Source of the DNA: Halorhabdus amylolytica
Lineage (GTDB): Archaea; Halobacteriota; Halobacteria; Halobacteriales; Haloarculaceae
DNA length: 64,000 nt
Assembly: GCF_004944975.1 (NCBI RefSeq)
Contig: NZ_SPQG01000002.1
Coordinates: 1-64,000 of the forward strand
Reading direction: 5' to 3'
Shown in pieces: positions 1 through 64,000 of the stretch. Every line of letters begins with the position of its first letter. Position 1 is the first letter of the stretch. The notes below the pieces were generated by a model. The model searched no databases, was not told where the DNA came from, and was given only the letters and a program-made list of their open reading frames with translations. Both the position numbers and the translations under genes were made by a program.

Positions 1-43
1 CAACCAGGCAGTGAAACAGTGAAATCAAGCTACGTCTAGCGAT

Positions 44-253
44 TCACCACGGCCAATCATAGTCAAGTTCTCGCTCCCCGTTTAGCAGCTTACTGGCGTA
101 TGAGAGCGAACGCAATGAAAGGAATCCATCCCTATTGACTGCCATCGGTGGATCACTCTCTGACTCTGAAATCTCGGACAATGCCTGTCCACAGGATGCA
201 CAGTAGTGGTAATCCGACTCAATTCGGCTACCACAGTTCGGGCAGTATGGCAT
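44..253 (-). CDS. Small zinc-ribbon protein
   Basis: This 69-residue protein opens with a classic double zinc-knuckle: CPNC at residues 4-7 and CASC at 18-21. That is the pattern of the short zinc-ribbon proteins common in archaea. The rest is polar and has no motif I recognise. Such ribbons usually bind nucleic acid or proteins, but nothing here shows the partner. It lies alone at the edge of the window, so operon context is not visible. The start is the first Met of the frame, directly before the ribbon. Confidence 0.6.
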   Translation of the reverse strand: MPYCPNCGSRIESDYHYCASCGQALSEISESESDPPMAVNRDGFLSLRSLSYASKLLNGERELDYDWPW

Positions 254-489
254 ACTGTGAGATACGAGTTATAGATACTGAACCTTTGCTAGTAAGATTG
301 CCACTCTGGGGATTTTTGGATAGTAACCTCTAATGTGGATATTTCGGGGGAGTGTCTCTGTCGCAACATTCTATATCTCGCCGGATTCGCTATTGGAGTA
401 AGGCCTGCGAAACATCTCTTCGGGTATATTCTGGTGAGTATCGTCAAACAACGGTTCGTGGTCCCGAGCATAATGATTGAGAACCTCTC

Positions 490-1000
490 GGGCGGTCAGC
501 TGGAACGCGCTTGGGCGGGCCGGCCATCACCAGCCGGCGGGGTCTGGAGAGTGTGACTCTCGCTACTGGGTCCGTCGGCGGCCGACTCCTCAGAAGTCCA
601 CACAAACGGGCGGTGCCACGGGTGGCGAGAGGGTGCGCTATCTGCGGCCGTGAAGTAGGCGCTCTCGGCGATCGGCCGGCGCCACCACGCATTGCCCGGG
701 AGTGGGCGGACGCGAGTCGTCTCGGCCGGGCTCACCGCGCGTAGCTGTGGGTCCAGTAAGACCGGGCAGGACGATTGGGTGCAAACATCTTAGCAGGTGC
801 CTACCCGGCCGCCTACCTCGAGCTCGCGCATGCCGCGGGTAAAGTGCTCAGGTGGTTCAAACCGGCAGGCCTGGCACTTTGCGTGCGCGATTCGGAAGGC
901 CGGATGTCGGCCGGCCGGAAGACCAACGCGGTGAGCGCCCCGCCTTCCCGGAGTTTCTCGCCACAGGCTTTGCAAGCCGCGGCCCCTTCCCCGATCACAA
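490..1000 (-). pseudogene. Decayed haloarchaeal gene with zinc-finger-like N-terminus
   Basis: Read on the minus strand, the frame starting near 998 gives IGEGAAACKACGEKL and continues for about 30 residues. The sense then jumps to another frame, giving AHAKCQACRFEPPEHFTRG and ending VGTC followed by TAA at 790-792. The same frame continues after the TAA as DVCTQSSCPVLL and on to about 496. One frameshift plus one in-frame stop in an otherwise GC-rich, protein-like stretch means a broken gene. The intact family appears to be a conserved haloarchaeal hypothetical with CxxC pairs; I do not know its function. The region is much more GC-rich than the DNA on either side. Confidence 0.6.
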
Positions 1001-1200
1001 TTTTTCAATTCTTATATATTCAATTAGATGGTCATCGACAATCTTTTGCTTCGACGGATTTGATCTTTTCATGGGCTCTCACGTACTGTTTGAAACCCAG
1101 TCCGAGTGTCCCTAGCACTCGGGCGCTTTCGCGAATCCACGCCCAACGGAACTGGGTTTCTACACCATCTCCTATCTTGTGTAATGGTATAAGTTTCCCC

Positions 1201-1218
1201 ATCACCTACATAGGTGAT
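1201..1218. promoter_or_regulatory. 18-bp palindrome, likely operator
   Basis: The sequence ATCACCTACATAGGTGAT is an inverted repeat of two 8-bp arms around a 2-bp centre. It lies about 10 bp downstream of a TATA-like TATAAG (about 1188) and just before the small winged-HTH gene. This is the position expected of an autoregulatory operator that blocks transcription start. Binding by the neighbouring protein is inferred. Confidence 0.5.
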
Positions 1219-1236
1219 GTCTACGAATCGATTCCT

Positions 1237-1470
1237 GTGCCGGGGAAAGACCGAGAGGAGGAATCTGGGAAATATACAACAAGCTATCTAGACTCTGATT
1301 TTTTAGACGCCATTCGGCGACTCGATGGTCTGGCGGGCACGTCAGAGATAGCTGAGGAAGTAGGATGTACCCGGCGAACGGCATATACAAGGCTCAAGTC
1401 TCTCGAAGACGAGGGACAGGTCAGCAGTCGCAAGGTTGGAAACTCGCTACTTTGGAGTGTCTCTGAATAG
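1237..1470 (+). CDS. Small winged helix-turn-helix regulator
   Basis: The frame is open from 775, but only its last ~80 residues look like protein. They contain DAIRRL, then GTSEIAEEVGCTRRTAYTRL and a wing-like EGQVSSRKVGN, a compact wHTH of the kind common in haloarchaeal plasmids and viruses. I chose GTG 1237 because the stretch before it reads as non-coding and includes a palindrome at 1201-1218. TTG 1177 is an alternative. It is likely a DNA-binding repressor controlling its own promoter and perhaps a lost neighbour. No ligand domain is present. Confidence 0.6.
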   Translation: MPGKDREEESGKYTTSYLDSDFLDAIRRLDGLAGTSEIAEEVGCTRRTAYTRLKSLEDEGQVSSRKVGNSLLWSVSE

Positions 1471-1713
1471 GCGACCACAGTAAAGAACTCACCGTCAGTA
1501 TCTGCTATCGGCCCAAAATTAATGTTTCAATCAAATCATTTGGTACCGGCTGTATCAATTGGGTCAATATAGAATTCTATCTGGAGTTGGTCACGAAAAT
1601 TATCAGAATTCTTCACCGAGATATCCTTTTATTCGCGGTCAGTAACACACCCACTCCTCTCACATCGTAGTATGCCCGTTTTACAGAGGTTGCGACTTTA
1701 ACGGTGTGACTAG

Positions 1714-2030
1714 TTGAACAAGTTCGCCGGCTGGACACTGGGAAGCGACCGAGCAAAAGTCTACGTCCACCTCAACAACGACGACGTCAACAAAGCAATC
1801 CGCGACCATACGGCCTCGACTCAGAAACTGAAAAAGAACAGGACGTCGAATGTCCGTTCTGTGGAACCCAGAACCAGTCCGGACACAGCGAGTGCCTTAC
1901 GTGCGGACGACCACTCGACCTAGAACAAGAGAAAGACAAGGAAGAGAAGCAGGAAGTATTGGAAAGACTCGCCGAACTGGACGAGCAAGGCGTACTGGAA
2001 AAGCTGGAGCGACTGGACCAGATGGGTTGA
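1714..2030 (+). pseudogene. C-terminal relic of a tyrosine integrase
   Basis: The first frame reads NKFAGWTLGSDRAKVYVHL and then DDVNKAIRD. This is the end of an XerC/D-type haloarchaeal integrase, with the nucleophilic Tyr in VYVHL. After about residue 33 the sense moves to another frame, giving YGLDSE, then two zinc-knuckle pairs (CPFC and CLTC) and a Leu/Glu-rich helix ending DQMG and TGA at 2028-2030. The catalytic core upstream (the Arg and His boxes) is absent. The remnant is therefore truncated at its 5' end and frameshifted. It sits directly before the McrBC genes and probably marks the scar of an element whose integrase was lost. Confidence 0.75.
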
Positions 2031-2083
2031 TCGACTGAGTCTATACGGCCAAGAATTATCAGTGTGTCGCTGGATGATGGGGT

Positions 2084-4324
2084 ATGGCGTTTTCACTTGA
2101 GACACATATGGCTGATGCAGATCTATTCCGCTGTCAAGTCGGTGAAGAACGTATCTCAGGTTTTGTGGGGACAGTTGTTCGCCCGGTTGGCGACCGTGAG
2201 GGATCTGTTCAGCTGGAGGATGTCTTTGGTGAGGAGGAGCTAGACGAAGTGCGTCGGGTTTGGAGTCTTGACGAGGCTGAGGATTCGGAGGTATTCGATC
2301 AGATAGATGCGGGCGATGTCGTGCTGTTTACTCATTCTGATGCTGTGGTAGGGTTTACGGTCATTGCAGCTACTGCTGAATCTGAGGAACTTGGAGACCA
2401 GCTATGGGGAAAATCATCCTTCAGCAAGTTGCTATTGCTCCAAGAACTGGTACCAGTGTCGCTGTCAGTCTCGGACCTATATGAAGAGTTAGGATACGGG
2501 AGTGAAGCGTCGTCGCCTGAAACCCTTCGCATTGATGATGAGGCTAAAGAGACGTTACTCGAATCATACGATAGTCTCTCGAAGTTTGTAGAATCTGTTA
2601 GTACTGCAGCTGAACCTTCGCTGGACGATCTTCTCGGCCAGTCTGACGATAATCCGCCTACTTGTGTCTGGTTGGATCAAACTGAGTTCGAATCCACAAC
2701 ACCGGACAAGATCGGCTTAGCTCAGGGTTGCATATTCTGCCGAGAATCTTCTGAGGGCGGTGAGCAGCTCGCTTCACTCGGGGAAGGTGATGTTCTTGTA
2801 CATCACAGCGAGCGAGAATTTATTGGATACTCCGTCGTTACTGCAGCTCACAGCATCAGCATAGATGAAGTTGACGGAGTTTGGCTGTGGTATGCGTATT
2901 CGCCGTTCGATGAGTCATATCATCCCCAGGATTACGTAGGCCTACTGTTGAATTCGGATGTTGACTTACGCAGTATAGAGTTCAGTTATCAGATCAGGCA
3001 GGGACGAGTTCATTTCACGCCGTGGGAATCAGTCAGAGTCCTTCTTGAGGACTTGGTGGAAAATCCGGCTGAGCGGTTCCTTGAGAGCCGGTATGATAGA
3101 ACGATCAACAGGCTGGGTTTTGATTTGTCTGATGAACCGCTTTATTATCCGGGTGAAGAAGAAAGTCTACAACAGCAGATCAATTCGACGTTAGCTGCCG
3201 GTAAACACATCATCTTTACCGGGCCGCCAGGTACAGGGAAGACCCGATTAGCTCGAACTGTTTGTGAGCACGCAACAAATACTGCGCTTGCCGAGACTGT
3301 GGATGACTACCAATTTACGACGGCGTCGGCTGATTGGACATCGTTCGATACGGTAGGTGGATACTCGCCGTCGAAAACGGAACAGGGGTTAGAGTTTCAG
3401 CCTGGGCAGTTTCTCAAATGTTTCCGCGATGGCGAAGATCTTCGGAATCGGTGGTTGCTTATTGACGAGTTGAACCGTGCTGACATCGACAAGGCGATGG
3501 GCGGGCTGTTTTCGGTGTTGACTGGAGAAGAAGTGGAACTGCCGTATGAGAATCGGGAGCCGGTTCGAGTTACACCGCTTTCCGCTGAGGATGATACCCA
3601 CTTTGGCCGGTCACTGGCTGAGATTGCTGAATCTATAGACACCTATCCGGTGCTTCCGTCCTGGCGGCTGATTGCAACGATGAATACGTCGGATAAGGCA
3701 TCACTATATGAGCTATCCTATGCGTTCACTCGCCGATTCAACTTCATCCACGTAGGAGTACCTGACTTGGAGAAGAATGGACAATTCGTAACGAAGCATC
3801 TTGATCCAACGGCCGAGGAAAGTTACGCAATTGCATTGAGTTCGGAGGAAACGCGTATGCTAGCGAGTGAGAATCTTCAAGCGGAACTAAGCGTTCTCTG
3901 GGGGCGGATCAATAAGCACCGGACCTTGGGGCCGTCGATTATCCTTGATATCATCCAGTATCTCTATGAGTCTATAGAGGATGAGCTGGGATGCTTGCCC
4001 GAGCTTCCATCCGAGGAGAACGGTGAGGGGGAGTCAGAAGAAGATACAGAATCGGAATCGGAGAATGGAGATGACGCCGGGGAAGATGAGGATTCTGGAT
4101 CACGCATCCGGCCTGAACTCTACCAAGGACCTTTGACGGATGCGATCACGATGCTGGTCTTTCCGCAGCTAGAGGGGCTTCGAGAGGATAATCTTGAGGA
4201 GTTGATTCTCAAGTTGGATGATACAGCTGAAACCGTCGATGATGACACCGTTACAGTTCATTTGGAGACGCAGCGTCTTCATCGGAAGGCTGAGGATTTC
4301 TACGGGATAACTATCGATGAGTAG
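2084..4324 (+). CDS. mcrB: McrB-like AAA+ restriction subunit
   Basis: This 746-residue protein is the NTP-driven translocase half of a modification-dependent McrBC nuclease. Walker A is GPPGTGKT at about 380-387, Walker B is WLLIDELNRAD near 457, and the McrB signature MNTSDKA lies near 555. The motor is followed by a very acidic insert (about 645-680). The N-terminus has two similar segments, around residues 75-100 (GDVVLFTHSDAVVGFTV) and 235-255 (GDVLVHHSEREFIGYSV). They look like tandem PUA/EVE-type readers of modified bases; that assignment is inference. A second Met eight codons in (2108) is an alternative start. The gene overlaps mcrC by 8 bp, so the pair is translationally coupled. 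Confidence 0.85.
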   Translation: MAFSLETHMADADLFRCQVGEERISGFVGTVVRPVGDREGSVQLEDVFGEEELDEVRRVWSLDEAEDSEVFDQIDAGDVVLFTHSDAVVGFTVIAATAESEELGDQLWGKSSFSKLLLLQELVPVSLSVSDLYEELGYGSEASSPETLRIDDEAKETLLESYDSLSKFVESVSTAAEPSLDDLLGQSDDNPPTCVWLDQTEFESTTPDKIGLAQGCIFCRESSEGGEQLASLGEGDVLVHHSEREFIGYSVVTAAHSISIDEVDGVWLWYAYSPFDESYHPQDYVGLLLNSDVDLRSIEFSYQIRQGRVHFTPWESVRVLLEDLVENPAERFLESRYDRTINRLGFDLSDEPLYYPGEEESLQQQINSTLAAGKHIIFTGPPGTGKTRLARTVCEHATNTALAETVDDYQFTTASADWTSFDTVGGYSPSKTEQGLEFQPGQFLKCFRDGEDLRNRWLLIDELNRADIDKAMGGLFSVLTGEEVELPYENREPVRVTPLSAEDDTHFGRSLAEIAESIDTYPVLPSWRLIATMNTSDKASLYELSYAFTRRFNFIHVGVPDLEKNGQFVTKHLDPTAEESYAIALSSEETRMLASENLQAELSVLWGRINKHRTLGPSIILDIIQYLYESIEDELGCLPELPSEENGEGESEEDTESESENGDDAGEDEDSGSRIRPELYQGPLTDAITMLVFPQLEGLREDNLEELILKLDDTAETVDDDTVTVHLETQRLHRKAEDFYGITIDE

Positions 4325-5711
4325 TTCGGAGTCAGATAGTCTGGTTGACGAGATTGTGGAGGATTTGACTCCATATCTGAATGGAGGGTCGATTTCAAGA
4401 GCTGAGCTTAATCGAGATCTGGAGTATGAGGGATTGGATATCGATAATTTCGATCGGTTGAAAGATATCCATTTTGCGCTCTCTGAGTCTGTTGTCGAGT
4501 TCGTAGAAGACCTTCCCTATCGTTTGCGGCGCATCTCGACTGAACACGGCCGAGTGAAGTCTGAAAGCAAGGGAGAGATTCATGGCAGTGTAGATTGGGA
4601 TCGGACCTTCGAGCGGCGGTATGAGCAGAATCCCGATGATCCGACGTTATTTGTATGCAATACACCTGTAGCTGAATATGACCTTCCCGAGAATCTTGTT
4701 CTCAGGAAGCTGGTCGAGATAGTCTCAGATATTGTGACGTCGGAGCTGACCGAGATTGATTATGATTGGCGGACAGGTCGGTGGTCAGACGAACTTATTA
4801 CAAGGTTTCAGCGAACACGCTCGAAAAACGTCCATCTGAACCGTATACAAAATCCCGATGAATTCGAGTTGTCCGGCCGTATCCTATCTTCCGCCCGAAA
4901 GTCTCGTAAACCGTTGTACCAAAATGCTTACTCGCTTTACACGACGTACGAGGATTTACAGGAGAATAACTTCGGCTCCGATAGTGTCCGGCAACTCCTG
5001 ACGGATACAGTTGTTCGACCCGGGCGGAAAGAGGTTCTTTTTGAACTGTTTGTGCTTTGCCGTCTTCTCCGTGCCTACGAGACAATCAACAACCTGTCTC
5101 TGCGACGTCTAGAATCGACAGCGACCAAGTTCGCCCATCTCTCCCGTGAGGATTGCGAGATTCGAGTGTATCATCGTCGGCAGGGTGATTCTGTTACATT
5201 TTCAGAACCAATAGACCGGGATCGTGATTACGGGCATCGGTTCCTGCAGCGGGAACAGGCGGCACTGAGAGAGTACGAACAGACTTTCGGGGAGTTGCTT
5301 GATGGTTCGGGTATCAATTGGGTGATCTATACAGGGCAACCTGATTTCATTTTCGAGGAGTACTATGATCGCTCGCCGGATTCGGAGCCGCCCGATCGAG
5401 TCATCATTGGTGAGGTCAAGCGAAGCAGTAGACGGGATACTATTCGAGAGGGGCTCCGCGAGTTAGCAAAGTACGCGAAGTTTGCCAGGTACCCTGACTC
5501 CAGCAGTAGTGGTGATCCGCAATATTTAGACGACTCTGGATCGGGAACGGTTGTAGAAAAGGTCCTGGTAACTCAGGACTTTGAGACTGCCTCTACTTCG
5601 CCTGAAGTTGTACATCTCCAGTCGAGTGACTTGAGGCGCAGCACCGGGTTTACTTCCAGGGTAGAGCCACTTGTTGCTTATCGCAGTTCCGGTTTGGTAT
5701 CTACTGGTTAA
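4317..5711 (+). CDS. mcrC: McrC-like nuclease subunit
   Basis: This 464-residue protein follows mcrB with an 8-bp overlap. The C-terminal third holds a PD-(D/E)xK nuclease core: QPDFIF at about residue 340 supplies the Asp, and IIGEVKRSS at about 363-371 supplies the E-x-K pair. The N-terminal two thirds are helical and would form the McrB-binding part. McrC proteins bind the McrB ring and cut DNA when it translocates to modified sites. The length is in the usual range for the larger McrC variants. Its 3' end overlaps that of the convergent GHKL ATPase gene by 3 bp. Confidence 0.85.
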   Translation: MSSSESDSLVDEIVEDLTPYLNGGSISRAELNRDLEYEGLDIDNFDRLKDIHFALSESVVEFVEDLPYRLRRISTEHGRVKSESKGEIHGSVDWDRTFERRYEQNPDDPTLFVCNTPVAEYDLPENLVLRKLVEIVSDIVTSELTEIDYDWRTGRWSDELITRFQRTRSKNVHLNRIQNPDEFELSGRILSSARKSRKPLYQNAYSLYTTYEDLQENNFGSDSVRQLLTDTVVRPGRKEVLFELFVLCRLLRAYETINNLSLRRLESTATKFAHLSREDCEIRVYHRRQGDSVTFSEPIDRDRDYGHRFLQREQAALREYEQTFGELLDGSGINWVIYTGQPDFIFEEYYDRSPDSEPPDRVIIGEVKRSSRRDTIREGLRELAKYAKFARYPDSSSSGDPQYLDDSGSGTVVEKVLVTQDFETASTSPEVVHLQSSDLRRSTGFTSRVEPLVAYRSSGLVSTG

Positions 5712-7720
5712 ATCTCGTCCTCGGGTTTGTATGCGATGGAGTACGGGTCTCCTTGCAGGTCGTTATAGTCTTGTAGCTCGCTGAGGTCTGTCTCGAAGAC
5801 TGAGGAAGCGTCAGGAGCGACTAGACGTACTTCAGACAGGCTACTGTTCTCGCGTTTGTAGTGGTTCTGTACCATTGCCAGCGTGTACGCATCTGCTGGC
5901 GTAGCGGTCTCCGATTTGATGACCCACAGGATTACTGAATCGTCTTCCTGCGTTTCGACGAGATCGACTTCTGCACCATCGAAGACCTGATCCTGTTCAA
6001 AGCTATGATCTGGATTCGCGTCTTTCAGCTGTTCAACTACGCTATCTGAACCGGTGTCGTCACCATTTTCTTCCGACTCATCTTCGTCCTCTTCCGTTTC
6101 TTCCCCACTGCCTTCATCCTCTCCTTCCCCGTCTTCTCCATCTTCCCTGTCTTCTTCATCTTCCCCGTCTTCTCCATCTTCCCCGTCGGTATTGTCATCT
6201 CCTTCTGTATCGTCTTCCGACTCGTCTTCTTCGTCGGTTTCATCGCCGGCGTCCTCCTCACCTTCTCCCTCATCGCTTCCATTTTCACCTTCATCGCCTC
6301 CCCCATCGCTATCCTCTTCTTCCTCTTCCTCGCCGCCTTCTTCCTCCTCACCACTACCGTCTCCTTCTTCTTCTCCGTCTCCTTTTTCGCCTTCGTCGGG
6401 TTTCTCTTCCCTTTCTTCCTCTTCGTCATCGTCGTATCGCTTCTCTTCGACACCTAATTCACGGAGTTTTTCAGCCAGGTTATGCCAGAGTTCGCTTCCT
6501 CGATCGATTGCAACTTTTCTGTTCTCGGTCGGTACCTCATCGCTATTGTTCTGTGGAATGATTCGGACAACGCCTCCGAAATAATTGAGTGCAGGATTAT
6601 AGCTACGGTCGAAAATGTCCAGTTCTCCAAACATCAGGATGCGGCCGTTCGCGTAGACATCGACACCCGCCGTTGCCTGTGATGGAGTGTACCACCTCAA
6701 CTTGTTACCGCTCGTAACTAAGCCACTATCTGCTTCCTCCGCAGCAGCACAGATTTCTTCGTAATCGATCATCCCGCGCTCATATGTCACGTCGTAGGTG
6801 ACACCGTCGGCAGTTATCTCGAATTCATCTACTAACGGATAGTCAGGATCGAGTTCAGTATCGTATTCCAGATCCAGCGGCGGGACTTCATAGACTTGCG
6901 TAGTACCATCGTCCTTGTCTTCGTAGCGGATGGTAATCCGGTTATCTTCCCGTGTTTTCAGCAGATATCGATATTGCAGTCCGAGGCGTTCCTGTAATGC
7001 GTGGAGGCGAGTCGAAAGATCGGCCGGCCCCTGCTTCCACAAATCCTCGTCAACGCGGTCAAGGGTACAAGGGAGATAGACGCGGGTTCCAGTTTCCTCA
7101 GCCTCCAGAGAATCTCCCTGCAACCCATCAGTCCACAGAGAGTTATCCCGCTCTTCATAGATTTGGAGTGAGCCATCGATTGGGCCGCCTACACTGAGCA
7201 GCCCATCTTCTTCGGACCGGGTGATAATCCGGAAATTACTGTCTCTCGCTGAATCTTCGATATCGACGTTAATGTTCACTTGATTCTCGAACCACGCGAC
7301 GGCTTGCTTCAATCCCCATCCAACGTTGTTTAGAATGCCGTCGGAGGAACTCTCGTCACCGAGTATGAAGATATCCCGTTGAAGTGTGTCATATGGAATA
7401 CCCGGTCCGTTATCGGCGACGATAAACCAGACGAGATCTCCTTCTTTAATTATCGAGATACAGATTTCGACGACATCGTCTTCCTTCTCTGTGAGTTCAT
7501 CGAAGTAGTCTTCGTTCTTGACTATTGCTGAGACGCTGTTGTCGATTGGTTCCTGCAGAGCGTCGATAAAATTCGTGTACTGGTGGCTAAGACCAGATGC
7601 AACATCCTGAAGCTGCATCGTGGTCTCACACGAGCCTCTGGGTGTGCGAGATTCACCCCCATCAGTTACGAGCCGAGAAGATGTGTGTAATACAGACGAG
7701 GAACCCTCTTCAGAGGTCAT
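5708..7720 (-). CDS. GHKL (MORC/MutL-like) ATPase with acidic linker
   Basis: The N-terminus is a Bergerat-fold ATPase. The N box is DALQEPIDNSV, the DxGxG box is ADNGPGIP and the lid/G2 box is NNVGWGLKQA, the pattern of MORC/MutL-type ATPases rather than histidine kinases. A transducer-like middle region ends at YDDDEEEE. About 170 residues of almost pure Glu/Asp/Gly/Ser follow. The last ~100 residues (AEVDLVET, then VILWVIKSE, then QNHYKRE) look like a PD-(D/E)xK core whose usual Glu before x-Lys is Ile. The start was set at ATG 7720, about 30 bp from a TATA-like TTAACTA; the frame is open to 7750. Its paralogue is the N-terminal half of the gene at 10440. The family is known from predicted restriction-modification operons; its function here is inferred. 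Confidence 0.75.
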   Translation of the reverse strand: MTSEEGSSSVLHTSSRLVTDGGESRTPRGSCETTMQLQDVASGLSHQYTNFIDALQEPIDNSVSAIVKNEDYFDELTEKEDDVVEICISIIKEGDLVWFIVADNGPGIPYDTLQRDIFILGDESSSDGILNNVGWGLKQAVAWFENQVNINVDIEDSARDSNFRIITRSEEDGLLSVGGPIDGSLQIYEERDNSLWTDGLQGDSLEAEETGTRVYLPCTLDRVDEDLWKQGPADLSTRLHALQERLGLQYRYLLKTREDNRITIRYEDKDDGTTQVYEVPPLDLEYDTELDPDYPLVDEFEITADGVTYDVTYERGMIDYEEICAAAEEADSGLVTSGNKLRWYTPSQATAGVDVYANGRILMFGELDIFDRSYNPALNYFGGVVRIIPQNNSDEVPTENRKVAIDRGSELWHNLAEKLRELGVEEKRYDDDEEEEREEKPDEGEKGDGEEEGDGSGEEEEGGEEEEEEDSDGGGDEGENGSDEGEGEEDAGDETDEEDESEDDTEGDDNTDGEDGEDGEDEEDREDGEDGEGEDEGSGEETEEDEDESEENGDDTGSDSVVEQLKDANPDHSFEQDQVFDGAEVDLVETQEDDSVILWVIKSETATPADAYTLAMVQNHYKRENSSLSEVRLVAPDASSVFETDLSELQDYNDLQGDPYSIAYKPEDEI

Positions 7721-7893
7721 AATAATGAGGGACAGCGCAAGCAACTTCAATGTTAGTTAAGAGATCCCTACCGTAGCTACTCTCGGTTCTGGAGATTCAA
7801 CAGATCGGAAAGACGTAGGAACCAGCTTCTGATCCTCATCCGTAACTTAGCCTTGGATCAGAAATCTATGGATATCCCGTTCACTGGTACTGT

Positions 7894-8340
7894 ATGACGC
7901 GAGTTCTTTCACGCCGTCTATACAAGGCCGAGGAACTTCTGAAGGAGGTCAATTCTTGGTGTGTGGCAGAAGTAGAGGAGTTGCCGGAATTGTACCGTAA
8001 GAAGGCAAGAGAATACAGGGGGATTCTGCAACAGGGCGAGGCATATCTGGCAACCGGCTCCAAGTCTCATATACTGTGGGGGATGGATTACCTCGACCGA
8101 TCCACTGGTTTTGATATCGAAGAACTGCTGGAAGAATCTTCTGAGAAGGAGCAGCAACGTCTCGAAAAGGAGCGGGAACGAATGGAGGAACAACTGGAGC
8201 AACGCGTCGAAGTCCACGAAGAGATCGTCGACGAATTAGAGTCCAAGCTGGATTGGTACAAGGAGCGGTTGGAATCCTTATATAAGCAGAGACGGGGTCG
8301 GAACAGTAAACGGGAACAGTCGAAGCAGCAGATATCCTAA
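7894..8340 (+). CDS. Coiled-coil protein, cut short by an in-frame stop
   Basis: This 148-residue protein begins with a small helical domain (TRVLSRRLYKAEELLKEVN, then a YLDRSTGFDIEEL segment). From about residue 80 it is a long charged coiled coil (EKEQQRLEKERERMEEQLEQ and on). It is transcribed away from the GHKL gene and toward the methyltransferase gene. Beyond the TAA at 8338-8340 the same frame stays open and clearly coding-like to a TGA at 8470-8472. The protein was therefore probably about 190 residues before a nonsense change. I recognise no family; a structural or adaptor role in the surrounding system is a guess. Confidence 0.6.
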   Translation: MTRVLSRRLYKAEELLKEVNSWCVAEVEELPELYRKKAREYRGILQQGEAYLATGSKSHILWGMDYLDRSTGFDIEELLEESSEKEQQRLEKERERMEEQLEQRVEVHEEIVDELESKLDWYKERLESLYKQRRGRNSKREQSKQQIS

Positions 8341-8472
8341 TCTTACCGACAGATACGGGAGGAGAAACAGCAGCACTGGCACGACAAACAAGAACGGGAA
8401 CAGGAACGAAGAGATTTGCTCCGTGAACTAAACGCAAACGACGAGACAGAATTATTGGAAAATCTCTTCTGA
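8341..8472 (+). pseudogene. Orphaned C-terminal tail of the coiled-coil gene
   Basis: The frame of the coiled-coil gene continues directly after its TAA as SYRQIREEKQQHWHDKQERE and runs to LLENLF and TGA at 8470-8472. The charged heptad character is unbroken across the stop. This segment is best explained as the severed end of the same protein, or less likely as read-through product. Confidence 0.55.
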
Positions 8473-8600
8473 TCAGGTGTAGCTGCGGTTACAGTGGGAC
8501 TCACCAATATTCCTGGCTGAATCTAGGTCGGGTTTAGACCGTTATCAACGCGGGAAATTCAGCTGGACACTCGGGGTGGGGAGGCGGACTACAAGCGATC

Positions 8601-10172
8601 TTAGTTGGTCTCGTCGAAGTTTCCGAGCACTGTCTGTTTTCCATCCATCTCGTCGACTTCTTGCTGCGGGTTTTCAACTTGGATGCCAAGATTCGACACT
8701 AGAGGTACCCAGTGGGTGGATTGATATCGCTTCCACTCGCCGTTTTCAACCATCGATCTCCACAGATCAAAGGTGAGTTCCGTTTGGTACCAATGGTGTA
8801 TTCCGTCAGGGTAGACATAGAGGGGATTGATCGATGAGAGATCGAGTACTTGGGGAGCAGTCTCTTCGAACCAGTCCTCGACAGGATGTGCGTTTAGTTC
8901 GAAGTCAACTTCGTAATAGTCTCCAGACCCTCTGTTTGCTGAGATCAAGTTTTCTGCTGCTTGGCCGAATATGTCATTGAGTTCCCGGACTTTGTCGGTT
9001 CCGAGATAGTGCAGCTGTGTCTGTGGTTTGGTATCAATACCGATAGTTTCCGGGTCAGTCACTGCTAGCATGGAGCTGATGTCTTTCCGTTGGATATCGA
9101 TTTCCTCGTTGCTAACTAGTTCTCTTTGCAGTCGGAAAGCGTATTTGTGGATGCGAAGTGCCCAGATGAGATATTTGAGGTTGTGGCTGCCTTCTTCGCC
9201 AAATAGGGTTTGCTGTTCAGTTTGTTGTTCAGTCTCCTGTTCCTCGATAGCGGGGAGAACGTGTTTATGATAGTGTTCGATGAAGTCCTCGTTGAGTTCG
9301 AATCCGATTGGACGACGGTCTAGTCGTTCCGCCACTGCCAGTGTGGATCCAACGCCGGCGAACGGGTCTAAGACTATGTCGCCGGGGTCTGTAGCTAACT
9401 TGATAATTCGTTCGACGAGGGGTTCCGGAAACGGGCTTGGATGGTAGTTGAGTTTGGGTCCCCACTCTCCCTGTTTGGGGATCGGGAACCCCCATATGTT
9501 CTCAGGTAATTTTCCCTTCGGGTGGTATCTCTCTGGGTAATTCACCCACCATCGGCCGAATTCGTCTGTGTCCTGGATGCGGATGGAGTCAGCGTTGTAC
9601 TTGTAATCATTCGTCTTGGCGTACATCGAGATATGTTCGTAGATGTTCCGTAGCTGGCCTTTTTTCCTCCAGGGACGCGTCCGCTGCTTGTTCCATATAA
9701 GATGGTCTTTCAGCTGCCAAGATTCATCGAGAGGATTGACCTCTTCATTACAGATGTCGCAGTGCAGCATTCCGGTTCCTCTGTCTCGTTGAAGTCGGCC
9801 ATTACAGTCTTCGTCAGGACAGAGACGGCGCTTTTCCAGATTTTCCAGCTCATCAGCGATATCGAACGGAGGACGGACAATACGGTTGTTCCGACGAAAG
9901 GTATCTGTGACAATCCACAGTGTACTCTCGTCAGAGGCCACATCGTAGCACTGCTTGAAAATGGTACGTAGGTCTTCGAGAAAGTCCTCATACAGTTGTT
10001 CGCCTATTTGTCCTTCCTGGTCGCCGTAGTCCTGCATATCGGCGTAAGGAGGCGAAGTAATGATTGCATCTACCACTGTCTCGGTTGATTCAAACCATTT
10101 TTCGAGTTCATATTTTAGATTCCGCGCATCAGCTTGATGGATATCAAAGACGGAATCCGAAGTCTCACCCAT
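8601..10172 (-). CDS. Beta-class DNA methyltransferase (stand-alone paralogue)
   Basis: The protein is 523 residues from the Met at 10172; the frame is open to 10199. The catalytic motif IV TSPPY is at about residues 39-43, before the SAM-binding motif DPFAGVGST near 267. That order defines beta-class amino methyltransferases (N6-adenine or N4-cytosine). Between them is a zinc ribbon (CPDEDC then CDIC). The C-terminal ~220 residues are a separate domain ending WVPLVSNLGIQVENP. The same architecture, zinc ribbon and C-terminal motif recur in the fused gene at 10440, so the two are ancient duplicates. The start was chosen because FDIHQADARN aligns with FEIHQQDSMQ of the paralogue. It is likely the modification subunit that marks self DNA. 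Confidence 0.85.
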   Translation of the reverse strand: MGETSDSVFDIHQADARNLKYELEKWFESTETVVDAIITSPPYADMQDYGDQEGQIGEQLYEDFLEDLRTIFKQCYDVASDESTLWIVTDTFRRNNRIVRPPFDIADELENLEKRRLCPDEDCNGRLQRDRGTGMLHCDICNEEVNPLDESWQLKDHLIWNKQRTRPWRKKGQLRNIYEHISMYAKTNDYKYNADSIRIQDTDEFGRWWVNYPERYHPKGKLPENIWGFPIPKQGEWGPKLNYHPSPFPEPLVERIIKLATDPGDIVLDPFAGVGSTLAVAERLDRRPIGFELNEDFIEHYHKHVLPAIEEQETEQQTEQQTLFGEEGSHNLKYLIWALRIHKYAFRLQRELVSNEEIDIQRKDISSMLAVTDPETIGIDTKPQTQLHYLGTDKVRELNDIFGQAAENLISANRGSGDYYEVDFELNAHPVEDWFEETAPQVLDLSSINPLYVYPDGIHHWYQTELTFDLWRSMVENGEWKRYQSTHWVPLVSNLGIQVENPQQEVDEMDGKQTVLGNFDETN

Positions 10173-10439
10173 CGTACGTAGTAAATAACCTCCACCCATA
10201 TAACATCAAAGAACCCCTGGCCTCTATCCACAGGCCTACAGCACTGTCACTAGGGAACTAGTCCGGGAAACGTGTCAGGAACGATCAGAAAACTTAAAAC
10301 ACCTAGATCAATTGGAGTCTGTTATAATGGTTGCTTCGGACCGCCAGCCCGGATTTATCTCCGATAACGCGTTGGCGCTCAACAAGATTGCTTTTAAGCG
10401 GTTCTCAGCTAGTGAATCTTCCTCTCCTCGGAGACAACT
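10173..10439. promoter_or_regulatory. Divergent promoter region between the two methyltransferase units
   Basis: These 267 bp separate the minus-strand methyltransferase from the plus-strand GHKL-methyltransferase fusion and must carry both promoters. An AT-rich AACTTAAAAC near 10290 is a TATA candidate. No convincing gene is seen in it. Confidence 0.35.
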
Positions 10440-13373
10440 ATGAGTCGGCAGACAAGGGCGACCTGCGATTCCGAGGTAGAACTCTCCACGTTGGCCTCGG
10501 GAATGGCAAAGCAGCACGAAAGGTATCAGGATGCGCTCCAGGAACTAATCGACAACTCGGTCTCGTCCGTGGTGAAGAACGAGGCATACTTCGATGATCC
10601 GGAGACCCCGATTAAGATAGTAATCACGCTTCGACGCACCGAGAACACTGTCCGAACGACTATTGCCGATAATGGACCAGGTATCAGCAGGGAAGCTCTT
10701 CAGAATGAAATCTTCCGAACCGGGAACAAGAAAGAATCCAACGGTATCCTGAATAACGTTGGCTGGGGTCTGAAAGCCAGTCTTGCTTGGTTCGAGGAAA
10801 CTCTGTCGCAGGCTAATCCCACACCGGAGAACGAATGGTTTACACTGGTAACCCAGACCAGTGGGTCAGAGAGATACCGGGTTGATGGGCCTATCACCGG
10901 AGACCTGCCTATCTCTCATGCTGATGATGATGCCTGGATTGATGGGTTAGGTATCGGTGATCACAGTCTCGGTGAATACGAAAGTGGAACCCGTGTCCAC
11001 GTCAGCTGTAGCCGACCCAAGTTCGATAACGACGTCTGGCCATCAGCCAAATCACTGGAAATCAAAGCCCAGACACTACGAGAGCTGCTCGGAGTCAAGT
11101 TCCGTCGGCTGCTCTCCGTTCACCCTGAGAACGAAATATACATCGATTATGAAGATGAGACTAACGGGAAGAGCGGCTCTCTACCTGTTATCCCAATCTT
11201 CCCCCAGTACGTGTCGAACGACCAAGACCCGCCGACACCTTACGCGGAGGACTCGTTTGAAATAGAGGGTGATGACGGTGCAGTGTATGACGTAGAGTTC
11301 GAACGTGGGACGCTTGATTTCGACGCGATGACCAGTGAGCTGGCCGACGACTATCCTGGTCTCTTCACTACAAGTGGCCGGTTCAGAACCAGATTCAGAC
11401 CCAACCAGTCCAAGCAGGGTGTCGATATCTATGCTAATGGCCGTATCTTGATGACCTCGGTATTCACTGATCTTTTCGACCTGATCAGGAATAACGAGTA
11501 CAACTATTTCGGGGGTGAAGTCCGTATCTTCCCGAAGGAAGGGACGGACGAGGTTCCAACGGACAACAAGAAGGTTCGTGTCGATACTAACAGCACATTA
11601 TGGCAGAATCTGTGTGAAATCCTCTCCAGCGACAAGTACCAGCCTGAGGGGAAGCGGTATGACGAAGCATATGACGAGTCCGAGTCGGAGGCTGAAAATA
11701 CTTCAGTGAAAGAGGTAGACTCTACAGAGACCTCTTCCGGAGCGGCTGACATCGGTCTCACTATCGATACGCCCAGTCTTTCCGCTGCTGATGACCTTTT
11801 TGAGATTCATCAGCAGGATTCGATGCAGTTGGAAGAGACTCTTCGAGGATTTGATGATGTTCCCGATGAAGGCGGTTTTGTCGATGCAACCTTGACTTCA
11901 CCGCCGTACTTCGACCTCAAGGACTATGGGTATGAAGCGGAGGAGCAGCTGGGTCAAAGCGGTTCATACGACCAGTATCTTGAGGAGATGCGAGAGGTCT
12001 TCAAGCAGGTATACAACGTTACCAAAGATTCCGGAACTCTTTGGGTGGTGGTGAACACGTTCAAGAACAACGGTGAAATCGTCCAGCTTCCGAATGATAT
12101 TGCTTCTATTTGTCAGAACCTATCAGGGATAGAACAATGTCCTGAGTGTGGCTCTTCGCTACGACTAGACCAACTTGATCATCAGCTCACCTGCCGCGAA
12201 TGTGACTACACTCATAACCGTAAGTCGGATTCATGGTTGCTGCAGGATATCGTCATCTGGAACAAAACCCGGGCCTTACCCTACAACAGCGACGGCCAGT
12301 TCAGGAACGTCTTCGAGTACATCCTGTGCTTCAGCAAAACTGATTCCTTCGAGTTTGACGTTGACAAGACACGTATAGCAGATCCGACACAGTTCAAACA
12401 GTGGTGGGTCGAATATCCGGAAAGGTATCATCCACGAGGTAAGGTTCCGGACAATATCTGGGAGCACGTAACCCCTCCTCAGGGTTCATTTGGTGGAATT
12501 GATTCACTGGATCATCCAGCACCGTTCCCCACCGCGCTTGTGGAGCGAATTCTCCGCTTGACCACGAAACAGGACTCTATAGTACTCGACCCGTTCGCTG
12601 GTTCGGGAACGGTGCCTGCTGTGGCAGACATTATGGGACGTCGCTCTATCGGCTTCGAGCTGAGCCCACAGTATTGCGAAGCATATGATTCAGTTAAAGA
12701 GGAAATCTCAGAGAAGTACGGGGATCGGCTTCGATCTCAGACATCTGAACAACAAGAGGATCTTGCGAAGGTGATCGGAAGCCTACGGCAAATAAAGCAT
12801 ATCCGTGAACTTCTTCGAAAACACGGAAAGAAGTCAAACGGTGGTTCTCACGATGATCTGACTATCCACACTGTTTTCCACCTTTGCCGGGAGATAAACG
12901 TCCAATCAACTGATCAGGATCGATTTATCGACTCGGATATCTACTATATCGTTGACGACGATCTGAACGAGGAACTCCAATCCAATCTTCAGCAAAACCT
13001 ACGATCGATTGCAGCCAACGGGATCAGCGCCTCTTACGGCATCAATCCGACTGTAAACGTATATTCTACCAGCGAGTTCCTTGAACAGGCAATAACACAG
13101 TCTGGGATGTCGTCTATTGGTGATCTGTATGTCTACGAAGGGGGGCGGCATTACGATTACAAGGAGAAGATCAGCTTGTCTGATTGGGTCGAACGGGCTG
13201 TTGGGACGAACAAATGGAAACAGGAATTCGCCCAGAAGGAGTGGCCGCCGATCGTGAGTAACGTCGGTCTTGCTGTGGACAATCCGCGTCGTGGTGGAAG
13301 TCAAGAAGGAAGCGAAGATGATACCGCAGATCAGATAGAGATTCTCGGAATTGACGATCTAGCTCTCAGTTGA
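10440..13373 (+). CDS. GHKL ATPase-DNA methyltransferase fusion
   Basis: This 977-residue protein joins two functions that are separate genes next door. Residues ~15-420 are a Bergerat ATPase with N box DALQELIDNSV, ADNGPGIS and NNVGWGLKAS, closely matching the gene at 5708-7720. A short acidic linker (~425-455) follows. From ~457 it is a beta-class methyltransferase: motif IV TSPPYFDLKDYG near 485, zinc ribbon (CPEC then CREC) near 562-583, motif I DPFAGSGT near 717, and the shared C-terminal WPPIVSNVGLAVDNP. All key residues of both enzymes appear intact. The fusion suggests that the ATPase and methyltransferase work as one complex. It heads a run of plus-strand genes to 18079. Confidence 0.85.
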   Translation: MSRQTRATCDSEVELSTLASGMAKQHERYQDALQELIDNSVSSVVKNEAYFDDPETPIKIVITLRRTENTVRTTIADNGPGISREALQNEIFRTGNKKESNGILNNVGWGLKASLAWFEETLSQANPTPENEWFTLVTQTSGSERYRVDGPITGDLPISHADDDAWIDGLGIGDHSLGEYESGTRVHVSCSRPKFDNDVWPSAKSLEIKAQTLRELLGVKFRRLLSVHPENEIYIDYEDETNGKSGSLPVIPIFPQYVSNDQDPPTPYAEDSFEIEGDDGAVYDVEFERGTLDFDAMTSELADDYPGLFTTSGRFRTRFRPNQSKQGVDIYANGRILMTSVFTDLFDLIRNNEYNYFGGEVRIFPKEGTDEVPTDNKKVRVDTNSTLWQNLCEILSSDKYQPEGKRYDEAYDESESEAENTSVKEVDSTETSSGAADIGLTIDTPSLSAADDLFEIHQQDSMQLEETLRGFDDVPDEGGFVDATLTSPPYFDLKDYGYEAEEQLGQSGSYDQYLEEMREVFKQVYNVTKDSGTLWVVVNTFKNNGEIVQLPNDIASICQNLSGIEQCPECGSSLRLDQLDHQLTCRECDYTHNRKSDSWLLQDIVIWNKTRALPYNSDGQFRNVFEYILCFSKTDSFEFDVDKTRIADPTQFKQWWVEYPERYHPRGKVPDNIWEHVTPPQGSFGGIDSLDHPAPFPTALVERILRLTTKQDSIVLDPFAGSGTVPAVADIMGRRSIGFELSPQYCEAYDSVKEEISEKYGDRLRSQTSEQQEDLAKVIGSLRQIKHIRELLRKHGKKSNGGSHDDLTIHTVFHLCREINVQSTDQDRFIDSDIYYIVDDDLNEELQSNLQQNLRSIAANGISASYGINPTVNVYSTSEFLEQAITQSGMSSIGDLYVYEGGRHYDYKEKISLSDWVERAVGTNKWKQEFAQKEWPPIVSNVGLAVDNPRRGGSQEGSEDDTADQIEILGIDDLALS

Positions 13374-13453
13374 TCTAATATAGACTCTTCCTTCGCATGG
13401 AGATAATTTTCAGGGGCAATTTCTATTATAGGCCAGATTCAATATTGAGATAG

Positions 13454-15550
13454 ATGTCTCTGAGGGATTACCCGTGGGAGGGATACTATCCTGGGCACGT
13501 GGATATTTTGGAGGAGTTCTTTATTCCTGCGCTCAAGCACTCGACTTATTACGATCGGATAACCGGCAGCTTTTCGTCTTCTGTTTTGGAGCTGTTTTCT
13601 GAAGGACTGCCTGAATTCATCGAGAAAGGTGGGACAATTCGCCTTCTTCCTGGAGTTGTGCTTTACGAGGAAGATATTGAAGCGATTAATCAGGGTCACT
13701 CTGACGAGGTTTTGTCAAAACGGATTGAGTGGGAGAGGGTAAAGCAGGGGAGCCGTGAGGAGGTGATTGAGGCCTTGGCATGGTTAGTTGCCGAGGATAT
13801 TCTGCAAATCAAGGTTGGTGTGGTAACCGATGAATTGGGAAGGTTACAGACACAGCAAGAGGCAGAGTGGCATCAGAAGATTGCTATTTTCAGAGATGAC
13901 GAGGATAACGCGATCGGGATTACCGGATCGCCTAATGAGTCGTTCAAAGCGTTGCAGCAGAATCGAGAGAGCTTCAGCCTTTTCCGGAATTGGATGAAAT
14001 CTGAGGAAAATGAGTGGGATGAGAAAACCCGGCTGGATAAGCAGATAGATGAGTTTGAGCAGCTATGGAATGATGAGGATCCGGAGTCTGCTGTGTTCGA
14101 TTTTCCGGAGGCGCTTCGCAGGGATCTAATCGAGAAAGCCCCGGAGTCCGAGCCCGACTGGGATGAAGTTATTCTTGGCGGGAGTGACGGAGTAAGCGGC
14201 CGTGAGGATATTGAACTGCGGCCGTATCAAGAAGAGGCTATCCAGAGATTTCTTGATAACGGGAATCGACTTGTTCTTGATCACGCGACAGGCACAGGGA
14301 AAACCTGGACCTCGCTTTTGGCGATGCAGCACGCGGTTGAGGACTCCGATATTGTTGTTGTCTTTGCTCCGACGAAGGACTTGGTCAATCAGTGGGTAGA
14401 TGGTGACAATATCACGCGGTTCTTCCCGGAGAGCAGTATCGTCCGGTGTCTGGGAGATACGAATTGGCGTGAACGTTTGCAGAACTATCTCTTTACTGAG
14501 CGGTCGGATCCTCTGTTCGTGGTGTCAACAATGCATCCTAGCACGATGGAAGACGTCATCGAACGAGTGAATTCGAATAAGGAGTCGGGGATTGCAGTGA
14601 TTGCGGATGAGGTACACAACTTGGGTTCTAATCTCCGCCGAACTATCTTCCCGGATCTGGAAGCGGATCGAGCCAGAATCGCTTTGAGTGCTACGCCATT
14701 CCGTGACGATCCCGGCGATGAAGCTATTATCGAATATTTCGGGGACACTATCCACGAAATATCAATAGAAGATGCAATAGAAGAATACGAAGTGCTTAGC
14801 AAGTACGAATACCACATTCACCCGGTTGTCTTGTCGGACAGCGAACGGAAGCGGTTCCGTGATCATTCTACCGAGATTTCCCACCTGTATAATACGTACA
14901 AGTCCTATGAGGACCAGTCTCTAATTGAGGTATCAGATCGGCATCCGGATCTGAAGGTTGAGGTGATGGATCGAGCTCGGATTGTTAAGGAGTGTTCAGC
15001 TAAACTTGATGTTACGAGGTCGTTGATTGATGAAGCAGGAACACGGACCTTAGTTTACTGTAATACTGAAGAGCACACTGAACAGGTTGTCGAGGAAGTC
15101 GACGATCATACTACGAAGACCGTCTCGATATTCCTCGGTCGTCTCCCCTCCAGCGAAAAAGAGAATCTGTTAACTCATTTTGAGGGAGGGAAAATTGATG
15201 TCTTGGTTTCTATTGATTGCCTTACAGAGGGTATCGACGTACCTGAGTGTGACTCCGCTATCTTGGTAACAAGTTCTACCACGGAGCGAGAGGCCGTGCA
15301 GCGACGTGGCCGTATCTTGCGTGAAGCAGAAAGTGATGAACCGGCCCATCTCTATGACTTCGTCACTTTACCAGCTGATCTTAAGAAAATCAAAGCAGGG
15401 GAGGCTGATCTTGTCCCTGCTGAGATTTCGCTGATTAAGCGCGAACTGCAGCGTCTACGTATTATGAATGCCGATGCAGCGAATAAGATGGAGAATGATC
15501 CCCGTATTTTAAGATTAAGTCGTGCCATCACGCAGTACGATCTCGAATGA
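13454..15550 (+). CDS. Superfamily II helicase with N-terminal PLD-like domain
   Basis: This 698-residue protein has two parts. Residues 1-~190 resemble a phospholipase-D-type nuclease, with H140-x-K142 in EWHQKIAIF and GITGSPN following. Residues ~255-690 are a helicase: Walker A ATGTGKT near 278, a DEVH box (VIADEVHNLG) near 385, SATPFRDD (motif III), and CLTEGIDVPECD with QRRGRILR (motifs V and VI). This is the layout of type III-like restriction helicases, in which the motor feeds a nuclease. The last 4 bp overlap the next small gene, and the operon runs on through the SMC gene. It is likely the effector or translocase of the surrounding system; only one HxK was found, so the nuclease needs care. 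Confidence 0.85.
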   Translation: MSLRDYPWEGYYPGHVDILEEFFIPALKHSTYYDRITGSFSSSVLELFSEGLPEFIEKGGTIRLLPGVVLYEEDIEAINQGHSDEVLSKRIEWERVKQGSREEVIEALAWLVAEDILQIKVGVVTDELGRLQTQQEAEWHQKIAIFRDDEDNAIGITGSPNESFKALQQNRESFSLFRNWMKSEENEWDEKTRLDKQIDEFEQLWNDEDPESAVFDFPEALRRDLIEKAPESEPDWDEVILGGSDGVSGREDIELRPYQEEAIQRFLDNGNRLVLDHATGTGKTWTSLLAMQHAVEDSDIVVVFAPTKDLVNQWVDGDNITRFFPESSIVRCLGDTNWRERLQNYLFTERSDPLFVVSTMHPSTMEDVIERVNSNKESGIAVIADEVHNLGSNLRRTIFPDLEADRARIALSATPFRDDPGDEAIIEYFGDTIHEISIEDAIEEYEVLSKYEYHIHPVVLSDSERKRFRDHSTEISHLYNTYKSYEDQSLIEVSDRHPDLKVEVMDRARIVKECSAKLDVTRSLIDEAGTRTLVYCNTEEHTEQVVEEVDDHTTKTVSIFLGRLPSSEKENLLTHFEGGKIDVLVSIDCLTEGIDVPECDSAILVTSSTTEREAVQRRGRILREAESDEPAHLYDFVTLPADLKKIKAGEADLVPAEISLIKRELQRLRIMNADAANKMENDPRILRLSRAITQYDLE

Positions 15551-15729
15551 CAGGAATTGATCCGGACATCGAGGATATCCTAGATGAGGAAGTTAAGGAC
15601 TTCCACACAAAACAGATGTTACGGGAAATTCTCGACTGGGAGGATCAGCAACTCTACAAAACAAGACGTCGCGGAAAGAAAGACGCTCTTGAAGGGTTCT
15701 TAGATAACTACCTCGAAGATAAAAAATGA
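15547..15729 (+). CDS. 60-residue operon protein
   Basis: A short, highly charged helical protein (IEDILDEEVKDF, then a basic RRRGKK patch) without a motif I recognise. Its ATG overlaps the stop of the helicase gene (ATGA), and its stop overlaps the ATG of the SMC gene in the same way. The double coupling argues strongly that it is translated and belongs stoichiometrically with them. It is possibly a bridge between helicase and SMC protein. Confidence 0.7.
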   Translation: MTGIDPDIEDILDEEVKDFHTKQMLREILDWEDQQLYKTRRRGKKDALEGFLDNYLEDKK

Positions 15730-17672
15730 AACTACAATCTGTAGAGATAGTCAACTTCCGGCCATACCGGGATTCCCACTTGGACCTTACCGATCGCGAT
15801 GGTTCCATACACGTAGTAGAAGGTGATCAGGGAGGAGGAAAGACCAGTCTTCATACAGCGATCCAGTGGGGTCTATACGGTGGAGATGGACCCGGTACGA
15901 ATTATTCGGAGCACTGGAACGAACGTGCAAAGCAGGACCGAGAAGAGAAAATGTCGGTAGAAATTAAATTCAAAGAGGGGGAACGGAGCTATACTCTCAT
16001 CCGGGAAATTGACCGGTTCAACCATACACAAGGCCGTGCCTACGAAGAGACGACATTAATCGGAAATACCAATACCTATTCTGATGAAGAGGCTCAGAAC
16101 CAGATTGAAGAGATCCTACCTGAGCAGCTGAAGGAATTTTTCTTTTTAGACGGTGAACGGATCCAGAGGCTGATTGAGGAGGATGCCGGGCAGCAGGTGA
16201 AGCGTGAAATTGAGACCGTTCTCAAGCATCGAACAATAATCAATGCTCAAAACGATCTTGAGGATCTGTTAGAGGACCGGTTGATTCCTCGTCGAGATAA
16301 GATTGAGGAGGAAGCAAGTGAGCGCGACGAGATTGTGCAGGAGATATCGGAGTACCGCGATGATATCAAGGACCTGAAAGAGCAAAATGAGGATGATCGT
16401 GACAAGATTCAGGAAAAGAATAAGATACTGGAGGAGACACGTGAGGAGCTCGAAGAGCTAAATGAGGAGAAGATCGAGGAGATCAACGACTTGGAAGCGG
16501 AAATTCAGGTTCTTCAACAAGATAAGGTCAAGATCCTTTCTGAGTTGAACCAATCGTGGAAGGAACTTCGCTACGCTATTCTATTTGATGATGTAGCCGA
16601 TTTGAAGCAGGAGCTTAAGAGACAGATTAAGGAATACGATGAGCAGCTGTCGGAGATTGAGCGTAACCAGATTATCTATGAATTAACTGAGGAAGCCAGA
16701 GAGGGCGAGTGTCCAATCTGTGGGAATGATGATATTGAATATCTGAAGCAGCACGATCACGAGGACCACGATGAAAACTTGAAGGAGCAAATTACGGAAA
16801 GAATTGTTGAACTACGTGAGATGCGGGACAGACTTGATTCTGTTGAACCACCCGAAGATGCTCCCGGGGACAAGCAGGTCCGCCTTGAAGAAATCACGAG
16901 TAAGATCGAGGAAAAGCAGGATCGGCGTGATGAACTGTTAGATGAGTTAGGAGGTCTTCCGGAGGAAAGTGAGCGAGACACGTTGGAACAGAACATCAAG
17001 CAGCTTGAAAACGATATCAGAGATCTTCGTGAGGATATAGAGGATCGAGAAAAGAAGATTCAGAAAATACAGCAGGAGATCAAGAAGTTAGAGAATAAGC
17101 GGGAGGAGCGTTCCTCGAACAAGGATTTGGAAGAGGTTACTGACAAGATTGGGGCGGCCAAGACTGCTATTGAGAAACTGAAAACGATACGTGAGAAGCA
17201 TGTCCGAGAGAAACGGAAGAAGATCCGGGATGAGATGAATGAGGTGTTCGATCAGGTAGCGCAGTCTGAGTTTATGAACGAACGTTACAAGGGACTCGAT
17301 TTCCGGGGAACCCCGGATGAGGACGATTCTTATGTTCTCCAGCTAGTCGAAGTTGATGGCGAGACAAAAGATATGGTTAATCATCAGCCGTCGGCTGGTG
17401 AATCGCAGTTAACCGCTCTCAGCTTTATTTTCGGTCTCAATAAGTATGCGCGTTATTCTTCGACGGTCGTATTCGATACCGTTGCTGGACGGCTTGATTT
17501 GACCAACAGTGAAGCACAGGGAGAGTTCTTTGCGTCACTAGATGAGCCACTTCTGTTGCTCGTAACGGATTCGGAACTCCGTGATCTCGGTAAATCCGTT
17601 CAGCAGGAAATTGGTGCTCACTACGAAATCAAGCCTGAGGGAAAGGACTCAAAACTTAAAAAAGTGAAATGA
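15726..17672 (+). CDS. DndD-like SMC/RecF-type ATPase
   Basis: This 648-residue ABC-type ATPase has Walker A GDQGGGKTS at ~33-41 and a long coiled coil broken near residue 329 by a zinc-hook CPIC. The signature SAGESQLTAL and Walker B VVFDTVAGRLD are near the C-terminus. The FFFLDGERI segment at ~138 and the D-T (not D-E) Walker B with GRLD are typical of DndD, the ATPase of DNA phosphorothioation clusters. No dndB or dndC is visible, so a sulfur-modification role cannot be claimed. It more likely acts as a DNA-sensing or cutting ATPase with the PLD-helicase. It overlaps the genes on both sides by 4 bp. Confidence 0.8.
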   Translation: MKLQSVEIVNFRPYRDSHLDLTDRDGSIHVVEGDQGGGKTSLHTAIQWGLYGGDGPGTNYSEHWNERAKQDREEKMSVEIKFKEGERSYTLIREIDRFNHTQGRAYEETTLIGNTNTYSDEEAQNQIEEILPEQLKEFFFLDGERIQRLIEEDAGQQVKREIETVLKHRTIINAQNDLEDLLEDRLIPRRDKIEEEASERDEIVQEISEYRDDIKDLKEQNEDDRDKIQEKNKILEETREELEELNEEKIEEINDLEAEIQVLQQDKVKILSELNQSWKELRYAILFDDVADLKQELKRQIKEYDEQLSEIERNQIIYELTEEAREGECPICGNDDIEYLKQHDHEDHDENLKEQITERIVELREMRDRLDSVEPPEDAPGDKQVRLEEITSKIEEKQDRRDELLDELGGLPEESERDTLEQNIKQLENDIRDLREDIEDREKKIQKIQQEIKKLENKREERSSNKDLEEVTDKIGAAKTAIEKLKTIREKHVREKRKKIRDEMNEVFDQVAQSEFMNERYKGLDFRGTPDEDDSYVLQLVEVDGETKDMVNHQPSAGESQLTALSFIFGLNKYARYSSTVVFDTVAGRLDLTNSEAQGEFFASLDEPLLLLVTDSELRDLGKSVQQEIGAHYEIKPEGKDSKLKKVK

Positions 17673-18079
17673 TGAAATTCGACGAAATCTCCGGAGCTCA
17701 AACCGTTCACGTTACGACCGAGAAATTCGAGAAGGTAGCGACCTCGATCAATGAGACATTGAAGAACAACGACGGCAATCCGGTGGAAAACACTCAGATA
17801 GCGAATCTGGCGATTGCAGTTGGGTTCAAAGAAGAGCGGCGTGAAGAACCGGAAAGTACGAATAAGCCGATAAAAATGGAATCGCTAGATCAGGACAAGG
17901 TTCTCCGGACGATGATTGAGCGTCGACACGAGGATACCTCTCCAGAGGAATTGAAGGAGATTATGGAGCAATATCTGGAGGGGGGAATTCGAGAAATAGT
18001 CGAGGATATTGATGAACAGAACTACTTTGAATACCACCGATACCTCGATACTGACGTCGGAGCCCCCTCAGACGATTGA
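17669..18079 (+). CDS. Small DndE-like partner protein
   Basis: A 136-residue acidic protein whose ATG overlaps the stop of the DndD-like gene. The N-terminal half (VHVTTEKFEKVATSINETL, then NTQIANLAIAVGF) and the final YLEGGIREIVEDI resemble the layout of DndE. DndE is a small helical protein that binds nicked DNA and always accompanies DndD. The similarity is by pattern only. Position and size support a partner of the ATPase. It closes the operon that starts at 13454 or 10440. Confidence 0.6.
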   Translation: MMKFDEISGAQTVHVTTEKFEKVATSINETLKNNDGNPVENTQIANLAIAVGFKEERREEPESTNKPIKMESLDQDKVLRTMIERRHEDTSPEELKEIMEQYLEGGIREIVEDIDEQNYFEYHRYLDTDVGAPSDD

Positions 18080-18663
18080 AAATTCTGAAATTCTCACTTT
18101 AGAACGGCTGAAACTGTATTTCCGGTTTTGCTGCCATGGTGGTATTCCGCTTCGATCAGATTGAGCAATTCTTGGTGTAGATACGCCGGGTCTCGGGTTG
18201 ACGCTGGATCAGATCGCCCACTTCTGAAATCTCAAAGGCTCGTCATGCCCGACCGCCATTGAAGAAATCCCAGATCAAACGTGCTCTCGCTCGTCTCCGT
18301 GATTCGTTCGAAGAAAGCTTCGCTTCAGGTGGCAGTGGAGCGGTCTCCATATCCATTTGCCTCACCACTACGTAATGGATTTCTGAACCGTTGTTCTCGT
18401 AGATAAGGGAGCACGATCAATTCAATCCCCTAGAAAGCAGCCTGTTCAGAAGCGATAGCTCGAAATATACAAAAGTGCCGTAATGGATGCAGCCTATATA
18501 TTCAGCAAGAAAACTATAATATTCTAGTTATATTAAATTTCTGTGATATTTGGTTATCCTGCTGTACTGACCATCAATCGAGGACTGTAACAGGTTTTCG
18601 AACGTATCTATAACACGCTATATCGGGGAAAAGATCATCATCCGGCTCTATCACTATGTCTGC
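18080..18663. other. Intergenic region with faint gene relic
   Basis: This is an AT-rich stretch with no intact gene. Around 18260-18365 a plus-strand frame reads KKSQIKRALARLRDSFEES and then SGGSGAVSIS before a TAA. It is coding-like, but upstream segments in other frames are broken by stops, so a decayed gene is likely. I do not recognise the family. A very AT-rich patch near 18505-18550 may hold the promoter of the HNH gene. Confidence 0.4.
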
Positions 18664-19656
18664 ATGCCTCCAGACCGACTCCGCAGCATCGTCCCAATGT
18701 TCGGCGGCGGAGATCACTACGTCGAAACCTTGGACGCGATATTGGATTTCGTCAAGACCCACCACCCAACGACTGAAGAGCTAGTCGGCTGGCATCGCGG
18801 GGCGTTCGCGAACGTTGCAAGCCGGGACTCGATCATGCGGCGGGTCAAGTACCTCCACAGAGTCGGCTTCCTGGACGAAACAGACGATCGCTGGGGACTC
18901 GGCGATGCCGGCCAGGAATACCGAGCGGCGGGCGATATCTCAACCCTGCTCCGCATCATGTGCGATCGAAACGTCGGCCTCCGGAGCCTCATGTACGCGC
19001 TCGCGGCTGGCCCGATGACTCTGAGCGAGGTAAGCGAACAACAACTCGACACGCACCCGGAGCTGGGATGGAGTGAAGGCGAGACGGACATGGCGAAACA
19101 GCGGGTGAACTGGCTACGGAGCATGGGACTCGTCGAGCAACACGGCGACGAGTATCAGTTATCGGCCGATGGCCGCCAGTTCGTCGAAAGCGCAGTCACC
19201 GAGTGGGCTGACTCCGAGTGGACACCCTCCGTGGACGCGTCTGGCACGGCGATGCACGCTGGCATGTACGAGGCGACAACCCACGCCCGGTCAGTTGATC
19301 CGGAGTTCCGGGCGACGGTGCTGTCCCGGCACGACCGGACATGTCCGATATCCGGCGTGGATCATCCCTGGCTGTTGGACGTGGCGCATGTCCTGTCGTG
19401 GAGTGACTATCCCGACCACCGGGCCGACCTCTCGAACGTGCTGGCACTCAGCAAGACACACCACGCGGCCTTTGACCGTGAGCTGTTCACGATCGATCGG
19501 GATTATCGGTTGCGTGTGAATCCCGAGTTCGAGACGGAGAGTGACGTGTTACAGCGGACGATCATCGATCGTGCGGGGGAGCGAGTCTCCATTCCTGAGG
19601 AGAGCTTGAAGCCGGAGTATGTCGCGCAGCACAACGCAGCGCTAGAGTGGGTGTGA
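18664..19656 (+). CDS. HNH endonuclease with N-terminal winged-helix domains
   Basis: This 330-residue protein has a C-terminal HNH nuclease core: CPISG near 236, then LLDVAHVLSWSDYPDHR, SNVLALSKTHHAAFDREL. It contains the first His, the Asn and the HH pair of the family. Residues 1-~190 hold two winged-helix-like segments (for example EELVGWHRGAFANVASRDSI and an AKQRVNWLRSMGLVE helix), probably for DNA recognition. The gene is clearly GC-richer than the cluster to its left, so it has a different origin or longer residence. It stands alone and is likely a restriction-type or repair nuclease. Confidence 0.75.
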   Translation: MPPDRLRSIVPMFGGGDHYVETLDAILDFVKTHHPTTEELVGWHRGAFANVASRDSIMRRVKYLHRVGFLDETDDRWGLGDAGQEYRAAGDISTLLRIMCDRNVGLRSLMYALAAGPMTLSEVSEQQLDTHPELGWSEGETDMAKQRVNWLRSMGLVEQHGDEYQLSADGRQFVESAVTEWADSEWTPSVDASGTAMHAGMYEATTHARSVDPEFRATVLSRHDRTCPISGVDHPWLLDVAHVLSWSDYPDHRADLSNVLALSKTHHAAFDRELFTIDRDYRLRVNPEFETESDVLQRTIIDRAGERVSIPEESLKPEYVAQHNAALEWV

Positions 19657-19729
19657 AGTACCGCAAAAATGTCGCCGGCCGAATTCATATCTCACATGTC
19701 TTGAAGTACTTTCCCCGACGCCTTCCGAT

Positions 19730-20485
19730 ATGACCTACGTTGGGGTGGACTGGGCAAGCGGATTGTGGGTGACCGTTGCAATCGATGACGATATCAGCAT
19801 ATCGACCCACTCCTCGATCTTGAACGTCTGGCACGCATACAAAGACTCTGCTGAGGCGATACTGGTGGACATCCCGATCGGGCTGCCAGAATCAGGCACC
19901 CGTAAGTGTGACCACGCCGCGAAGGAAATGCTCAAGAATCGAGCGAGCACGGTCTTCTCAGTCCCAGCCCGCGATATCGTCGAAAGCGATGACTATTGCG
20001 ATGCTAAGAAGGAAAACAACGACTCACTCGGCAGCCAGAGTTGGTGGCTGTTCCCCCGCATTCGTGAGGTTGACGTTTTCCTCCAGGAAGTCAACGGCGC
20101 AATCGACCGTATCTACGAGGGTCACCCCGAAGTTTGCTTTGCGGCGCTAGCCGGTGAGCCACTCCAGTCGAAGAACAGTGAGGATGGTGTGGACCACCGA
20201 GTGGCATTGCTTGATGTTCTCGACAAGGATCTCCACGAGAATGTCAGAGAGTTTGTCGATGAGCGTCGAGAAGAAGCAGCGTGGCACCATCGCATCTCGG
20301 AGAGGCGAATTGACGATGTCGTTGACGCAGCTGTCTTAGCTGGCACCGCCGCGAAAGTCGGTTTGACTGGGAGAAACAGCGGTGCGGACTATCCCGCGCT
20401 TCCTGAGACTAATGACAATTCTGATGAAGATCCAACATTGGATATCCCGATGGAGATCGTCTTTCCGGGTGGGGAAGTCTCGTGA
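19730..20485 (+). CDS. DUF429 family protein
   Basis: A 251-residue protein beginning YVGVDWASGLW, with VDIPIGLPESG near 45, EGHPEVCFAAL near 134 and DDVVDAAVLAGTAAK near 200. These are the landmarks of DUF429, a predicted nuclease family with an RNase H-like fold. The conserved acidic residues are in place (D6, D44, E134, D200/D203). The substrate is unknown. It often occurs as a single gene in haloarchaea and shows no coupling to its neighbours here. Confidence 0.75.
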   Translation: MTYVGVDWASGLWVTVAIDDDISISTHSSILNVWHAYKDSAEAILVDIPIGLPESGTRKCDHAAKEMLKNRASTVFSVPARDIVESDDYCDAKKENNDSLGSQSWWLFPRIREVDVFLQEVNGAIDRIYEGHPEVCFAALAGEPLQSKNSEDGVDHRVALLDVLDKDLHENVREFVDERREEAAWHHRISERRIDDVVDAAVLAGTAAKVGLTGRNSGADYPALPETNDNSDEDPTLDIPMEIVFPGGEVS

Positions 20486-20529
20486 ATCGCCACGGAGCCA
20501 AGTGATCCAAGAATCTTTGATTCTCGTCA

Positions 20530-20991
20530 TCATGAAACTCTCCGATTTTCGGACGCTCCCTATGCAGTCGGCCTGTTCCGCCTGTAGACGAGTATGCAAT
20601 TGAAGAGAAGGGACTCAGCGACCGCTCACCGTTCACCAATTTGAAGCCAACGGACTATACCTCCACCTCTACGGCGCCGGAATGAATGAACTCTACCGCG
20701 CAAGCCAAGAGAAGGTGGAGATGCTCAATCAGCAACTGTACGAACGGACAACTGGATTGTCTCCGGCTTCGGAACCCCTGTACACACACTACGCTAAGCG
20801 AACCGAGTTCTCCTCCGACGTGGAACAGACACATGTATAGATGTGGGAACATGCGACCACGGATTGGGAACTCATCCGAGAAGATGAAATCCTGGTCTTT
20901 CTTCCATAATTTATTGAGGCAGGCGTTGCAGCCATAGATAGAGCGTTCACTCGCCGGGTAGCCAGAATGTTTGTATCACAGACGCCGTGAC
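20530..20991 (+). pseudogene. Decayed gene of unknown family
   Basis: A plus-strand frame reads GLYLHLYGAGMNELYRASQE through LYTHYAKRTEFSSDVEQTHV, then TAG, MWEHATTDWELIREDEILVF, then TAA, FIEAGVAAIDRAF, and a TGA at about 20989. Just upstream (20587-20640) the sense appears to lie in another frame (DEYAIEEKGLSDRSPF). At least two nonsense codons and one frameshift mean it is dead. I do not recognise the family. Confidence 0.55.
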
Positions 20992-21376
20992 TCCTTGATG
21001 ACCGTCGAGGCAGATGAAGACACCAATTTACTCTCTCAGAAAGGTTGCTTCTCCTTCTTTCTATGTCGCGGCCTCCCAGTCGGATGCGGCTTGAGTTGCG
21101 CGCTGTACCCGCGCTGGCGAGTTCCTATCCGCATGAGTTGACTAAAGACCGAGTCCTTTCCAACCCGTCAGGGGCTTGAAATCGTTGAGGGGGGTTGAAA
21201 CAACCCTTCCTCTTGGAAGCGAACCAGAAATCTACGAAGTATCTCCTGTTCTTCGACCCACTGATTCTCGATGTCCATTCGAGTCCCGACTGCTCTTTCT
21301 CACTTGCACGATACTGTTGGGAACGTTCTCAAATAACTTGGACGTGAAGTCTATAGACATCGTCTCGCAGTTGCGG
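20992..21376. other. Intergenic region, nothing recognised
   Basis: About 385 bp between the relic and the 3' end of the CARF-HTH gene. No RNA gene, clear repeat or protein-like frame was seen. Confidence 0.4.
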
Positions 21377-22204
21377 TCAGCCTTCGTCAAACATGTAAGC
21401 GAACGCTTCGAGAGTGTTCTGGCCCTCCTCGGTCGCTTTGACGTATTTGTTCCGGCCTTTCTTGTACGTCTCCACGTACTCGTCCTCTCGAAGCGAGTTA
21501 AGCAAATGGGAATCAAGCAGACGGTACAAACCGCGTATATCGTCGTTTTCGTGCTCGGCAAGGGGGTCAATCCCTGCGGCGACAGCAAACTCGATACACT
21601 CTTGTTTCGTTACTGGGCCTTCGTTGATGATATACTGGAGAAGTCTGAGAGGGTCACGAGAAGGTGCTTGGATTGGGTATGTTGGGAGTCGAGATATGCT
21701 CGTCACATTTTTTGCCACTGGTACCTCTTTGTCTTGCCCGTATTCTGCAGCACTCACGTAGATGGGCTCGGCGCCGCCTGTGACCATACAAGCGATCATA
21801 CCCGCGATCGCAGTGACTTTTCCTCCCGACGCGAGATTGACGTAGACCTCGTGTTCCCGATTGCCTTGGATGAGTTCGGCAACTGTTCTTAGAGTATCAT
21901 ACATATCGAAGATGTTGCAGACATTGTTGTCATTAACATCAATTCCAGCTGTTCTTAAATCGTCGTGAATCTTTTCGTAGTACCCTGGTCGCTCATCGGG
22001 ATCGTCTCCTTCGTGGTAGATGAGATACACGCGGTCTGCACGCATCCGAATCGCTGGGACAGTAACTCGCTCGTACTCGTACCCCAGCGGGACGATATGG
22101 ATTCGGTCAGAGACACTTAGGCCCTCAAACGAGACTGATTCCTCGTCTGTATGCGTATTTTTACTCTCAGCTGAAGAGGGAGTTTTCCGCTCGTCGCTAC
22201 TCAT
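21377..22204 (-). CDS. CARF-HTH regulator (DUF6293/HFX_2341 type)
   Basis: This 275-residue protein has two parts. Residues ~33-165 form a Rossmann-like CARF domain: DRIHIVPLGYEYERV, RADRVYLIYHEG, and the ligand-loop signature VNLASGGKVTAIAG near 122-135. Residues ~185-270 are a winged HTH (LRLLQYIINEGPVTKQECIEF, YRLLDSHLLNSL). CARF-HTH proteins of the Csa3 type sense cyclic oligoadenylates and switch transcription. The haloarchaeal DUF6293 group shares the layout, but its ligand is unknown. No CRISPR locus is visible in the window, so a link to the nearby Argonaute pair or autoregulation is possible. Confidence 0.75.
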   Translation of the reverse strand: MSSDERKTPSSAESKNTHTDEESVSFEGLSVSDRIHIVPLGYEYERVTVPAIRMRADRVYLIYHEGDDPDERPGYYEKIHDDLRTAGIDVNDNNVCNIFDMYDTLRTVAELIQGNREHEVYVNLASGGKVTAIAGMIACMVTGGAEPIYVSAAEYGQDKEVPVAKNVTSISRLPTYPIQAPSRDPLRLLQYIINEGPVTKQECIEFAVAAGIDPLAEHENDDIRGLYRLLDSHLLNSLREDEYVETYKKGRNKYVKATEEGQNTLEAFAYMFDEG

Positions 22205-22231
22205 AGGCTGGATTCTACGGGGCGGGTTATG

Positions 22232-22246
22232 AATAATGCGATTATT
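22232..22246. promoter_or_regulatory. Palindrome in promoter of CARF-HTH gene
   Basis: AATAATGCGATTATT is a perfect 6-bp inverted repeat with a 3-bp centre, starting 28 bp upstream of the CARF-HTH start codon. That is where the TATA element of a leaderless haloarchaeal gene would be. It could be a self-regulated operator. Confidence 0.4.
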
Positions 22247-22338
22247 CTAGGAATAACGTTACAAATCGCTCCATCAGCAATATTTCTGTTTTGTCAGCGT
22301 AGTTTTTTTGTACTCTGTCTTCGTGTCACGTCTAGTAG

Positions 22339-23334
22339 ATGCAAGGAAAGCAGGAAACGTTCGCTTCCTTCAGTTCCCCGCGGGTCGCAGCGGATGCTGC
22401 CTCGATAATTGGGATCATAGACTTCGTCTCCTGGTATAACGACGAACCCGCGCTCAAGTTCGCGCAACCGGGCGTACCGATACATCAGCGCCCAGACCTC
22501 CCACTATCCGAACTCGTGGGAACAGATGTTCGAGTGACAATCTCCGAAGACCAATACTGTACCCTCTGTGGCGAGTCAACCGAGACGTCCCCATGCCCAG
22601 ACTGTGCGGGAGAGCCCCCTCATACGACGTGCGTGATGCATCCTGCGACCCACTGCGAGTACAAGGCTTGTCCCTACCCTGACTACAAACAGCGGTCGTG
22701 TTCGCATACACATCTTGTCTATCTTGCGGCAACCAACCGGATCAAGGTCGGGATTAGTCGGGAGTCCCGGGCACGCTGCCGCTGGGCCGAACAGGGCGCC
22801 TCCCACGCGATTCCTATCGGCCGTGCTCCGAACCGGAAGGCAGCCGGGATTATTGAGAAGGCTATCGGTGAGGAATGGCCTCAGCGTCGTCGCCATGAGT
22901 GGTACCAGCCGATGGAGAACAGCATTGGACGACTTACAGACGACGCCCTCGCCACAGCGGCCCTGATCCCGGAAAAACTCAAGCACTGCTACTTCTGGGA
23001 CGATAGCGACCGACAGGACGTTCGCGACGCTGTCGTCGATGTTCCGTCTATCGAGGCACCGTCCCTCGACGAGCGCCTAACGACCAACCAATACTCGCTA
23101 TCCGCGGGCGAGTCACGAGAGGGCCGCGTACTCGGCGTTCGCGGCGGACTACTCGCAACGGACTCTTTCGTCGCTAATCTCAAGGGTCACAGTAGCCACG
23201 TGATCACGATCGAAACCGACGACCCGTTCTTCGAAGACACTGATCTACGCGTTCAGCAAAACGAAGAGGAACACTCCCAAGAACGTGAACAGCCGCCTGA
23301 GTACATCCCTGCCTCCAAGGGAGGTGTTGCATGA
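22339..23334 (+). CDS. DUF2797 zinc protein, Argonaute operon partner
   Basis: This 331-residue protein has a zinc ribbon with CTLC (~74-77) and CPDC (~86-89), then further Cys/His in a CVMHPATHCEYKACPYP segment. A GIY-YIG-like stretch (HLVYLAATNRIKVGISR, then RWAEQGA) starts near 126. This is the DUF2797 layout. The family is uncharacterised; a nucleic-acid-binding or nuclease role is plausible from the fold resemblance. Its TGA overlaps the ATG of the Argonaute gene (ATGA), so the two are translationally coupled. That is the best clue to its job: guide loading, target processing or control of Argonaute. Confidence 0.75.
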   Translation: MQGKQETFASFSSPRVAADAASIIGIIDFVSWYNDEPALKFAQPGVPIHQRPDLPLSELVGTDVRVTISEDQYCTLCGESTETSPCPDCAGEPPHTTCVMHPATHCEYKACPYPDYKQRSCSHTHLVYLAATNRIKVGISRESRARCRWAEQGASHAIPIGRAPNRKAAGIIEKAIGEEWPQRRRHEWYQPMENSIGRLTDDALATAALIPEKLKHCYFWDDSDRQDVRDAVVDVPSIEAPSLDERLTTNQYSLSAGESREGRVLGVRGGLLATDSFVANLKGHSSHVITIETDDPFFEDTDLRVQQNEEEHSQEREQPPEYIPASKGGVA

Positions 23335-25985
23335 CCGAGTTCTCTTACGACATCGTTGAAGACGAATACGGCGAAAAACTGGCTATCGAGTTCGAGTACG
23401 ACGAGGACGTCAAGAGCCGCCTAAAGGGGCTTTCATGGGATACCACTCATCGAGCCTGGAATCCTGACGCCGACGCGTGGACGATCGAGCTGACGCCGAT
23501 GAGTATCCAGGCGTTTGAAGAGGAGTTCGACTTGACCGTCCCGGACGAGTACAAGCCTGATAAGAGCGCTGGTGATGACGGCGGGGAAACTGACTCAGAG
23601 GCTGAGTCGGGGACGAACGACTTCCAAACGGCAACTGAGCAGAGTAGCACTATCACCAGCGAGAGTACAGGATCGGACTACGACGAAGATGCGGCGATCG
23701 AAGACGCCCTCGTTGACACGCGCGACATTTCGGCTAGCGGCCATGGATTAACCACGTATCCGGCAGCTCAGCGGATCAACGACGTCCCGGTTTACGTCTA
23801 TAACGTTCTCATCTCGACGGGGGACCAGGCACAGTCTACTGCCGAGCGCCGCCAGCGAGCGTACACGGCGATGCGCGAAATCCGTGAGGAGTACAGGGAC
23901 CGGGCACCACCAATGGCGTACGCTGGCGACCTCGAAGTTGTAGCTCTCCATCCGATTCCTGGCGACGGCGATCTCGAAAGCGAGGGTATTCGAGGACTCA
24001 AGGAGGCAGGAGAGCGCACGCTCGAACTATCGAACCAGGCCGAAAGAGCGCAAATCCAGCGCCTCGTGGAAGAAGCATTCAAACAGCGCGTCGCCGACCA
24101 GAATTTCATCGTCCACGGGATGCACAAGATCCTGGAGAGCGACCCCATCCCGATCCACGCTGGAACCGGGAACTTCCGCCTGCACGAGCGCTTCGACTGC
24201 GCCATCTCCGTCGCATCGTCCGGACGGGTCTACCTCCACGTGAACCCCAAGACACGCGTCCAGACCAACTATACGCTTGATAAAGTCGAGAACCATCGAC
24301 TGTACCCAGGGATTCGACTGGTCACGACCTACAACGGCCGTGGGTATCGACTTGGTCGCATCCTGTCTGAGCGGGCTCGCGATCCGACTATTGACGCCGA
24401 GACGAGTGTCGTCGATTACCACCGAGAGGACAACCCACTTATCGACGACAAAAAGGTCGAACAAATCGACAGCGCGAACCGTCGAGTTGTGACAGCATAC
24501 CCCATGGGTTCAGGTGGAAAACAGACGTTCCCACAAGAGCTACTGGCTCTTCAGGGACACACTGAGAACCTTGCGAACTTCGATGGCGACTTTTGGGCGG
24601 AGGCACAGCCGAAAATGCGCCGCTCGGCGTCCGCTCGCGTTGAGGACGCCGTCGAGTTCGCGCGACAAGTCGGTGATGTCCCCTTCGACGGGACTACGCT
24701 TTCCTTCCCTGCTGACGCACCGCTGTTCGCTGGCGACTCCCACTTCCGAGTTGAACGGCTATACGAGACTGACGCCGAGGTTCTCAAGTTCGCGAACGGT
24801 CGCCTCGGTTCTCACCCAAAGGACGTCGGCCAGAAAGGCATCTACGAACCCCCAGCGTCGTTCAACGTTCTCTACGTCTACCCGCAGCAGTTGGAGGGTG
24901 ACCAAGCCGATTCGTTCTGGGACACGTTCTCCCGGAAGCTCAGATCCATGGGGGCCGAGCCGGACAGCCGGTCAGATGTCACGTTCGAACCAACGCCGAA
25001 AAGCGAAGGGCCTGGTGACGTCGACATCCAAGTAGGCCGCCAGGTCCCGAGCGACCACGACTACGATGCCGCGTTGGTAGTCCTCCCTCCAGAGGAGGGT
25101 GCGCTGACTTCGTTTTATCAGCCTTACGACGAACTCAAAGAGGTCCTCGCCGGGAAGGGACTTCACTCCCAGATGATCGACCGAAAATCGATGAAGGAGA
25201 CTGGTTACCATCAGAATATTGCCCTCGGACTGATTAGCGCAGCCGGAGGGATTCCGTTCACTGTAGAAGGCTCGCTACCGGGCGATTCCGATCTCTATCT
25301 CGCGTTCGACGTCGGCCAGTATTTCGACGCCAATGACGATGGGCGCCAGGACGGCATTCGCGTCGGCGCGTCCGTGACTGCGATCACGAACGAGGGAGCG
25401 GTTCTTGGTTACGCACACACAGGGCCACAGGCAGGCGAACAAATCCCAGCATCGGCTCTCCGCCGGATCGCTAGACAGTCGCTGTTAGGGTACGAAGAGC
25501 GCCGCGGCGACGCCCCCGACCATATCGTCATCCATCGTGACGGCTTCATGAACGATCCGATCGAGCCGGCCCTCGAGTTCCTCGACGAGCGCGGTATCTC
25601 CTACGACGTCGTCGAAGTGCGCAAGCAGGCGCCTGCCCGAGTCGTCAATCAGGAGAGCGGATTCGCGAACCCCGACAAAGCGATTGCCTGCATCAACGAC
25701 GAGCAACACCTGGCATATATCGCGACGTATGGCCAACCCGAGCCACTCGCTAAAGGAACGACTGGCACGCCGCGACCGATCACGGTCGAGCGTAAGCACG
25801 GGGGGACCGATATCGAGACGCTCACGCGGCAGGTCTATCTCTTGGCACAGTGCCATATCGGTGTCGCGAATACAACGACCCGGCTGCCGATTACGACGGC
25901 CTACGCAGACCAAGCGGCGACCGCGGCGGCGAAAGAGCACCTCCCAATGACGTCCGACCTAGAGACCGGAATCGGCTTCCTCTAG
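23331..25985 (+). CDS. Long prokaryotic Argonaute (NgAgo-related)
   Basis: This 884-residue protein matches the NgAgo lineage of haloarchaeal Argonautes across PAZ-like, MID and PIWI regions. The PIWI domain (~650-884) holds a complete DEDD tetrad: D660 (LAFDVG), E703 (AGEQIP), D737 (IHRDGFMN) and D860 (TTAYADQA), ending IGFL. The MID region includes SQMIDRKSMKETGYHQNIA and AAGGIPF. Nuclease activity is therefore predicted. The first ~70 residues (YDEDVKSRLKGLSWD, then AWTIELTPMSIQAFEEEF) resemble a HARP-like DNA-binding domain rather than the OB-like domain at the NgAgo N-terminus. An acidic linker (~75-125) follows. It is coupled to the DUF2797 gene and likely defends against plasmids or viruses by guide-directed DNA cleavage. 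Confidence 0.9.
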   Translation: MTEFSYDIVEDEYGEKLAIEFEYDEDVKSRLKGLSWDTTHRAWNPDADAWTIELTPMSIQAFEEEFDLTVPDEYKPDKSAGDDGGETDSEAESGTNDFQTATEQSSTITSESTGSDYDEDAAIEDALVDTRDISASGHGLTTYPAAQRINDVPVYVYNVLISTGDQAQSTAERRQRAYTAMREIREEYRDRAPPMAYAGDLEVVALHPIPGDGDLESEGIRGLKEAGERTLELSNQAERAQIQRLVEEAFKQRVADQNFIVHGMHKILESDPIPIHAGTGNFRLHERFDCAISVASSGRVYLHVNPKTRVQTNYTLDKVENHRLYPGIRLVTTYNGRGYRLGRILSERARDPTIDAETSVVDYHREDNPLIDDKKVEQIDSANRRVVTAYPMGSGGKQTFPQELLALQGHTENLANFDGDFWAEAQPKMRRSASARVEDAVEFARQVGDVPFDGTTLSFPADAPLFAGDSHFRVERLYETDAEVLKFANGRLGSHPKDVGQKGIYEPPASFNVLYVYPQQLEGDQADSFWDTFSRKLRSMGAEPDSRSDVTFEPTPKSEGPGDVDIQVGRQVPSDHDYDAALVVLPPEEGALTSFYQPYDELKEVLAGKGLHSQMIDRKSMKETGYHQNIALGLISAAGGIPFTVEGSLPGDSDLYLAFDVGQYFDANDDGRQDGIRVGASVTAITNEGAVLGYAHTGPQAGEQIPASALRRIARQSLLGYEERRGDAPDHIVIHRDGFMNDPIEPALEFLDERGISYDVVEVRKQAPARVVNQESGFANPDKAIACINDEQHLAYIATYGQPEPLAKGTTGTPRPITVERKHGGTDIETLTRQVYLLAQCHIGVANTTTRLPITTAYADQAATAAAKEHLPMTSDLETGIGFL

Positions 25986-26116
25986 CTTCTGGCCAGGGAC
26001 GACAACGGGAAACGTATGGCAAATGGGTCAAATTCGGTACGCTACTTCTTCAAGAGCCAACAGGACAGTTTTTCGTTCAACGTTTATACGACATTGCTCA
26101 ACACGCTTTCGTTGGT

Positions 26117-26508
26117 ACTAGCAAGAGCTTCGATTCGGTGTCGATGGCGGCGTAGAGCCACTACTCTTCGCCAACCACTTCGATCTATTTCTCATCGACC
26201 GCAACCTACGACGGCGCTGCCGTCGGCGGGTCGCTCTGTGTTTCTGCGGCTGTTTCCTTCCAATACCAGATCGCTTGGTGGCAGCGATCGACACCCAGCC
26301 AGTCTAAAACAGCCTCGACTTCACGTAACGACAGCCCCATCGAATGAAGTCGAATCGCAAAAACAGCGGACGAGTGTCGGCGTGCGCTCGTTCTCCAAGT
26401 ATCTTGATTCTCCACGTCTAAGCGCTTCTTGAGCAGGTCTGTGAGTGTCATGACCACCTCTCACTACAGCCTGCTCGTTCCTCAATCCCTCAACTAGACA
26501 GTGCCCAT
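26117..26508 (-). mobile_element. Relic of an IS6-type insertion sequence
   Basis: On the minus strand, MTLTDLLKKRLDVE starts at 26451. It continues through VFAIRLHSMGLSLREVEAVL and LDWLGVDRCHQAIWYWKE to SDPPTAAPS, the N-terminus of haloarchaeal IS6-family transposases. The frame is then hit by stops within VAVDEK, IEVVGEE and WLYAAIDTESKLLL, after which homology is lost near 26117. The DDE core is incomplete. Upstream, at about 26483-26508, is a sequence ending CTAGACAGTGCC, which matches the terminal inverted repeat style of these elements. The right half and second terminus are missing. It is a dead, truncated copy between the Argonaute and OLD genes. Confidence 0.75.
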
Positions 26509-26583
26509 TGGGTTGAATCGTAATTAGGTAGAGAGTAGGTTCTCTAATTATGTGCGTACTCTTCTTTGGCTACTGATCCGCTA

Positions 26584-28503
26584 TTATACTAGAGTGAGGA
26601 CTTGGTCAATGATTTCGTCTATCTTCGGTACTGATCGGTCATCCTCTTTTGCAGTCTCGAATAAACTAGACATGACTGTCGGATTCTTTGCTCCCCGAAT
26701 TTGTTTATGGTATCCGTATTTGTCACAGGCGTCCCGAAGTGCGTCATCATAGAATTCAGGTCCAAGAGAGGTTCGAATACATTCGGTTAGATTCTCTTGG
26801 AAACAAGCGTGCCGATCATAGACTCCTGAAGGCCAGTCTTCTTCTTCTCCCGCGTCAACAAGGCGAAGTAACCGCTTATTGATGTCTGTCTCTGATTCAT
26901 CATCGTGGTCTGAGTCAAACATTACGTAGACAGATCTCCCTAATTGTTCGAAAATTATCGCGGGACGGCCGATTTTAGTTTTCCCATTACAGGGAAGGAC
27001 TGCAACACCCTGGGAGCTAAGATCGATATCTCTAGCACTCGCCCGTCCTAGAAGAGCAGACCGGTCTTCAAGCCCTTCAACCAATACAACCACATCCGAG
27101 AAAAACCCCTCATTAACCCAGGGAGTCATCACTGGTTCCAAACGAGCACGTGTTGATTCGCCGGTGAATGTTCCTTCATCTGCGTCAAAAACAGCTTCCA
27201 TCTGTCGAGCGACGGTCTCTAATGAGCTCTGTTTGACTTGGGTTTGCTTGGGAAGATCTTCTGCAGCTTCTATCTTCGATAAGCTGCGTATGTCGTCAAA
27301 TCGTTTCATACTCACCATCAGGGGGGAGTGTGTTGAATATACGACCTGAACGCTACTAGCTGTGCCTGCTATCCCCTGATCATCAAATGAAGATAGAATG
27401 GACATGAGATGGCGCTGGCGATTCGGGTGTTGGTATAGTTCAGGCTCTTCGATACCCAGGATAAGGCTCGGATCGTAGTCGCCTTCATCTTCATCGGGAG
27501 AGTTCATGTCTTCGCTATGGACTGCCAAGTTTTGTAAAAGAGAGATGATGAATGCCCGCTGGGAGCCATGGCCTGCATGTTCCACTTCCGAGACAAAATC
27601 GTCTACTTCCAACTTGATATCTGCCTGAGGCATCTGGATATCGATGACATTCTCCGTATCCCAGGAAAGATCTACACCAACGCCGGGTGCAAACGTTTCG
27701 AGCGTAGATGAGAGGTCGGATTCTAATTGACTGAGCTCTGCTTCTGATGCATCTTCGATTAGCTCTGCATAACGACGTTGAGCGGCCCGTTGAAATTCTT
27801 CCAGTTCATCCCGTTCCGAGAGTGCTGCACGGACGACTAAGTCCATTAGTTCTGTTAGAGGGCTCCCTCGTTTATCATCGGCGTCCTCACTTGCATCACG
27901 GACTGCGGGAATCAAGATGTATCGTGTAAATTCCTCAAGAGCGGCTTGACCAACCGAATTAAATCCAAAGAATTGGCCGTCATCCCGTCTACGCTCACAC
28001 CGGCTGGGGTGTTCTTCTTCCCACTCTCGCAAGACCGACTCTGCTTCTTCCTGGTTTTGATACTCCGGCAACTCACTGTAGCCATTGTCAAATAGATCCT
28101 CATATTCCCGGCGAAGATTGTGACCACTTGCATTACGGAATCCATCGAAATCAGGATTATACAAGCGGTTCCCGTGGTATCTTTGGTTGCCACGGTTATC
28201 TGGATACTCCATTACTTTCTCTACGGTTAATGTTTCACCACCAGTGTATGGGCTGAATTTTTCTTTAGCGTCTTCACCCAAATTTGTGAATTCTACTTGG
28301 ACACTGATTTCTTCGTTAGTGTTGCGATTGTAGAAGTCTTCCTCGGAGTACGAGGTGTTCGCTGTATAAAAGAGATCTAATGCTTTAAGGAACGAAGATT
28401 TTCCAGCGCCGTTTGATCCTATCAGGGCAGTTAGCTCATTAAATTCGATCTGTGCATCTCGAAGACTCCGAAAATTTTGGACACGGACTGAATTGATGCG
28501 CAT
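26584..28503 (-). CDS. OLD-family ATP-dependent nuclease
   Basis: This 639-residue protein has an N-terminal ABC ATPase with Walker A GSNGAGKSS (~29-37), a signature-like HGSQRAFIISLL and Walker B LILGIEEPELYQHP. A C-terminal TOPRIM nuclease follows, with VVLVEGLEDRSALL, the conserved Glu, and VYVMFDSDHDDE, the DxD pair. This is the OLD (overcoming lysogenization defect) architecture, as in phage P2 Old and the GajA subunit of Gabija. No UvrD-like partner gene is visible, so it is not a standard Gabija pair. It overlaps the stop of the upstream KTSC gene by one base (TAATG). It is likely a defence nuclease. Confidence 0.85.
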   Translation of the reverse strand: MRINSVRVQNFRSLRDAQIEFNELTALIGSNGAGKSSFLKALDLFYTANTSYSEEDFYNRNTNEEISVQVEFTNLGEDAKEKFSPYTGGETLTVEKVMEYPDNRGNQRYHGNRLYNPDFDGFRNASGHNLRREYEDLFDNGYSELPEYQNQEEAESVLREWEEEHPSRCERRRDDGQFFGFNSVGQAALEEFTRYILIPAVRDASEDADDKRGSPLTELMDLVVRAALSERDELEEFQRAAQRRYAELIEDASEAELSQLESDLSSTLETFAPGVGVDLSWDTENVIDIQMPQADIKLEVDDFVSEVEHAGHGSQRAFIISLLQNLAVHSEDMNSPDEDEGDYDPSLILGIEEPELYQHPNRQRHLMSILSSFDDQGIAGTASSVQVVYSTHSPLMVSMKRFDDIRSLSKIEAAEDLPKQTQVKQSSLETVARQMEAVFDADEGTFTGESTRARLEPVMTPWVNEGFFSDVVVLVEGLEDRSALLGRASARDIDLSSQGVAVLPCNGKTKIGRPAIIFEQLGRSVYVMFDSDHDDESETDINKRLLRLVDAGEEEDWPSGVYDRHACFQENLTECIRTSLGPEFYDDALRDACDKYGYHKQIRGAKNPTVMSSLFETAKEDDRSVPKIDEIIDQVLTLV

Positions 28504-28715
28504 TATTTGATCTGATCGTGGCTATAGTTATCTTTGATATTCCGATGAAAGTATTTACCGTGCGAATTAGCATTCATGAGTTCCTGGTGAATTCGTTTGG
28601 GGACATCGAAATACTGGTAGACTCTTCCACCGTTAAATTCGATCTCTAAAACTTGATTCGTCTCATCATATCCTACACTGCTAAGATTGCTCGAAGAAAC
28701 CGGAACTCGATTCAT
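28503..28715 (-). CDS. KTSC-domain small protein
   Basis: A 70-residue protein with SSNLSSVGYDETNQVLEIEF, GGRVYQYFDVP and HGKYFHRNIKDNY. This is the whole KTSC domain, named after the C-terminal part of lysyl-tRNA synthetase. Stand-alone KTSC proteins are small predicted nucleic-acid-binding proteins. It shares a TAATG junction with the OLD nuclease gene and would be translated first, so the two probably act together, for example as a substrate-recognition subunit or an inhibitor. Confidence 0.8.
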   Translation of the reverse strand: MNRVPVSSSNLSSVGYDETNQVLEIEFNGGRVYQYFDVPKRIHQELMNANSHGKYFHRNIKDNYSHDQIK

Positions 28716-28777
28716 AGGGCCAATGTGGCGGAACAGTCATTTAGTTCTATTCATTAAATGATAGTATATATAGGAGT

Positions 28778-30658
28778 TCAGTTACTGTGTTGAGTAAGGC
28801 AGTAACGGAGCCCCTTGACTTCAACAGCCTCAACGTCGGGAGCCTTGATGACTGCTTGACCTTTACCGTATGTTTGGAGGTCCTGTTCGAAGCCACGGGG
28901 GACGGAAGGGACTTTATTGATGACTTCTTCGCGGAGCCCGAGGAAGATATTCGTATTAGTCTGTTTGAGGATGTCGCCGTCGATGTCTTCGGGATTCTGT
29001 GTGATCATGAAGAGACCCAACTTGTCCTTACGGCCCTGCTTGACGGCGTCACGGGCACGGTTGACGATATATTGCTCCCGAAGGGTGCCGGGGTCAGAGA
29101 CGTAATTATGAGCTTCGTCAACGGCGACGAGGAGTGGCGTGTCCTTGACGTTGGGATCGACGTTGTAGTCGTCGATCTTGTTGTCGATAATATACGAGAG
29201 GATAGAGAGGACGGTGAGTTCCTCTTTCGCGCCGTGGAGGTGGCTGGTTGGGATAACTGTGGCTTGGCCTTCGCGGAAGACGGCGTTTGACACGTCGGGA
29301 AGAGGATTCGTGCCGTGATCGAAGACGTCGCTGTATGCGGCGTCGGTGACGCGACGCATGATCGCGCCCCACGTACCGTCTTCGATATTGTACCCATCGC
29401 GGAGCGGGCTCTCTGAGTCCTCATTATTACGGAGAAACTGGAGGAACTTGTTGTACTTCGGGTCATCTGCATCGGAGAAGTACGCGTCAATACAGTTTTC
29501 GAGAGCACCACGAGTGACTTCCGTTGGTTGGTACGGCATGAGGAGCTGTGGGCGGTCCTCGACGAGGGAGAACGGAATCGTCAGGTTTCGGCTTTCACCA
29601 GTTGTCGGAGCGTTCGTGTTTCCGATATCTGGAATGAACGTCTCGAAGTTATCGATGCCGCCGACCTCGATGCCGTCTCGTTCGAGCCGACGCACGAGTT
29701 CGTCCTTGTCTCGGAGTTCGGGGTTGCCGTTCCGCATTTCGGAGTACTCGTTTTCGGGATCGAGGATGATGAGGTTGAGGCGGCTGTGTTCGGTTTCACC
29801 AGTCTGGTGGTTCTCAATCGGATACCGCTTGTCCGTGGCCAGCTGTCGGAGCAAGTTTTTCGTGAAGTGCGTCTTGCCTTTCCCGGTGGACCCAGCGACG
29901 AGGGTGTGCCGGAAGATTGCAGGTTCGCCAGACTCAACGTCTCCGCTTACCGGGTCGACACCGGGGTTGCTGATAAAGTACGGGAGCGGATCGCCATCGA
30001 CAGTCATGCGGTCGCCGCCGACAGAGAGGTAGCCGGCGAAGACACCGTCTTGTGGGATATTGAGGCCGGTACGAAGGTACTCCTTATTGAGGGAGAACGC
30101 GACGGGCGTGTTGGGTTTCGGGATCTTGTTGACGATGCCGCGTTCGAGTCCATCATCAGTCGGCGAGATGATGGCGATTGGTTCGAGTTCGGCGACGAGG
30201 ACGAACTCCGTCTCGTCGAGGGCGTGTGCTGACGCGATCCGATTGTGAGTGTCGGATTTGTCGTCGAGTTCCGTGTAGGGTTCGTATCGGAGCCCATCGA
30301 CGACGGCGAACAGTTCATCGGCCTGCTCGCTGGGATCCGATCCCGGATAGGGGACTTGAACATAGTCGCCGACGCGGACACCGTCCCGGCAATCAGTTTT
30401 CACGAACGCGTTGACGGTATACTCACTGCGCGTGACATGGATTTCTTCGCTGGCAACGACGTGTCCGAGTTCGTTCTCATCAGCGTCAGTCAACGAATTC
30501 GGAACTGTCGTTTCCGGGACGGTGGTCTGATCGTCCGTCTCCGTGCCTGTTGTGTCCGTGTCTTCTCCGGTGGGTTCATCGGTACCGGTGTCGGCACTCG
30601 TCGATTCGTCGTTACTGACGGGATCGCGGTCGAGGATGTCGTCGGTGCTGTCGCTCAT
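28778..30658 (-). CDS. herA: HerA DNA translocase
   Basis: This 626-residue protein has an acidic disordered N-terminus (1-~75), then a HAS-barrel-like region. The FtsK/HerA motor has Walker A AGSTGKGKTH at ~255-264, Walker B LLVAVDEAHNYV near 510 and an arginine-finger region MITQNPEDIDGDIL. HerA forms a hexamer that drives DNA through the NurA nuclease during end resection. Its start overlaps the stop of nurA (TAATG). It is the last gene of the mre11-rad50-nurA-herA operon. The unusually long acidic leader sets it apart from the ~500-residue HerA of thermophiles. Confidence 0.85.
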   Translation of the reverse strand: MSDSTDDILDRDPVSNDESTSADTGTDEPTGEDTDTTGTETDDQTTVPETTVPNSLTDADENELGHVVASEEIHVTRSEYTVNAFVKTDCRDGVRVGDYVQVPYPGSDPSEQADELFAVVDGLRYEPYTELDDKSDTHNRIASAHALDETEFVLVAELEPIAIISPTDDGLERGIVNKIPKPNTPVAFSLNKEYLRTGLNIPQDGVFAGYLSVGGDRMTVDGDPLPYFISNPGVDPVSGDVESGEPAIFRHTLVAGSTGKGKTHFTKNLLRQLATDKRYPIENHQTGETEHSRLNLIILDPENEYSEMRNGNPELRDKDELVRRLERDGIEVGGIDNFETFIPDIGNTNAPTTGESRNLTIPFSLVEDRPQLLMPYQPTEVTRGALENCIDAYFSDADDPKYNKFLQFLRNNEDSESPLRDGYNIEDGTWGAIMRRVTDAAYSDVFDHGTNPLPDVSNAVFREGQATVIPTSHLHGAKEELTVLSILSYIIDNKIDDYNVDPNVKDTPLLVAVDEAHNYVSDPGTLREQYIVNRARDAVKQGRKDKLGLFMITQNPEDIDGDILKQTNTNIFLGLREEVINKVPSVPRGFEQDLQTYGKGQAVIKAPDVEAVEVKGLRYCLTQHSN

Positions 30659-31944
30659 TATTGGAGTTGGGTGTCGGGTGCTTGTTCGATGTCGTTCCAG
30701 CGGCCGTCCCAGTTGTAGTCGTGGGCGTAGTCGGCGGCAGTGAGGAAGTCCCGGATCGTGTCACGGTTGTCGCGGCTGATCCGGGCGATCCGATCCGCTC
30801 GCCCGACGGCCCGTGGGACGTCTTGTGTCTGGGCGATTTCTTTCAGGGCTTTGTACTGGATTTGGTCTCGGGTCTGCTCATCGTCGATCATGAGCTGGGG
30901 TGTTTCCACGCGAAGGACGTCGCCGGTTTTCGGAAGGCGAACGTAGAAGAAGGCCCGCCGGTAGTCGGCCGGATCTCCGTGGGACAAGTCCGCGCTGTAC
31001 GGATCCAAGAGCTCGAACGATTGTCCATCGACCGGGGCTTGCTTGTGGACGAACCAGGACGTGTACGTAAGGTGTTCGAGGCTGTCGTCCCGAAGCACTT
31101 CAGCGATAAACTGGTGGTCGCGCGTCCAGGGAACGTCGGGCCGGCCGCCGTGGTCGCTTGTCACGTGATTCTCAGCGAGCTTCGCATCTAAGGCATCGAG
31201 AAGTTGACTGATGGTGGAGGTCTTCACAACTCCAATGACCGGATATCCTCGTTCATACTGGGTGTCGATAACGTCGATATAATTCCGGATGATCTCATCG
31301 GGCTTGTCCCATGCGCCGGCGGGCGTGGTACGGCCGACTTTATCGAGCAGAACCCAGTAGAGGACACCAAGCGGGTAGACTGCGCCGTCGATGAACAGGA
31401 GCCCGTCGAGCGCGTCAACGTGGGCGGCGACGTGGGAACTCTCTGCAAGGCCTTGCGCGGCGCTAGCAACCGATTTCGAAAGGGTTGCCGAGCGGTCAGT
31501 CGGTGGGAACTGGACGACTTCGCCGGTGACGTGATCAGCCTCGAACTGTTCGGCATGGAGTGTACTTTGGCTGTCTGCGAGGTATACAACCGTTTCTACC
31601 GTGCCAGCCTCCTCGATCCGCTTGTCGGTGTCAGCCCCGGCGACGCCGAGTTTGGCGTACGCGGTATCGACGATAAGCCCGTTGTTGAACTCTAATGGGC
31701 GTGTAGTACTGGCGTCGAGTCCGTAGGTTGGTGTTCCCCACGGATCACCGGTCCACGTGCCGAGTTCGTCGATCCGTGTCTTCTGGTAGGCGGGTTCGCC
31801 GAGAGCAGTGACCCGTCCGCCGTCTCGTGAGAGGTGCTCGAAGAGTCGGCGAGCGTAGTTGGCCTGCGGAGTGACATCGCGCGGGATGTTCGTATCGATA
31901 TGGTCGAAGATGTCCTCGACGATGCTGAGTGCGTTCGTGTCCAT
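30658..31944 (-). CDS. nurA: NurA nuclease
   Basis: A 428-residue protein with TYGLDAST near 73-80 and LLFIDGAVYPLG near 185. These are the two Asp-bearing motifs of the NurA RNase H-like nuclease fold. A third conserved region, QFIAEVLRDDSLEHLTYTSWF, lies near 270. NurA is the 5'-3' nuclease that works inside the HerA ring. Its ATG overlaps the stop of rad50 by one base, and its stop overlaps the herA start, so all are co-translated. Confidence 0.8.
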   Translation of the reverse strand: MDTNALSIVEDIFDHIDTNIPRDVTPQANYARRLFEHLSRDGGRVTALGEPAYQKTRIDELGTWTGDPWGTPTYGLDASTTRPLEFNNGLIVDTAYAKLGVAGADTDKRIEEAGTVETVVYLADSQSTLHAEQFEADHVTGEVVQFPPTDRSATLSKSVASAAQGLAESSHVAAHVDALDGLLFIDGAVYPLGVLYWVLLDKVGRTTPAGAWDKPDEIIRNYIDVIDTQYERGYPVIGVVKTSTISQLLDALDAKLAENHVTSDHGGRPDVPWTRDHQFIAEVLRDDSLEHLTYTSWFVHKQAPVDGQSFELLDPYSADLSHGDPADYRRAFFYVRLPKTGDVLRVETPQLMIDDEQTRDQIQYKALKEIAQTQDVPRAVGRADRIARISRDNRDTIRDFLTAADYAHDYNWDGRWNDIEQAPDTQLQ

Positions 31945-34900
31945 CAGTCAGCCCCTGCAGTCCGCATCGTGATCTGGCTCGTATTATCCGACTCGTCGAT
32001 CGTCACGTGACAATCGTGGTCCGCTCCGTCGATGAGAGTTTCATCGTGGGAGACGACGATGATCTGTGGGACATCCCACTCCTTGATGGTCGCCAGCATC
32101 TGCTCCAGTTGCCCGACGTGCCCTTCATCGAGGAAAGTCGTCGGCTCATCAAGGATGAACGGCGGGAGTTGCCCGCGATTACCGCCGTGCAGTTCGGCGA
32201 TGAGTTTGTAGATTCCAGCCCGTAACGCGAGGTTCACGATAGCGCGCTCGCCACCGCTCGCATTGCTCGGGTCTTCAGTCGTCCCGTCATCACGGAGAAG
32301 CCGAATATCATACTCGTAACTTTCTCGCCGGTCGTCGTACGTTTCTTCGATGAGAACCTGCTGGTAGCTACTGTTCTTGTATATCTCTTTGAAGATGTCG
32401 TTCGTGTACTCGTTGATGTAGGCGAGGTATTGTTCCCGGAGATCGGATTTCGTGCTTTCGTAGACCGAGATGACAGCGTCGAGTTCATCGTGGACTTCCT
32501 TTGCCCACTGTTCTTTGTCTTCGTATAGGTCGATTCGTGCTTGCGTCTCACGCAGCGATTCGAGTTCTGTTTCGAGGCGTGTGCGCTCGTCACGGATTTC
32601 CTGCAGTTCGGCCTGGTACTCATCACGCGTCTCTTGGCGCTGCTCGATCCGAGCGTTGACACGCTCTAAGTCCTCACGTAAGCCTTCGACATCCTCGTCG
32701 CCGAGTTGGTCCTCGATATCTTCCTTCTCGTCTCGAAGCTGAGCGAGCCGGCCGTTAAGGTCGTCAATCCGATCACGAGCGTTCTGGATAGTTTGTTGCT
32801 CCTGCTCGATGGTCGTCTGGCGTTCGTTGATGGTCTCATATTTCGAGACTGCATCTTCGATGGTGTCCTGGACCGTTTCGACTTCTTCGACGCGGTCCTC
32901 AGCTGCTTCGAGCGCGGCCTCACAGTCGTCAACGACAGCCTCCTGATCGTTGATAGCGTCCTCCAGATTCCCGATTTCCTCTTCAATATCCGCAAGATCC
33001 GCCGTGACGGCCTCGATGTCTGCCTCGATATCGGCGATCTCGTCCTCGAAGTCGGCCACTGTTTCTTTTTGGTTGGCTACCTGCTCGAACGCGTCCAAGA
33101 TGTCTTCGCCCGTGTCAATTGCTTCGTTTATCTCGTCGATCTCGTCGGTAAGCGCGGCCTCGCGGTCCGCTAGCTCGTCGATCTCCGTCTCTAGATCGGC
33201 GATCGTTGACTCATAGTCTTCGGTAGTGTCCTCCAGTTCCGCAATACGGGACTGCAATTCGTCTTCCTTCTCGCAAAGCGATTCTACCTCTTCGCGTACC
33301 GCTGTCAGGGTCTCATCGCGGAAGGTTATCGTGTCGAGAAGATCCGCACGGAACGCTTGCAACTCGTCTTTCCGTGACTGGAGTTCTTCTTCAGTCTCTT
33401 GGGCGTCTTCAATCGACTCTTTTGCATCGGCGATCGCAGCTTCCAGCTCTTCGACTTCCTCTTCGATATGCGCGTCTTTGACATCTTGGCCACACTTCGG
33501 ACACTTGTCCTGCTCACCGAGTTCCTTGATCTCTGCGAGTTCTTCTTCGTAGCGCTGCTTGTCGTTGCGATGTTCAGTGATGGCGTTCCCGATGTCGTTC
33601 AGATCCGCGTTAGTCTCCTCGATGAGGTCCGGGACCACCGTATCACGAAGTTCGTCTAAGTTCTCGGCTGTGACCGCGACGTCGAAGTCAGAAGCCTGGT
33701 CCGTGAGCGTCTCGACCCGTTCTTCGAACTCTGCTTCGGCGGCCGTGAGATTATCTTTAGCAGTCGCCAGATCGGACTGCACCGTTTCGAGGTCGGCTTC
33801 TGTGTCCGCTAGGTCGTCATTTGCCGTCTCCAGTTCCTCACGGGCTGTTTCGAGGTCATCTTCAGCTCGGTCGTGCTTCGTCGTGACTTCCCGCTTCGTC
33901 GCAGTCACGTCTTCTCGTTCGTCGCGGAGGTCTGCAAGCCGCGCCTCGACTGCCTCTTCGTGGTCATCCGTGACCTCTTCAGCATCAGCAACCGCGGGAA
34001 GGAACCCGACCGCACTCTCGTTCCGCTCAGTCGTTAGCGATTCGCGTTCTGCTTCCGCTTCAGTGAGGCGGTCAGTAGCGTCTTCGAGGTCGGACTGGAG
34101 GTCATCACATTCCTCATTGAGTTCCTCTCGTTCGGTCTCGGCCTCAGAGAGATCATCTTCGAGACGGTCCAATTCTTTTTGGGCGTTCTGAAGGTCGTTT
34201 TCGCAATCGTTGCGTTCCGTTGTCGCCTCCATAACGGCTTCCTGCACGGCCTCGTTCGCGTCTGCGGCGCTCTCTGCAGAAGTCAAGTCATATTCGACCT
34301 CTGAATCGAGGGTTTCGATGTCACTTTCGAGCGTGTCGATCTCGTCTTGTGCCTCCTCGATGGTGGCCTCACTTTCATCGATAATCGACTGTTGGTCGGC
34401 CCGCTTCGCTTGAACCTCCTCGATCTGCTCCTGTTTCTCCGTCTTGCGCTCCTGCAGGTCTTCGTAGTCCTCGATATCGCTCTCGATGCTGGTTTGGTGG
34501 TCTTTGAGTTCGTCAATGAAGGACTCGATATCTTCGATATCTGCTTCAAGATCGGCAATATCGTCAGTGAGGGAGTGGATCTCGTCCTCATGCTCAGCTT
34601 CTGTTTTCTCGATGTTGTCAAGGTCCTCCTCGTAGTTCTCTCGACTCGTTTTGTTCCGTTCTTGAACTCGACCGGCACCGCGACGTGCGAGTTTCATCCG
34701 TTCGATGTGCTCGTCGAGTTCGTCTAATCCGAGGAGACTGTCGATCATCTCAGCACGATCACCAGCCTCAATGAGACGGTCGATTTCACCCTGCTTGACG
34801 TAGACAGAACTGGAGAAGTCCTCTTCGTCCATGCCGAGTAGGCCGATCACCTCTTCCCGGACGTCCGTAATACCGGTTACTGGGTCCGAAAACGACTCTG

Positions 34901-35213
34901 AATCCAGTGTCGCACTATTTTGGGAACCTGTCGTGTGCAACTCCCAGGTCACGGTGAATTCCGATCCATCGATTTCGAAGACCAGCTTTACGGTCCCTTT
35001 ATCTTCACCACGCCGTACCAGATCATCCAGATTGAAGTCGTTCGTTCCGACGTTCCGGATCTTCGATAGGAACAGCCCGCCGAAGATCCCCATCAGAAGA
35101 GAGGTTTTCCCAGCACCATTGTCACCCCGGATCAGAATCGTCCCATCCGGAAACTCGACAGTCTGGTCCTCGTAGCTCCGGATATTCTGCAGTGTGAGCG
35201 CTTTGATCTTCAT
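31944..35213 (-). CDS. rad50: Rad50-like SMC ATPase, long coiled coil
   Basis: This 1089-residue protein has an N-terminal Walker A RGDNGAGKTSLL (~29-40), a long coiled coil with a zinc hook CPKC near residue 567, and at the C-terminus the signature ASGGERAIVNLALR and Walker B PPFILDEPTTFLDEGH. This is a full Rad50, about 200 residues longer than the ~890 I recall for chromosomal haloarchaeal Rad50 because of a longer coil. With Mre11 it tethers and processes DNA ends. It overlaps mre11 by 4 bp and nurA by 3 bp or less. The extra length and linkage to nurA-herA suggest an accessory rather than the housekeeping copy. Confidence 0.85.
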   Translation of the reverse strand: MKIKALTLQNIRSYEDQTVEFPDGTILIRGDNGAGKTSLLMGIFGGLFLSKIRNVGTNDFNLDDLVRRGEDKGTVKLVFEIDGSEFTVTWELHTTGSQNSATLDSESFSDPVTGITDVREEVIGLLGMDEEDFSSSVYVKQGEIDRLIEAGDRAEMIDSLLGLDELDEHIERMKLARRGAGRVQERNKTSRENYEEDLDNIEKTEAEHEDEIHSLTDDIADLEADIEDIESFIDELKDHQTSIESDIEDYEDLQERKTEKQEQIEEVQAKRADQQSIIDESEATIEEAQDEIDTLESDIETLDSEVEYDLTSAESAADANEAVQEAVMEATTERNDCENDLQNAQKELDRLEDDLSEAETEREELNEECDDLQSDLEDATDRLTEAEAERESLTTERNESAVGFLPAVADAEEVTDDHEEAVEARLADLRDEREDVTATKREVTTKHDRAEDDLETAREELETANDDLADTEADLETVQSDLATAKDNLTAAEAEFEERVETLTDQASDFDVAVTAENLDELRDTVVPDLIEETNADLNDIGNAITEHRNDKQRYEEELAEIKELGEQDKCPKCGQDVKDAHIEEEVEELEAAIADAKESIEDAQETEEELQSRKDELQAFRADLLDTITFRDETLTAVREEVESLCEKEDELQSRIAELEDTTEDYESTIADLETEIDELADREAALTDEIDEINEAIDTGEDILDAFEQVANQKETVADFEDEIADIEADIEAVTADLADIEEEIGNLEDAINDQEAVVDDCEAALEAAEDRVEEVETVQDTIEDAVSKYETINERQTTIEQEQQTIQNARDRIDDLNGRLAQLRDEKEDIEDQLGDEDVEGLREDLERVNARIEQRQETRDEYQAELQEIRDERTRLETELESLRETQARIDLYEDKEQWAKEVHDELDAVISVYESTKSDLREQYLAYINEYTNDIFKEIYKNSSYQQVLIEETYDDRRESYEYDIRLLRDDGTTEDPSNASGGERAIVNLALRAGIYKLIAELHGGNRGQLPPFILDEPTTFLDEGHVGQLEQMLATIKEWDVPQIIVVSHDETLIDGADHDCHVTIDESDNTSQITMRTAGAD

Positions 35214-36394
35214 TCCCCGTTCACCTCCTCGGCGGTCTCGCCAAGCTCAAGTTCGGTATCACGCTCGTCGAAAGCGTCTGCCTGCGCTTCACGGATGAGT
35301 TCTTCCATGGTGTCGTCGATGGCTGTCTGAGCGAGATTGTCGTCCGTGCGAACGCGCTCTTCGACTTCAGTGGCAATCTCACTCAGATGCTGATCAGCAA
35401 GCTTCTCCTCGATGAGTTTATCCGCGCTTTGGATGTCTCCCTGCGGCCCTCCGTCCAAGTCGAGTTGTCTGCGACCGCGATCATCATCCACTTTGCAGAC
35501 AGCTGCGCCCTTGTCCACCGCCATATCGTACACGTCGCTTGACGTGACTGGTGTCCGCTCACCGGTGAGCGTCACGATGGCAACCTTGTCATCAAGCTGG
35601 TGGCGATCCAATTCGTCGCGGGCATATCCGTGACTATCACCCTCGTCAAATTCGATGCGGATCGATTCGAATTCTCGGGTGTCGAGTTCGAGTTCCCGGC
35701 GTTCGAGGTCTCCGTCTTCAATTTCGAGAAGACTGACGGTACGCGGCTCGATTTCGTCTGTCGCACAGCGTTCGGTCGAACCGGCATACCACGCGGGGAC
35801 ACCCTCGACGATACTGCTCTCCGTCTTGTGGTAGTCACCGAGGGCGATTGCGTCAATGTCGATATTCACTCGATCGAGGACGTCAGCCAAGTCGTGATCT
35901 GCATAGAATTCGGGGACGAGTGGCTCGAAAAGTTGGTGCATACCCAGTAGCCGGAACGCGTCCGGGTTAGGAGAGTCTTCGAGAGTGAAGTCTGCTGCGT
36001 GCCAAGCTGGGCTCGTGACGGCGTCAATGCCGTAGAGGGCGACGTCACCGTTCACCATCGTCGGTGTTTGATCAAGTCGCTCTGCCGTCCCTGTTTCGCG
36101 AATGAGGTCCAACCATTGTTGGTCCATTTTCCGGTCATGATTCCCGACGATACCATAGAAGGGAATGTCCGCATCGGCCAGTTTTCTGAGAATCTCGATA
36201 CAGTCTGTGACGATGGGAAGCGACGGTGTACGGCGATGGAACAAGTCACCGGTATGAATGACGGCATCGACGTCCTCTTCAAGCGCTCGGTCAATAGCGC
36301 CCTCGAAAGCGCGAGTGAAGTCGTCTCTGCGGGTATCGCTTCCGTATTGTCGATTGCCGAGGTGGGTATCACTTAGATGGAGAAGCTTCGTCAT
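35210..36394 (-). CDS. mre11: Mre11 nuclease
   Basis: The metallophosphatase signature runs in order: SDTHLGNRQYG, HTGDLFHRR, GNHDRKMD and ALGDYHKTE. These supply the Asp/His/Asn ligands for the two Mn ions of Mre11. The C-terminal ~130 residues are a charged capping/Rad50-binding region. I took ATG at 36394 (TKLLHLSDTH) as the start; an upstream TTG in frame (36421) would add nine residues that look unstructured. It heads the four-gene resection operon with a 4-bp overlap into rad50. Confidence 0.85.
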   Translation of the reverse strand: MTKLLHLSDTHLGNRQYGSDTRRDDFTRAFEGAIDRALEEDVDAVIHTGDLFHRRTPSLPIVTDCIEILRKLADADIPFYGIVGNHDRKMDQQWLDLIRETGTAERLDQTPTMVNGDVALYGIDAVTSPAWHAADFTLEDSPNPDAFRLLGMHQLFEPLVPEFYADHDLADVLDRVNIDIDAIALGDYHKTESSIVEGVPAWYAGSTERCATDEIEPRTVSLLEIEDGDLERRELELDTREFESIRIEFDEGDSHGYARDELDRHQLDDKVAIVTLTGERTPVTSSDVYDMAVDKGAAVCKVDDDRGRRQLDLDGGPQGDIQSADKLIEEKLADQHLSEIATEVEERVRTDDNLAQTAIDDTMEELIREAQADAFDERDTELELGETAEEVNGE

Positions 36395-36815
36395 AACTAT
36401 AACCTGATGGCGGGGGTACAATAACGTACGGCAACCACGGTGAAAGTGAACAGTCCTCGAGTCTGGTATTAGAAAGTTGTACCCCTATTCCGGGCTCAAT
36501 AATTTTACAAATATATGTATATTTAGCGAGTGCCCTGAAGAATTCACGCGGCTCGCCCGTCTCTGGCTCAAAGAACTATGATATCGTTTGAAAACACCCG
36601 CACCAAATTTGGGATATAAGAAGAGCACCACCTCTGATAAGTCATGAAAACACCCTTCGACCATTCAAAACCGCCCGACTGCAGCCGTATCCTTCCATCG
36701 CATGGTTGAACTCTACCCGAACCACCGATCCGTTTCACTGCTCAAAATCATAGAATCGGCGATATACACCGTCTACCTATTGAAATCGTCGGCCACAAAA
36801 CCTGCAAAATCTGGA
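36395..36815. promoter_or_regulatory. Upstream region of the mre11 operon with AT palindrome
   Basis: About 420 bp without a convincing gene. At 36509-36524 is AAATATATGTATATTT, a palindrome with two 7-bp arms, about 115 bp before the mre11 start. It is the most AT-rich spot in the area and could be a regulator site or promoter core. A second TATA-like GGATATAAG near 36610 faces right. Confidence 0.35.
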
Positions 36816-36890
36816 TGGGCCCGCTCGGATTTGAACCAAGGACGAAGCGGTTATGAGCCGCTCTCTCTAACCAGACTGAGATACGGGCCC
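36816..36890 (-). tRNA. tRNA with CAT anticodon, probably Ile2
   Basis: The minus strand folds as a full cloverleaf: acceptor GGGCCCG pairs with CGGGCCC, discriminator A, anticodon loop CTCATAA, and T-loop TTCAAAT. It has no intron. Haloarchaeal elongator Met tRNA normally carries an intron, and this acceptor stem resembles archaeal Ile2, so Ile2 (modified C34) is the better reading. The 3' end faces the defence island. Confidence 0.85.
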
Positions 36891-37191
36891 TTATTCGATC
36901 ATATCTCGTCGGTTAACTAAATTGTACCGTCTTCGCCAGCACGGGTGGGATTGATAGAAGCGACGTATTCGAGCGGGTTGCGATGTTCGAAACGGTTCGA
37001 GAGTCCGTTACGAAACCGCTATCAGGACTCTGACTCGCGAGAACATTCCCAGCATGCGGTTTCATTGCCTCAGGGCTTCTTCTCGCGGGCCACTGCGAGC
37101 TCGTTCGCTTCGCTCCATTGTGGCTGTGACTCGTCTGCACGAGTCCTGGCGGATCTCGTCCGCACGCTCACGGACGGTTCGCGATAGAAGG

Positions 37192-37213
37192 ACGCCGCCG
37201 CCAGGACTCGAAC
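37192..37213. repeat. att-like copy 1 of the tRNA-Asn 3' end
   Basis: These 22 bp are identical to 37623-37644, the 3' part of the tRNA-Asn gene. The identity extends leftward to 37 bp (37177-37213 against 37608-37644) with a single mismatch. No cloverleaf can form here, so this is a duplicated attachment-type core. Confidence 0.7.
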
Positions 37214-37407
37214 GTCTGCAGACGGTCCTGCTCACCTCGCGCCGCTCGGTTGTGCGGGCTGCGACTGCCGGGCTCGAATCCTGGGGTTGCGCCGCATATC
37301 GATGTCGCTGTTGCTCGGCGATGAAACCCCTCACAAGAGAATCGAGAAGCGCCGTCCCGAGAACTGCTCTGCAGTTCTCGTGGGCCGGAAAATCGCTGAG
37401 CGATTTT

Positions 37408-37429
37408 ACGCCGCCGCCAGGACTCGAAC
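37408..37429. repeat. att-like copy 2 of the tRNA-Asn 3' end
   Basis: A second exact 22-bp copy of the tRNA-Asn 3' end, placed directly after a hairpin and about 215 bp from both the first copy and the true gene. The flank on the left differs from copy 1. Confidence 0.7.
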
Positions 37430-37623
37430 TCGCCGAGACGTTCCGGGCATACGGCCTCACTTCGTTCGGCCGTTCCGGGCCTGCGACTCGTCTGCTCGAG
37501 TCCTGGCTGATCTCGTCCACATCGCTCACGGACGGTTCGCTTCGCTCGCGGTTTCACTGCTCGCATCGAGGGCTCACTTCGTTCACCCTCGCTATGCTCA
37601 CCGTCTTGTTCGCGATAGAACGA

Positions 37624-37696
37624 CGCCGCCGCCAGGACTCGAACCTGGGACAACCACGTTAACAGCGTGGTGCTCTACCATCTGAGCTACGGCGGC
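37624..37696 (-). tRNA. tRNA-Asn (GTT)
   Basis: The minus strand gives acceptor GCCGCCG pairing with CGGCGGC and discriminator G. The anticodon loop is CTGTTAA with anticodon GTT, and the T-arm is CCAGGTTCGAGTCCTGG. The cloverleaf is complete and has no intron. Its 3' end points left into the repeats that copy it. Confidence 0.95.
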
Positions 37697-37810
37697 AGGC
37701 ATCCCGAGGTAATCGGAGTTATTTGATAGGGCTTTCGTTTCGAGCCGGACGCCCGACGGCGATCACATCGCACCGATACGCTTTCCCGTCCCTGCCGAAT
37801 CACTCGACAC

Positions 37811-39163
37811 ATGAGCGACGCGGTCACGTCGGTTCTCAAGTCGGTCCGCGAACGCGTCGACCCCGACGCCGAGGAACGCCGTTCCCTCCGCCATGTCGCC
37901 GAGACCGTCATCGAACGTGCAGAGAGCGCGATCGACGCCCGCGATCTCGAGGCCGACGTGATGCTCGTCGGCAGCACCGCCAGGGACACCTGGATCGCCG
38001 GCGATCGCGATGTTGACGTCTTCGTCCGATTCGCGCCCGACATCGATCGCGAAACCCTCGAATCGGTAGGACTCGACATCGGTCACGCTGTGCTCCACGA
38101 GGGACACGAAGAGTACGCCGAACACCCCTACGTAGTCGGGGAGATCGACGGCTATGACGTCGATCTGGTACCGTGTTACGCCGTCGAAGATGCAACGGAG
38201 ATCCAGTCGGCTGTCGATCGAACCCCGTTCCACACTCGATATCTCGAATCCCGTCTCGACGACGATCTCACTGCGGATGTCCGGCTCTGCAAGGCCTTCC
38301 TGAAGGGGATCGGCGTCTACGGTAGCGATCTCCGGACGCGCGGGTTTTCGGGGTATCTAACCGAGCTACTCGTCCTCGAACACGGCGGCTTTTTGCCGCT
38401 GGTCGAGGCTGGCGCCGACTGGCATCCTCCCGTCCGGTTCGATCCGGAGTCCCACGGCGAGGCCACCTTCGAGGACGACCTCGTAGTGATCGATCCGACC
38501 GATCCCGCACGGAACGTCGCAGCCGCACTCTCGTCGGAAAACCTCGCTATCTTCCAGCACTACGCCCGCGAGTTGTTCGCCGACCCTCGGGAGTCACTGT
38601 TCGAACCGTCCGAACCTGATCCACTTTCGCCCGCCACGGTCCGTTCGTTCTTCGATCATCGCGGGACGACGCCCGTCGCGATCACGTTCGAGACGCCGGA
38701 TCTCGTCGAGGACGACCTCTACCCGCAACTCGAGAAGTCCCTGAACGGCATCGTCGGCCTGCTCGATCGTCACGGTTTCGACGTGCTCCGCGCTACCGCG
38801 TTCGCCGAGGAACGGGCCGTCCTGCTGGCGGAACTGGCGGTCGCCGAGCGTCCGACAGTCGAACGTCACGAGGGGCCGCCGGTCCACGTCCGCGACCACG
38901 CTGAGGGCTTTTACGACGCCTATTGCGACGACGAGGCGTACGGTCCGTTCGTTGCGGGGGATCGGTACGTGGTCGAACGCGAACGCGAGTTCCGGGCCCC
39001 GGAGGCCCTGCTCCGGAGTGACGCAGTCTTCGACGTGGCACTTGGTACGGCCGTCGAGAGGGCGCTAACGGACGATTACGACGTGTTGATCGGTGAATCT
39101 GTCGCGGATCTCGCCGACGAGTTTGGTCGCGAATTCGCGGCTTACTGTGATCCGAAACCCTGA
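37811..39163 (+). CDS. cca: CCA tRNA nucleotidyltransferase
   Basis: A 450-residue archaeal (class I) CCA-adding enzyme. The nucleotidyltransferase motif GSTARDTWIAGDRDVDVFV is at ~54-72 with the catalytic DxD, and a third acidic site lies in GYDVDLVPCYAV near 115. RTPFHTRYLE and the central helical CKAFLKGIGVYGSDLRTRGFSGY follow. It builds or repairs the CCA end of all tRNAs in the cytoplasm. Length is normal. Its 3' end overlaps that of the convergent deacetylase gene by 22 bp. Confidence 0.95.
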   Translation: MSDAVTSVLKSVRERVDPDAEERRSLRHVAETVIERAESAIDARDLEADVMLVGSTARDTWIAGDRDVDVFVRFAPDIDRETLESVGLDIGHAVLHEGHEEYAEHPYVVGEIDGYDVDLVPCYAVEDATEIQSAVDRTPFHTRYLESRLDDDLTADVRLCKAFLKGIGVYGSDLRTRGFSGYLTELLVLEHGGFLPLVEAGADWHPPVRFDPESHGEATFEDDLVVIDPTDPARNVAAALSSENLAIFQHYARELFADPRESLFEPSEPDPLSPATVRSFFDHRGTTPVAITFETPDLVEDDLYPQLEKSLNGIVGLLDRHGFDVLRATAFAEERAVLLAELAVAERPTVERHEGPPVHVRDHAEGFYDAYCDDEAYGPFVAGDRYVVEREREFRAPEALLRSDAVFDVALGTAVERALTDDYDVLIGESVADLADEFGREFAAYCDPKP

Positions 39164-40152
39164 TATTGAAGCGCGTCACGAACGTTGCGGCCGTCCTCAC
39201 TCGGCTCTTCCTCGACCGGTTCCGGATCACGACCGCCGAGAACCTCGTGGACCTCACGGACGCCGGAGGAGAGAGTCTCGAGACCGTAGCCACCTTCGAG
39301 GACGAACGCCAGCGGCGCGTCGATCCGGTCGGCGAAGTCGGCCAGCCGCCTGGCGAGGACACCGTACCCGGCCGTCGAGACGAGCATCCGTGAGATGGGG
39401 TCCTGTTCGTGGGCGTCGAAGCCGGCACTCACGAGCAGGAGGTCCGGAGCGAACGCTTCGAACTCGGGCTCAACCACGTGATCGTATACCGCGAGATAGT
39501 CGGCGTTGCCACAGCCTGGCGGGAACGGGACGTTCAACGTCGTCCCTTGGCCCTCCCCTTCGCCGGACTCGCTGATATCTCCGGTCCCTGGATAGAGCCC
39601 TTCCTCGTGGAACGAGGCGTAGTAGACGTCTCCCCTGTCGTAGAAGATGTCCTGGGTTCCGTTGCCGTGGTGGACGTCCCAGTCCAGGATGGCCACTCGC
39701 TCGACGTCTCGTTCCGAGAGAGCACGCTCGGCCGCGACGGCGACGTTGTTGACGAAACAAAAGCCCATCGCGTCGTCGGCGACGGCGTGGTGGCCCGGCG
39801 GCCGCCCCAGTGAGAACGGGGTCTCGGCGCCGTTGGCGCCGTCCAGCGCCGCTTCAGCCGCCCAAGCGGCCAGACCCGCACTGGCCATCGCGGCGTCCCA
39901 GGTCTCCTCGACGGCGACCGTATCGGCATCCCAGTTACCGCCGCCGTCCGCACAGAACTGTCGGACCGACCTGACGTATTCGCCGTCGTGTACGGACGCG
40001 ACCTCGGCCTTCGTCGCCGCGTCGGCCGCCACGTACTCGACATCGTCGGCGTCGTCGAGCGTCCGTTTGATGGCCCGCAGACGGTCGGGACTCTCCGGAT
40101 GGCGGCTGCCGGTGTCGTGCTGGAGGCAGATCTCGCGATAGCCGAATTTCAT
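39142..40152 (-). CDS. Histone deacetylase-family hydrolase
   Basis: This 336-residue protein has the class II HDAC/acetylpolyamine amidohydrolase landmarks: RHPESPDR near 17, GRPPGHHAVADDAMGFCFVNN near 123 (the HH pair), ILDWDVHHGNGTQDIFY (zinc ligands Asp and His), GFDAHEQDP (second Asp) and LEGGYGLE. It would remove acetyl groups from lysine side chains or polyamines. Its start overlaps the stop of the histone gene by 4 bp (ATGA), so chromatin protein and deacetylase are co-expressed. That context favours protein deacetylation, but the substrate is not shown. Confidence 0.9.
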   Translation of the reverse strand: MKFGYREICLQHDTGSRHPESPDRLRAIKRTLDDADDVEYVAADAATKAEVASVHDGEYVRSVRQFCADGGGNWDADTVAVEETWDAAMASAGLAAWAAEAALDGANGAETPFSLGRPPGHHAVADDAMGFCFVNNVAVAAERALSERDVERVAILDWDVHHGNGTQDIFYDRGDVYYASFHEEGLYPGTGDISESGEGEGQGTTLNVPFPPGCGNADYLAVYDHVVEPEFEAFAPDLLLVSAGFDAHEQDPISRMLVSTAGYGVLARRLADFADRIDAPLAFVLEGGYGLETLSSGVREVHEVLGGRDPEPVEEEPSEDGRNVRDALQYQGFGSQ

Positions 40153-40589
40153 TCAACGTATTGTTGCAACTGGAAGTAGGCTTCGACGTCCTCCCCCTTA
40201 ACCGTTCGGCGTCCGGCGTGCTCGGCGAGCAGCGCCGCGGCGGCGGCGACGTCGTCGGCCTCGTCCTCGAGGATCGATGCCAGCGCGATCCGCGCGTCCA
40301 TCGCCACCCGATAGCGGTCGTCGATGTCCAGCCGCGCGATGCGATCGACCGGGGCGATCGGTAACTCGAGGGCGTCCTTCTCGGGGACGGTCCCCACTCC
40401 GAAGTCCGCGGCCATCAGCGTCTTCCGACCGTCGGATTCGGCACGTTCGGCCGCGTCGACGGCCAGTTCTGCCCCTCTGGACTGGATACGGCGCGTGAGT
40501 TCTTCCGTCGCTTCGGCACTCACCCGCAACCCGTCGGCGTTACGCCGGATGATCGAATCGACCGGGGCGAACGGTAACTCGACGCTCAT
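40149..40589 (-). CDS. Haloarchaeal histone, two fused histone folds
   Basis: This 146-residue protein carries two tandem histone folds. The first starts ELPFAPVDSIIRRNA and the second ELPIAPVDRIARLDI. Each is followed by a long central helix and a final loop-helix (GRKTLMAADF; GRRTVKGEDVEAYF). Fused doublets of this kind are the standard histone of Halobacteria, with acidic residues replacing many DNA-contacting basics. The start was set at MSVELPF; three extra residues lie upstream in frame. It is translationally coupled to the deacetylase gene. Confidence 0.92.
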   Translation of the reverse strand: MSVELPFAPVDSIIRRNADGLRVSAEATEELTRRIQSRGAELAVDAAERAESDGRKTLMAADFGVGTVPEKDALELPIAPVDRIARLDIDDRYRVAMDARIALASILEDEADDVAAAAALLAEHAGRRTVKGEDVEAYFQLQQYVE

Positions 40590-40667
40590 ACGCCACACGG
40601 GGGCGGTTTGGGTCTTAAGAGTTTCCTCACGCTCGCGGGAACGTCCCGATCGAGTGACTCGATCGTC

Positions 40668-42086
40668 TCAGAACAGTTCTTCGGCCTCGATGTCGCCCTC
40701 GCGCCGTCGCCCGCGGACTGTCACTTCCTCGCCCAGCCGCACCGACTCGTTCGTCTCGACGGTGACGGTCTCTTCGCCGTCGTCGACGATCACCGGATCA
40801 CCCGTCTGGACGACCGTCCCGGTGAACTCGACCTGCGTTCCGTCGTCTGTACTGTCCTCGGTGGTCGCACTCTCGGAAGCGTCACCGCTCTCGTCGGCGA
40901 AGTCTGACAATCCGGTCGCGCCGTCGTCACCGACGTCCGAATCGGTCGTCGCGTCGGCCGCGGACGCCATCGATGCACCGTCTTCGAGGACGACGACTGT
41001 CGACTGCCAACCGGCCGAGGCCTCCAGGTCATCCTGCCACCCGTCCTGGATTTCGACGTCTGCACAGACGACTTCGTCGCCTGGCGCGAGTTCGCGGTCG
41101 GCCTTCTCACCCCACAGCGCGACCCGGATATCACCCGTGTCGTCCTGAATACGGACGTTCTTGACCTGTCCTTCCGAGCCGTCGTCTCGGTCGAACGTCC
41201 GTTTGGGATCCGTCGAGCGGACGACCCCGCCGATGTCGACCGTCTTGTCGATCTTCACCTCATCGATGGGAGTCGTCTCGGGAGCGTACTCGACGTCTGC
41301 GTCCGTCAGTTGCTCGACGGCGCCTTCTTCCCCGACGTGGACCTCCAGATCGCCGTCGCGCTCGCGGACGTATCCGTCGACGATCTCGACGGTATCGTCT
41401 GCGGTGACTTCTTCGACGGTGTTGGCCTGCTCGTCCCAGAGTGTCACCCGGACGCGTCCGGTCTCGTCGCCGATCGCCAGGTTGGCCACCCGCCCCTCCG
41501 AACCGTCGTCGCGTTCGAACGTCCGGATCCCCTCAGTGTCCAGTACCACCCCGCGGACGGAAACGTTCGACTGACCGAGCGTGAGTGCCTCGATCGTCTC
41601 GCCGTCGCCGGGCTCGACGTCGATCGTCGCCTCGTCGTCGGGTTCGGCCTTGTCGACGCTGATCTCCAGACCGCTGTAGCCGTCCTGTGGTCGGCCCTGG
41701 ATCCGGAGGACATCCCCGACTTCGAGTTTACCCTCGTCGATCGCGACGGCCTGTTCGTCCCAGAAGGTCAAGCGGACCGATCCAGTCTCGTCGGCAGCCT
41801 CGACGTTGATCACTCGGCCGTCCTCGCTCTCCCCGTCGCGCTCGAACGTCCGCAACTCGCCGACCGAGAGCACTTTCGCGAGGAACTGGACCTCTTCCAT
41901 CCCGGCTTCGAGGTCGGCGATGGTCTCGACCTCGTCCTCGGTCAACTCGTGAGCGACGAGCATCGCCGCCGTTTCCTCGTCCGCTAGCCCCCCCATCTGT
42001 TCGACTTTCTCCTCGACCGCCTCGCGGAACGCCTCCTCGGAGACGTCGGTATCGAGGTCCTCGAAAACGTCTTCGATCGCACCCAT
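40668..42086 (-). CDS. RPA-type single-stranded DNA-binding protein
   Basis: A 472-residue protein from GAIEDVFEDLDTDVSEE. The N-terminal helical domain (GGLADEETAAMLVAHEL) is followed by three OB folds, each marked by RTFERD or KRTFDRD, then V-N-E or N-V-R and a WDEQ or WGEK strand: ~80-165, ~185-275 and ~285-370. After an acidic Ser/Asp linker a short fourth OB-like segment ends the protein. It coats ssDNA in replication and repair. The frame is open upstream to 42236, but those 50 residues look non-coding and the ATG at 42086 matches the family start. Confidence 0.9.
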   Translation of the reverse strand: MGAIEDVFEDLDTDVSEEAFREAVEEKVEQMGGLADEETAAMLVAHELTEDEVETIADLEAGMEEVQFLAKVLSVGELRTFERDGESEDGRVINVEAADETGSVRLTFWDEQAVAIDEGKLEVGDVLRIQGRPQDGYSGLEISVDKAEPDDEATIDVEPGDGETIEALTLGQSNVSVRGVVLDTEGIRTFERDDGSEGRVANLAIGDETGRVRVTLWDEQANTVEEVTADDTVEIVDGYVRERDGDLEVHVGEEGAVEQLTDADVEYAPETTPIDEVKIDKTVDIGGVVRSTDPKRTFDRDDGSEGQVKNVRIQDDTGDIRVALWGEKADRELAPGDEVVCADVEIQDGWQDDLEASAGWQSTVVVLEDGASMASAADATTDSDVGDDGATGLSDFADESGDASESATTEDSTDDGTQVEFTGTVVQTGDPVIVDDGEETVTVETNESVRLGEEVTVRGRRREGDIEAEELF

Positions 42087-42171
42087 CTGTGTACCGATGG
42101 GCACGGTAGCGGTCCGTTTAAGTATTGTCGTCGGCCGGCGTAGGACTGCTGTCGTGCGGTTTTCCGGCTCG

Positions 42172-42852
42172 TCACTCGTCGGTCGTCTCACTCGGGGGAT
42201 CGGCACTGACCGAGCCATGGGCGGCACTTGCGACACCGTGGCCGTTGTGGTTGACCGAAGCGCTCTCGGGAATCTCTTCCTCGAAGGAGAACCGTCCTTT
42301 GTAGGCTATTTCAGCGATGCACTGGGCACACGCCTCGACATCCTCGCGGTCGACGGCTTCGACTGCGATAGTCAGGTGGCTCTCCTCGCGGTCGTACATG
42401 AGATCGGCTAATTGCGCACGCTTACAGAGGTCACTGCCGCTGATGATGCCCTCGACGAGGACCTCGCCAGTGTCGGTGTCGAACTCGATGTCCGTTTCGT
42501 TGCGTTCCTGACCACATGCCGGAGCTTCGGAACTGAACTCGAACTCGATGCCGTCCATCGACCCACTGTTGGCCCAACTGCCTTCTCCGGAACGATCCGG
42601 TTCAGTGGTCGTGCCTTCGCCGATTGAGTCGCCGTCGTCGGTGGTTTCGGTTGTCGTGTCGTCGGGAGTCGACGTGGCTGTCTCGGTTTCGGTCGGTTCG
42701 TCAGTCGTCGGAGTGTTTTCGTCTGTTGTGGCCGTCTCGCTGCCGTTCTCTGTGGTCGACTCGTTCTCGGAGGCCTCGCTGTTCAGACAGCCTGCGAGGA
42801 GACCAACTGTTCCCGCTGTCGCCGTCGATTCGAGGAACTGTCGTCGGTTCAT
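42172..42852 (-). CDS. Predicted lipoprotein with Thr/Glu-rich linker
   Basis: This 226-residue precursor starts NRRQFLESTATAGTVGLLAGC, a twin-arginine signal ending in a lipobox (LAGC, Cys22), as for most haloarchaeal lipoproteins. About 70 residues of Thr/Glu/Asp-rich linker lead to a folded part with several Cys (PACGQER, DLCKRA, VEACAQCIAEIAY) that may form disulfides or a metal site. I do not recognise the family. It probably sits on the outer face of the membrane. Confidence 0.75.
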   Translation of the reverse strand: MNRRQFLESTATAGTVGLLAGCLNSEASENESTTENGSETATTDENTPTTDEPTETETATSTPDDTTTETTDDGDSIGEGTTTEPDRSGEGSWANSGSMDGIEFEFSSEAPACGQERNETDIEFDTDTGEVLVEGIISGSDLCKRAQLADLMYDREESHLTIAVEAVDREDVEACAQCIAEIAYKGRFSFEEEIPESASVNHNGHGVASAAHGSVSADPPSETTDE

Positions 42853-42981
42853 ACTCGGTCGAACGAGTCCTTGTCTAAAGGATACTTCGTAGTATCAAAC
42901 AGGTGTTTGTTTTGATCGCTTACAGCCCGCAGGTGGTCGAACCGTAACCCCTTTATCCGGCACCGCGAAAGGATGAATCGA

Positions 42982-43054
42982 GTCCGGGTAGGGTAGTGGA
43001 CTATCCTCTTGGCTTGCGGAGCCAGGGACCGGAGTTCAAATCTCCGTCCGGACG
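42982..43054 (+). tRNA. tRNA-Arg (GCG)
   Basis: Acceptor GTCCGGG pairs with TCCGGAC (one G-T pair), discriminator G. The anticodon loop TTGCGGA gives GCG, and the T-arm is CGGAGTTCAAATCTCCG. It is complete, 73 nt, without intron. Confidence 0.93.
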
Positions 43055-43125
43055 CTTCTCTTCAGCGCAAGAGACCGTGAGCGACAGCGAGCGGTCCGCG
43101 CTGAAGAGAAGCGAAACGGAGATTT
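43038..43125. repeat. Long hairpin overlapping the tRNA-Arg 3' end
   Basis: A perfect 16-bp inverted repeat spans 43053-43068 and 43098-43113, with a 29-nt centre that itself contains GACCG/CGGTC arms. Outside it, AAATCTCCG of the tRNA T-arm (43038-43046) is matched by CGGAGATTT at 43117-43125. The hairpin starts on the last tRNA bases, so it may act in 3' processing or termination, or be a palindromic mini-element inserted at the tRNA. The remaining bases to 43366 hold no gene. Confidence 0.65.
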
Positions 43126-43366
43126 GAGCAGCGAGTGGGAGGTGAGCGAGCGAACGGGAACGAGTGAGTTCAATCTCGGGTCGTGAAACGCGAACTCCAC
43201 GGTACTGGCTTGTTCGCCGTCGACCTCGGGAGGACCCGCCAACTTCGGCCACCAGCGATTTACGCCGTGGGCGTCAATAGCGTGTCACACGTTATTTACA
43301 AACATGAGTTGGATACGAACGGATCACTCACGGGCACGAGATAAAACGCCGGACGGATCGGAGTGA

Positions 43367-44761
43367 ATGCCCGTGGACCGGACCACGATCGCGCTGGCCG
43401 TCCTCGGCGTGCTCCTGGTCGGGGCAGTGGCCGGTGGGTCGACGCTCGTGGCCGCCGAGCGGACGGTCCTCGACTCCGGGTACGTGACCGGGACGATCGC
43501 CGCCGATGACCGCTACGAGGAGATCCGGGCACCCTTCGTCACGACCGTCCGCGAACGACTAGCTGAGGGCAGCGATCCGGTCCCCGAGACGACGCCGCCC
43601 GGGATCGAGGTTCGCCCGTTCGATCGGGAGGCCTTTGCCGAGTCAGCGGTCGCCGAGGCGTTCGGTCCGGCGCGGATCGACGACACGATCGAGGGGATGT
43701 ACGGCTACCTGCACGGCCGCCAGGGCAGGGAAGTGTTGACACTCTCCCTCGATGACGTGAAGGCGGCCTACGCCAGGCGGGTCACCGAGGAGGCGATCGA
43801 CATCGACGCGGCGGCGCTGGCGGACGTCGGTGGGGAGACCGAGGGGCCGATGGCGATCAACGGGACCACCGTCGAGCGCCTGCGGGCCAGCGAGTCCAGC
43901 TATCTGGAGACCCGCGCCGACTTCCGGGAGTCCCTGCCGGACGGGACCGACCGCGAGGCGCTGGCCGAGCGCACGAAGGCCGACATCGAACCGGCGGTCG
44001 CGGAGGCGACCGCGGACGAGGAACCGGCGGTCACCGAGGCGGTGATCGCGATCCAGTTCGCGACCGTCGACGCGCTCGCGGGTGACCTCACCTACGAAAC
44101 CTATCAGGAGCGGATCGACGACGCCGAGGCCGACCTCCGGAGCGTCGCGGGCGACCGCGTGCGCGAGCGGATCGACGAACTGGCGCCTGAGACGATCGCG
44201 CTCGACGGCGAGGACGGCCCCGTCCGAAACATCGACGACACCAGAGCGATCGTTGGGACGCTCGACCTGCTCGTCTGGGTGGTCCCGGCGGTCGCCCTGG
44301 GGCTGATCGGACTCGTCTATGGGCTGACGCGCTCGATGTGGACGACCGCCCGGACGACGGGCGGCGCATTCCTCACAGCGGCGGCGATCTGTGTCCTCAT
44401 CGCGATTCTTGCCGGGGACGCGATCGCCGCCGCCGTCGACGACACGTCCGCGGCCGACGGCGGGGACTTCGGTGCGGTCATCGGCTCGATCGTCGATGGG
44501 TTTCTGGACGCACTGGTCGTCCAGTCGCTGGTGGTGGCTGTCCTCGGAGTCGTTCTCTTCGGCGTCGTGTGGGCAGACCGGACCGGTCGTCTCGACGGCG
44601 TCCGTTCTGCCCTCGGCCGGGGTCCGGTGGCGACAGCCAGGGGGACGTCCGAGAACCCCGAGGCATCGGCTGTAACGTCGGTCACGAACGCGACGGATCG
44701 CGAGAACAGTGTCGACGAGGCGGACACCCGTTCGACCGAGGGTGACGACGAACCCGATTGA
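43367..44761 (+). CDS. Membrane protein of unknown function
   Basis: This 464-residue protein has an N-terminal hydrophobic segment (~8-28), a large charged extracytoplasmic-type domain (~30-285) rich in Ala/Glu/Asp helices, and three further membrane spans near 287-310, 325-348 and 385-410. An acidic tail follows. It has no catalytic motif I recognise. The layout (signal anchor, big soluble domain, C-terminal membrane bundle) suggests a surface sensor or structural protein. It stands alone on the plus strand. Confidence 0.75.
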
Positions 44762-44910
44762 CGGGGCCGCATGGCCGCCCCCTGTCAGATCACCATGCGC
44801 GCACTCTCGATCGGGCCGTAATTCAATTTTCGGTGGACGGTACGTATCCCCGTGATGCAAGGTACCACCGTTCCCGCATCGCTTTACCGTGCGGGGTGTC
44901 TATCAGGTGT

Positions 44911-45195
44911 ATGAGTGAAAATTCAGGGCGACGGAACCTCCGGATGCCCGACGACGACGAGGTGTTCGCCGTGGTGACCCAGCACAACGGCGGCAACCAC
45001 GTCGAACTGCAGTGTGAGGACGGCAAGACCCGCATGGGGCGCATCCCCGGGCGGATGAAGTACCGTGTCTGGATCGAGGAGGGCGACGTCGTGCTGGCCG
45101 AGCCGTGGGACTGGCAGGACGAGAAGGCAAACGTCGAGTGGCGCTACGACAACGCCGACGCCGAGCAGCTCCGTCGCGAAGGTCACATCGACTGA
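44911..45195 (+). CDS. eif1a: Translation initiation factor eIF1A
   Basis: A 94-residue protein beginning [20 protein letters not shown]. The S1/OB core holds [20 protein letters not shown], the signature of aIF1A, and [20 protein letters not shown]. It occupies the ribosomal A-site region during start-codon selection. The open frame extends upstream to 44758, but the ATG at 44911 is the family start. Length is typical. Confidence 0.95.
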
Positions 45196-45352
45196 TCGCG
45201 TCGTTCGTTTTCGCCGTGTGGCCTGCTCTGCCGACTGTGCGCCGGACCTCTCCACGAGTCACGACGCCGACCGAGCTCCGGTTTCCCGTCGAGTCCCGCG
45301 TACCGCACGCGAGCGGCGAGGACTTTTCCCGTCGCCTCCAGTAACCCCGGCC

Positions 45353-46408
45353 ATGCCAGGTGCCGGGGACGCGCCGAGCGATCGGCTACGCGAGCGGGCC
45401 GGGGAGAGTCGGCTGAAACTCTGGCTGTTTATGGATGCCGACCGCTGGCTCGTCACCGGCTTCCTTGTCGCTTTCGTGTTCGTCACGCTGATCGGCGTGG
45501 GGTATTTGTTGCCGGCCGTCGAGGGCGCGATCCGTTCCGGGGACTCGGTGGATACGCTCTTTCAGGCACTGTTGACGGCGACGATCACCGGCGTCACGCT
45601 CGTACTCACGCTGAACCAACTGGTGCTCTCCCAGGAACTCGGCGCGGCGGGCGACCAGCGCGAGCGCATGAAGGCAGCGATGGCGTTCCGCGAGGACGTC
45701 GCCGACGCTGTCGGTGCGCCCGTCAGTCCCTCCCGGCCCGCCCAGTTCCTCCGGGCGCTCGTACAGACGTCCGGTGACCGGGCCCGGGACCTCCGGGAAG
45801 CTGTCGGCGTCGACACCGCCACCGGCGCGAGCACGCCCGACGAGCATCTGCGGGCGGCGGTCGAAGATCTCACCGAGAGCCTGATAGAGAACGCCGACGA
45901 GGTCGCGTCGGGACTCGACGATGCCCGGTTCGGCGAGTTCGACGTGATCGCCTCGGCGCTGGACTTCAACTACTCCTGGAAGATCTTCACGGCCCGTCGC
46001 ATCCAGGAGCGCTACGGTGACGACCTCGACGAGGAGGCCCGGACGGCCCTCGAACGATTGATCGACACGCTGGAACTGTTCGGCCCCGCCCGGGAACACT
46101 TCAAGACGCTGTACTTCCAGTGGGACCTCATCGATCTCTCCCGGCACATTCTCGTCGTCTCGGTCCCGGCATTGCTGGTCTCGACGAGCATGATCGCGTT
46201 CTTCGACCCCGCCCACGCGCCGGCAGTCGCCGACGTCGAAATGCTGGTTCCGATCGTTGCAGCGACGACGACGGTCGCGCTGGCCCCGTTCCTCCTCCTG
46301 CTTGCCTACGTCGTCCGGATCGCGACGGTCACCAAACACACCCTCTCGATCGGCCCGTTCATCCTCCGGGAGACCGACGACGTCGCCGAAGTCGAGTGGG
46401 ACCGCTGA
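45353..46408 (+). CDS. Haloarchaeal integral membrane protein
   Basis: This 351-residue protein has two N-terminal spans (~29-55 and ~70-92, with ATITGVTLVLTLNQLVLSQE), a helical soluble middle (~100-255) and two C-terminal spans (~260-283 and ~292-320). The start is ATG 45353; the open frame before it (from 45065) overlaps eIF1A and is not credible. The family is common in haloarchaea but uncharacterised as far as I know. Confidence 0.75.
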   Translation: MPGAGDAPSDRLRERAGESRLKLWLFMDADRWLVTGFLVAFVFVTLIGVGYLLPAVEGAIRSGDSVDTLFQALLTATITGVTLVLTLNQLVLSQELGAAGDQRERMKAAMAFREDVADAVGAPVSPSRPAQFLRALVQTSGDRARDLREAVGVDTATGASTPDEHLRAAVEDLTESLIENADEVASGLDDARFGEFDVIASALDFNYSWKIFTARRIQERYGDDLDEEARTALERLIDTLELFGPAREHFKTLYFQWDLIDLSRHILVVSVPALLVSTSMIAFFDPAHAPAVADVEMLVPIVAATTTVALAPFLLLLAYVVRIATVTKHTLSIGPFILRETDDVAEVEWDR

Positions 46409-46548
46409 CGACACCCTCGTCATCGCCAGTCACCTGTTCTGCTCCTGTGATGCGTCCGAGAGACGGACTGTCCCGACCACAGAGATGGGGTTTCCGTTCG
46501 TACCCGATGTATTACATTGTATACTCACGGACGACGATCACCTGGTGA

Positions 46549-48732
46549 TCACTCGAACGACGACAGCGTGGTGTTTCGCGTCCCGTCGAGCCATTGCCGG
46601 ATGTCTTCCCGATCCCAGCCGAGGGGCGCGAGGACGCTCTCGGCCGCCCGGAGGAGTCGGTCGGCATAGAAGTCGGCGTCGTACGTCTCGGGCCCTTCGA
46701 AGGCCAGGCGAACGCGCTCGGGCCCCGACCGGTCGTCGTCGACGATCACGTAGCGAACCGACTGGCCGGGCGAGCGATCGACGCCCAGTTCGCTCGCCCG
46801 CTCAAGCGCAGCCTTTCCTCGGGTGGCTTGGTTGTACGTCTCGGGGTGTTTCGAGACGCGCTGGGTGATCGCGAGGTCCGCCGTGGCGACCGCCCCGCTC
46901 CGGAGTCGCCCGAGCTGGCGCGCGAGGCGCTCACAGACCGGCTGGGGCGTACGCTCCCGATCGAAGACGGTGAGCAGGTCACGCTGGGCGCGTTCGACGA
47001 ACGCTGTCGTCGAGCGCTGGCGCGCTTCGATCCCTCGGAGTTTGTATCGATCCGTGTTGTCCTCCATCGCGTCGTCGTTCCAGCGTCCGAAGTACCGCAT
47101 CAACGCCGCCCCACTCGATCGTTTGCGCGGGCAAAAAGCAATCCAGTCGAAGTGACTCTCGTGTTCGAGCGTGATCCCGATTTCGTCGCTGATCGCCCCG
47201 GCAACCTCCCGGATCGGTGTCTGCTCACGGTCCGGATCAGGAGTTACCCACAGGCTGTCGACGATGCCGTGGACGACGCGCCAACCCGCCGCCTCGACGT
47301 GCTCCTTGGCGGTGAGCAGACACTCGCGGGCGAAGGCGTTGATCGCCTCGTGGACCTCGATGCGGCCGAACTTCGCGTGGCGATAGCCCTGATAGCCGAA
47401 ACAGGATACCAGTACCCACTTGATCGCCTCGATTTTGGCGTCGAGTTCCGGCGTCGGGCCGTCGCAGGCGCGGCGTCGCCGTTTCAACTCGCTTCGGTCG
47501 TCGAGCAACGGCCCGAGCACACTCCCGAGAAAGCTGCCCTCGACGGAATCACAGATGCTGTAGCCCAGTTCGGGGACGTCAGCGGTGTCGTGGCAGTCAC
47601 AGCAGACCGTCTCCGGGGAGACACGGTGCTCCCGGATGATGTTGGGATACAGCGACGCGAAGTCGAGTTCGTGGACATCCTCGTGGACGGCTCCCGGAGT
47701 CGCCGACGAACGTTCGCCACCGACGTTGTCCGTCTCGGGCTGGAAGGAGAACCCACCCCGGTCGGCGGAATGCAGCGTTTCCAGGGACTTCCAGCGCTCT
47801 GTCTGGCGCTTCTGGGCGGGGGCGAGGACGTCCCGTTTCCGGGCTTCCCGGATCTCGATGGCGGTGAGAACGCCGCCGATGCTGTCGCGGGCGAGTTCCT
47901 GCAGCGGCTTGCCCGCTCGCTCGACGAAGTACTCCAGGCCGGCCATCGAGGACTTGTCGAGCAGGAAGCTGTTCGACCGGTCGACGATCGCCCGGCCGGG
48001 CACGGCGTAGCGGGCCGGTGAGTGACCGACTTGCCCGTAACTGACGTAGGTACTCTCGCCGGCCAGCTGTCGGTAGCCCGGCCGCCGGCCGAGGTCGACG
48101 CCCCGCTTCCCCAGCAACGAGACGAGCTCTGCCGAGGACACTATGAGCACGTCCGGGTCCTGTTCGGCGAGGGTTCGCTCGACGACCTCCCGGACGGTTT
48201 CGTCGGCTTCGATCCTTTCCCGGACGCTCTTTTCGTCTTCGCTTCTGTTTCCTTCGAGAGTAATATTCGACAGGTCGCCTTCGGCCAGGGCCGCGGGCGG
48301 GAGCGACAGCGATAGCGTGCGGAGGTCACGATTCGGCGTCGGATCACAGCCGGTGTCCAGGCAGTACCGGAAGCCGGGGTCAAGGTCCACGTCATACAGC
48401 GAGAGTGTGCCGGGGGCGTGCTCACGGCGCTCGCGCTCGCGGATCTCGCGGGCGACCTGCCGGACCTCCCCGAGACGATCGAGGTCGATCCGTAGCGTTG
48501 GGGAGCGTTCCTCGGCAGCCAGCGTCCGGTAGTGTCGTTCAGCCGTGACGCCGGCGACCTTCGGGTCGGCGGCGAGTTCGTCGGCGAGCCACTCGAGGTG
48601 ACGCGTCCGGTCCTCTCGCGCGGCCGCGTACAGCGCCGGTTGGTAGTCGGCATCGACGATCGGTTCGGCTCCCGCACCGTCGGCGACCCAGCGGATCGGC
48701 GTCCCGTCCCGACGGTCAATCGTGATCGTCAT
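46549..48732 (-). CDS. Family B DNA polymerase (PolB2-like) with altered motif C
   Basis: This 727-residue protein has a B-family palm. Motif A ELDFASLYPNIIREH near 370 is intact. Motif B appears as KWVLVSCFGYQGYRHAKFG near 445. Motif C is HGIVDSLWVT near 500, where the usual YxDTDS has lost its first Asp. An N-terminal region (1-~220) replaces a clear exonuclease; the three proofreading motifs are not evident. Compared with main PolB it is short. The pattern fits the divergent PolB2 class, thought to act in damage tolerance or structurally. It overlaps the 81-residue gene upstream, and a RecA-like gene precedes that. Confidence 0.85.
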   Translation of the reverse strand: MTITIDRRDGTPIRWVADGAGAEPIVDADYQPALYAAAREDRTRHLEWLADELAADPKVAGVTAERHYRTLAAEERSPTLRIDLDRLGEVRQVAREIRERERREHAPGTLSLYDVDLDPGFRYCLDTGCDPTPNRDLRTLSLSLPPAALAEGDLSNITLEGNRSEDEKSVRERIEADETVREVVERTLAEQDPDVLIVSSAELVSLLGKRGVDLGRRPGYRQLAGESTYVSYGQVGHSPARYAVPGRAIVDRSNSFLLDKSSMAGLEYFVERAGKPLQELARDSIGGVLTAIEIREARKRDVLAPAQKRQTERWKSLETLHSADRGGFSFQPETDNVGGERSSATPGAVHEDVHELDFASLYPNIIREHRVSPETVCCDCHDTADVPELGYSICDSVEGSFLGSVLGPLLDDRSELKRRRRACDGPTPELDAKIEAIKWVLVSCFGYQGYRHAKFGRIEVHEAINAFARECLLTAKEHVEAAGWRVVHGIVDSLWVTPDPDREQTPIREVAGAISDEIGITLEHESHFDWIAFCPRKRSSGAALMRYFGRWNDDAMEDNTDRYKLRGIEARQRSTTAFVERAQRDLLTVFDRERTPQPVCERLARQLGRLRSGAVATADLAITQRVSKHPETYNQATRGKAALERASELGVDRSPGQSVRYVIVDDDRSGPERVRLAFEGPETYDADFYADRLLRAAESVLAPLGWDREDIRQWLDGTRNTTLSSFE

Positions 48733-48961
48733 CGGCCAGTCGCTGTAGTTCCAGTTCCTGGGCGAGCAGGACGCTCAGGACGAACGTCCGCCAGGGGTCG
48801 GCGGTGTTTTGCTGGCCAGCGGCGTCAGCGTGGGCCCGCGCTCGCTCGAACAGCCGGTCGAAGGCAGGCTGATGGCGCCGCCGTAGTGACCGCCGGAAGG
48901 GCTGGTACTCCGCCTCGATACGGTCGAAGGAGTCCCGGGCAGTCGGGCGGGTTCGGCCCAT
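48716..48961 (-). CDS. 81-residue protein between RecA-like and PolB2 genes
   Basis: A small, mostly helical protein (SFDRIEAEYQPFRRSLRRRH, then TFVLSVLLAQELELQRL). It overlaps polB2 by 17 bp and follows the RecA-like gene with a 3-bp gap. Conservation of this small gene between the other two would support a three-subunit complex. No known domain recognised. Confidence 0.7.
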   Translation of the reverse strand: MGRTRPTARDSFDRIEAEYQPFRRSLRRRHQPAFDRLFERARAHADAAGQQNTADPWRTFVLSVLLAQELELQRLADDDHD

Positions 48962-48964
48962 CGA

Positions 48965-49609
48965 TCACACCCCCGGGATCGCCGTCTCGGCGATCAGTGG
49001 TTCTTCGGCCGCCCTCGCCCCGTCGGCCGTCCCGAGCAACTCCACCCAGTAGGGGATCGTCGTCTGGTAGCCCCACGGGCCCCAGTAGACGTCTGTCCCG
49101 AAGGCGGGACCGTCGACGCGCAGACCGGCGCGGGTCTCCGTAGCGTCGAGCGTCCGATCGGCCGCCGCCCGGACCCGCTCGCTGTCGCTTTCGGCGGTGA
49201 CGAGCACCGGGCAGTCCACGGCGTCGGCGAGTTCTTTCAGGATTGCGAGCGTGGCCTCGAGCATCGTCTCGGCCTCCTGGTCGGGCACGTCGTCCTCGGC
49301 GTACAGCGCATCGAGGTTCGGTGCGACGACCAGCGTCGTCCGCGGGGAAACTCGCTGGGGGAGACCTCGGACGAGTTCGTAGTGCTGATAGCCGGTGAAC
49401 GCGCGGGCAACCCGGAGCGTCGCGGCGGTCCGCCCGACCGCATGTCGGCGGATTACCCCTGGGACGGCCGCGTTCCGTGCATCGAGCCAATAGGCTGGCC
49501 CCTCGGTCCCGGCGAGGTGATCGCCGACCAATCGGTACAGCGCCGCCGGCGCGTCCCGATCGTCGAGGAACGTCACGCCCGCGTCGAGCGTCGGAAACTG
49601 AGCACCCAT
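48965..49609 (-). CDS. RecA/RadA-like protein lacking Walker A
   Basis: A 214-residue protein starting GAQFPTLDAGVTFLDDRD. It keeps RecA-fold features such as TLVVAPNLDALYAEDD (Walker-B-like strand), ILKELADAVDCPVLVTAE and a terminal WGPWGYQTTIPYWVEL. No P-loop GxxxxGKT is present, so it should not hydrolyse ATP. A RecA-like protein beside a specialised polymerase recalls bacterial ImuA/SulA-like partners of translesion polymerases. The frame opens at 49675, but the Met at 49609 is the better start. Likely one operon with the two genes downstream. Confidence 0.7.
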   Translation of the reverse strand: MGAQFPTLDAGVTFLDDRDAPAALYRLVGDHLAGTEGPAYWLDARNAAVPGVIRRHAVGRTAATLRVARAFTGYQHYELVRGLPQRVSPRTTLVVAPNLDALYAEDDVPDQEAETMLEATLAILKELADAVDCPVLVTAESDSERVRAAADRTLDATETRAGLRVDGPAFGTDVYWGPWGYQTTIPYWVELLGTADGARAAEEPLIAETAIPGV

Positions 49610-49734
49610 GGCCGGCTGTTCCCCTGGACGGGCCTTAGGTGCCAGCCTGAAGCGGGGCGAAAGTGAAACTGGCACTGATCAGCCGTTTACGTCGGTTCTG
49701 GACGGAAGGGGTGCCGTCGCCGGGCGAGTAGGGT

Positions 49735-50445
49735 CTAGGACTGTTTGCTGTCTTCGTCATACTCGTCGGACGGCTCGTCCGTCCCCGTATTGATCTCCTC
49801 GCTGACGGTTCGTTCGACCTCCTCGCTGACTGTGTCCTCTACTTTTTCGCTGACTGTGTCCTCTACTTTTTCGCTGACTGTGTCCTCTACCTTCTCGGTC
49901 ACTTCCTCGCTGACCGTCTCGCCGACCTGTTCGGCCACCTCGTCCACTTCCTTGGTGACCGTTTCCTCGACAGTCTTCTCGACCTCCTCGCTGACTGTTT
50001 CGCTGACCGTTTCTTCGACCCGATCGACCTCTTCGCTCATGGTCTCGCTGACCGTCTCCTCGACCTCGTCGTGGACCGCTGCCTCGACAGTCTGTTCGAC
50101 TTCCTCACTCATGGTGTCGCTGACCGTCTGTTCGACTTCTTCACTGACTGTGTCTCCGACGGTTTTCTCGACTTCCTCGCTGACAGTGTCTCCGACGGTT
50201 TTCTCGACCTCCTCGCTGACTGTCTCGCTGACCGTTTCCTCGACCCGTTGGGCCATCTCACGAGTCATCCAGTCGGGATCGAACCGCCCCATCTTCCAGC
50301 CGATGTGGATGACGTAGGCCACCAGTGCGCCGAGTCCGAACGCAACCCCGACGCTGGTCTCGGCGATCAGAATGATGCCGATCGAGACGAAGATCAGTGT
50401 CCCGTAAGCCAGGTCGACGAGAAAGTCGACGCGAGACGGATTCAT
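49735..50445 (-). CDS. Membrane protein with Val/Glu heptad-like tandem repeats
   Basis: A 236-residue protein with two N-terminal spans (~8-27 and ~30-50). From residue 65 onward it is almost entirely repeats: first 12-residue units of the form DTVSEEVEKTVG, later 8-residue units DTVSEKVE. These predict a long amphipathic acidic coiled coil on the cytoplasmic side or a stalk. The coding DNA shows matching near-identical repeats (for example three copies of a 24-bp unit near 49823-49894), so its length can vary by slippage. Function unknown. Confidence 0.7.
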   Translation of the reverse strand: MNPSRVDFLVDLAYGTLIFVSIGIILIAETSVGVAFGLGALVAYVIHIGWKMGRFDPDWMTREMAQRVEETVSETVSEEVEKTVGDTVSEEVEKTVGDTVSEEVEQTVSDTMSEEVEQTVEAAVHDEVEETVSETMSEEVDRVEETVSETVSEEVEKTVEETVTKEVDEVAEQVGETVSEEVTEKVEDTVSEKVEDTVSEKVEDTVSEEVERTVSEEINTGTDEPSDEYDEDSKQS

Positions 50446-50515
50446 CGTAGCCCTCCGACAGAGGGGACAAGCCGGTTGCTATCGTAATTCATACCCAACG
50501 ATAGGAACCAGGGAT

Positions 50516-50963
50516 AGGAATAACCCTCCGTTCGCGATCGCCCCGCGGACCCTGGACACGCTGGGCAACGACATCACGGATCTGCCGCTGACGGCGGCGA
50601 TCGTCTCCTCGACGATCGTCATCGGACTCTCGATCATCGGCATCCCCGCGAGTTTCGTCATCATCGCGACGACCTCGATCGTCGGGCTGGGCCGGGGCCG
50701 GGCGACGCGAACGGCCTCTCTCCCCGAGGTGGCCCGCGGCGAGGAGTCGCCGAACGTCTCTGTCGGGGCGCTGGCGGCCGAGGATCCCGGCGAGGATGTG
50801 CCCGAAATCGGTGAGGAGTCGCCGACGGACATCCCGTCGGCGGCCGATCTTTTCGATCCCGCGACGACCGGCCGCGTGATCGTCATTGCAGAACGTCGTT
50901 CCGCTGTTGTCGACTGTCGGTGCTTACGCCAGTTTCACGCTCCTTTTCGCGTTCATGTGGTAG
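50516..50963 (+). pseudogene. C-terminal remnant of a Pit-type phosphate transporter
   Basis: The frame reads RTLDTLGNDITDLPLTAAIV, then GLSIIGIPASFVIIATTSIV and GLGRGRATR. This is the last third of haloarchaeal PitA-family permeases. It continues through SVGALAAED and ADLFDPATTGRVIV, then shifts frame to QNVVPLLSTVGAYASFTLLF and TAG at 50961-50963. The N-terminal two thirds are absent. It is a truncated and frameshifted relic. Confidence 0.75.
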
Positions 50964-51074
50964 GTTCTAGCACGTTTGTGAGTCGATCGGAACTGCTCGC
51001 GACGGCTACATCGAGTTCGTCCGCAGGTTCTATTCACCAAGTCATTTATTGCCACGCCCGTCCGGGCCCTGCCT

Positions 51075-52157
51075 ATGGGACTCGATCGCCCGCTGGAGAA
51101 GCGATTTCTCGGCACCCTCGCGCTGTCGATCGCCGCGTTGCTGGGCTTTCTGTACGTCTTCGACGCCCGGGCGATGGCTACGGAACTCCAGGGGGTCGCG
51201 CCTGTCCCGCTGCTCGCGGGATTCCTGGCAGTCCTGTTGGCGATGGCCTGTTGGGCCGAGTCGATGCGCCGGATCCTGCTCGCGTCCGGCGGCCACGTCC
51301 AACCGTTCCGGGGTTTTCTCGCCTATGCGACGGGCATGTTCGCCAAACAGGTTCTTCCGATGGGCAACGCTGGTGGCCTCCCGATCATGGCGTACGCGAT
51401 CGATCGGGAGGCCGATATCGGATTCAACCGGAGTCTGGCGGTCGTCACGATCGGGGACTTTATCGGGCTTTGTTCGACGCTGGGACTCACCGTGGCCGGT
51501 GTCGCCTATGTCGTCGTGCAGTTCCCTGGCACGAGGCTGCTAGAGGCCGCGCTGGTCGGCGTCGCGATCCTCGCGGCGGCACTGACGTCGATCGGCGTGC
51601 TCTTGCTCTACCGGCGGAGCGTCCTCCGGTATCTCGTCCTCGGTGTCGCCCGTCTCCTCCGGGGGACACTTGGTCGGTACTCCGGCCGCATCGAGACGAG
51701 GTTCGCCCCCGAGACCGTCGGGGCTAGTGTCGACCGGTACTTCGAGACTGTCGACGCGGTCCGATCGGACTCCCGGTCGGTGCTGGTCGCGGTCGGCCTG
51801 GCGGTGGTCGGTTGGACGGCCTTCGCCGTCCCGCTGTACACGAGCGCACGTGCGGTCGGCTACCCGATCGCGTTCGGACTCGTCCTGTTCGTCGTCTCGG
51901 TCGGCGGCGTTGCGACGTTGGTACCGATGCCCGGCGGGCTCGGAGGCGTCGAGTTCGCGATCGGGGGGCTTCTCGTGGCGACGATGGGCATCGATCTGGC
52001 GGTCGCCGGTGCCACGGTTCTCGTCTACCGACTCGCCGTTTACTGGTTCCCTATCCTGATCGGTATCGGTGCGCTCCTCGTCACCGGAACCAGCGTCAGA
52101 TCCCTGAACGCGAGCGTCGAGGACGTTCCCGGGCGAGACGATCGTGACGGGATCTGA
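51075..52157 (+). CDS. Flippase-like (UPF0104/LPG synthase TM-type) membrane protein
   Basis: A 360-residue polytopic protein with about eight spans. It includes FAKQVLPMGNAGGLPIMAYA near 90-110 and TLVPMPGGLGGVEFAIGG near 285-302, the Pro/Gly-rich motifs of the UPF0104 family related to the membrane part of lysylphosphatidylglycerol synthase. Such proteins are predicted to move lipid-linked substrates across the membrane. A TATA-like CATTTATTG sits ~40 bp before the ATG. It is followed by a methyltransferase gene that begins just beyond its stop. Confidence 0.85.
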   Translation: MGLDRPLEKRFLGTLALSIAALLGFLYVFDARAMATELQGVAPVPLLAGFLAVLLAMACWAESMRRILLASGGHVQPFRGFLAYATGMFAKQVLPMGNAGGLPIMAYAIDREADIGFNRSLAVVTIGDFIGLCSTLGLTVAGVAYVVVQFPGTRLLEAALVGVAILAAALTSIGVLLLYRRSVLRYLVLGVARLLRGTLGRYSGRIETRFAPETVGASVDRYFETVDAVRSDSRSVLVAVGLAVVGWTAFAVPLYTSARAVGYPIAFGLVLFVVSVGGVATLVPMPGGLGGVEFAIGGLLVATMGIDLAVAGATVLVYRLAVYWFPILIGIGALLVTGTSVRSLNASVEDVPGRDDRDGI

Positions 52158-52233
52158 TAGGGTCTGCGTGTCGGGATATTTGATGGGATTGACGTGTCGG
52201 GGAACCTTTCCGTCCCGCGCCCGGAATTCCGGT

Positions 52234-52854
52234 GTGGATTCAGAGGATATCCGTCGCCAGTGGGCCGACCGGACCGGCGAGTACTCGCCGGCGTACTACG
52301 CACACTACGGCCCCAACGAGACGAGCGAGGCAATCGGGCAGTATCTCGAAGACACCGTCGGCCGCGACGCTGCGGTTCTCGAGGTCGGCTGTAGCTCCGG
52401 TCGACACCTCGCACACCTCCTCGAACGCGGATTCGGGACGCTCGCCGGCGTCGAGGTCAACAACGAGGCTATGGTCGTCATGGAAGACACCTATCCGGAC
52501 CTGGCCAAGCAGGGAAGCTTCTACATCGATGCGATCGAGGACGTCGTCGGCGAGTTCGACGACGGCGCGTTCGACGCCGTCTACTCCGTCGAGACCCTCC
52601 AGCATATCCACCCGGAGGCCGAGTGGGTGTTCGCCGAACTGGCCCGGATCACCGACCTGATGATCACCGTCGAGAACGAGGGCGATGGCGATCACGACTC
52701 GGACGGCGAACTCGAGGTGACCCACGTCAACGACGAGTTCCCGCTGTATCACCGCGACTGGGGACGGGTGTTCACTGACGTCGGCTGTATCGAGGTCGCA
52801 ACGCTGCCGTTGGGGAGGGATACGATGCGTGCTTTCCGGACGAATCTCGAGTAG
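52234..52854 (+). CDS. SAM-dependent methyltransferase
   Basis: A class I methyltransferase of about 206 residues. VLEVGCSSGRHLAHLL is motif I, GVEVNNEAM motif II and FDAVYSVETLQHIHPEAEWV motif IV/post-motif. The start is uncertain: the frame is open from 52144, with ATG at 52180 and GTG at 52234. I prefer GTG because VDSEDIRRQWADRTGEYSP is the natural family N-terminus. The HIHPE segment resembles small-molecule methyltransferases. The substrate is unknown. Confidence 0.8.
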   Translation: MDSEDIRRQWADRTGEYSPAYYAHYGPNETSEAIGQYLEDTVGRDAAVLEVGCSSGRHLAHLLERGFGTLAGVEVNNEAMVVMEDTYPDLAKQGSFYIDAIEDVVGEFDDGAFDAVYSVETLQHIHPEAEWVFAELARITDLMITVENEGDGDHDSDGELEVTHVNDEFPLYHRDWGRVFTDVGCIEVATLPLGRDTMRAFRTNLE

Positions 52855-52993
52855 GATCCCGGCCGGTGACGACACTGACAGCCGCTCAGCATTAATTTAA
52901 TTCTAACTGACGTACGGGAATGAATAACGAGACAATACTTCTGGTTGTCTAATACTTATGCCCCGGACCGCTGAGTGAGTAACTGTGGTTCCA

Positions 52994-53677
52994 ATGATAG
53001 AAGACCACCTCGACGTGGAGATTCCCGACAGAGTCGTCGTGATGTTGTCCGGCGGGATCGATTCGACGACACTGGTGTACGCTCTCGAACGGGAGTGTGA
53101 GGCGCTTCGAGCGGTCACGATCAACTATGGGCAGCGCGCGTTCGACCGATCCTACGGTGCGATAAACAGGCTCTCAGTCCAACTCGACGTTCCGGTAGAG
53201 TGCATCGAAGCGCCACAACTCATCAGGAGTCAGGCGGGATTCGTCGAGCACATGCACGAGGGGTATCGGATCATGCAAACGGAAGCGGCTGCACAGGGAC
53301 CGGACCCCAGCGAGTACGCCGGCTCCTGTGCCGGGACTGCTCTCTCGGGTGTCTACGCCTATCACGTCGGTTTCGACGCGGTCGCCGAGGGAGCAAACGC
53401 CGAGGACATGGAGAACTACCCGAAACGGCGGGAAATCCACGAGTCGGTCTCGTCGGTACTCAGCACCGAGGGGACGGAGTTCACCATCTTCGCCCCGTTT
53501 CACGATATGAGCCGTGCGGAGGTCGTCGAACTGGCCGACGATCTGGATGTCCCGCTGGAAGCGACCTGGAGTTGCTGGGAAGACGAAGTCAAACACTGCG
53601 GTGAGTGTCCCGGCTGCCGAAACCGCAAGGAACGGTTTGCCTCGGCGAGCGTCGACGATCCAACTGAATACCACTGA
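52994..53677 (+). CDS. queC: 7-cyano-7-deazaguanine synthase QueC
   Basis: A 227-residue PP-loop enzyme. SGGIDSTTLVYAL near 20 is the ATP pyrophosphatase loop, and CWEDEVKHCGECPGCRNRKE at the C-terminus holds the four zinc Cys of QueC. It converts 7-carboxy-7-deazaguanine to preQ0, the precursor of archaeosine in archaeal tRNA. A GTG nine bases upstream (52985) could also start it. A TATA-like AATACTTATG lies ~35 bp before. preQ0 can also feed DNA deazaguanine modification, but no such genes are seen here. Confidence 0.9.
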   Translation: MIEDHLDVEIPDRVVVMLSGGIDSTTLVYALERECEALRAVTINYGQRAFDRSYGAINRLSVQLDVPVECIEAPQLIRSQAGFVEHMHEGYRIMQTEAAAQGPDPSEYAGSCAGTALSGVYAYHVGFDAVAEGANAEDMENYPKRREIHESVSSVLSTEGTEFTIFAPFHDMSRAEVVELADDLDVPLEATWSCWEDEVKHCGECPGCRNRKERFASASVDDPTEYH

Positions 53678-53713
53678 ACCCGAGCGGGGTGGAATGACCA
53701 CGCACGGGCATTT

Positions 53714-54199
53714 TCACCCGGACGACGGCTCCGCCGGAACCCAGGTCTCGAGCGTGTAGCCGTCGTACCGTCGTTCGTCGACCAACCCCCACTCCTCTTC
53801 GTCGAAGTCGGGGAACCGGGCGTCGCCGTCGTACTCGCCGTCGATCCGGCTCAGGAGCATGCGATCGTAGTGCGGGAGGAAGGCTTCGTATATCTCCGCG
53901 CCGCCGAGTACGTACAGAACAGGTGCGTCTCCGTCCCGTGCCAGCTCGATCGCTTCCTCGACGCTGCCCGCGTGGTCGAGTGTCTGCTCTTCGTACTCTC
54001 GGTCCGTCCGGCTCAAGACGATCCGGCGGGCGCCGGGCGGGTCGTCGAACATCTCGAAGGTCCGGCGACCGATCGCGACGGTCTCGCCCGCGACGCGTTC
54101 GCGGTAGCGCCTGACTTCCTCGGGAAGGGTCCAGGGCAGGGTCGGGCCGTCACCGATGACGCCGTTCTCCGCGACTGCTGCGACGGCGATGGCGTCCAT
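53714..54199 (-). CDS. folA: Dihydrofolate reductase
   Basis: A 161-residue DHFR. DAIAVAAVAENGVIGDGPTL, with PWTLPEEVRRYRE, gives the substrate/cofactor site. GRRTFEMF and VLGGAEIYEAFLP (the GG loop) bind NADPH, and LLSRIDGEYDGD is near the end. It reduces dihydrofolate to tetrahydrofolate. The start is Met 54199, directly at the first strand; the frame opens further upstream at 54259. Length is typical for haloarchaeal FolA. Confidence 0.93.
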   Translation of the reverse strand: MDAIAVAAVAENGVIGDGPTLPWTLPEEVRRYRERVAGETVAIGRRTFEMFDDPPGARRIVLSRTDREYEEQTLDHAGSVEEAIELARDGDAPVLYVLGGAEIYEAFLPHYDRMLLSRIDGEYDGDARFPDFDEEEWGLVDERRYDGYTLETWVPAEPSSG

Positions 54200-54590
54200 A
54201 CCCGGGATAGACGACCGACGCCTATCAATGCCGTGCTGACCGTCTCCTTCAACGACCACGGAACCCGATCCCTCTCCCGGTGGGTCCCCGTCATCGGCTG
54301 CGCGATCCTCACGTGGAGTGTCCCGATCCTGTTCCCACCGACGTCCGGTAGCTCGATGGCGTACCCGGGGACGTCGATCCGGTCGTCGGGTTCGCGCTCA
54401 CGATCGTCGAGGGAATCGTCGACGCCCACGGAGGGACGTTCGAGTCACCGAGACTGAGACAAGCGGCGCACCGTTCGAGATCATCGGCGTCGAATATGTC
54501 GCTGAAATCATCAGTAATATATTCATTATGTGTTTTTCTTCGGCCAGGCAAGTGGATTATTAGGCACTCCTCTGGAAAAAGAGACAGAGG
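54200..54590. pseudogene. Intergenic region holding a histidine-kinase C-terminal relic
   Basis: Around 54380-54500 on the plus strand one frame reads VVGFALTIVEGIVDAHGG, the G2 region of a histidine-kinase HATPase. The next frame continues as VRVTETETSGAPFEIIGVE, the last strand of the same domain. A frameshift near 54435 and the lack of N-terminal boxes show a decayed fragment. The remaining bases carry no recognisable gene. Confidence 0.6.
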
Positions 54591-55895
54591 ATGAGACACC
54601 GAGTATCACGCCGTGAGGTGGTAGTAGCCAGTATGGGGGCACTCGCCGCCGTTGCCGGCTGCCAGAATCCCACGTCTGGTTTCAAAGGTGCTGATGTGGA
54701 TTTCGAACGGCCGGACAGCGACGAGACGCTCGCCGGCCCCTACGACCATACCCGTCTCGAAGGCGTCAGCCAGTTTCGCGGGTCCCTAGAAAACTGGGGA
54801 TACTATCCCGAGGAGACAGTTCCGGATGGGGTGGAAGTAGACTGGCGAATTCCCGAACACAACACCGGCGAACACACGGCGGCAAAAGCGAGTGCGGTAC
54901 CCCTCTCCGGCGATGCGATTGTCTTCCCCGGAGATACGGGGTATCTGACTGCACTCTCCTCGGACGGTGACGTTCTCTGGCAACAGGAAACCGACATGAG
55001 CGGCAGGGGCATCCACGGGACGCCGGTCGTCGCGGATGGGACGGTGTTCATCGGCGCATACGACGGTATCCTCTACGGGTTCGACGCCCAGTCGGGCGAG
55101 AAACAGTGGGAGACGAAACTCGGTGGATCCATCGGTGGCAGCCCGAAATACGACGGGAACGCGATTTTCGTTGCGGTCGAGTATCCTGATCCGGACGGAA
55201 GTATCTTCGCTGTCGACCCCAATTCGGGGGACGTTCTCTGGGAGGACGACGAGAGCCGACCGACGGACCATCCTCACTGCACACCAGCGATCGATCCGAG
55301 GGCCAGTATGATGGTTCTCGGGTCGAACGACGGCCTCCTCTACGGCTGGGAGTACCCATCACTCGACTTCGAGTGGACGTTCGAAACAGACCCCGACAAC
55401 GATACGAACGGGGAGATCAAGGCGCCGGTCGCAGCCTACGACGGCGCTGCATTCTTCGGCTCCTGGGACGAGAACGTCTATCGGGTCGACCTCGAAAGCG
55501 GAACCGAAGACTGGTCGTTCGAGACGGACGGACTCTCGATGGTGGGGCCGGGAGTCGACCCGACTCGCGACGAGATCTACGCAGGGAGTCACGATGGCAA
55601 CCTCTATGCGCTCGATGCGCAAACGGGCGAGAAACGGTGGCAGTTCGAAACGGACCGGGCGCTGACCGGTAGTCTCACCGTGTGTGCGGATCGGATCGTC
55701 TTCGGCTCGACAGACCGGACGCTGTATGCCGTCGAAACGGAGACAGGTGAGGAAGTCTGGCGCGTCGACAGCGACGGTGCCGTGACGAGCACACCCCGTG
55801 TCCACGACGGCGCAATCTACTACGCCGAGCGGGCCCCGGACCCGGAAGACGGGGAGATCGATGGTGGCGCCTACAAACTGGTTGACGCCGCGTGA
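54591..55895 (+). CDS. Lipoprotein with PQQ-type beta-propeller repeats
   Basis: This 434-residue protein starts with a Tat-like leader (SRREVVVASMGALAAVAGC) and lipobox Cys. The body consists of repeated blades with the tryptophan-docking pattern: YGFDAQSGEKQWE, FAVDPNSGDVLWE, YRVDLESGTEDWS, YALDAQTGEKRWQ, YAVETETGEEVWR. That is PQQ_2/BamB-like, a seven- or eight-bladed propeller anchored outside the membrane. It may be a scaffold or a quinoprotein-like enzyme; no catalytic residues can be assigned. Confidence 0.85.
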   Translation: MRHRVSRREVVVASMGALAAVAGCQNPTSGFKGADVDFERPDSDETLAGPYDHTRLEGVSQFRGSLENWGYYPEETVPDGVEVDWRIPEHNTGEHTAAKASAVPLSGDAIVFPGDTGYLTALSSDGDVLWQQETDMSGRGIHGTPVVADGTVFIGAYDGILYGFDAQSGEKQWETKLGGSIGGSPKYDGNAIFVAVEYPDPDGSIFAVDPNSGDVLWEDDESRPTDHPHCTPAIDPRASMMVLGSNDGLLYGWEYPSLDFEWTFETDPDNDTNGEIKAPVAAYDGAAFFGSWDENVYRVDLESGTEDWSFETDGLSMVGPGVDPTRDEIYAGSHDGNLYALDAQTGEKRWQFETDRALTGSLTVCADRIVFGSTDRTLYAVETETGEEVWRVDSDGAVTSTPRVHDGAIYYAERAPDPEDGEIDGGAYKLVDAA

Positions 55896-55972
55896 CCGCG
55901 GCGTACCGTCACGAAATCTGTCATCCCGGGCAGCGTGATTCTCTCAGTGTTTGCCGACACGTGAGGTCACGG

Positions 55973-57088
55973 TCACCCCTCATCCAGTGGGATGGATAGT
56001 CCCCCGTCGGTGCGCTCGACGGTGGTTCCGAACGGTTCCGAGCGCTCCCGAACTGTTTCCCGTACCCAGGTAGCGGCCGCCTCATCGGCCATCGTTGCCG
56101 TCTGGTCTTCGATCTCGATGGGGACGGCCCGGAGTTCCTCGAACGATCCGTCAGCCAAGACCAGTTCGAACAGCGCGCTACGCTTGTTGTGGTACCCCTC
56201 TTTGTGAATGTAGTCGTCCACGAAATCGCCAGCATCGTAGATGATCGGACGTCCCTGGTAGACCTCGATACCCTGCAATACGTGAGCACTGTGGCCGTGT
56301 ACCACGTCGACGCCGCGTTCGACGAGCCAGCGGGCGAAGACTTTCTGTCTCTCCCTCGGTTCCGTTTCCCAGTTCGGCCCCCAATGGAGCGAGGCGACGA
56401 CGAGATCGGGGTCAAATTCAAATGCGCGTTCGATCGCCGTCTCGACTAGCTGGCGGGTTCCGGGCACAGACCGGCCCAACGGCACGTAGGCAGTTCCGGC
56501 CCCTCTCCCGGTCGCTGCGTACGGTCGGTACTGGTCGGTCAGCCCGATCGTCGCCATTGTCAGCCCGCCTATTTCGGTCACTGCCGGATCGAACGCCGTG
56601 TCGCGGTCGGGGCCAGCACCCGCATGATCGACACCGGCGTCCGTGAGATGGTCGCGGGTATCTTCGAGAGCCGTCTCGCGGAAATCGAGGATATGGTTGT
56701 TCGCGAGGGTGGCCACGGAGGCGTTTGCCGCCCGGAGTGCCGGCACTGCGAAGTCCGGGGCCGCACGGAAGTAGTAGGTCTTCTCCGGCCACTTGCGGCC
56801 GCGCTCAGAGATACAACATTCCAGATTCAACACGAATCCATCGAGCGTTCGAAGCCGTTCCAGCGTCGATCCCCACACGCCCCCAGGATCGTTGCCAGCC
56901 CAGTGGTCGTTCACGCTCCGACCCAGCATGACATCGCCAACGAACCCGATTCTGGCGTCCGTCCTGGTCATACTGTCGGTCGTTTCGCTCGTATCGGCAC
57001 TGCTCCGTGTTCCGCTCTTCGAGACGCTGGAACAGCCTGCCAGTGCCGTCACGCCCGCTGCCAGCACCCCTCGGCGCGTCCGCCTCAT
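55973..57088 (-). CDS. CapA-family metallophosphatase lipoprotein
   Basis: A 371-residue precursor with a Tat-like leader and lipobox (RRTRRGVLAAGVTALAGC). The core shows GFVGDVMLGRSVNDHW near 47, NLECCISERG, ANNHILDFRE near 150 and VHGHSAHVLQGIEVYQG near 270. This is the CapA/PgsA fold, a calcineurin-like phosphatase linked to poly-gamma-glutamate or capsule synthesis. No pgsBC neighbours are present, so the substrate is open. It should act at the cell surface. Confidence 0.85.
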   Translation of the reverse strand: MRRTRRGVLAAGVTALAGCSSVSKSGTRSSADTSETTDSMTRTDARIGFVGDVMLGRSVNDHWAGNDPGGVWGSTLERLRTLDGFVLNLECCISERGRKWPEKTYYFRAAPDFAVPALRAANASVATLANNHILDFRETALEDTRDHLTDAGVDHAGAGPDRDTAFDPAVTEIGGLTMATIGLTDQYRPYAATGRGAGTAYVPLGRSVPGTRQLVETAIERAFEFDPDLVVASLHWGPNWETEPRERQKVFARWLVERGVDVVHGHSAHVLQGIEVYQGRPIIYDAGDFVDDYIHKEGYHNKRSALFELVLADGSFEELRAVPIEIEDQTATMADEAAATWVRETVRERSEPFGTTVERTDGGLSIPLDEG

Positions 57089-57263
57089 CTGTCGGTACGT
57101 ACGTACCGATGGGTCTCAAGTCCATCGTCATCTAGCCATTCGAAGCGGTCGTTCTGGTTCGAGTATTGCCTGACGTAACGAACGTTCTCAGATCTGTCGT
57201 ATTGAACGATCCCCGTCTTATTTCGTGCTAGCGCCCATCTTCCTTGATAGGGGGTGTCATACC

Positions 57264-57689
57264 ATGGTGGAGACCATATTGATCCCGACGGATGGCAGCG
57301 AGCACGCCCAACGTGCGGCGGCACATGCACTCGCATTCGCCGAGCGGGAGGGTGCGACTGTACATGCGCTATTCGTCGTAGAGACCGAGGGCGTAGAAAC
57401 CAGCGACGTGGAAGTGCCGGCACTGAGTAGCATCGAGATCCTCACCAACGAACGCGAGGAATGGGGGCGGAAAGTACTCGCAGCGATCGCCCAGACAGCC
57501 GAAAAACGTGATGTGCCCGTCGAGACATCTATCTATCATGGGGACCCAGCCGAAACGATCCCCGAAGTCGCGGACGAAATCGACGCCGACCTTGTCTTCG
57601 TCGGCGAACGCGGCGACACGCACGAACACCGTGAGGGGACAGTTACCCGGGCATTGCGGCGCGAAGATGATCGCGTCGTCGTGGCCTGA
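57264..57689 (+). CDS. Universal stress protein
   Basis: A 141-residue UspA protein: VETILIPTDGSEHAQRAAAH at the start, a DADLVFVGERGDTHEHREGTV nucleotide loop and a final strand DRVVVA. The loop lacks the exact GxxGxxxxGS(V)S pattern of ATP-binding Usp proteins, so ATP binding is doubtful. The start was set at ATG 57264. It stands alone. Confidence 0.85.
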   Translation: MVETILIPTDGSEHAQRAAAHALAFAEREGATVHALFVVETEGVETSDVEVPALSSIEILTNEREEWGRKVLAAIAQTAEKRDVPVETSIYHGDPAETIPEVADEIDADLVFVGERGDTHEHREGTVTRALRREDDRVVVA

Positions 57690-57942
57690 TGGATTTACCC
57701 GGCCGAGCAGAAAGTCACGTATCCTTTGTTTTTTTGAACGCGAATCCGCCTTTGAAATCTGAAATTATTCGTGACTTTGTTGCCCTTTATGAACTATGGC
57801 ACGAATCCTGACGTTAGTTATGAGGCCTCGGCACTCATAGGGTTCGTCATCGCCGGGTCGTGACGCCGGCTCGGCCCGTGGGTTCGTCATCGGCCAGCTG
57901 AAGGTAACGATACAACGGACAAAACGGTTGTTCTCCCCAGAG

Positions 57943-58980
57943 CTACTCGGCGAGTGACCCGGCCCGCATCTCCCGACGCAGATCCCCGAGGGACGGCTCA
58001 CCGTCTCCGGCGAAGCGAGCGAGCAGCGCGTAGACCTCTTGTCGGGACACTTTCACGCCGTCCTCGAAGACATCCTCCGGTCGGGCTTGTAATTCCCGGA
58101 TCGTGCCGACGGCCAGCAGGAACGGGATCGCCCAGGCGGCGAGTGTGTTGCCACGGGTTTCGGGCATCGCTTCGAGCCAGGCTTCTGCGTCGTCGAGATA
58201 CCCCTCGGCGCGGTCGGCGATCCGGGAGACGACTGGCACGAAGTCCGCTGTTTTCTCCGGATCGTCGATGTCCGCGGCGGCGAGGTCTTCCTCGGCCAGC
58301 AACCCCGCCGGCAGGTAGACGTTGTCCTCTTCTCGGTAGTCGCCGTCGACGTCCTTGGCGACGTTGACCAGTTGCAACAGCCGGGCGAAGGCGGTGGCGT
58401 TGTCCTCGAAGGCGTCCCGCTCGGTGGGCTCGACGTCGTCGACGAGCAGTCGGGTGACGAACGAGCCGATGGTACCGGCGACGTACCAACAGTACTCTTC
58501 GAGTTCTGCGATGGTCTGAATGCGGAGCCCACCCTCCTCGGCGTAGCGATCGACGAACTCCGCCATCCCGTCGGTGAGTTCACGAACCGACGGCCGAATG
58601 ATTTCCCGGGAGGAAGCAGGCAAGCCCTGGAACGTCGCGACAACTCGCGGTGCCTCGGCGACCACCGTCCAGTCGGCGCTCGGGTCTGCCGGGAGCCAGG
58701 GATCGACGGCCGCCCGGAACTCCTCGATCGTCGTGTCGTCGTCCGGATCGAGCGCCCGGCTGTACGATCGGAGCAGATCGTATTGATCGGTGGGCGGGAT
58801 GTGTGTGGCATCCTCGACGGTGTCGGCGACCCGACAGAGGAGATAGCCGACGCAGATCTCGTCGGCCATCGGCTCTTTCAGCTCCGCGATGGTCAGCGCG
58901 AACGTTCGCGAAACGTCCTGAACGGTATCGTAACACCATCTCATGTCGCTCGGCTGCGACTCGACCTGCTCGTTTGACAT
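57943..58980 (-). CDS. Squalene/phytoene synthase family enzyme
   Basis: A 345-residue isoprenyl synthase with both Asp-rich motifs: CRVADTVEDAT near 55 and NVAKDVDGDYREEDNVYLP near 210, as well as DVSRTFALTI near 24. It joins two prenyl diphosphates head to head. The DTVED and YREEDNVYLP forms fit squalene synthase slightly better than CrtB, which would place it in squalene/menaquinone-associated lipid synthesis. Sequence alone does not settle this. The start was set at Met 58980. Confidence 0.85.
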   Translation of the reverse strand: MSNEQVESQPSDMRWCYDTVQDVSRTFALTIAELKEPMADEICVGYLLCRVADTVEDATHIPPTDQYDLLRSYSRALDPDDDTTIEEFRAAVDPWLPADPSADWTVVAEAPRVVATFQGLPASSREIIRPSVRELTDGMAEFVDRYAEEGGLRIQTIAELEEYCWYVAGTIGSFVTRLLVDDVEPTERDAFEDNATAFARLLQLVNVAKDVDGDYREEDNVYLPAGLLAEEDLAAADIDDPEKTADFVPVVSRIADRAEGYLDDAEAWLEAMPETRGNTLAAWAIPFLLAVGTIRELQARPEDVFEDGVKVSRQEVYALLARFAGDGEPSLGDLRREMRAGSLAE

Positions 58981-59125
58981 TCCGAATACGCACCCGAGGG
59001 GTTCCGTGAGTAAAAATCCCCTCCTGGATGTCGTGGCTATCACTGGTGGCACCTAGTCCTGGCGATCCCGCCAGGGGATCGCTCTCGGTCCCCACCTTCA
59101 CGATCGAGCGGGTCCTACGGGGGCT

Positions 59126-60145
59126 ATGATCGAACTCGACGGGAGCGAGGGAGGGGGACAACTTTTCCGGTCGGCACTCACACTATCGGCGCTCACGAGG
59201 ACGACTTTCGAGATGAACGGGATCCGTGGTTCGCGACCTGAACCCGGGCTTGCCCCCCAACACGTGACTGCTCTCGAAACGGTCGCGGAGGTCTGTGACG
59301 CGACCCTCAAGGGGGCCGAGATCGGCTCTTCGACAGTCACGTTCGAACCCGACGAACCGACGGGTGGCCGTTACGAGGCGGCGATCGGGACGGCGGGCAG
59401 CGTGACGCTGCTGTTCGACGCTGTCCTCCCCCTCGCGAGCGGGCTGGATCGACCGTTGACGCTCACAGCGAGCGGTGGAACCAGCGTGGCGTGGTCGCCA
59501 ACGATGCCCTGGTATCGCCGGGTCAAGCTTCCACTGCTTCGTCGGGCTGGCACCCATGCAGCCGTCGACGTCGATCGACCGGGTTTCTACCCGGCTGGCG
59601 GCGGAAGGGCGACGCTAACGCTGGCTCCGTCGACGCCGTCGAGCGTCACTCTCCGTGACCGTGGCGAACGTGAGGGCGCACTGGTCCACTCGACGGCGAC
59701 GACAGACCTCGCGGAGGCCGACGTTGCCGAGCGCCAGACGAAACTGGCACACGACCGACTGGTGGAGATCGAAACCGACGTCGAGATTACCGAACGGACC
59801 ACGCGTTACGTCGCCGCTGATTCGACGGGGGCGGTCGCCCTCGTCGTCGTGGAGTACGAGAACGGCGTGATCGGTGCTGACGCACTCGGAGAGCCTGGAA
59901 AACCAGCCGAGGACGTCGCCGACGAGGCCATCGACGCGGCACTCTCTGATGACGAGTCCGGCGCGGGAGTCGACGAAAACCTGGCCGACCAACTGATCCC
60001 GTGGCTGGCTATCGCAGGCGGTGAGATACGGATCCCGACAATCACGGACCACGTCGAGACACACGTCGATCTCCTCACAGCGTTCGGATTCGACGTCCGG
60101 ATCGAACAGACCGATGACGAACCAGTCCTCGTCAGCGAGCCCTGA
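59126..60145 (+). CDS. rtcA: RNA 3'-terminal phosphate cyclase
   Basis: A 339-residue RtcA: IELDGSEGGGQLFRSALTLS at the start, RPEPGLAPQHVTALE near 36, GTAGSVTLLFDAVLP near 88, RPGFYPAGGGRATLTL near 152 and the catalytic-His region LADQLIPWLA near 290. It converts RNA 3'-phosphates to 2',3'-cyclic phosphates using ATP. Length is normal. Confidence 0.93.
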   Translation: MIELDGSEGGGQLFRSALTLSALTRTTFEMNGIRGSRPEPGLAPQHVTALETVAEVCDATLKGAEIGSSTVTFEPDEPTGGRYEAAIGTAGSVTLLFDAVLPLASGLDRPLTLTASGGTSVAWSPTMPWYRRVKLPLLRRAGTHAAVDVDRPGFYPAGGGRATLTLAPSTPSSVTLRDRGEREGALVHSTATTDLAEADVAERQTKLAHDRLVEIETDVEITERTTRYVAADSTGAVALVVVEYENGVIGADALGEPGKPAEDVADEAIDAALSDDESGAGVDENLADQLIPWLAIAGGEIRIPTITDHVETHVDLLTAFGFDVRIEQTDDEPVLVSEP

Positions 60146-60186
60146 GATCGCGACGATCGATCAGCTGTTGTCTCGATCCGGTTGGA

Positions 60187-61200
60187 TCAGGCGTTCGTTC
60201 TGTAGAGATTCCCGTCTTCGTCGTAGCGCGCTTCGAAGATACGGCTGAACTGCTCGTCACTCATCTCGACTTCGAGTGCCCCGAGGTTCTCATCCAGTTG
60301 CTCGACAGTGCGAGCGCCGACGATCGGTACACACGTGAAGTCGGGCTGGTCGATTAGCCATCCCAGAGCGACCTGGGCGGGCGTGGCGTCGACCTCCTCG
60401 GCGACCGCACGGACCTCGTCGAGAACGTGCCAGCCCCGTTCGGAGACGTACCACTCGGTAAACATTTCGTCGAGTTGGGCGCGTGTGTCCGCGGGCGCGT
60501 CGAGTTCGTAGGTCTCGTCGCCGACGCGTTCGTACTTGCCCGTCAAGAACCCGCCGGCCAGCGGCGAGTACGGTACCACAGCCAGATCTTGATCCGCACA
60601 GACCTCCAGGTACTCCGCGACGTCCTCGTAGTACGCCGCATGAAAGAGTGGCTGTGTGACGGTGAAGGCCTCGTAGTTGTTCACGTCGGCTTTCCAGAGG
60701 CCCTTGGTGAGTTTCCAGGCGTCGGCCGTCGAGAGTCCGACGTGGTGGACCTTGCCCTCGCTCACGAGATCGTCAACGGTCCGCAGGGTCCTCTCGATGG
60801 GCGTCTCGTCGTCGAAGCGATGCAGGTAGAGGATGTCGAGATAGTCAGTGTCGAGCCTGTCGAGGGACCCGTCGACCTCGGCGCGGACGTTCTTCGCCGA
60901 GAGGTTCTCCTGGAACCGCGATTCCTGGGACCAGTAGCATTTCGAGGCGACGACGTAATCCTCGCGGTCGCGCTCGGCGAGCCACTCACCGATCCAGCGT
61001 TCACTATCGCCGCCGCCGTAGCCGTTGGCCGTGTCGATGAAGTTGCCGCCGTTTTCCGCGTACGCGTCCAGCAGTTCGTGGGCCTCTTCCCGTCCCGTCT
61101 CGACGACGCCCGTCTCCTCGTGTTCCATGCCGAAGCGCCAGGTTCCGAGTGCGATCGGCGATACCTCCAGTCCAGTCTTGCCGAGTCGTCGATAGTACAT
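60187..61200 (-). CDS. Aldo/keto reductase
   Basis: A 337-residue (beta/alpha)8 oxidoreductase: YYRRLGKTGLEVSPIALGTW at the start and NFIDTANGYGGGDSERWIGE, with the catalytic Asp and Tyr. Then come VASKCYW (Lys), DILYLHRFDDETPIERTL (His) and the NADPH-binding C-terminus VPIVGARTVEQLDENLGA. It most resembles the Kv-beta-like/YghZ subgroup. The substrate is unknown. The start is ATG 61200; the open frame extends to 61278. Confidence 0.9.
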   Translation of the reverse strand: MYYRRLGKTGLEVSPIALGTWRFGMEHEETGVVETGREEAHELLDAYAENGGNFIDTANGYGGGDSERWIGEWLAERDREDYVVASKCYWSQESRFQENLSAKNVRAEVDGSLDRLDTDYLDILYLHRFDDETPIERTLRTVDDLVSEGKVHHVGLSTADAWKLTKGLWKADVNNYEAFTVTQPLFHAAYYEDVAEYLEVCADQDLAVVPYSPLAGGFLTGKYERVGDETYELDAPADTRAQLDEMFTEWYVSERGWHVLDEVRAVAEEVDATPAQVALGWLIDQPDFTCVPIVGARTVEQLDENLGALEVEMSDEQFSRIFEARYDEDGNLYRTNA

Positions 61201-61332
61201 CCCCGTGAAACTGCGATCGGCAGCGCCATAAATACCGGGCGTCCCGTGACGGATCACCCGAACCGATCGAACGTCCACGAAAGCGTTTTGTTCGAACGGG
61301 GACGATATTCAGTTTCTGTACAGACACCACTC

Positions 61333-62331
61333 ATGACAGTCACTGACACGGAGATGCGCAAGGGCTGTGATGCGATCGAAGCGACCCTGGAAGATCGGGC
61401 GACTCTGTCGGTGATCGCCGATGCGATCTCGCCGGCGTCGACGTACTACTTCCTGGGTTGTGGCTCCTCCTACTGGGTAGGTACGGTCGCGGCCCGTCTG
61501 TTCCGGGCGCAGGACGCCGACGCGAGTGCGGTCTCGGCCCCGGAGTTTTACTTCGGCGAGTACCCCATCGACGGCGATACGGTCGTCGTCGCCTCCTCTC
61601 AGTCGGGCGAGACGACCGAGACGCTCCGGGCGTTCGAGGCGGCTGCCGACGCCGGTGCCCGGACAGTGGCGGTCACGAACACGGCCGGTTCGACGCTGAC
61701 TGCGGTCGCGGACCACACCTACGTCACGCCGGCCGGAGTCGAGGAGTCAGTCCTCGCGACGAAGTCCGTCGACACTGCCGTGACGGCGGCCTACGTGCTG
61801 GGTCGTGAACTCGGCGACGATGCCGCACAACCCGACTGGACGCCAGAGACGTGCCGGGCCGTCGCGGACCGCTCGTATTCGGACGCCGTCAGGACGTTCA
61901 GGGATGCCAAGCACACCTACACGCTGGGGACTGGTGTCGACTATGGGCTGGCGGGCGAGGCTGCCCGGAAGTTCGGCGAGGGACCGCTGTTGCACTCGAC
62001 GCCGATGCCGGCCATGGAGATCAGCCACGGACCCCTGGCCAACGTTGAGGGTGATCCAGTGTTGCTCGTCGTCAGCGATCCGTCCATCGCCCAACACTAC
62101 GAGCCGCTGATCGGCGAGCTCCGGGAGGCCGGCGCGCGGGTCGTTGCGATCCAACCTGACGGCCTTTCGCTTCCGTGCGACGCATCCGTCGACGTGCCGG
62201 GCGGCGATCCGCAGTTCCTCTTCACCCTCAAGGCGATCCAGCGACTGACACTGAAACTCGCGACCGATCGCGGTATCGATCCCGACAATCCGCCGTCGCT
62301 GTCCAAACACATAGAGCGCGACGAACTCTGA
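61333..62331 (+). CDS. SIS-domain sugar isomerase-like protein
   Basis: A 332-residue protein with two SIS domains: YYFLGCGSSYWVGTVAARL with SSQSGETTETLRAF, and YTLGTGVDYGLAGEAARKFGEG with LVVSDPSI. It matches the isomerase half of GlmS and AgaS-type deaminases without a glutaminase domain. It likely isomerises or deaminates a phospho-aminosugar. A huge upstream extension of the frame (to 60427) lies opposite the aldo/keto reductase gene and is not real. Confidence 0.85.
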   Translation: MTVTDTEMRKGCDAIEATLEDRATLSVIADAISPASTYYFLGCGSSYWVGTVAARLFRAQDADASAVSAPEFYFGEYPIDGDTVVVASSQSGETTETLRAFEAAADAGARTVAVTNTAGSTLTAVADHTYVTPAGVEESVLATKSVDTAVTAAYVLGRELGDDAAQPDWTPETCRAVADRSYSDAVRTFRDAKHTYTLGTGVDYGLAGEAARKFGEGPLLHSTPMPAMEISHGPLANVEGDPVLLVVSDPSIAQHYEPLIGELREAGARVVAIQPDGLSLPCDASVDVPGGDPQFLFTLKAIQRLTLKLATDRGIDPDNPPSLSKHIERDEL

Positions 62332-62365
62332 GAAGGTGAGGGATCTGACCGGATATCGTCGCCAG

Positions 62366-63379
62366 TCACTCGGCGATCCGTTCGCGAGCTGCCGCCACGA
62401 GCAGCGGGAACGTGATCGTGGCATCAGCGTAGACCGAGGCGTTCCGGGCGGCCTTCTCGAGTTTCCCCCACGACCGGGCCTCGTCCAGTGTGGCCCCGGA
62501 AAGCCCCCCGGTCTGTGGCGGGTCCATCGTCAGTTGCACCGCGTAATCGTAGGCATCAGGGTCAACCAGCATCGTCTGGAGGACGAAGTTCTTCGGGACA
62601 CCGCCGCCGACCACTAGCGCGCCCGCCTGCTCGGCCTCGTAGGCCTGATCGGAGATATCACTCATGTCTGCCAGCGCGTCGAGCGTGAACTCGCTGGTCT
62701 GGCTGTATATCCACGACTGAATCCCGAGCACGGAGTCCTGAACGGCCGGACAGTATATCGGAACGTCGTTCTCGTAGGCCGCGGCGGCGATGCCAGGCCC
62801 CTCCTCGACGTCATCACGTTCGTTGATGGCGGCGTTCGCTCGGCCGAGTTCTTCGGTCAGTCGCTGGATGCTCACCGCACCCTCTTCCTCCAGCACCGGG
62901 AAAACCTCCCCACGGAGATGTTCCTCGAAAGCTGCGAAGTGCTCCTGGGGGAGATAGACGTTGTAGATGCGGTCGACGCCTTCGTCGCGCAACCGCTCGT
63001 CGTGTTCGCGGGGCGTCCCGTCCTCGCTGACGGCCTCGCCGTGGTGGTGCTTGCCGCCGATCGCCTCGATAGTGTCGTGGGTAAGGTTCGCGCCGGTCGT
63101 CACGAGGGCCTCAACGTGACCGTCTCGGATCAAGTCGGCGACGATGCGACGCATCCCTGCGGGTACCATCGCGCCAGCCAGTCCGAGGAAGTTAGTGACG
63201 TCGTCTCCGAGCATCTCGCTGTAGACGTCGACCGCCTCGTGGAGGGCAGTCGCGCCGAACCCGCCGTCCCCGTACTCGGCGGCGAGTTCGTCGACGGTCA
63301 TGCCCGCCCGGACCTCGGCGTGACCGATCGGATCGTGCTTGAACGTCTCGCGGTGGTCTCCCGCGTGATCGTTGGTCAT
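62366..63379 (-). CDS. dys: Deoxyhypusine synthase
   Basis: A 337-residue enzyme with NAD-binding motifs VTTGANLTHDTIEAIGGKHH, AALVVGGGVPKNF-type GALVVGGGVPKNF, the spermidine site, and the catalytic Lys in SWGKLEKAARNASVYADATI. It transfers aminobutyl from spermidine (or agmatine in archaea) to aIF5A, the first step of hypusine formation. Length is typical for archaea. Confidence 0.95.
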   Translation of the reverse strand: MTNDHAGDHRETFKHDPIGHAEVRAGMTVDELAAEYGDGGFGATALHEAVDVYSEMLGDDVTNFLGLAGAMVPAGMRRIVADLIRDGHVEALVTTGANLTHDTIEAIGGKHHHGEAVSEDGTPREHDERLRDEGVDRIYNVYLPQEHFAAFEEHLRGEVFPVLEEEGAVSIQRLTEELGRANAAINERDDVEEGPGIAAAAYENDVPIYCPAVQDSVLGIQSWIYSQTSEFTLDALADMSDISDQAYEAEQAGALVVGGGVPKNFVLQTMLVDPDAYDYAVQLTMDPPQTGGLSGATLDEARSWGKLEKAARNASVYADATITFPLLVAAARERIAE

Positions 63380-63821
63380 ATGTTCCGATCGCGGAGCCAG
63401 CCGCTAAAACGGCGCGGTTGACGTTGTCCCGTACTTACCGACGACGCGACCGATACTTCGCCGGTCACGCCGTCGAAAACGTCATGAATCGCCCGTGCCC
63501 GTGACTTTCCCCTGCCGACGGTGACCGAGGTGTTTCCCCACACCCACCGCCGGTGCCGTGGTCGCCGTCACGCTGCCCGAAATGGCGATGGCGTCAACGG
63601 GAACCCCGATCGCACGCCCGGGCCCGCTCGTATCCACTGTCAGTCAGCACCGTCACTCGACGATACCCGCGCGACACGGCGCCGTCGTCTTTCCCAGCCA
63701 CGATTTGCGTTCCAGCCAGCATGCCCATAGTGATATCCGTTGTCGGAACGACACGCCTTGCGATCAGGTCTTCTTTCGGTGAAAACACGTGACTGACCGG
63801 TCATCGTCGACCGCAGTCCGG
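63380..63821. other. Intergenic region, possible small relic
   Basis: No intact gene. On the minus strand around 63485-63640 a frame reads GRAIGVPVDAIAISGSVTAT and on to a TGA, and an adjacent frame upstream (63650-63788) reads AGTQIVAGKDDGAVSRG. Together they might be a frameshifted small gene. I do not recognise it. Confidence 0.3.
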
Positions 63822-64000
63822 TCAGGGACGGAGTGGTTCGGCGGCCTCGAGGTGTTCGTCGATGTATTCGTGGGCCCATTCGAGGACGACTGGATCGTCC
63901 GTCACGCACAGTGCCCGGAGGTGACCGTCCCGCCCTGGCGTTCCGATCGCGACCTTCCCATCGGCGATACACATCCCGATCTCGAACTCGTCCGTAGCCA
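63822..64000 (-). CDS. C-terminal part of a FilR1/HTH-type regulator (runs off the window)
   Basis: Only the last 59 residues are inside the window: EFEIGMCIADGKVAIGTPG, RALCVTDDPVVLEW and AHEYIDEHLEAAEPLRP, then TGA. The pattern, a V-x-I strand pair followed by DDP-x-x-x-EWA-x-EY-helix, resembles the C-terminal effector domain (FilR1/DUF1724) of haloarchaeal winged-HTH regulators. The DNA-binding part lies beyond position 64000. Confidence 0.6.
   Translation of the reverse strand, partial: ATDEFEIGMCIADGKVAIGTPGRDGHLRALCVTDDPVVLEWAHEYIDEHLEAAEPLRP

Follow-up and report, generated by a model that had tools for sequence, protein, structure and literature searches.

PbeABCD loci, which also go by the name of CxC ABC-ATPase–DndE systems of defence (Xiong 2019, PMC6459918; 2024 reappraisal, PMC10853773), are already known to occur with methyltransferase genes, which adjoin 155 of 320 solitary pbeAC loci (PMC6459918, PMC10853773). 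For phosphorothioation systems, it is accepted that the modification and restriction parts evolve independently (PMC12707154). GHKL ATPases are likewise known from restriction-modification (R-M) loci: prokaryotic MORC and paraMORC loci combine a GHKL-S5 ATPase with a methyltransferase, an SF2 helicase and an HKD nuclease (Iyer 2008, PMC2292703), and the two-component-like HEF_HK/paraMORC genes near R-M systems link a GHKL ATPase to DNA methyltransferases (PMC8011034). Among Type IV McrBC systems, methyltransferase-associated branches have been described (PMC11090510).

The window analysed here, a stretch of 64,000 nucleotides from the haloarchaeon Halorhabdus amylolytica, carries a PbeABCD module of the described kind on the forward strand. 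PbeA (13454-15550; PADLOC PbeA, E 2e-233) joins an HKD (phospholipase D-type) nuclease domain, with the motif HQK..D..GSPN at 140, to an SF2 helicase with GTGKT and DEVH motifs, and its match to NCBIfam TIGR04095 lies below the cut-off of that family. It is followed by a PbeB-like protein of 60 aa (15547-15729), which had no family match and was assigned by position and size to the SP gene of related loci; by PbeC (15726-17672; PADLOC PbeC, E 4e-169), a CxC-type ABC ATPase related to DndD with a CPIC zinc hook; and by PbeD (17669-18079), which had no PADLOC match and only weak unrelated Pfam matches, and was assigned by its DndE-like position and its co-divergence with PbeA and PbeC (r 0.96-0.98). 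Neighbouring genes overlap by 4 nt each, and the order of an HKD nuclease-SF2 helicase PbeA and a CxC ABC ATPase PbeC is that of PbeABCD and CxC-DndE systems.

The modification side of the locus differs from that of these systems. No dndC (TIGR03183) match was obtained in the window genome, and dndC was absent from 12 of the 13 genomes searched, the window genome included; the exception, an incomplete MAG (G745), carries it on another contig. By contrast, of 24 other Pbe genomes put through the same search, 10 carry dndC, within ~15 kb of PbeA. The linked dndC of the DndCDEA-PbeABCD phosphorothioation system is therefore missing here, and the putative modification part consists of a GHKL ATPase-methyltransferase fusion, designated F, and a second methyltransferase, designated M.

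F (10440-13373, forward strand; Pfam HATPase_c_3 and N6_N4_Mtase) comprises 977 residues, with an N-terminal GHKL-S5 (MORC/Hsp90-like) ATPase at residues 1-~410 and a beta-class DNA methyltransferase with a zinc ribbon at residues ~450-977. That the ATPase is a GHKL-S5 module of the MORC/Hsp90-like kind is borne out by its motifs, its S5-containing fold and a score above the Pfam HATPase_c_3 cut-off. A motif check found ELIDNS, DNGPGI, NNVGWGLK (at 105) and EVPTDNKK intact, the S5-domain lysine of EVPTxNxK being invariant. The MORC motif GhXhhpXXRhl has a counterpart, GVDIYANGRIL in F and GVDVYANGRIL in the standalone ATPase A described below; in contrast to the MORCs of Iyer 2008 (PMC2292703), the "polar" position is alanine, while the other constrained positions fit, and the GHKL ATPase is fused to the methyltransferase itself. 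F also carries a methyltransferase in place of the extra histidine-kinase module of HEF_HK (PMC8011034). The predicted structure of the GHKL half alone (pTM 0.76) was closest among solved folds to MORC3 and MORC4 (Z 19.9 and 19.7), followed by SMCHD1, Hsp90 and TopoVI-B, with ranks nearly tied between MORC, Hsp90 and TopoVI-B; the full-length model (pLDDT 53, pTM 0.38) was left out of this search. Pfam MORC-S5 matched neither F nor A, a PDB sequence-profile search returned no significant GHKL match, and an IMG/VR scan with F as query returned no relative.

M (8601-10199, reverse strand; Pfam N6_N4_Mtase, E 2e-43; position 10172 is an internal ATG) is a standalone beta-class zinc-ribbon methyltransferase, transcribed divergently from F at a distance of 240 bp. 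In BLAST of the translated ORFs, it is 35% identical to the C-terminal half of F over 513 aa (E 9e-102), and Pfam N6_N4_Mtase (PF01555) matches both at E ~1e-43 to 1e-46. Both retain their catalytic motifs in the order of beta-class N4-cytosine/N6-adenine methyltransferases, in which motif IV (TSPPY) lies N-terminal to motif I (DPFAGxG), at 486 and 717 in F and at 48 and 278 in M; this order fits methylation of either base. Among the nearest solved structures are MboIIA, RsrI and an N4C enzyme. The initial annotation, which had located these genes and their paralogy correctly, pointed to a zinc ribbon between motifs IV and I and to a C-terminal VSN...NP motif shared by M and F. Both features are indeed present. 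However, the four cysteines of the ribbon are invariant in 11/11 aligned methyltransferases, fused or unfused, and the SN motif is nearly invariant among the same 11, unfused ones included, which identifies both as family features rather than marks of the M/F pair. M (12 rows, support 100/100) and the methyltransferase of F (11 rows, 97/95) form separate clades of the methyltransferase tree, and five unfused methyltransferases group on the F side (94/91), suggesting that the split between M and the F methyltransferase would predate the fusion. An exclusive sister relationship of the two was not rejected by the AU test (p 0.27).

Relatives of F were found in 12 haloarchaeal loci, including that of the window. 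Their hosts include Halorubrum halodurans, H. xinjiangense, H. aidingense, Halobaculum rubrum, Halosimplex pelagicum, Halococcus dombrowskii (on a plasmid) and a Haloquadratum MAG. The GHKL-methyltransferase fusion was found in all 12, the MAG copy being cut by the contig end with both domains present; an M-type methyltransferase together with PbeA and PbeC likewise occurred in 12/12, and nearly all had a gene at the PbeB/PbeD position. Pairwise-identity matrices across the 12 loci were correlated at r 0.94 between the two halves of F, 0.96 between the F ATPase and M, and 0.92 between the F methyltransferase and M (0.88-0.96 across comparisons). The proposal that ATPase and methyltransferase form one unit in F was thus upheld by constant fusion and co-divergence, and the matching divergence of all three domains indicates that F and M are inherited as one unit. 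The Pbe proteins were as tightly correlated among themselves (PbeA/PbeC, r 0.98; PbeA, PbeC and PbeD, 0.95-0.98), whereas correlation between the F/M set and the Pbe set was only 0.18-0.22 for PbeA and PbeC, and 0.18-0.38 with PbeD included.

This discrepancy is visible in single pairs of genomes. Between G228 and G272, F is 90-93% and M 89% identical, and PbeC 26%; between G343 and G337, the values are 85-89%, 86% and 23%. A tree with PbeC of the F-bearing loci as one clade was rejected (AU p 0.0002). Since F and M co-diverge while PbeC of their loci does not form one clade, F and M have been exchanged as a unit between Pbe lineages. Taken together with the absence of dndC, this movement suggests that F and M most likely stand in for phosphorothioation as the modification module of Pbe.

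Two further observations were made. The space between McrC and pbeA in Halorubrum halodurans (G337; L085:14966-15103) holds a short fragment that shares 78% identity with the F N-terminus and is likely a scar of module exchange. In several loci, two genes absent from the window, X1 and X2, are located between pbeD and F (L089:7761-9880); neither has a Pfam match, and X2 contains, by eye, two LAGLIDADG-like segments.

Pbe loci lacking F were also inspected. The four of them whose Pbe is closest to that of the window (L104-L107) encode a two-ATPase protein of 740-763 aa and a protein of 713-750 aa. Pfam analysis of one of these loci (L105) showed that the former begins with an ATPase domain of the paraMORC type and ends with one of the histidine-kinase type, and that the latter is an Eco57I-like methyltransferase; the other three were assigned by matching size and sequence. 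The two-ATPase proteins were considered as GHKLs of the F/A family and rejected, being relatives at the superfamily level only. Judged by these assignments, the combination of a GHKL ATPase with a methyltransferase occurs beside Pbe in two forms that are unrelated to each other. Different methyltransferases again are found at the remaining F-less Pbe loci, and the Pbe locus of G092 has two different unfused ones.

We consider it likely that the locus is organised as M-F-PbeABCD with F and M as a two-gene modification module, that McrB-McrC-A is a separate cassette, and that the GHKL ATPases have the clamp and licensing roles outlined here. F and M would serve the PbeABCD restriction module in place of phosphorothioation by marking self DNA, each methylating one strand of an asymmetric site. 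The initial annotation had suggested that two copies serve two strands or half-sites; the part that holds is that two diverged methyltransferases are constant partners, F with M in 12 loci and the pair in G092, which fits one enzyme per strand, while A with M as the second copy does not hold. In view of the families nearest in fold, the GHKL half of F probably acts by closing around DNA as a dimer, driven by ATP. By its fold, the GHKL-S5 domain of F may close on ATP as a DNA clamp, which could link the site or its methylation status to PbeCD scanning and the PbeA nuclease-helicase by recruiting or licensing them; unmethylated invader DNA would then be attacked or blocked. Methylation by F and M, and its coupling to Pbe, are suggested by the context of the locus. 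A probably plays an analogous clamp role for McrBC.

Somewhat unlikely, though the strongest competitor, is the view that the GHKL domain does not clamp DNA but controls the methyltransferase of F, acting as a regulatory switch or sensor of a histidine-kinase-like or phage-sensing kind. It draws on the sister F-less Pbe loci, whose paraMORC and histidine-kinase-type protein beside an Eco57I-like methyltransferase is reminiscent of the proposed HEF_HK signalling proteins (PMC8011034). F, however, has an S5 domain with the invariant EVPTxNxK lysine and a MORC/Hsp90/TopoVI-B fold, and no response regulator was identified at F loci. We regard as improbable the explanation that F and M are orphan methyltransferases, a pair with a modification or regulatory role independent of Pbe that happens to occupy the same defence islands. 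The weak correlation of F/M and Pbe distances does indicate that the modules are not strictly co-inherited, and unfused relatives of the F methyltransferase occur in two genomes (G192 and G148) with no Pbe match in the 20 kb covered. Against this, Pbe is present in every F locus whereas PbeA-type genes were found in only 46 of 384 haloarchaeal genomes, dndC is missing where F and M are present, and F and pbeA are co-directional and 80 nt apart in the window. F and M as the modification module of Pbe remains our preferred reading.

McrB-McrC-A is a separate cassette adjoining M-F-Pbe, and both use one GHKL ATPase family. Like Type IV McrBC systems (census in PMC11090510), it has an NTSD-motif McrB-like AAA GTPase (2084-4324, forward strand; Walker A; Pfam AAA_5, E 1e-14; weak NCBIfam McrB match, E 2e-10) and a McrC-like nuclease (4317-5711, forward strand), which overlaps McrB by 8 nt. 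The latter was assigned by a PD...EVK motif only, had no Pfam match and is 25-32% identical to McrC-position genes in related loci. A (5708-7750, reverse strand; position 7720 is an internal ATG) is a standalone GHKL-S5 ATPase with an acidic linker and a C-terminal domain of ~125 aa, and lies tail-to-tail with McrC with a 4-nt overlap. Overlapping open frames on both strands of its Glu/Asp/Gly linker (6037-6584) were discarded as composition artefacts. Between A and M, an ORF for a charged coiled-coil protein of 148 aa (7894-8340), which had no relatives in the compared loci, may or may not be a gene.

Pfam HATPase_c/HATPase_c_3 was assigned to both A and the N-terminal half of F, which are 40% identical over 425 aa (BLAST of translated ORFs, E 2e-94). 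As the initial annotation had observed, the NVGWGLK box is common to both (NNVGWGLK at 141 in A), and equivalents of the N-box, G1, G2 and S5-lysine motifs of F were found in A. It had concluded that the same two enzymes were present once split, as A and M, and once fused. This tempting inference has to be corrected: A is neither the partner of M nor the split half of an A+M unit. A and M are on the same strand, yet they border different cassettes. Standalone GHKLs besides A were found in five genomes (G333, G132, G766, G337 and G818), and 5/5 abut McrB, within ~12 nt or overlapping, with McrC next in line in G766, G337 and G818. Their GHKL gene is directly upstream of McrB and co-directional, an arrangement that differs from Type IV McrBC as described (PMC11090510) and from A, which is instead tail-to-tail with McrBC. 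When a profile was built from the C-terminal 125 aa of these five GHKLs, it matched A (60.7 bits, E 2e-18) but none of the F and M proteins, and the highest score among 200 shuffles of the tail of A was 5.7 bits, so that A shares both its C-terminal domain and its McrB/McrC neighbours with the McrBC-linked GHKLs.

Genome-wide, F and M occurred without any other GHKL of the A/F family in seven genomes (E <= 1e-15). G818 has the closest relative of the window locus: its DNA matches window positions 8617-13371 at 92% and positions 13414-18062 at 93% identity; the match ends at the end of M, with no such match across A or McrBC. Beyond M, G818 has a GHKL-McrB-McrC cassette, the GHKL of which is of a different lineage, 32-33% identical to A, indicating that A is exchangeable relative to M-F-Pbe. 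The McrBC ties of A, the occurrence of F and M without A, and the G818 locus together imply that A and M differ in their history. The initial annotation had named unrelated phylogenies of the halves as the outcome that would speak against duplication of a unit, and the differing histories of A and M correspond to it. That the A-M pair arose by duplication as a diverged, split version of the F unit, with the copies reading two half-sites or strands, is very improbable. In its favour, both halves are clearly paralogous, and A has the NVGWGLK box and a GHKL domain whose identity to F (37-40%) slightly exceeds that to the McrBC-linked clade (32-37%). Against it, a standalone GHKL lies near the ever-present M only where a McrBC cassette adjoins, A carries the C-terminal domain of the McrBC-linked GHKLs, seven genomes do without a standalone GHKL, and the G818 locus lacks A. 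That A is not half of such a unit would not make its ATPase domain a proven sister of the McrBC-linked GHKLs; a tree with A beside F was not rejected (AU p 0.48), and distant outgroups (G215, Lactiplantibacillus plasmid), with branches of ~9, failed to root the GHKL tree.

Other genes were noted downstream of pbeD. In an HNH protein (18664-19656), the C-terminal half is similar to HNH enzymes that restrict phosphorothioated DNA (NF045808, below cut-off). The winged-helix-like region at its N-terminus (residues 12-170) is met again at the start of McrB in several of the GHKL-McrB cassettes, and L053 encodes it as a protein of its own of 183 aa. Possible Argonaute-like (23331-25985) and CARF-like (21377-22204) proteins, recognised by eye, suggest a larger defence island.

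Neither a conserved GHKL-methyltransferase fusion of Pbe nor a GHKL-McrB(-McrC) cassette was found in the literature searched, a scope outside which Krishnan et al. 2020 (NAR), on CxC systems, falls. GHKL and MORC go unmentioned in the text of the 2024 Pbe reappraisal (PMC10853773) and in the McrBC census (PMC11090510), and the main text of PMC2292703 mentions neither McrB nor a GHKL-methyltransferase fusion. Both the fusion with a second methyltransferase at Pbe loci and the GHKL-McrB(-McrC) cassette thus appear to be undescribed.

A connection between MORC proteins and DNA methylation has long been inferred. In F, a MORC-like ATPase and a DNA methyltransferase are naturally joined in one chain, within a small defence locus in which the domains can be mutated one by one. 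More tentatively, F and M could constitute a portable self-marking and licensing module, in which a MORC-type clamp, fused to one of two strand-specific methyltransferases, defines the target and reports methylation status to whichever PbeABCD lineage adjoins it; this possibility is on the doubtful side, but if it is true, effectors whose PbeC are only ~21-26% identical would be exchangeable under one modification module. Pbe systems also trade their modification and effector parts as entire modules, through which what Pbe recognises becomes directly testable.

Follow-up and report, generated by a model that had tools for sequence, protein, structure and literature searches.

NgAgo has been controversial since 2016, and to our knowledge the source of the guides used by long prokaryotic Argonautes (pAgos) is largely unresolved. 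A complete long-A pAgo with a dedicated adjacent gene is known in haloarchaea from the APAP system, where the partner is the PLD protein AgaP, encoded upstream or downstream of the Argonaute across gaps of 31–64 bp, occasionally with HerA–NurA genes nearby (PMC11442185). According to one study, NgAgo expressed without other factors in E. coli linearises plasmid and confers protection from T7 (PMC9040764); in accessible published work this Argonaute was used on its own.

Here, we analyse a pair of genes found in a window of 64,000 nucleotides from Halorhabdus amylolytica, in which a long Argonaute gene (ago) lies directly behind a gene for a DUF2797 protein. Like APAP, the pair joins a complete long Argonaute to a dedicated adjacent gene. 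Unlike APAP, the DUF2797 gene is always upstream, often with a 4-bp overlap, and the Argonaute belongs to a different clade (26–31% identity to the other haloarchaeal Argonautes). No PLD (AgaP) gene adjoins ago at the H. amylolytica locus, and the APAP hallmark of an adjacent PLD gene with HxK and GSxN motifs is absent. Within the DUF2797-linked clade, an AgaP-like PLD gene was found only at locus L044, which carries DUF2797 as well; this implies that DUF2797 is no simple replacement of that effector. Nor does the system belong to the short or long-B pAgo–effector types, which contain an inactive Argonaute, since the catalytic tetrad is intact. DUF2797 is not mentioned in the text of a survey of pAgo gene contexts (PMC6299218) or of the APAP paper (PMC11442185). 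More generally, no published link between DUF2797 and Argonaute was found in the open-licence literature (supplements and subscription journals lay outside the scope of this search), where mentions of DUF2797 are unrelated to Argonaute. This agrees with the original prediction, which knew of no described role for DUF2797 in Argonaute systems, and DUF2797 as a conserved Argonaute partner is apparently new to the literature.

The gene pair of Halorhabdus amylolytica

The upstream gene (22339..23334, + strand) encodes a protein of 331 aa, of which residues 61–289 match PF10977 over model positions 1–227 of 227 (E=1.2e-30; 107.4 bits, with the Pfam gathering threshold at 25). Its position directly 5′ of ago is the one seen clade-wide. 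The ago gene follows on the same strand (23331..25985, 884 aa), and the two ORFs overlap by the 4 bp ATGA, so that the coordinates and overlap originally predicted proved exact. The DUF2797 ORF ends in ...AAGGGAGGTGTTGCATGA, which includes a GGAGG Shine–Dalgarno-like site just before the Argonaute ATG; the junction as a whole, GGAGGTG together with the ATGA stop/start overlap, spans 23315..23334 (+ strand). Judged by the overlap and the Shine–Dalgarno-like signals, translation of the two genes is probably coupled. The ATGA overlap (ATGACTGA in one case) and a GGAGG-like site are kept in most members of the clade.

The Argonaute matches the Pfam Piwi family (39.6 bits) and, over residues 120–884, the PADLOC pAgo profile PDLC02391 (1160 bits, profile positions 2–742 of 742). 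Its relatives in the PDB are CbAgo (6qzk, E=7.7e-37), CpAgo and TtAgo. The DEDD residues D660, E703, D737 and D860, which align with the catalytic positions of CbAgo and CpAgo, do not vary among 12 clade members. By these matches and the invariant tetrad columns, we assign the protein to the long-A type, with a complete DEDX tetrad in PIWI. Its 884 aa and its coverage of the whole pAgo profile indicate that it is full-length. The N-terminal ~95 aa found no Pfam identity, and they differ from the corresponding stretch of the NgAgo-like protein described below.

At locus L046, the Argonaute (887 aa) is 35% identical along its length to that of H. amylolytica and has R40, D663 and D738, the residues named for NgAgo (PMC9040764). 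A protein 95% identical to it is encoded by Natrinema ejinorense (L076). The L046 Argonaute is very probably NgAgo of Natronobacterium gregoryi itself, which would place NgAgo in the DUF2797-linked clade. As in H. amylolytica, the Argonaute of L046 lies just downstream of DUF2797; unlike in H. amylolytica, NgAgo-type loci have a 43-bp gap in place of the overlap and a DISARM system alongside.

Conservation, transfer and neighbourhood of the pair

The original prediction of a new Argonaute accessory factor was made conditional on conservation of the pairing. We searched 391 haloarchaeal genomes with the Argonaute and separately with the DUF2797 family, assigning Argonautes to the clade by a best match at E below 1e-130. 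DUF2797 is near-universal in haloarchaea (384/391 genomes) and usually single-copy. Two copies are present in exactly 15 genomes, and these are exactly the 15 that contain a clade Argonaute; in all 15, ago follows directly behind the second copy, in the same orientation. The remaining 41 Argonaute-positive genomes, whose Argonautes are mostly 26–31% identical to those of the clade (a few being fragments only), have one DUF2797 copy each. Treating species as independent, the two 15-genome sets would coincide by chance with a probability of 1/C(391,15), or ~2e-27. Species are not independent, so the result is better put as linkage that holds in about five deep lineages, between which the DUF2797 proteins are 33–44% identical. 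Even between pairs as divergent as these the overlap is kept. Judged by these sequence comparisons, the pairing and the retention of the overlap across deep lineages lie far beyond chance.

Among named genomes, the pair was found (L071–L077) in those of a Natrialbaceae MAG, Halobellus inordinatus, Halorubrum sp. Hd13, Halopiger djelfimassiliensis, Halopenitus persicus, N. ejinorense and Natrinema hispanicum (L077). At 31 other ago loci (L079–L109), no DUF2797 gene occurs within the retrieved flanks; L078, on a truncated contig, was left out of this count. As a prospective test, a search with the Ago-type DUF2797 profile alone returned one new genome, G417, and an Argonaute gene lies directly downstream there. 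The public record of a Halocatena salina plasmid has both genes annotated side by side, among non-defence genes. Scans of viral contigs found no DUF2797–Argonaute pair. These class- and order-wide surveys, G417 included, rule out a chance or local pairing. Confinement of the pair to a single locus, which was to count against the prediction, is excluded by the 15 clade genomes, G417 and L077; these, with the NgAgo-like locus, support an accessory role, and the proposed survey of NgAgo-type neighbours found DUF2797 throughout the clade.

The two proteins also share a history. Their trees have 11 of 13 splits in common and their distances correlate at r=0.96, a value reached in none of 2000 permutations. 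Both genes have dN/dS values of 0.05–0.16, indicative of purifying selection. In two genomes from different families, G003 and G065, an 11.6-kb stretch holding the pair is 100% identical, and elsewhere the flanks vary while the pair persists. By this comparison, the pair is moved horizontally as a joint unit. Decay is seen on the Argonaute side: G003 and G065 have in common a frameshift that splits ago, in G065 the gene is also interrupted by an insertion sequence, and in L048 it carries a one-base frameshift relative to L043. In all three cases DUF2797 is intact. It may be that DUF2797 keeps some function alone, or that ago decayed recently.

The genes around the pair are less constant. Divergent from DUF2797 lies a gene for an HFX_2341/CARF–winged-helix protein (21377..22204, − strand; PF19810, 138.6 bits; PF22665), an arrangement found at three of the four closest loci (H. 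amylolytica, L036, L037); this protein is a possible regulator of the pair. Beyond ago is a gene for an OLD-family ATPase–TOPRIM nuclease (26584..28503, − strand; AAA_15, 152 bits; OLD-like_TOPRIM, 49 bits). Its cluster (c20) is present at three clade loci, H. amylolytica, L045 and L049, and we do not regard it as a core part of the module. Genes for a HerA-like ATPase and a NurA nuclease follow (28778..31944, − strand; matches to DUF87, HerA_C and NurA); these clusters (c6/c7) occur at six clade loci and one other ago locus, and are thus recurrent, not constant. NurA–HerA flanks the pair in L043, L044 and L048, and OLD, HerA and NurA together in L045 and L049. The flanks of L039–L042 encode a MarR–AAA protein, a 239-aa protein, a YprB-like RNase H with helix-hairpin-helix, and an MrfA-like helicase with Mre11–Rad50, and those of L046 and L047 encode DISARM (DrmE, C5 methylase). 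Resection-type neighbours (HerA–NurA, Mre11–Rad50, MrfA-like helicase) would fit a system that acts on DNA ends or single strands. The H. amylolytica window as a whole is a defence island of low GC content, in which numerous unrelated systems are found.

Sequence and predicted fold of DUF2797

We aligned 42 DUF2797 sequences: 16 Ago-linked copies, 23 housekeeping haloarchaeal copies and 3 bacterial copies. A Cys-rich, predicted zinc-binding region (residues 74–123; 22558..22707, + strand) contains nine positions that are invariant in all 16 Ago-linked copies (C74, C77, C86, C89, C98, C106, C111, C121 and H123), of which Cys77, 89, 98, 106, 111 and 121 are Cys in 42/42 sequences. It is followed by a GIY-YIG-like core (residues 125–189; 22711..22905, + strand) with the elements V127-Y128, K136-x-G138-I139, R148, QGA152–154, E173 and W188. 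Y128, K136, G138, R148, Q152-G153-A154 and E173 are invariant throughout the alignment, as is G269. Housekeeping copies share the Pfam family and these core residues with the Ago-linked form. Ago-linked copies differ from them in having the bacterial-type C74/C77/C86/C89 cluster; they keep C74 and C86, as bacterial copies do, along with H123, H156 and W188. They also form a single clade (support 99/99), placed in the tree towards the bacterial sequences and apart from the host's own copies. The Ago-linked profile scores 112–127 bits on bacterial and at most 45 on housekeeping copies. Tree and profile scores together rule out a recent duplication of the host's housekeeping gene.

Does the core have a GIY-YIG fold? 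AlphaFold models, whose mean pLDDT is 74 overall and 82 across residues 108–222, predict a core of strand 125–131, strand 135–141, helix 142–151, strand 156–163 and helix 166–177. Y128 lies on the first strand, K136 and G138 lie on the second, and R148 and E173 belong to the first and the last helix, respectively; a GIY-YIG domain would be expected to have its residues ordered and placed in this way. The catalytic Tyr, the Lys at the second Tyr position, the Arg and the Glu would be Y128, K136, R148 and E173. A lysine in place of the YIG tyrosine, which is the proposed general base in UvrC, is found in R.Hpy188I (PMC2630997), and Odn, an active nuclease of the T5orf172 type, requires its conserved catalytic Glu (PMC8263062). 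DUF2797 resembles these Lys-variant nucleases in its Y ... K-[IV]-G ... R ... E order and in its predicted strand-strand-helix-strand-helix core. It differs from them in that its core is flanked by a zinc region rich in Cys and, at the C terminus, by a beta-rich domain, and no sequence or structure match reaches significance.

Sequence searches found no solved relative of DUF2797, and a whole-chain fold search of the PDB gave no significant match. For the subdomain, the best PDB neighbour was 1zg2 (TM 0.38 at a non-significant E=2.5), a protein of UPF0213, a GIY-YIG family. Among viral proteins in BFVD, several GIY-YIG/T5orf172 proteins were neighbours at E 0.2–2, none below 0.001. Comparison by hhalign with haloarchaeal T5orf172 aligned KVGI with KIGI, IIE with VE and HEWY with GEWF, at E=0.023 but a probability of 2%; the register is right and the statistics are weak, and we do not take this comparison as proof of relationship. 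Of the zinc ribbon and GIY-YIG-like stretch originally predicted, the first is supported by the conserved Cys pattern; the second is plausible by motif order and topology, at similarities short of statistical significance. On the models and motifs, DUF2797 probably has a GIY-YIG fold of the Lys variant. Whether it is also a catalytically active nuclease of this type is, on sequence grounds, an evenly balanced question. The putative catalytic residues are also kept in housekeeping copies, so they are not specific to an Argonaute role.

The other side of that balance is a partner that does not cut. A zinc-dependent subunit with a nucleic-acid-binding or a folding role might stabilise Argonaute or present guide or target strands, its GIY-YIG-like domain binding only. 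The nine invariant Cys/His are more than a catalytic domain alone requires, the YIG tyrosine is Lys in every member, likeness to known nuclease structures is not significant, and the coupling signals suit co-translational assembly. Yet Y128, R148 and E173, the expected catalytic positions, are invariant in 42/42 sequences, and Lys-variant GIY-YIG enzymes exist (R.Hpy188I, T5orf172 proteins). We consider this alternative possible, though on the unlikely side.

Possible roles of DUF2797 beside Argonaute

We are highly confident, from the comparative evidence, that DUF2797 is a dedicated functional partner of NgAgo-type Argonautes. In our reading, the two genes would form a defence module consisting of a DUF2797 paralogue that is separate from the housekeeping copy and a catalytically complete NgAgo-type long-A Argonaute. 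Coupled translation would allow a DUF2797–Argonaute complex, if the proteins bind as we suppose, to assemble during synthesis. Less certainly, the zinc-binding region and GIY-YIG-like domain may bind and nick nucleic acid, either to make, trim or load guides or to process a target once captured; cleavage of invading DNA or RNA by the Argonaute would follow. For this reading as a whole, in which DUF2797 serves the Argonaute as a dedicated subunit that prepares guides or targets and is probably either a nuclease of GIY-YIG-like type or a binder of nucleic acid, our confidence is moderate. It should be noted that NgAgo is reported to act alone in E. coli, so DUF2797 is not strictly required for some activity there.

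It is also possible to picture DUF2797 as a downstream effector. Once Argonaute has recognised its target, DUF2797 would be set free to attack the DNA of invader or host as a nuclease, a mode of action proposed for AgaP/PLD or for the nucleases of inactive Argonautes. Effector nucleases are frequent in Argonaute systems, and the AgaP of haloarchaeal APAP, toxic alone and able to restrain plasmids (PMC11442185), holds an adjacent position equivalent to that of DUF2797. Against this, strong toxicity fits poorly with a family that is universal housekeeping, the partner Argonaute is catalytically complete and can cut on its own, and AgaP and DUF2797 coexist in L044. For these reasons a killer effector seems improbable, and we prefer to place DUF2797 on the side of guide or substrate. 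Action on the guide side specifically is a tentative suggestion, and the most specific version of it, in which NgAgo-type Argonautes have their missing nuclease partner in DUF2797, a GIY-YIG enzyme of the Lys variant by which guides are made or trimmed, is somewhat more doubtful still. Mere hitch-hiking of DUF2797 in a mobile defence island, for which the setting of the H. amylolytica window might speak, is very hard to reconcile with the comparisons: the two genes co-occur perfectly, their orientation and overlap are fixed, their trees mirror each other, they are transferred jointly despite changing flanks, and in H. salina the pair stands isolated from defence genes.

The partnership of DUF2797 and Argonaute is well supported by the comparisons above, and its mechanism is directly testable. 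A pair that is inherited, co-evolving and jointly transferred as a unit implies that past studies of NgAgo-type Argonaute may all have lacked its natural partner. For this group, a partner gene that is obligate and co-evolves offers a concrete and cheap hypothesis. If DUF2797 does make or trim guides, it would be the first factor dedicated to guide biogenesis known for a long pAgo, and its absence a possible reason for the conflicting results with NgAgo tested alone. The pair would also provide a first functional setting for DUF2797, an undescribed family of nearly all haloarchaea and many bacteria.

Genes flanking the DUF2797-ago pair

An HFX_2341-type CARF-winged-helix regulator is encoded divergently from DUF2797-ago in the window (21377-22204), an arrangement found in 3 of the 4 closest loci. 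Over-expressed HFX_2341 has been shown to repress cas genes (PMC11434293). On the other side, a single minus-strand run of HerA, NurA, Rad50/SMC-like and Mre11-like genes adjoins the Argonaute (28778-36421), and comparable resection genes turn up repeatedly at other loci of the clade, that is, those where an NgAgo-type Argonaute directly follows DUF2797. One operon type, its gene content read in L039-L042 with L155 grouped alongside, has the uniform order MarR-AAA, a 239-aa protein without a Pfam match, DUF2797, ago, YprB-like RNase H-HhH exonuclease and MrfA-like helicase; Mre11-Rad50 genes are divergent from it (L039-L042).

A defence island with Pbe-like genes

The left half of the window (1-37000) is an integrated defence island. 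Its GC content is ~50%, versus ~64% in 38000-64000, and tRNA-Met and tRNA-Asn lie at the border. Within it (8601-18079), PbeA (775 bits) and PbeC/DndD-like genes (562 bits) adjoin two N6/N4 DNA methylase genes, one fused to a GHKL ATPase. PbeA and PbeC/DndD-like genes are usually associated with DNA phosphorothioation; no DndCDE was found among the annotated ORFs nearby. These genes may form a Pbe system for reading base methylation.

Divergence, possible transfer and decay of the Argonaute

Over its first ~80 aa (23331-23580), the window Argonaute shares ~45% identity with the N-terminus of a UvsW/Pbe-like helicase encoded in G236 (L054:6786-8579). This helicase-like segment is confined to subclade A, whereas the remaining clade Argonautes have a different N-terminus, probably OB-type. 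This difference appears to be a swap of the fifth Argonaute domain.

Across two haloarchaeal families, the clade loci of G003 (L045) and G065 (L049) share 11.6 kb at 100% identity, reflecting either recent transfer or contamination. Both carry an identical ago frameshift, and in G065 a UPF0236/Mutator-type insertion lies inside ago. Three further genomes (G121, G255 and G320; L050-L052) retain short window-type ago remnants, 81-86% identical and without DUF2797, which appear to be decayed copies of the DUF2797-ago system.
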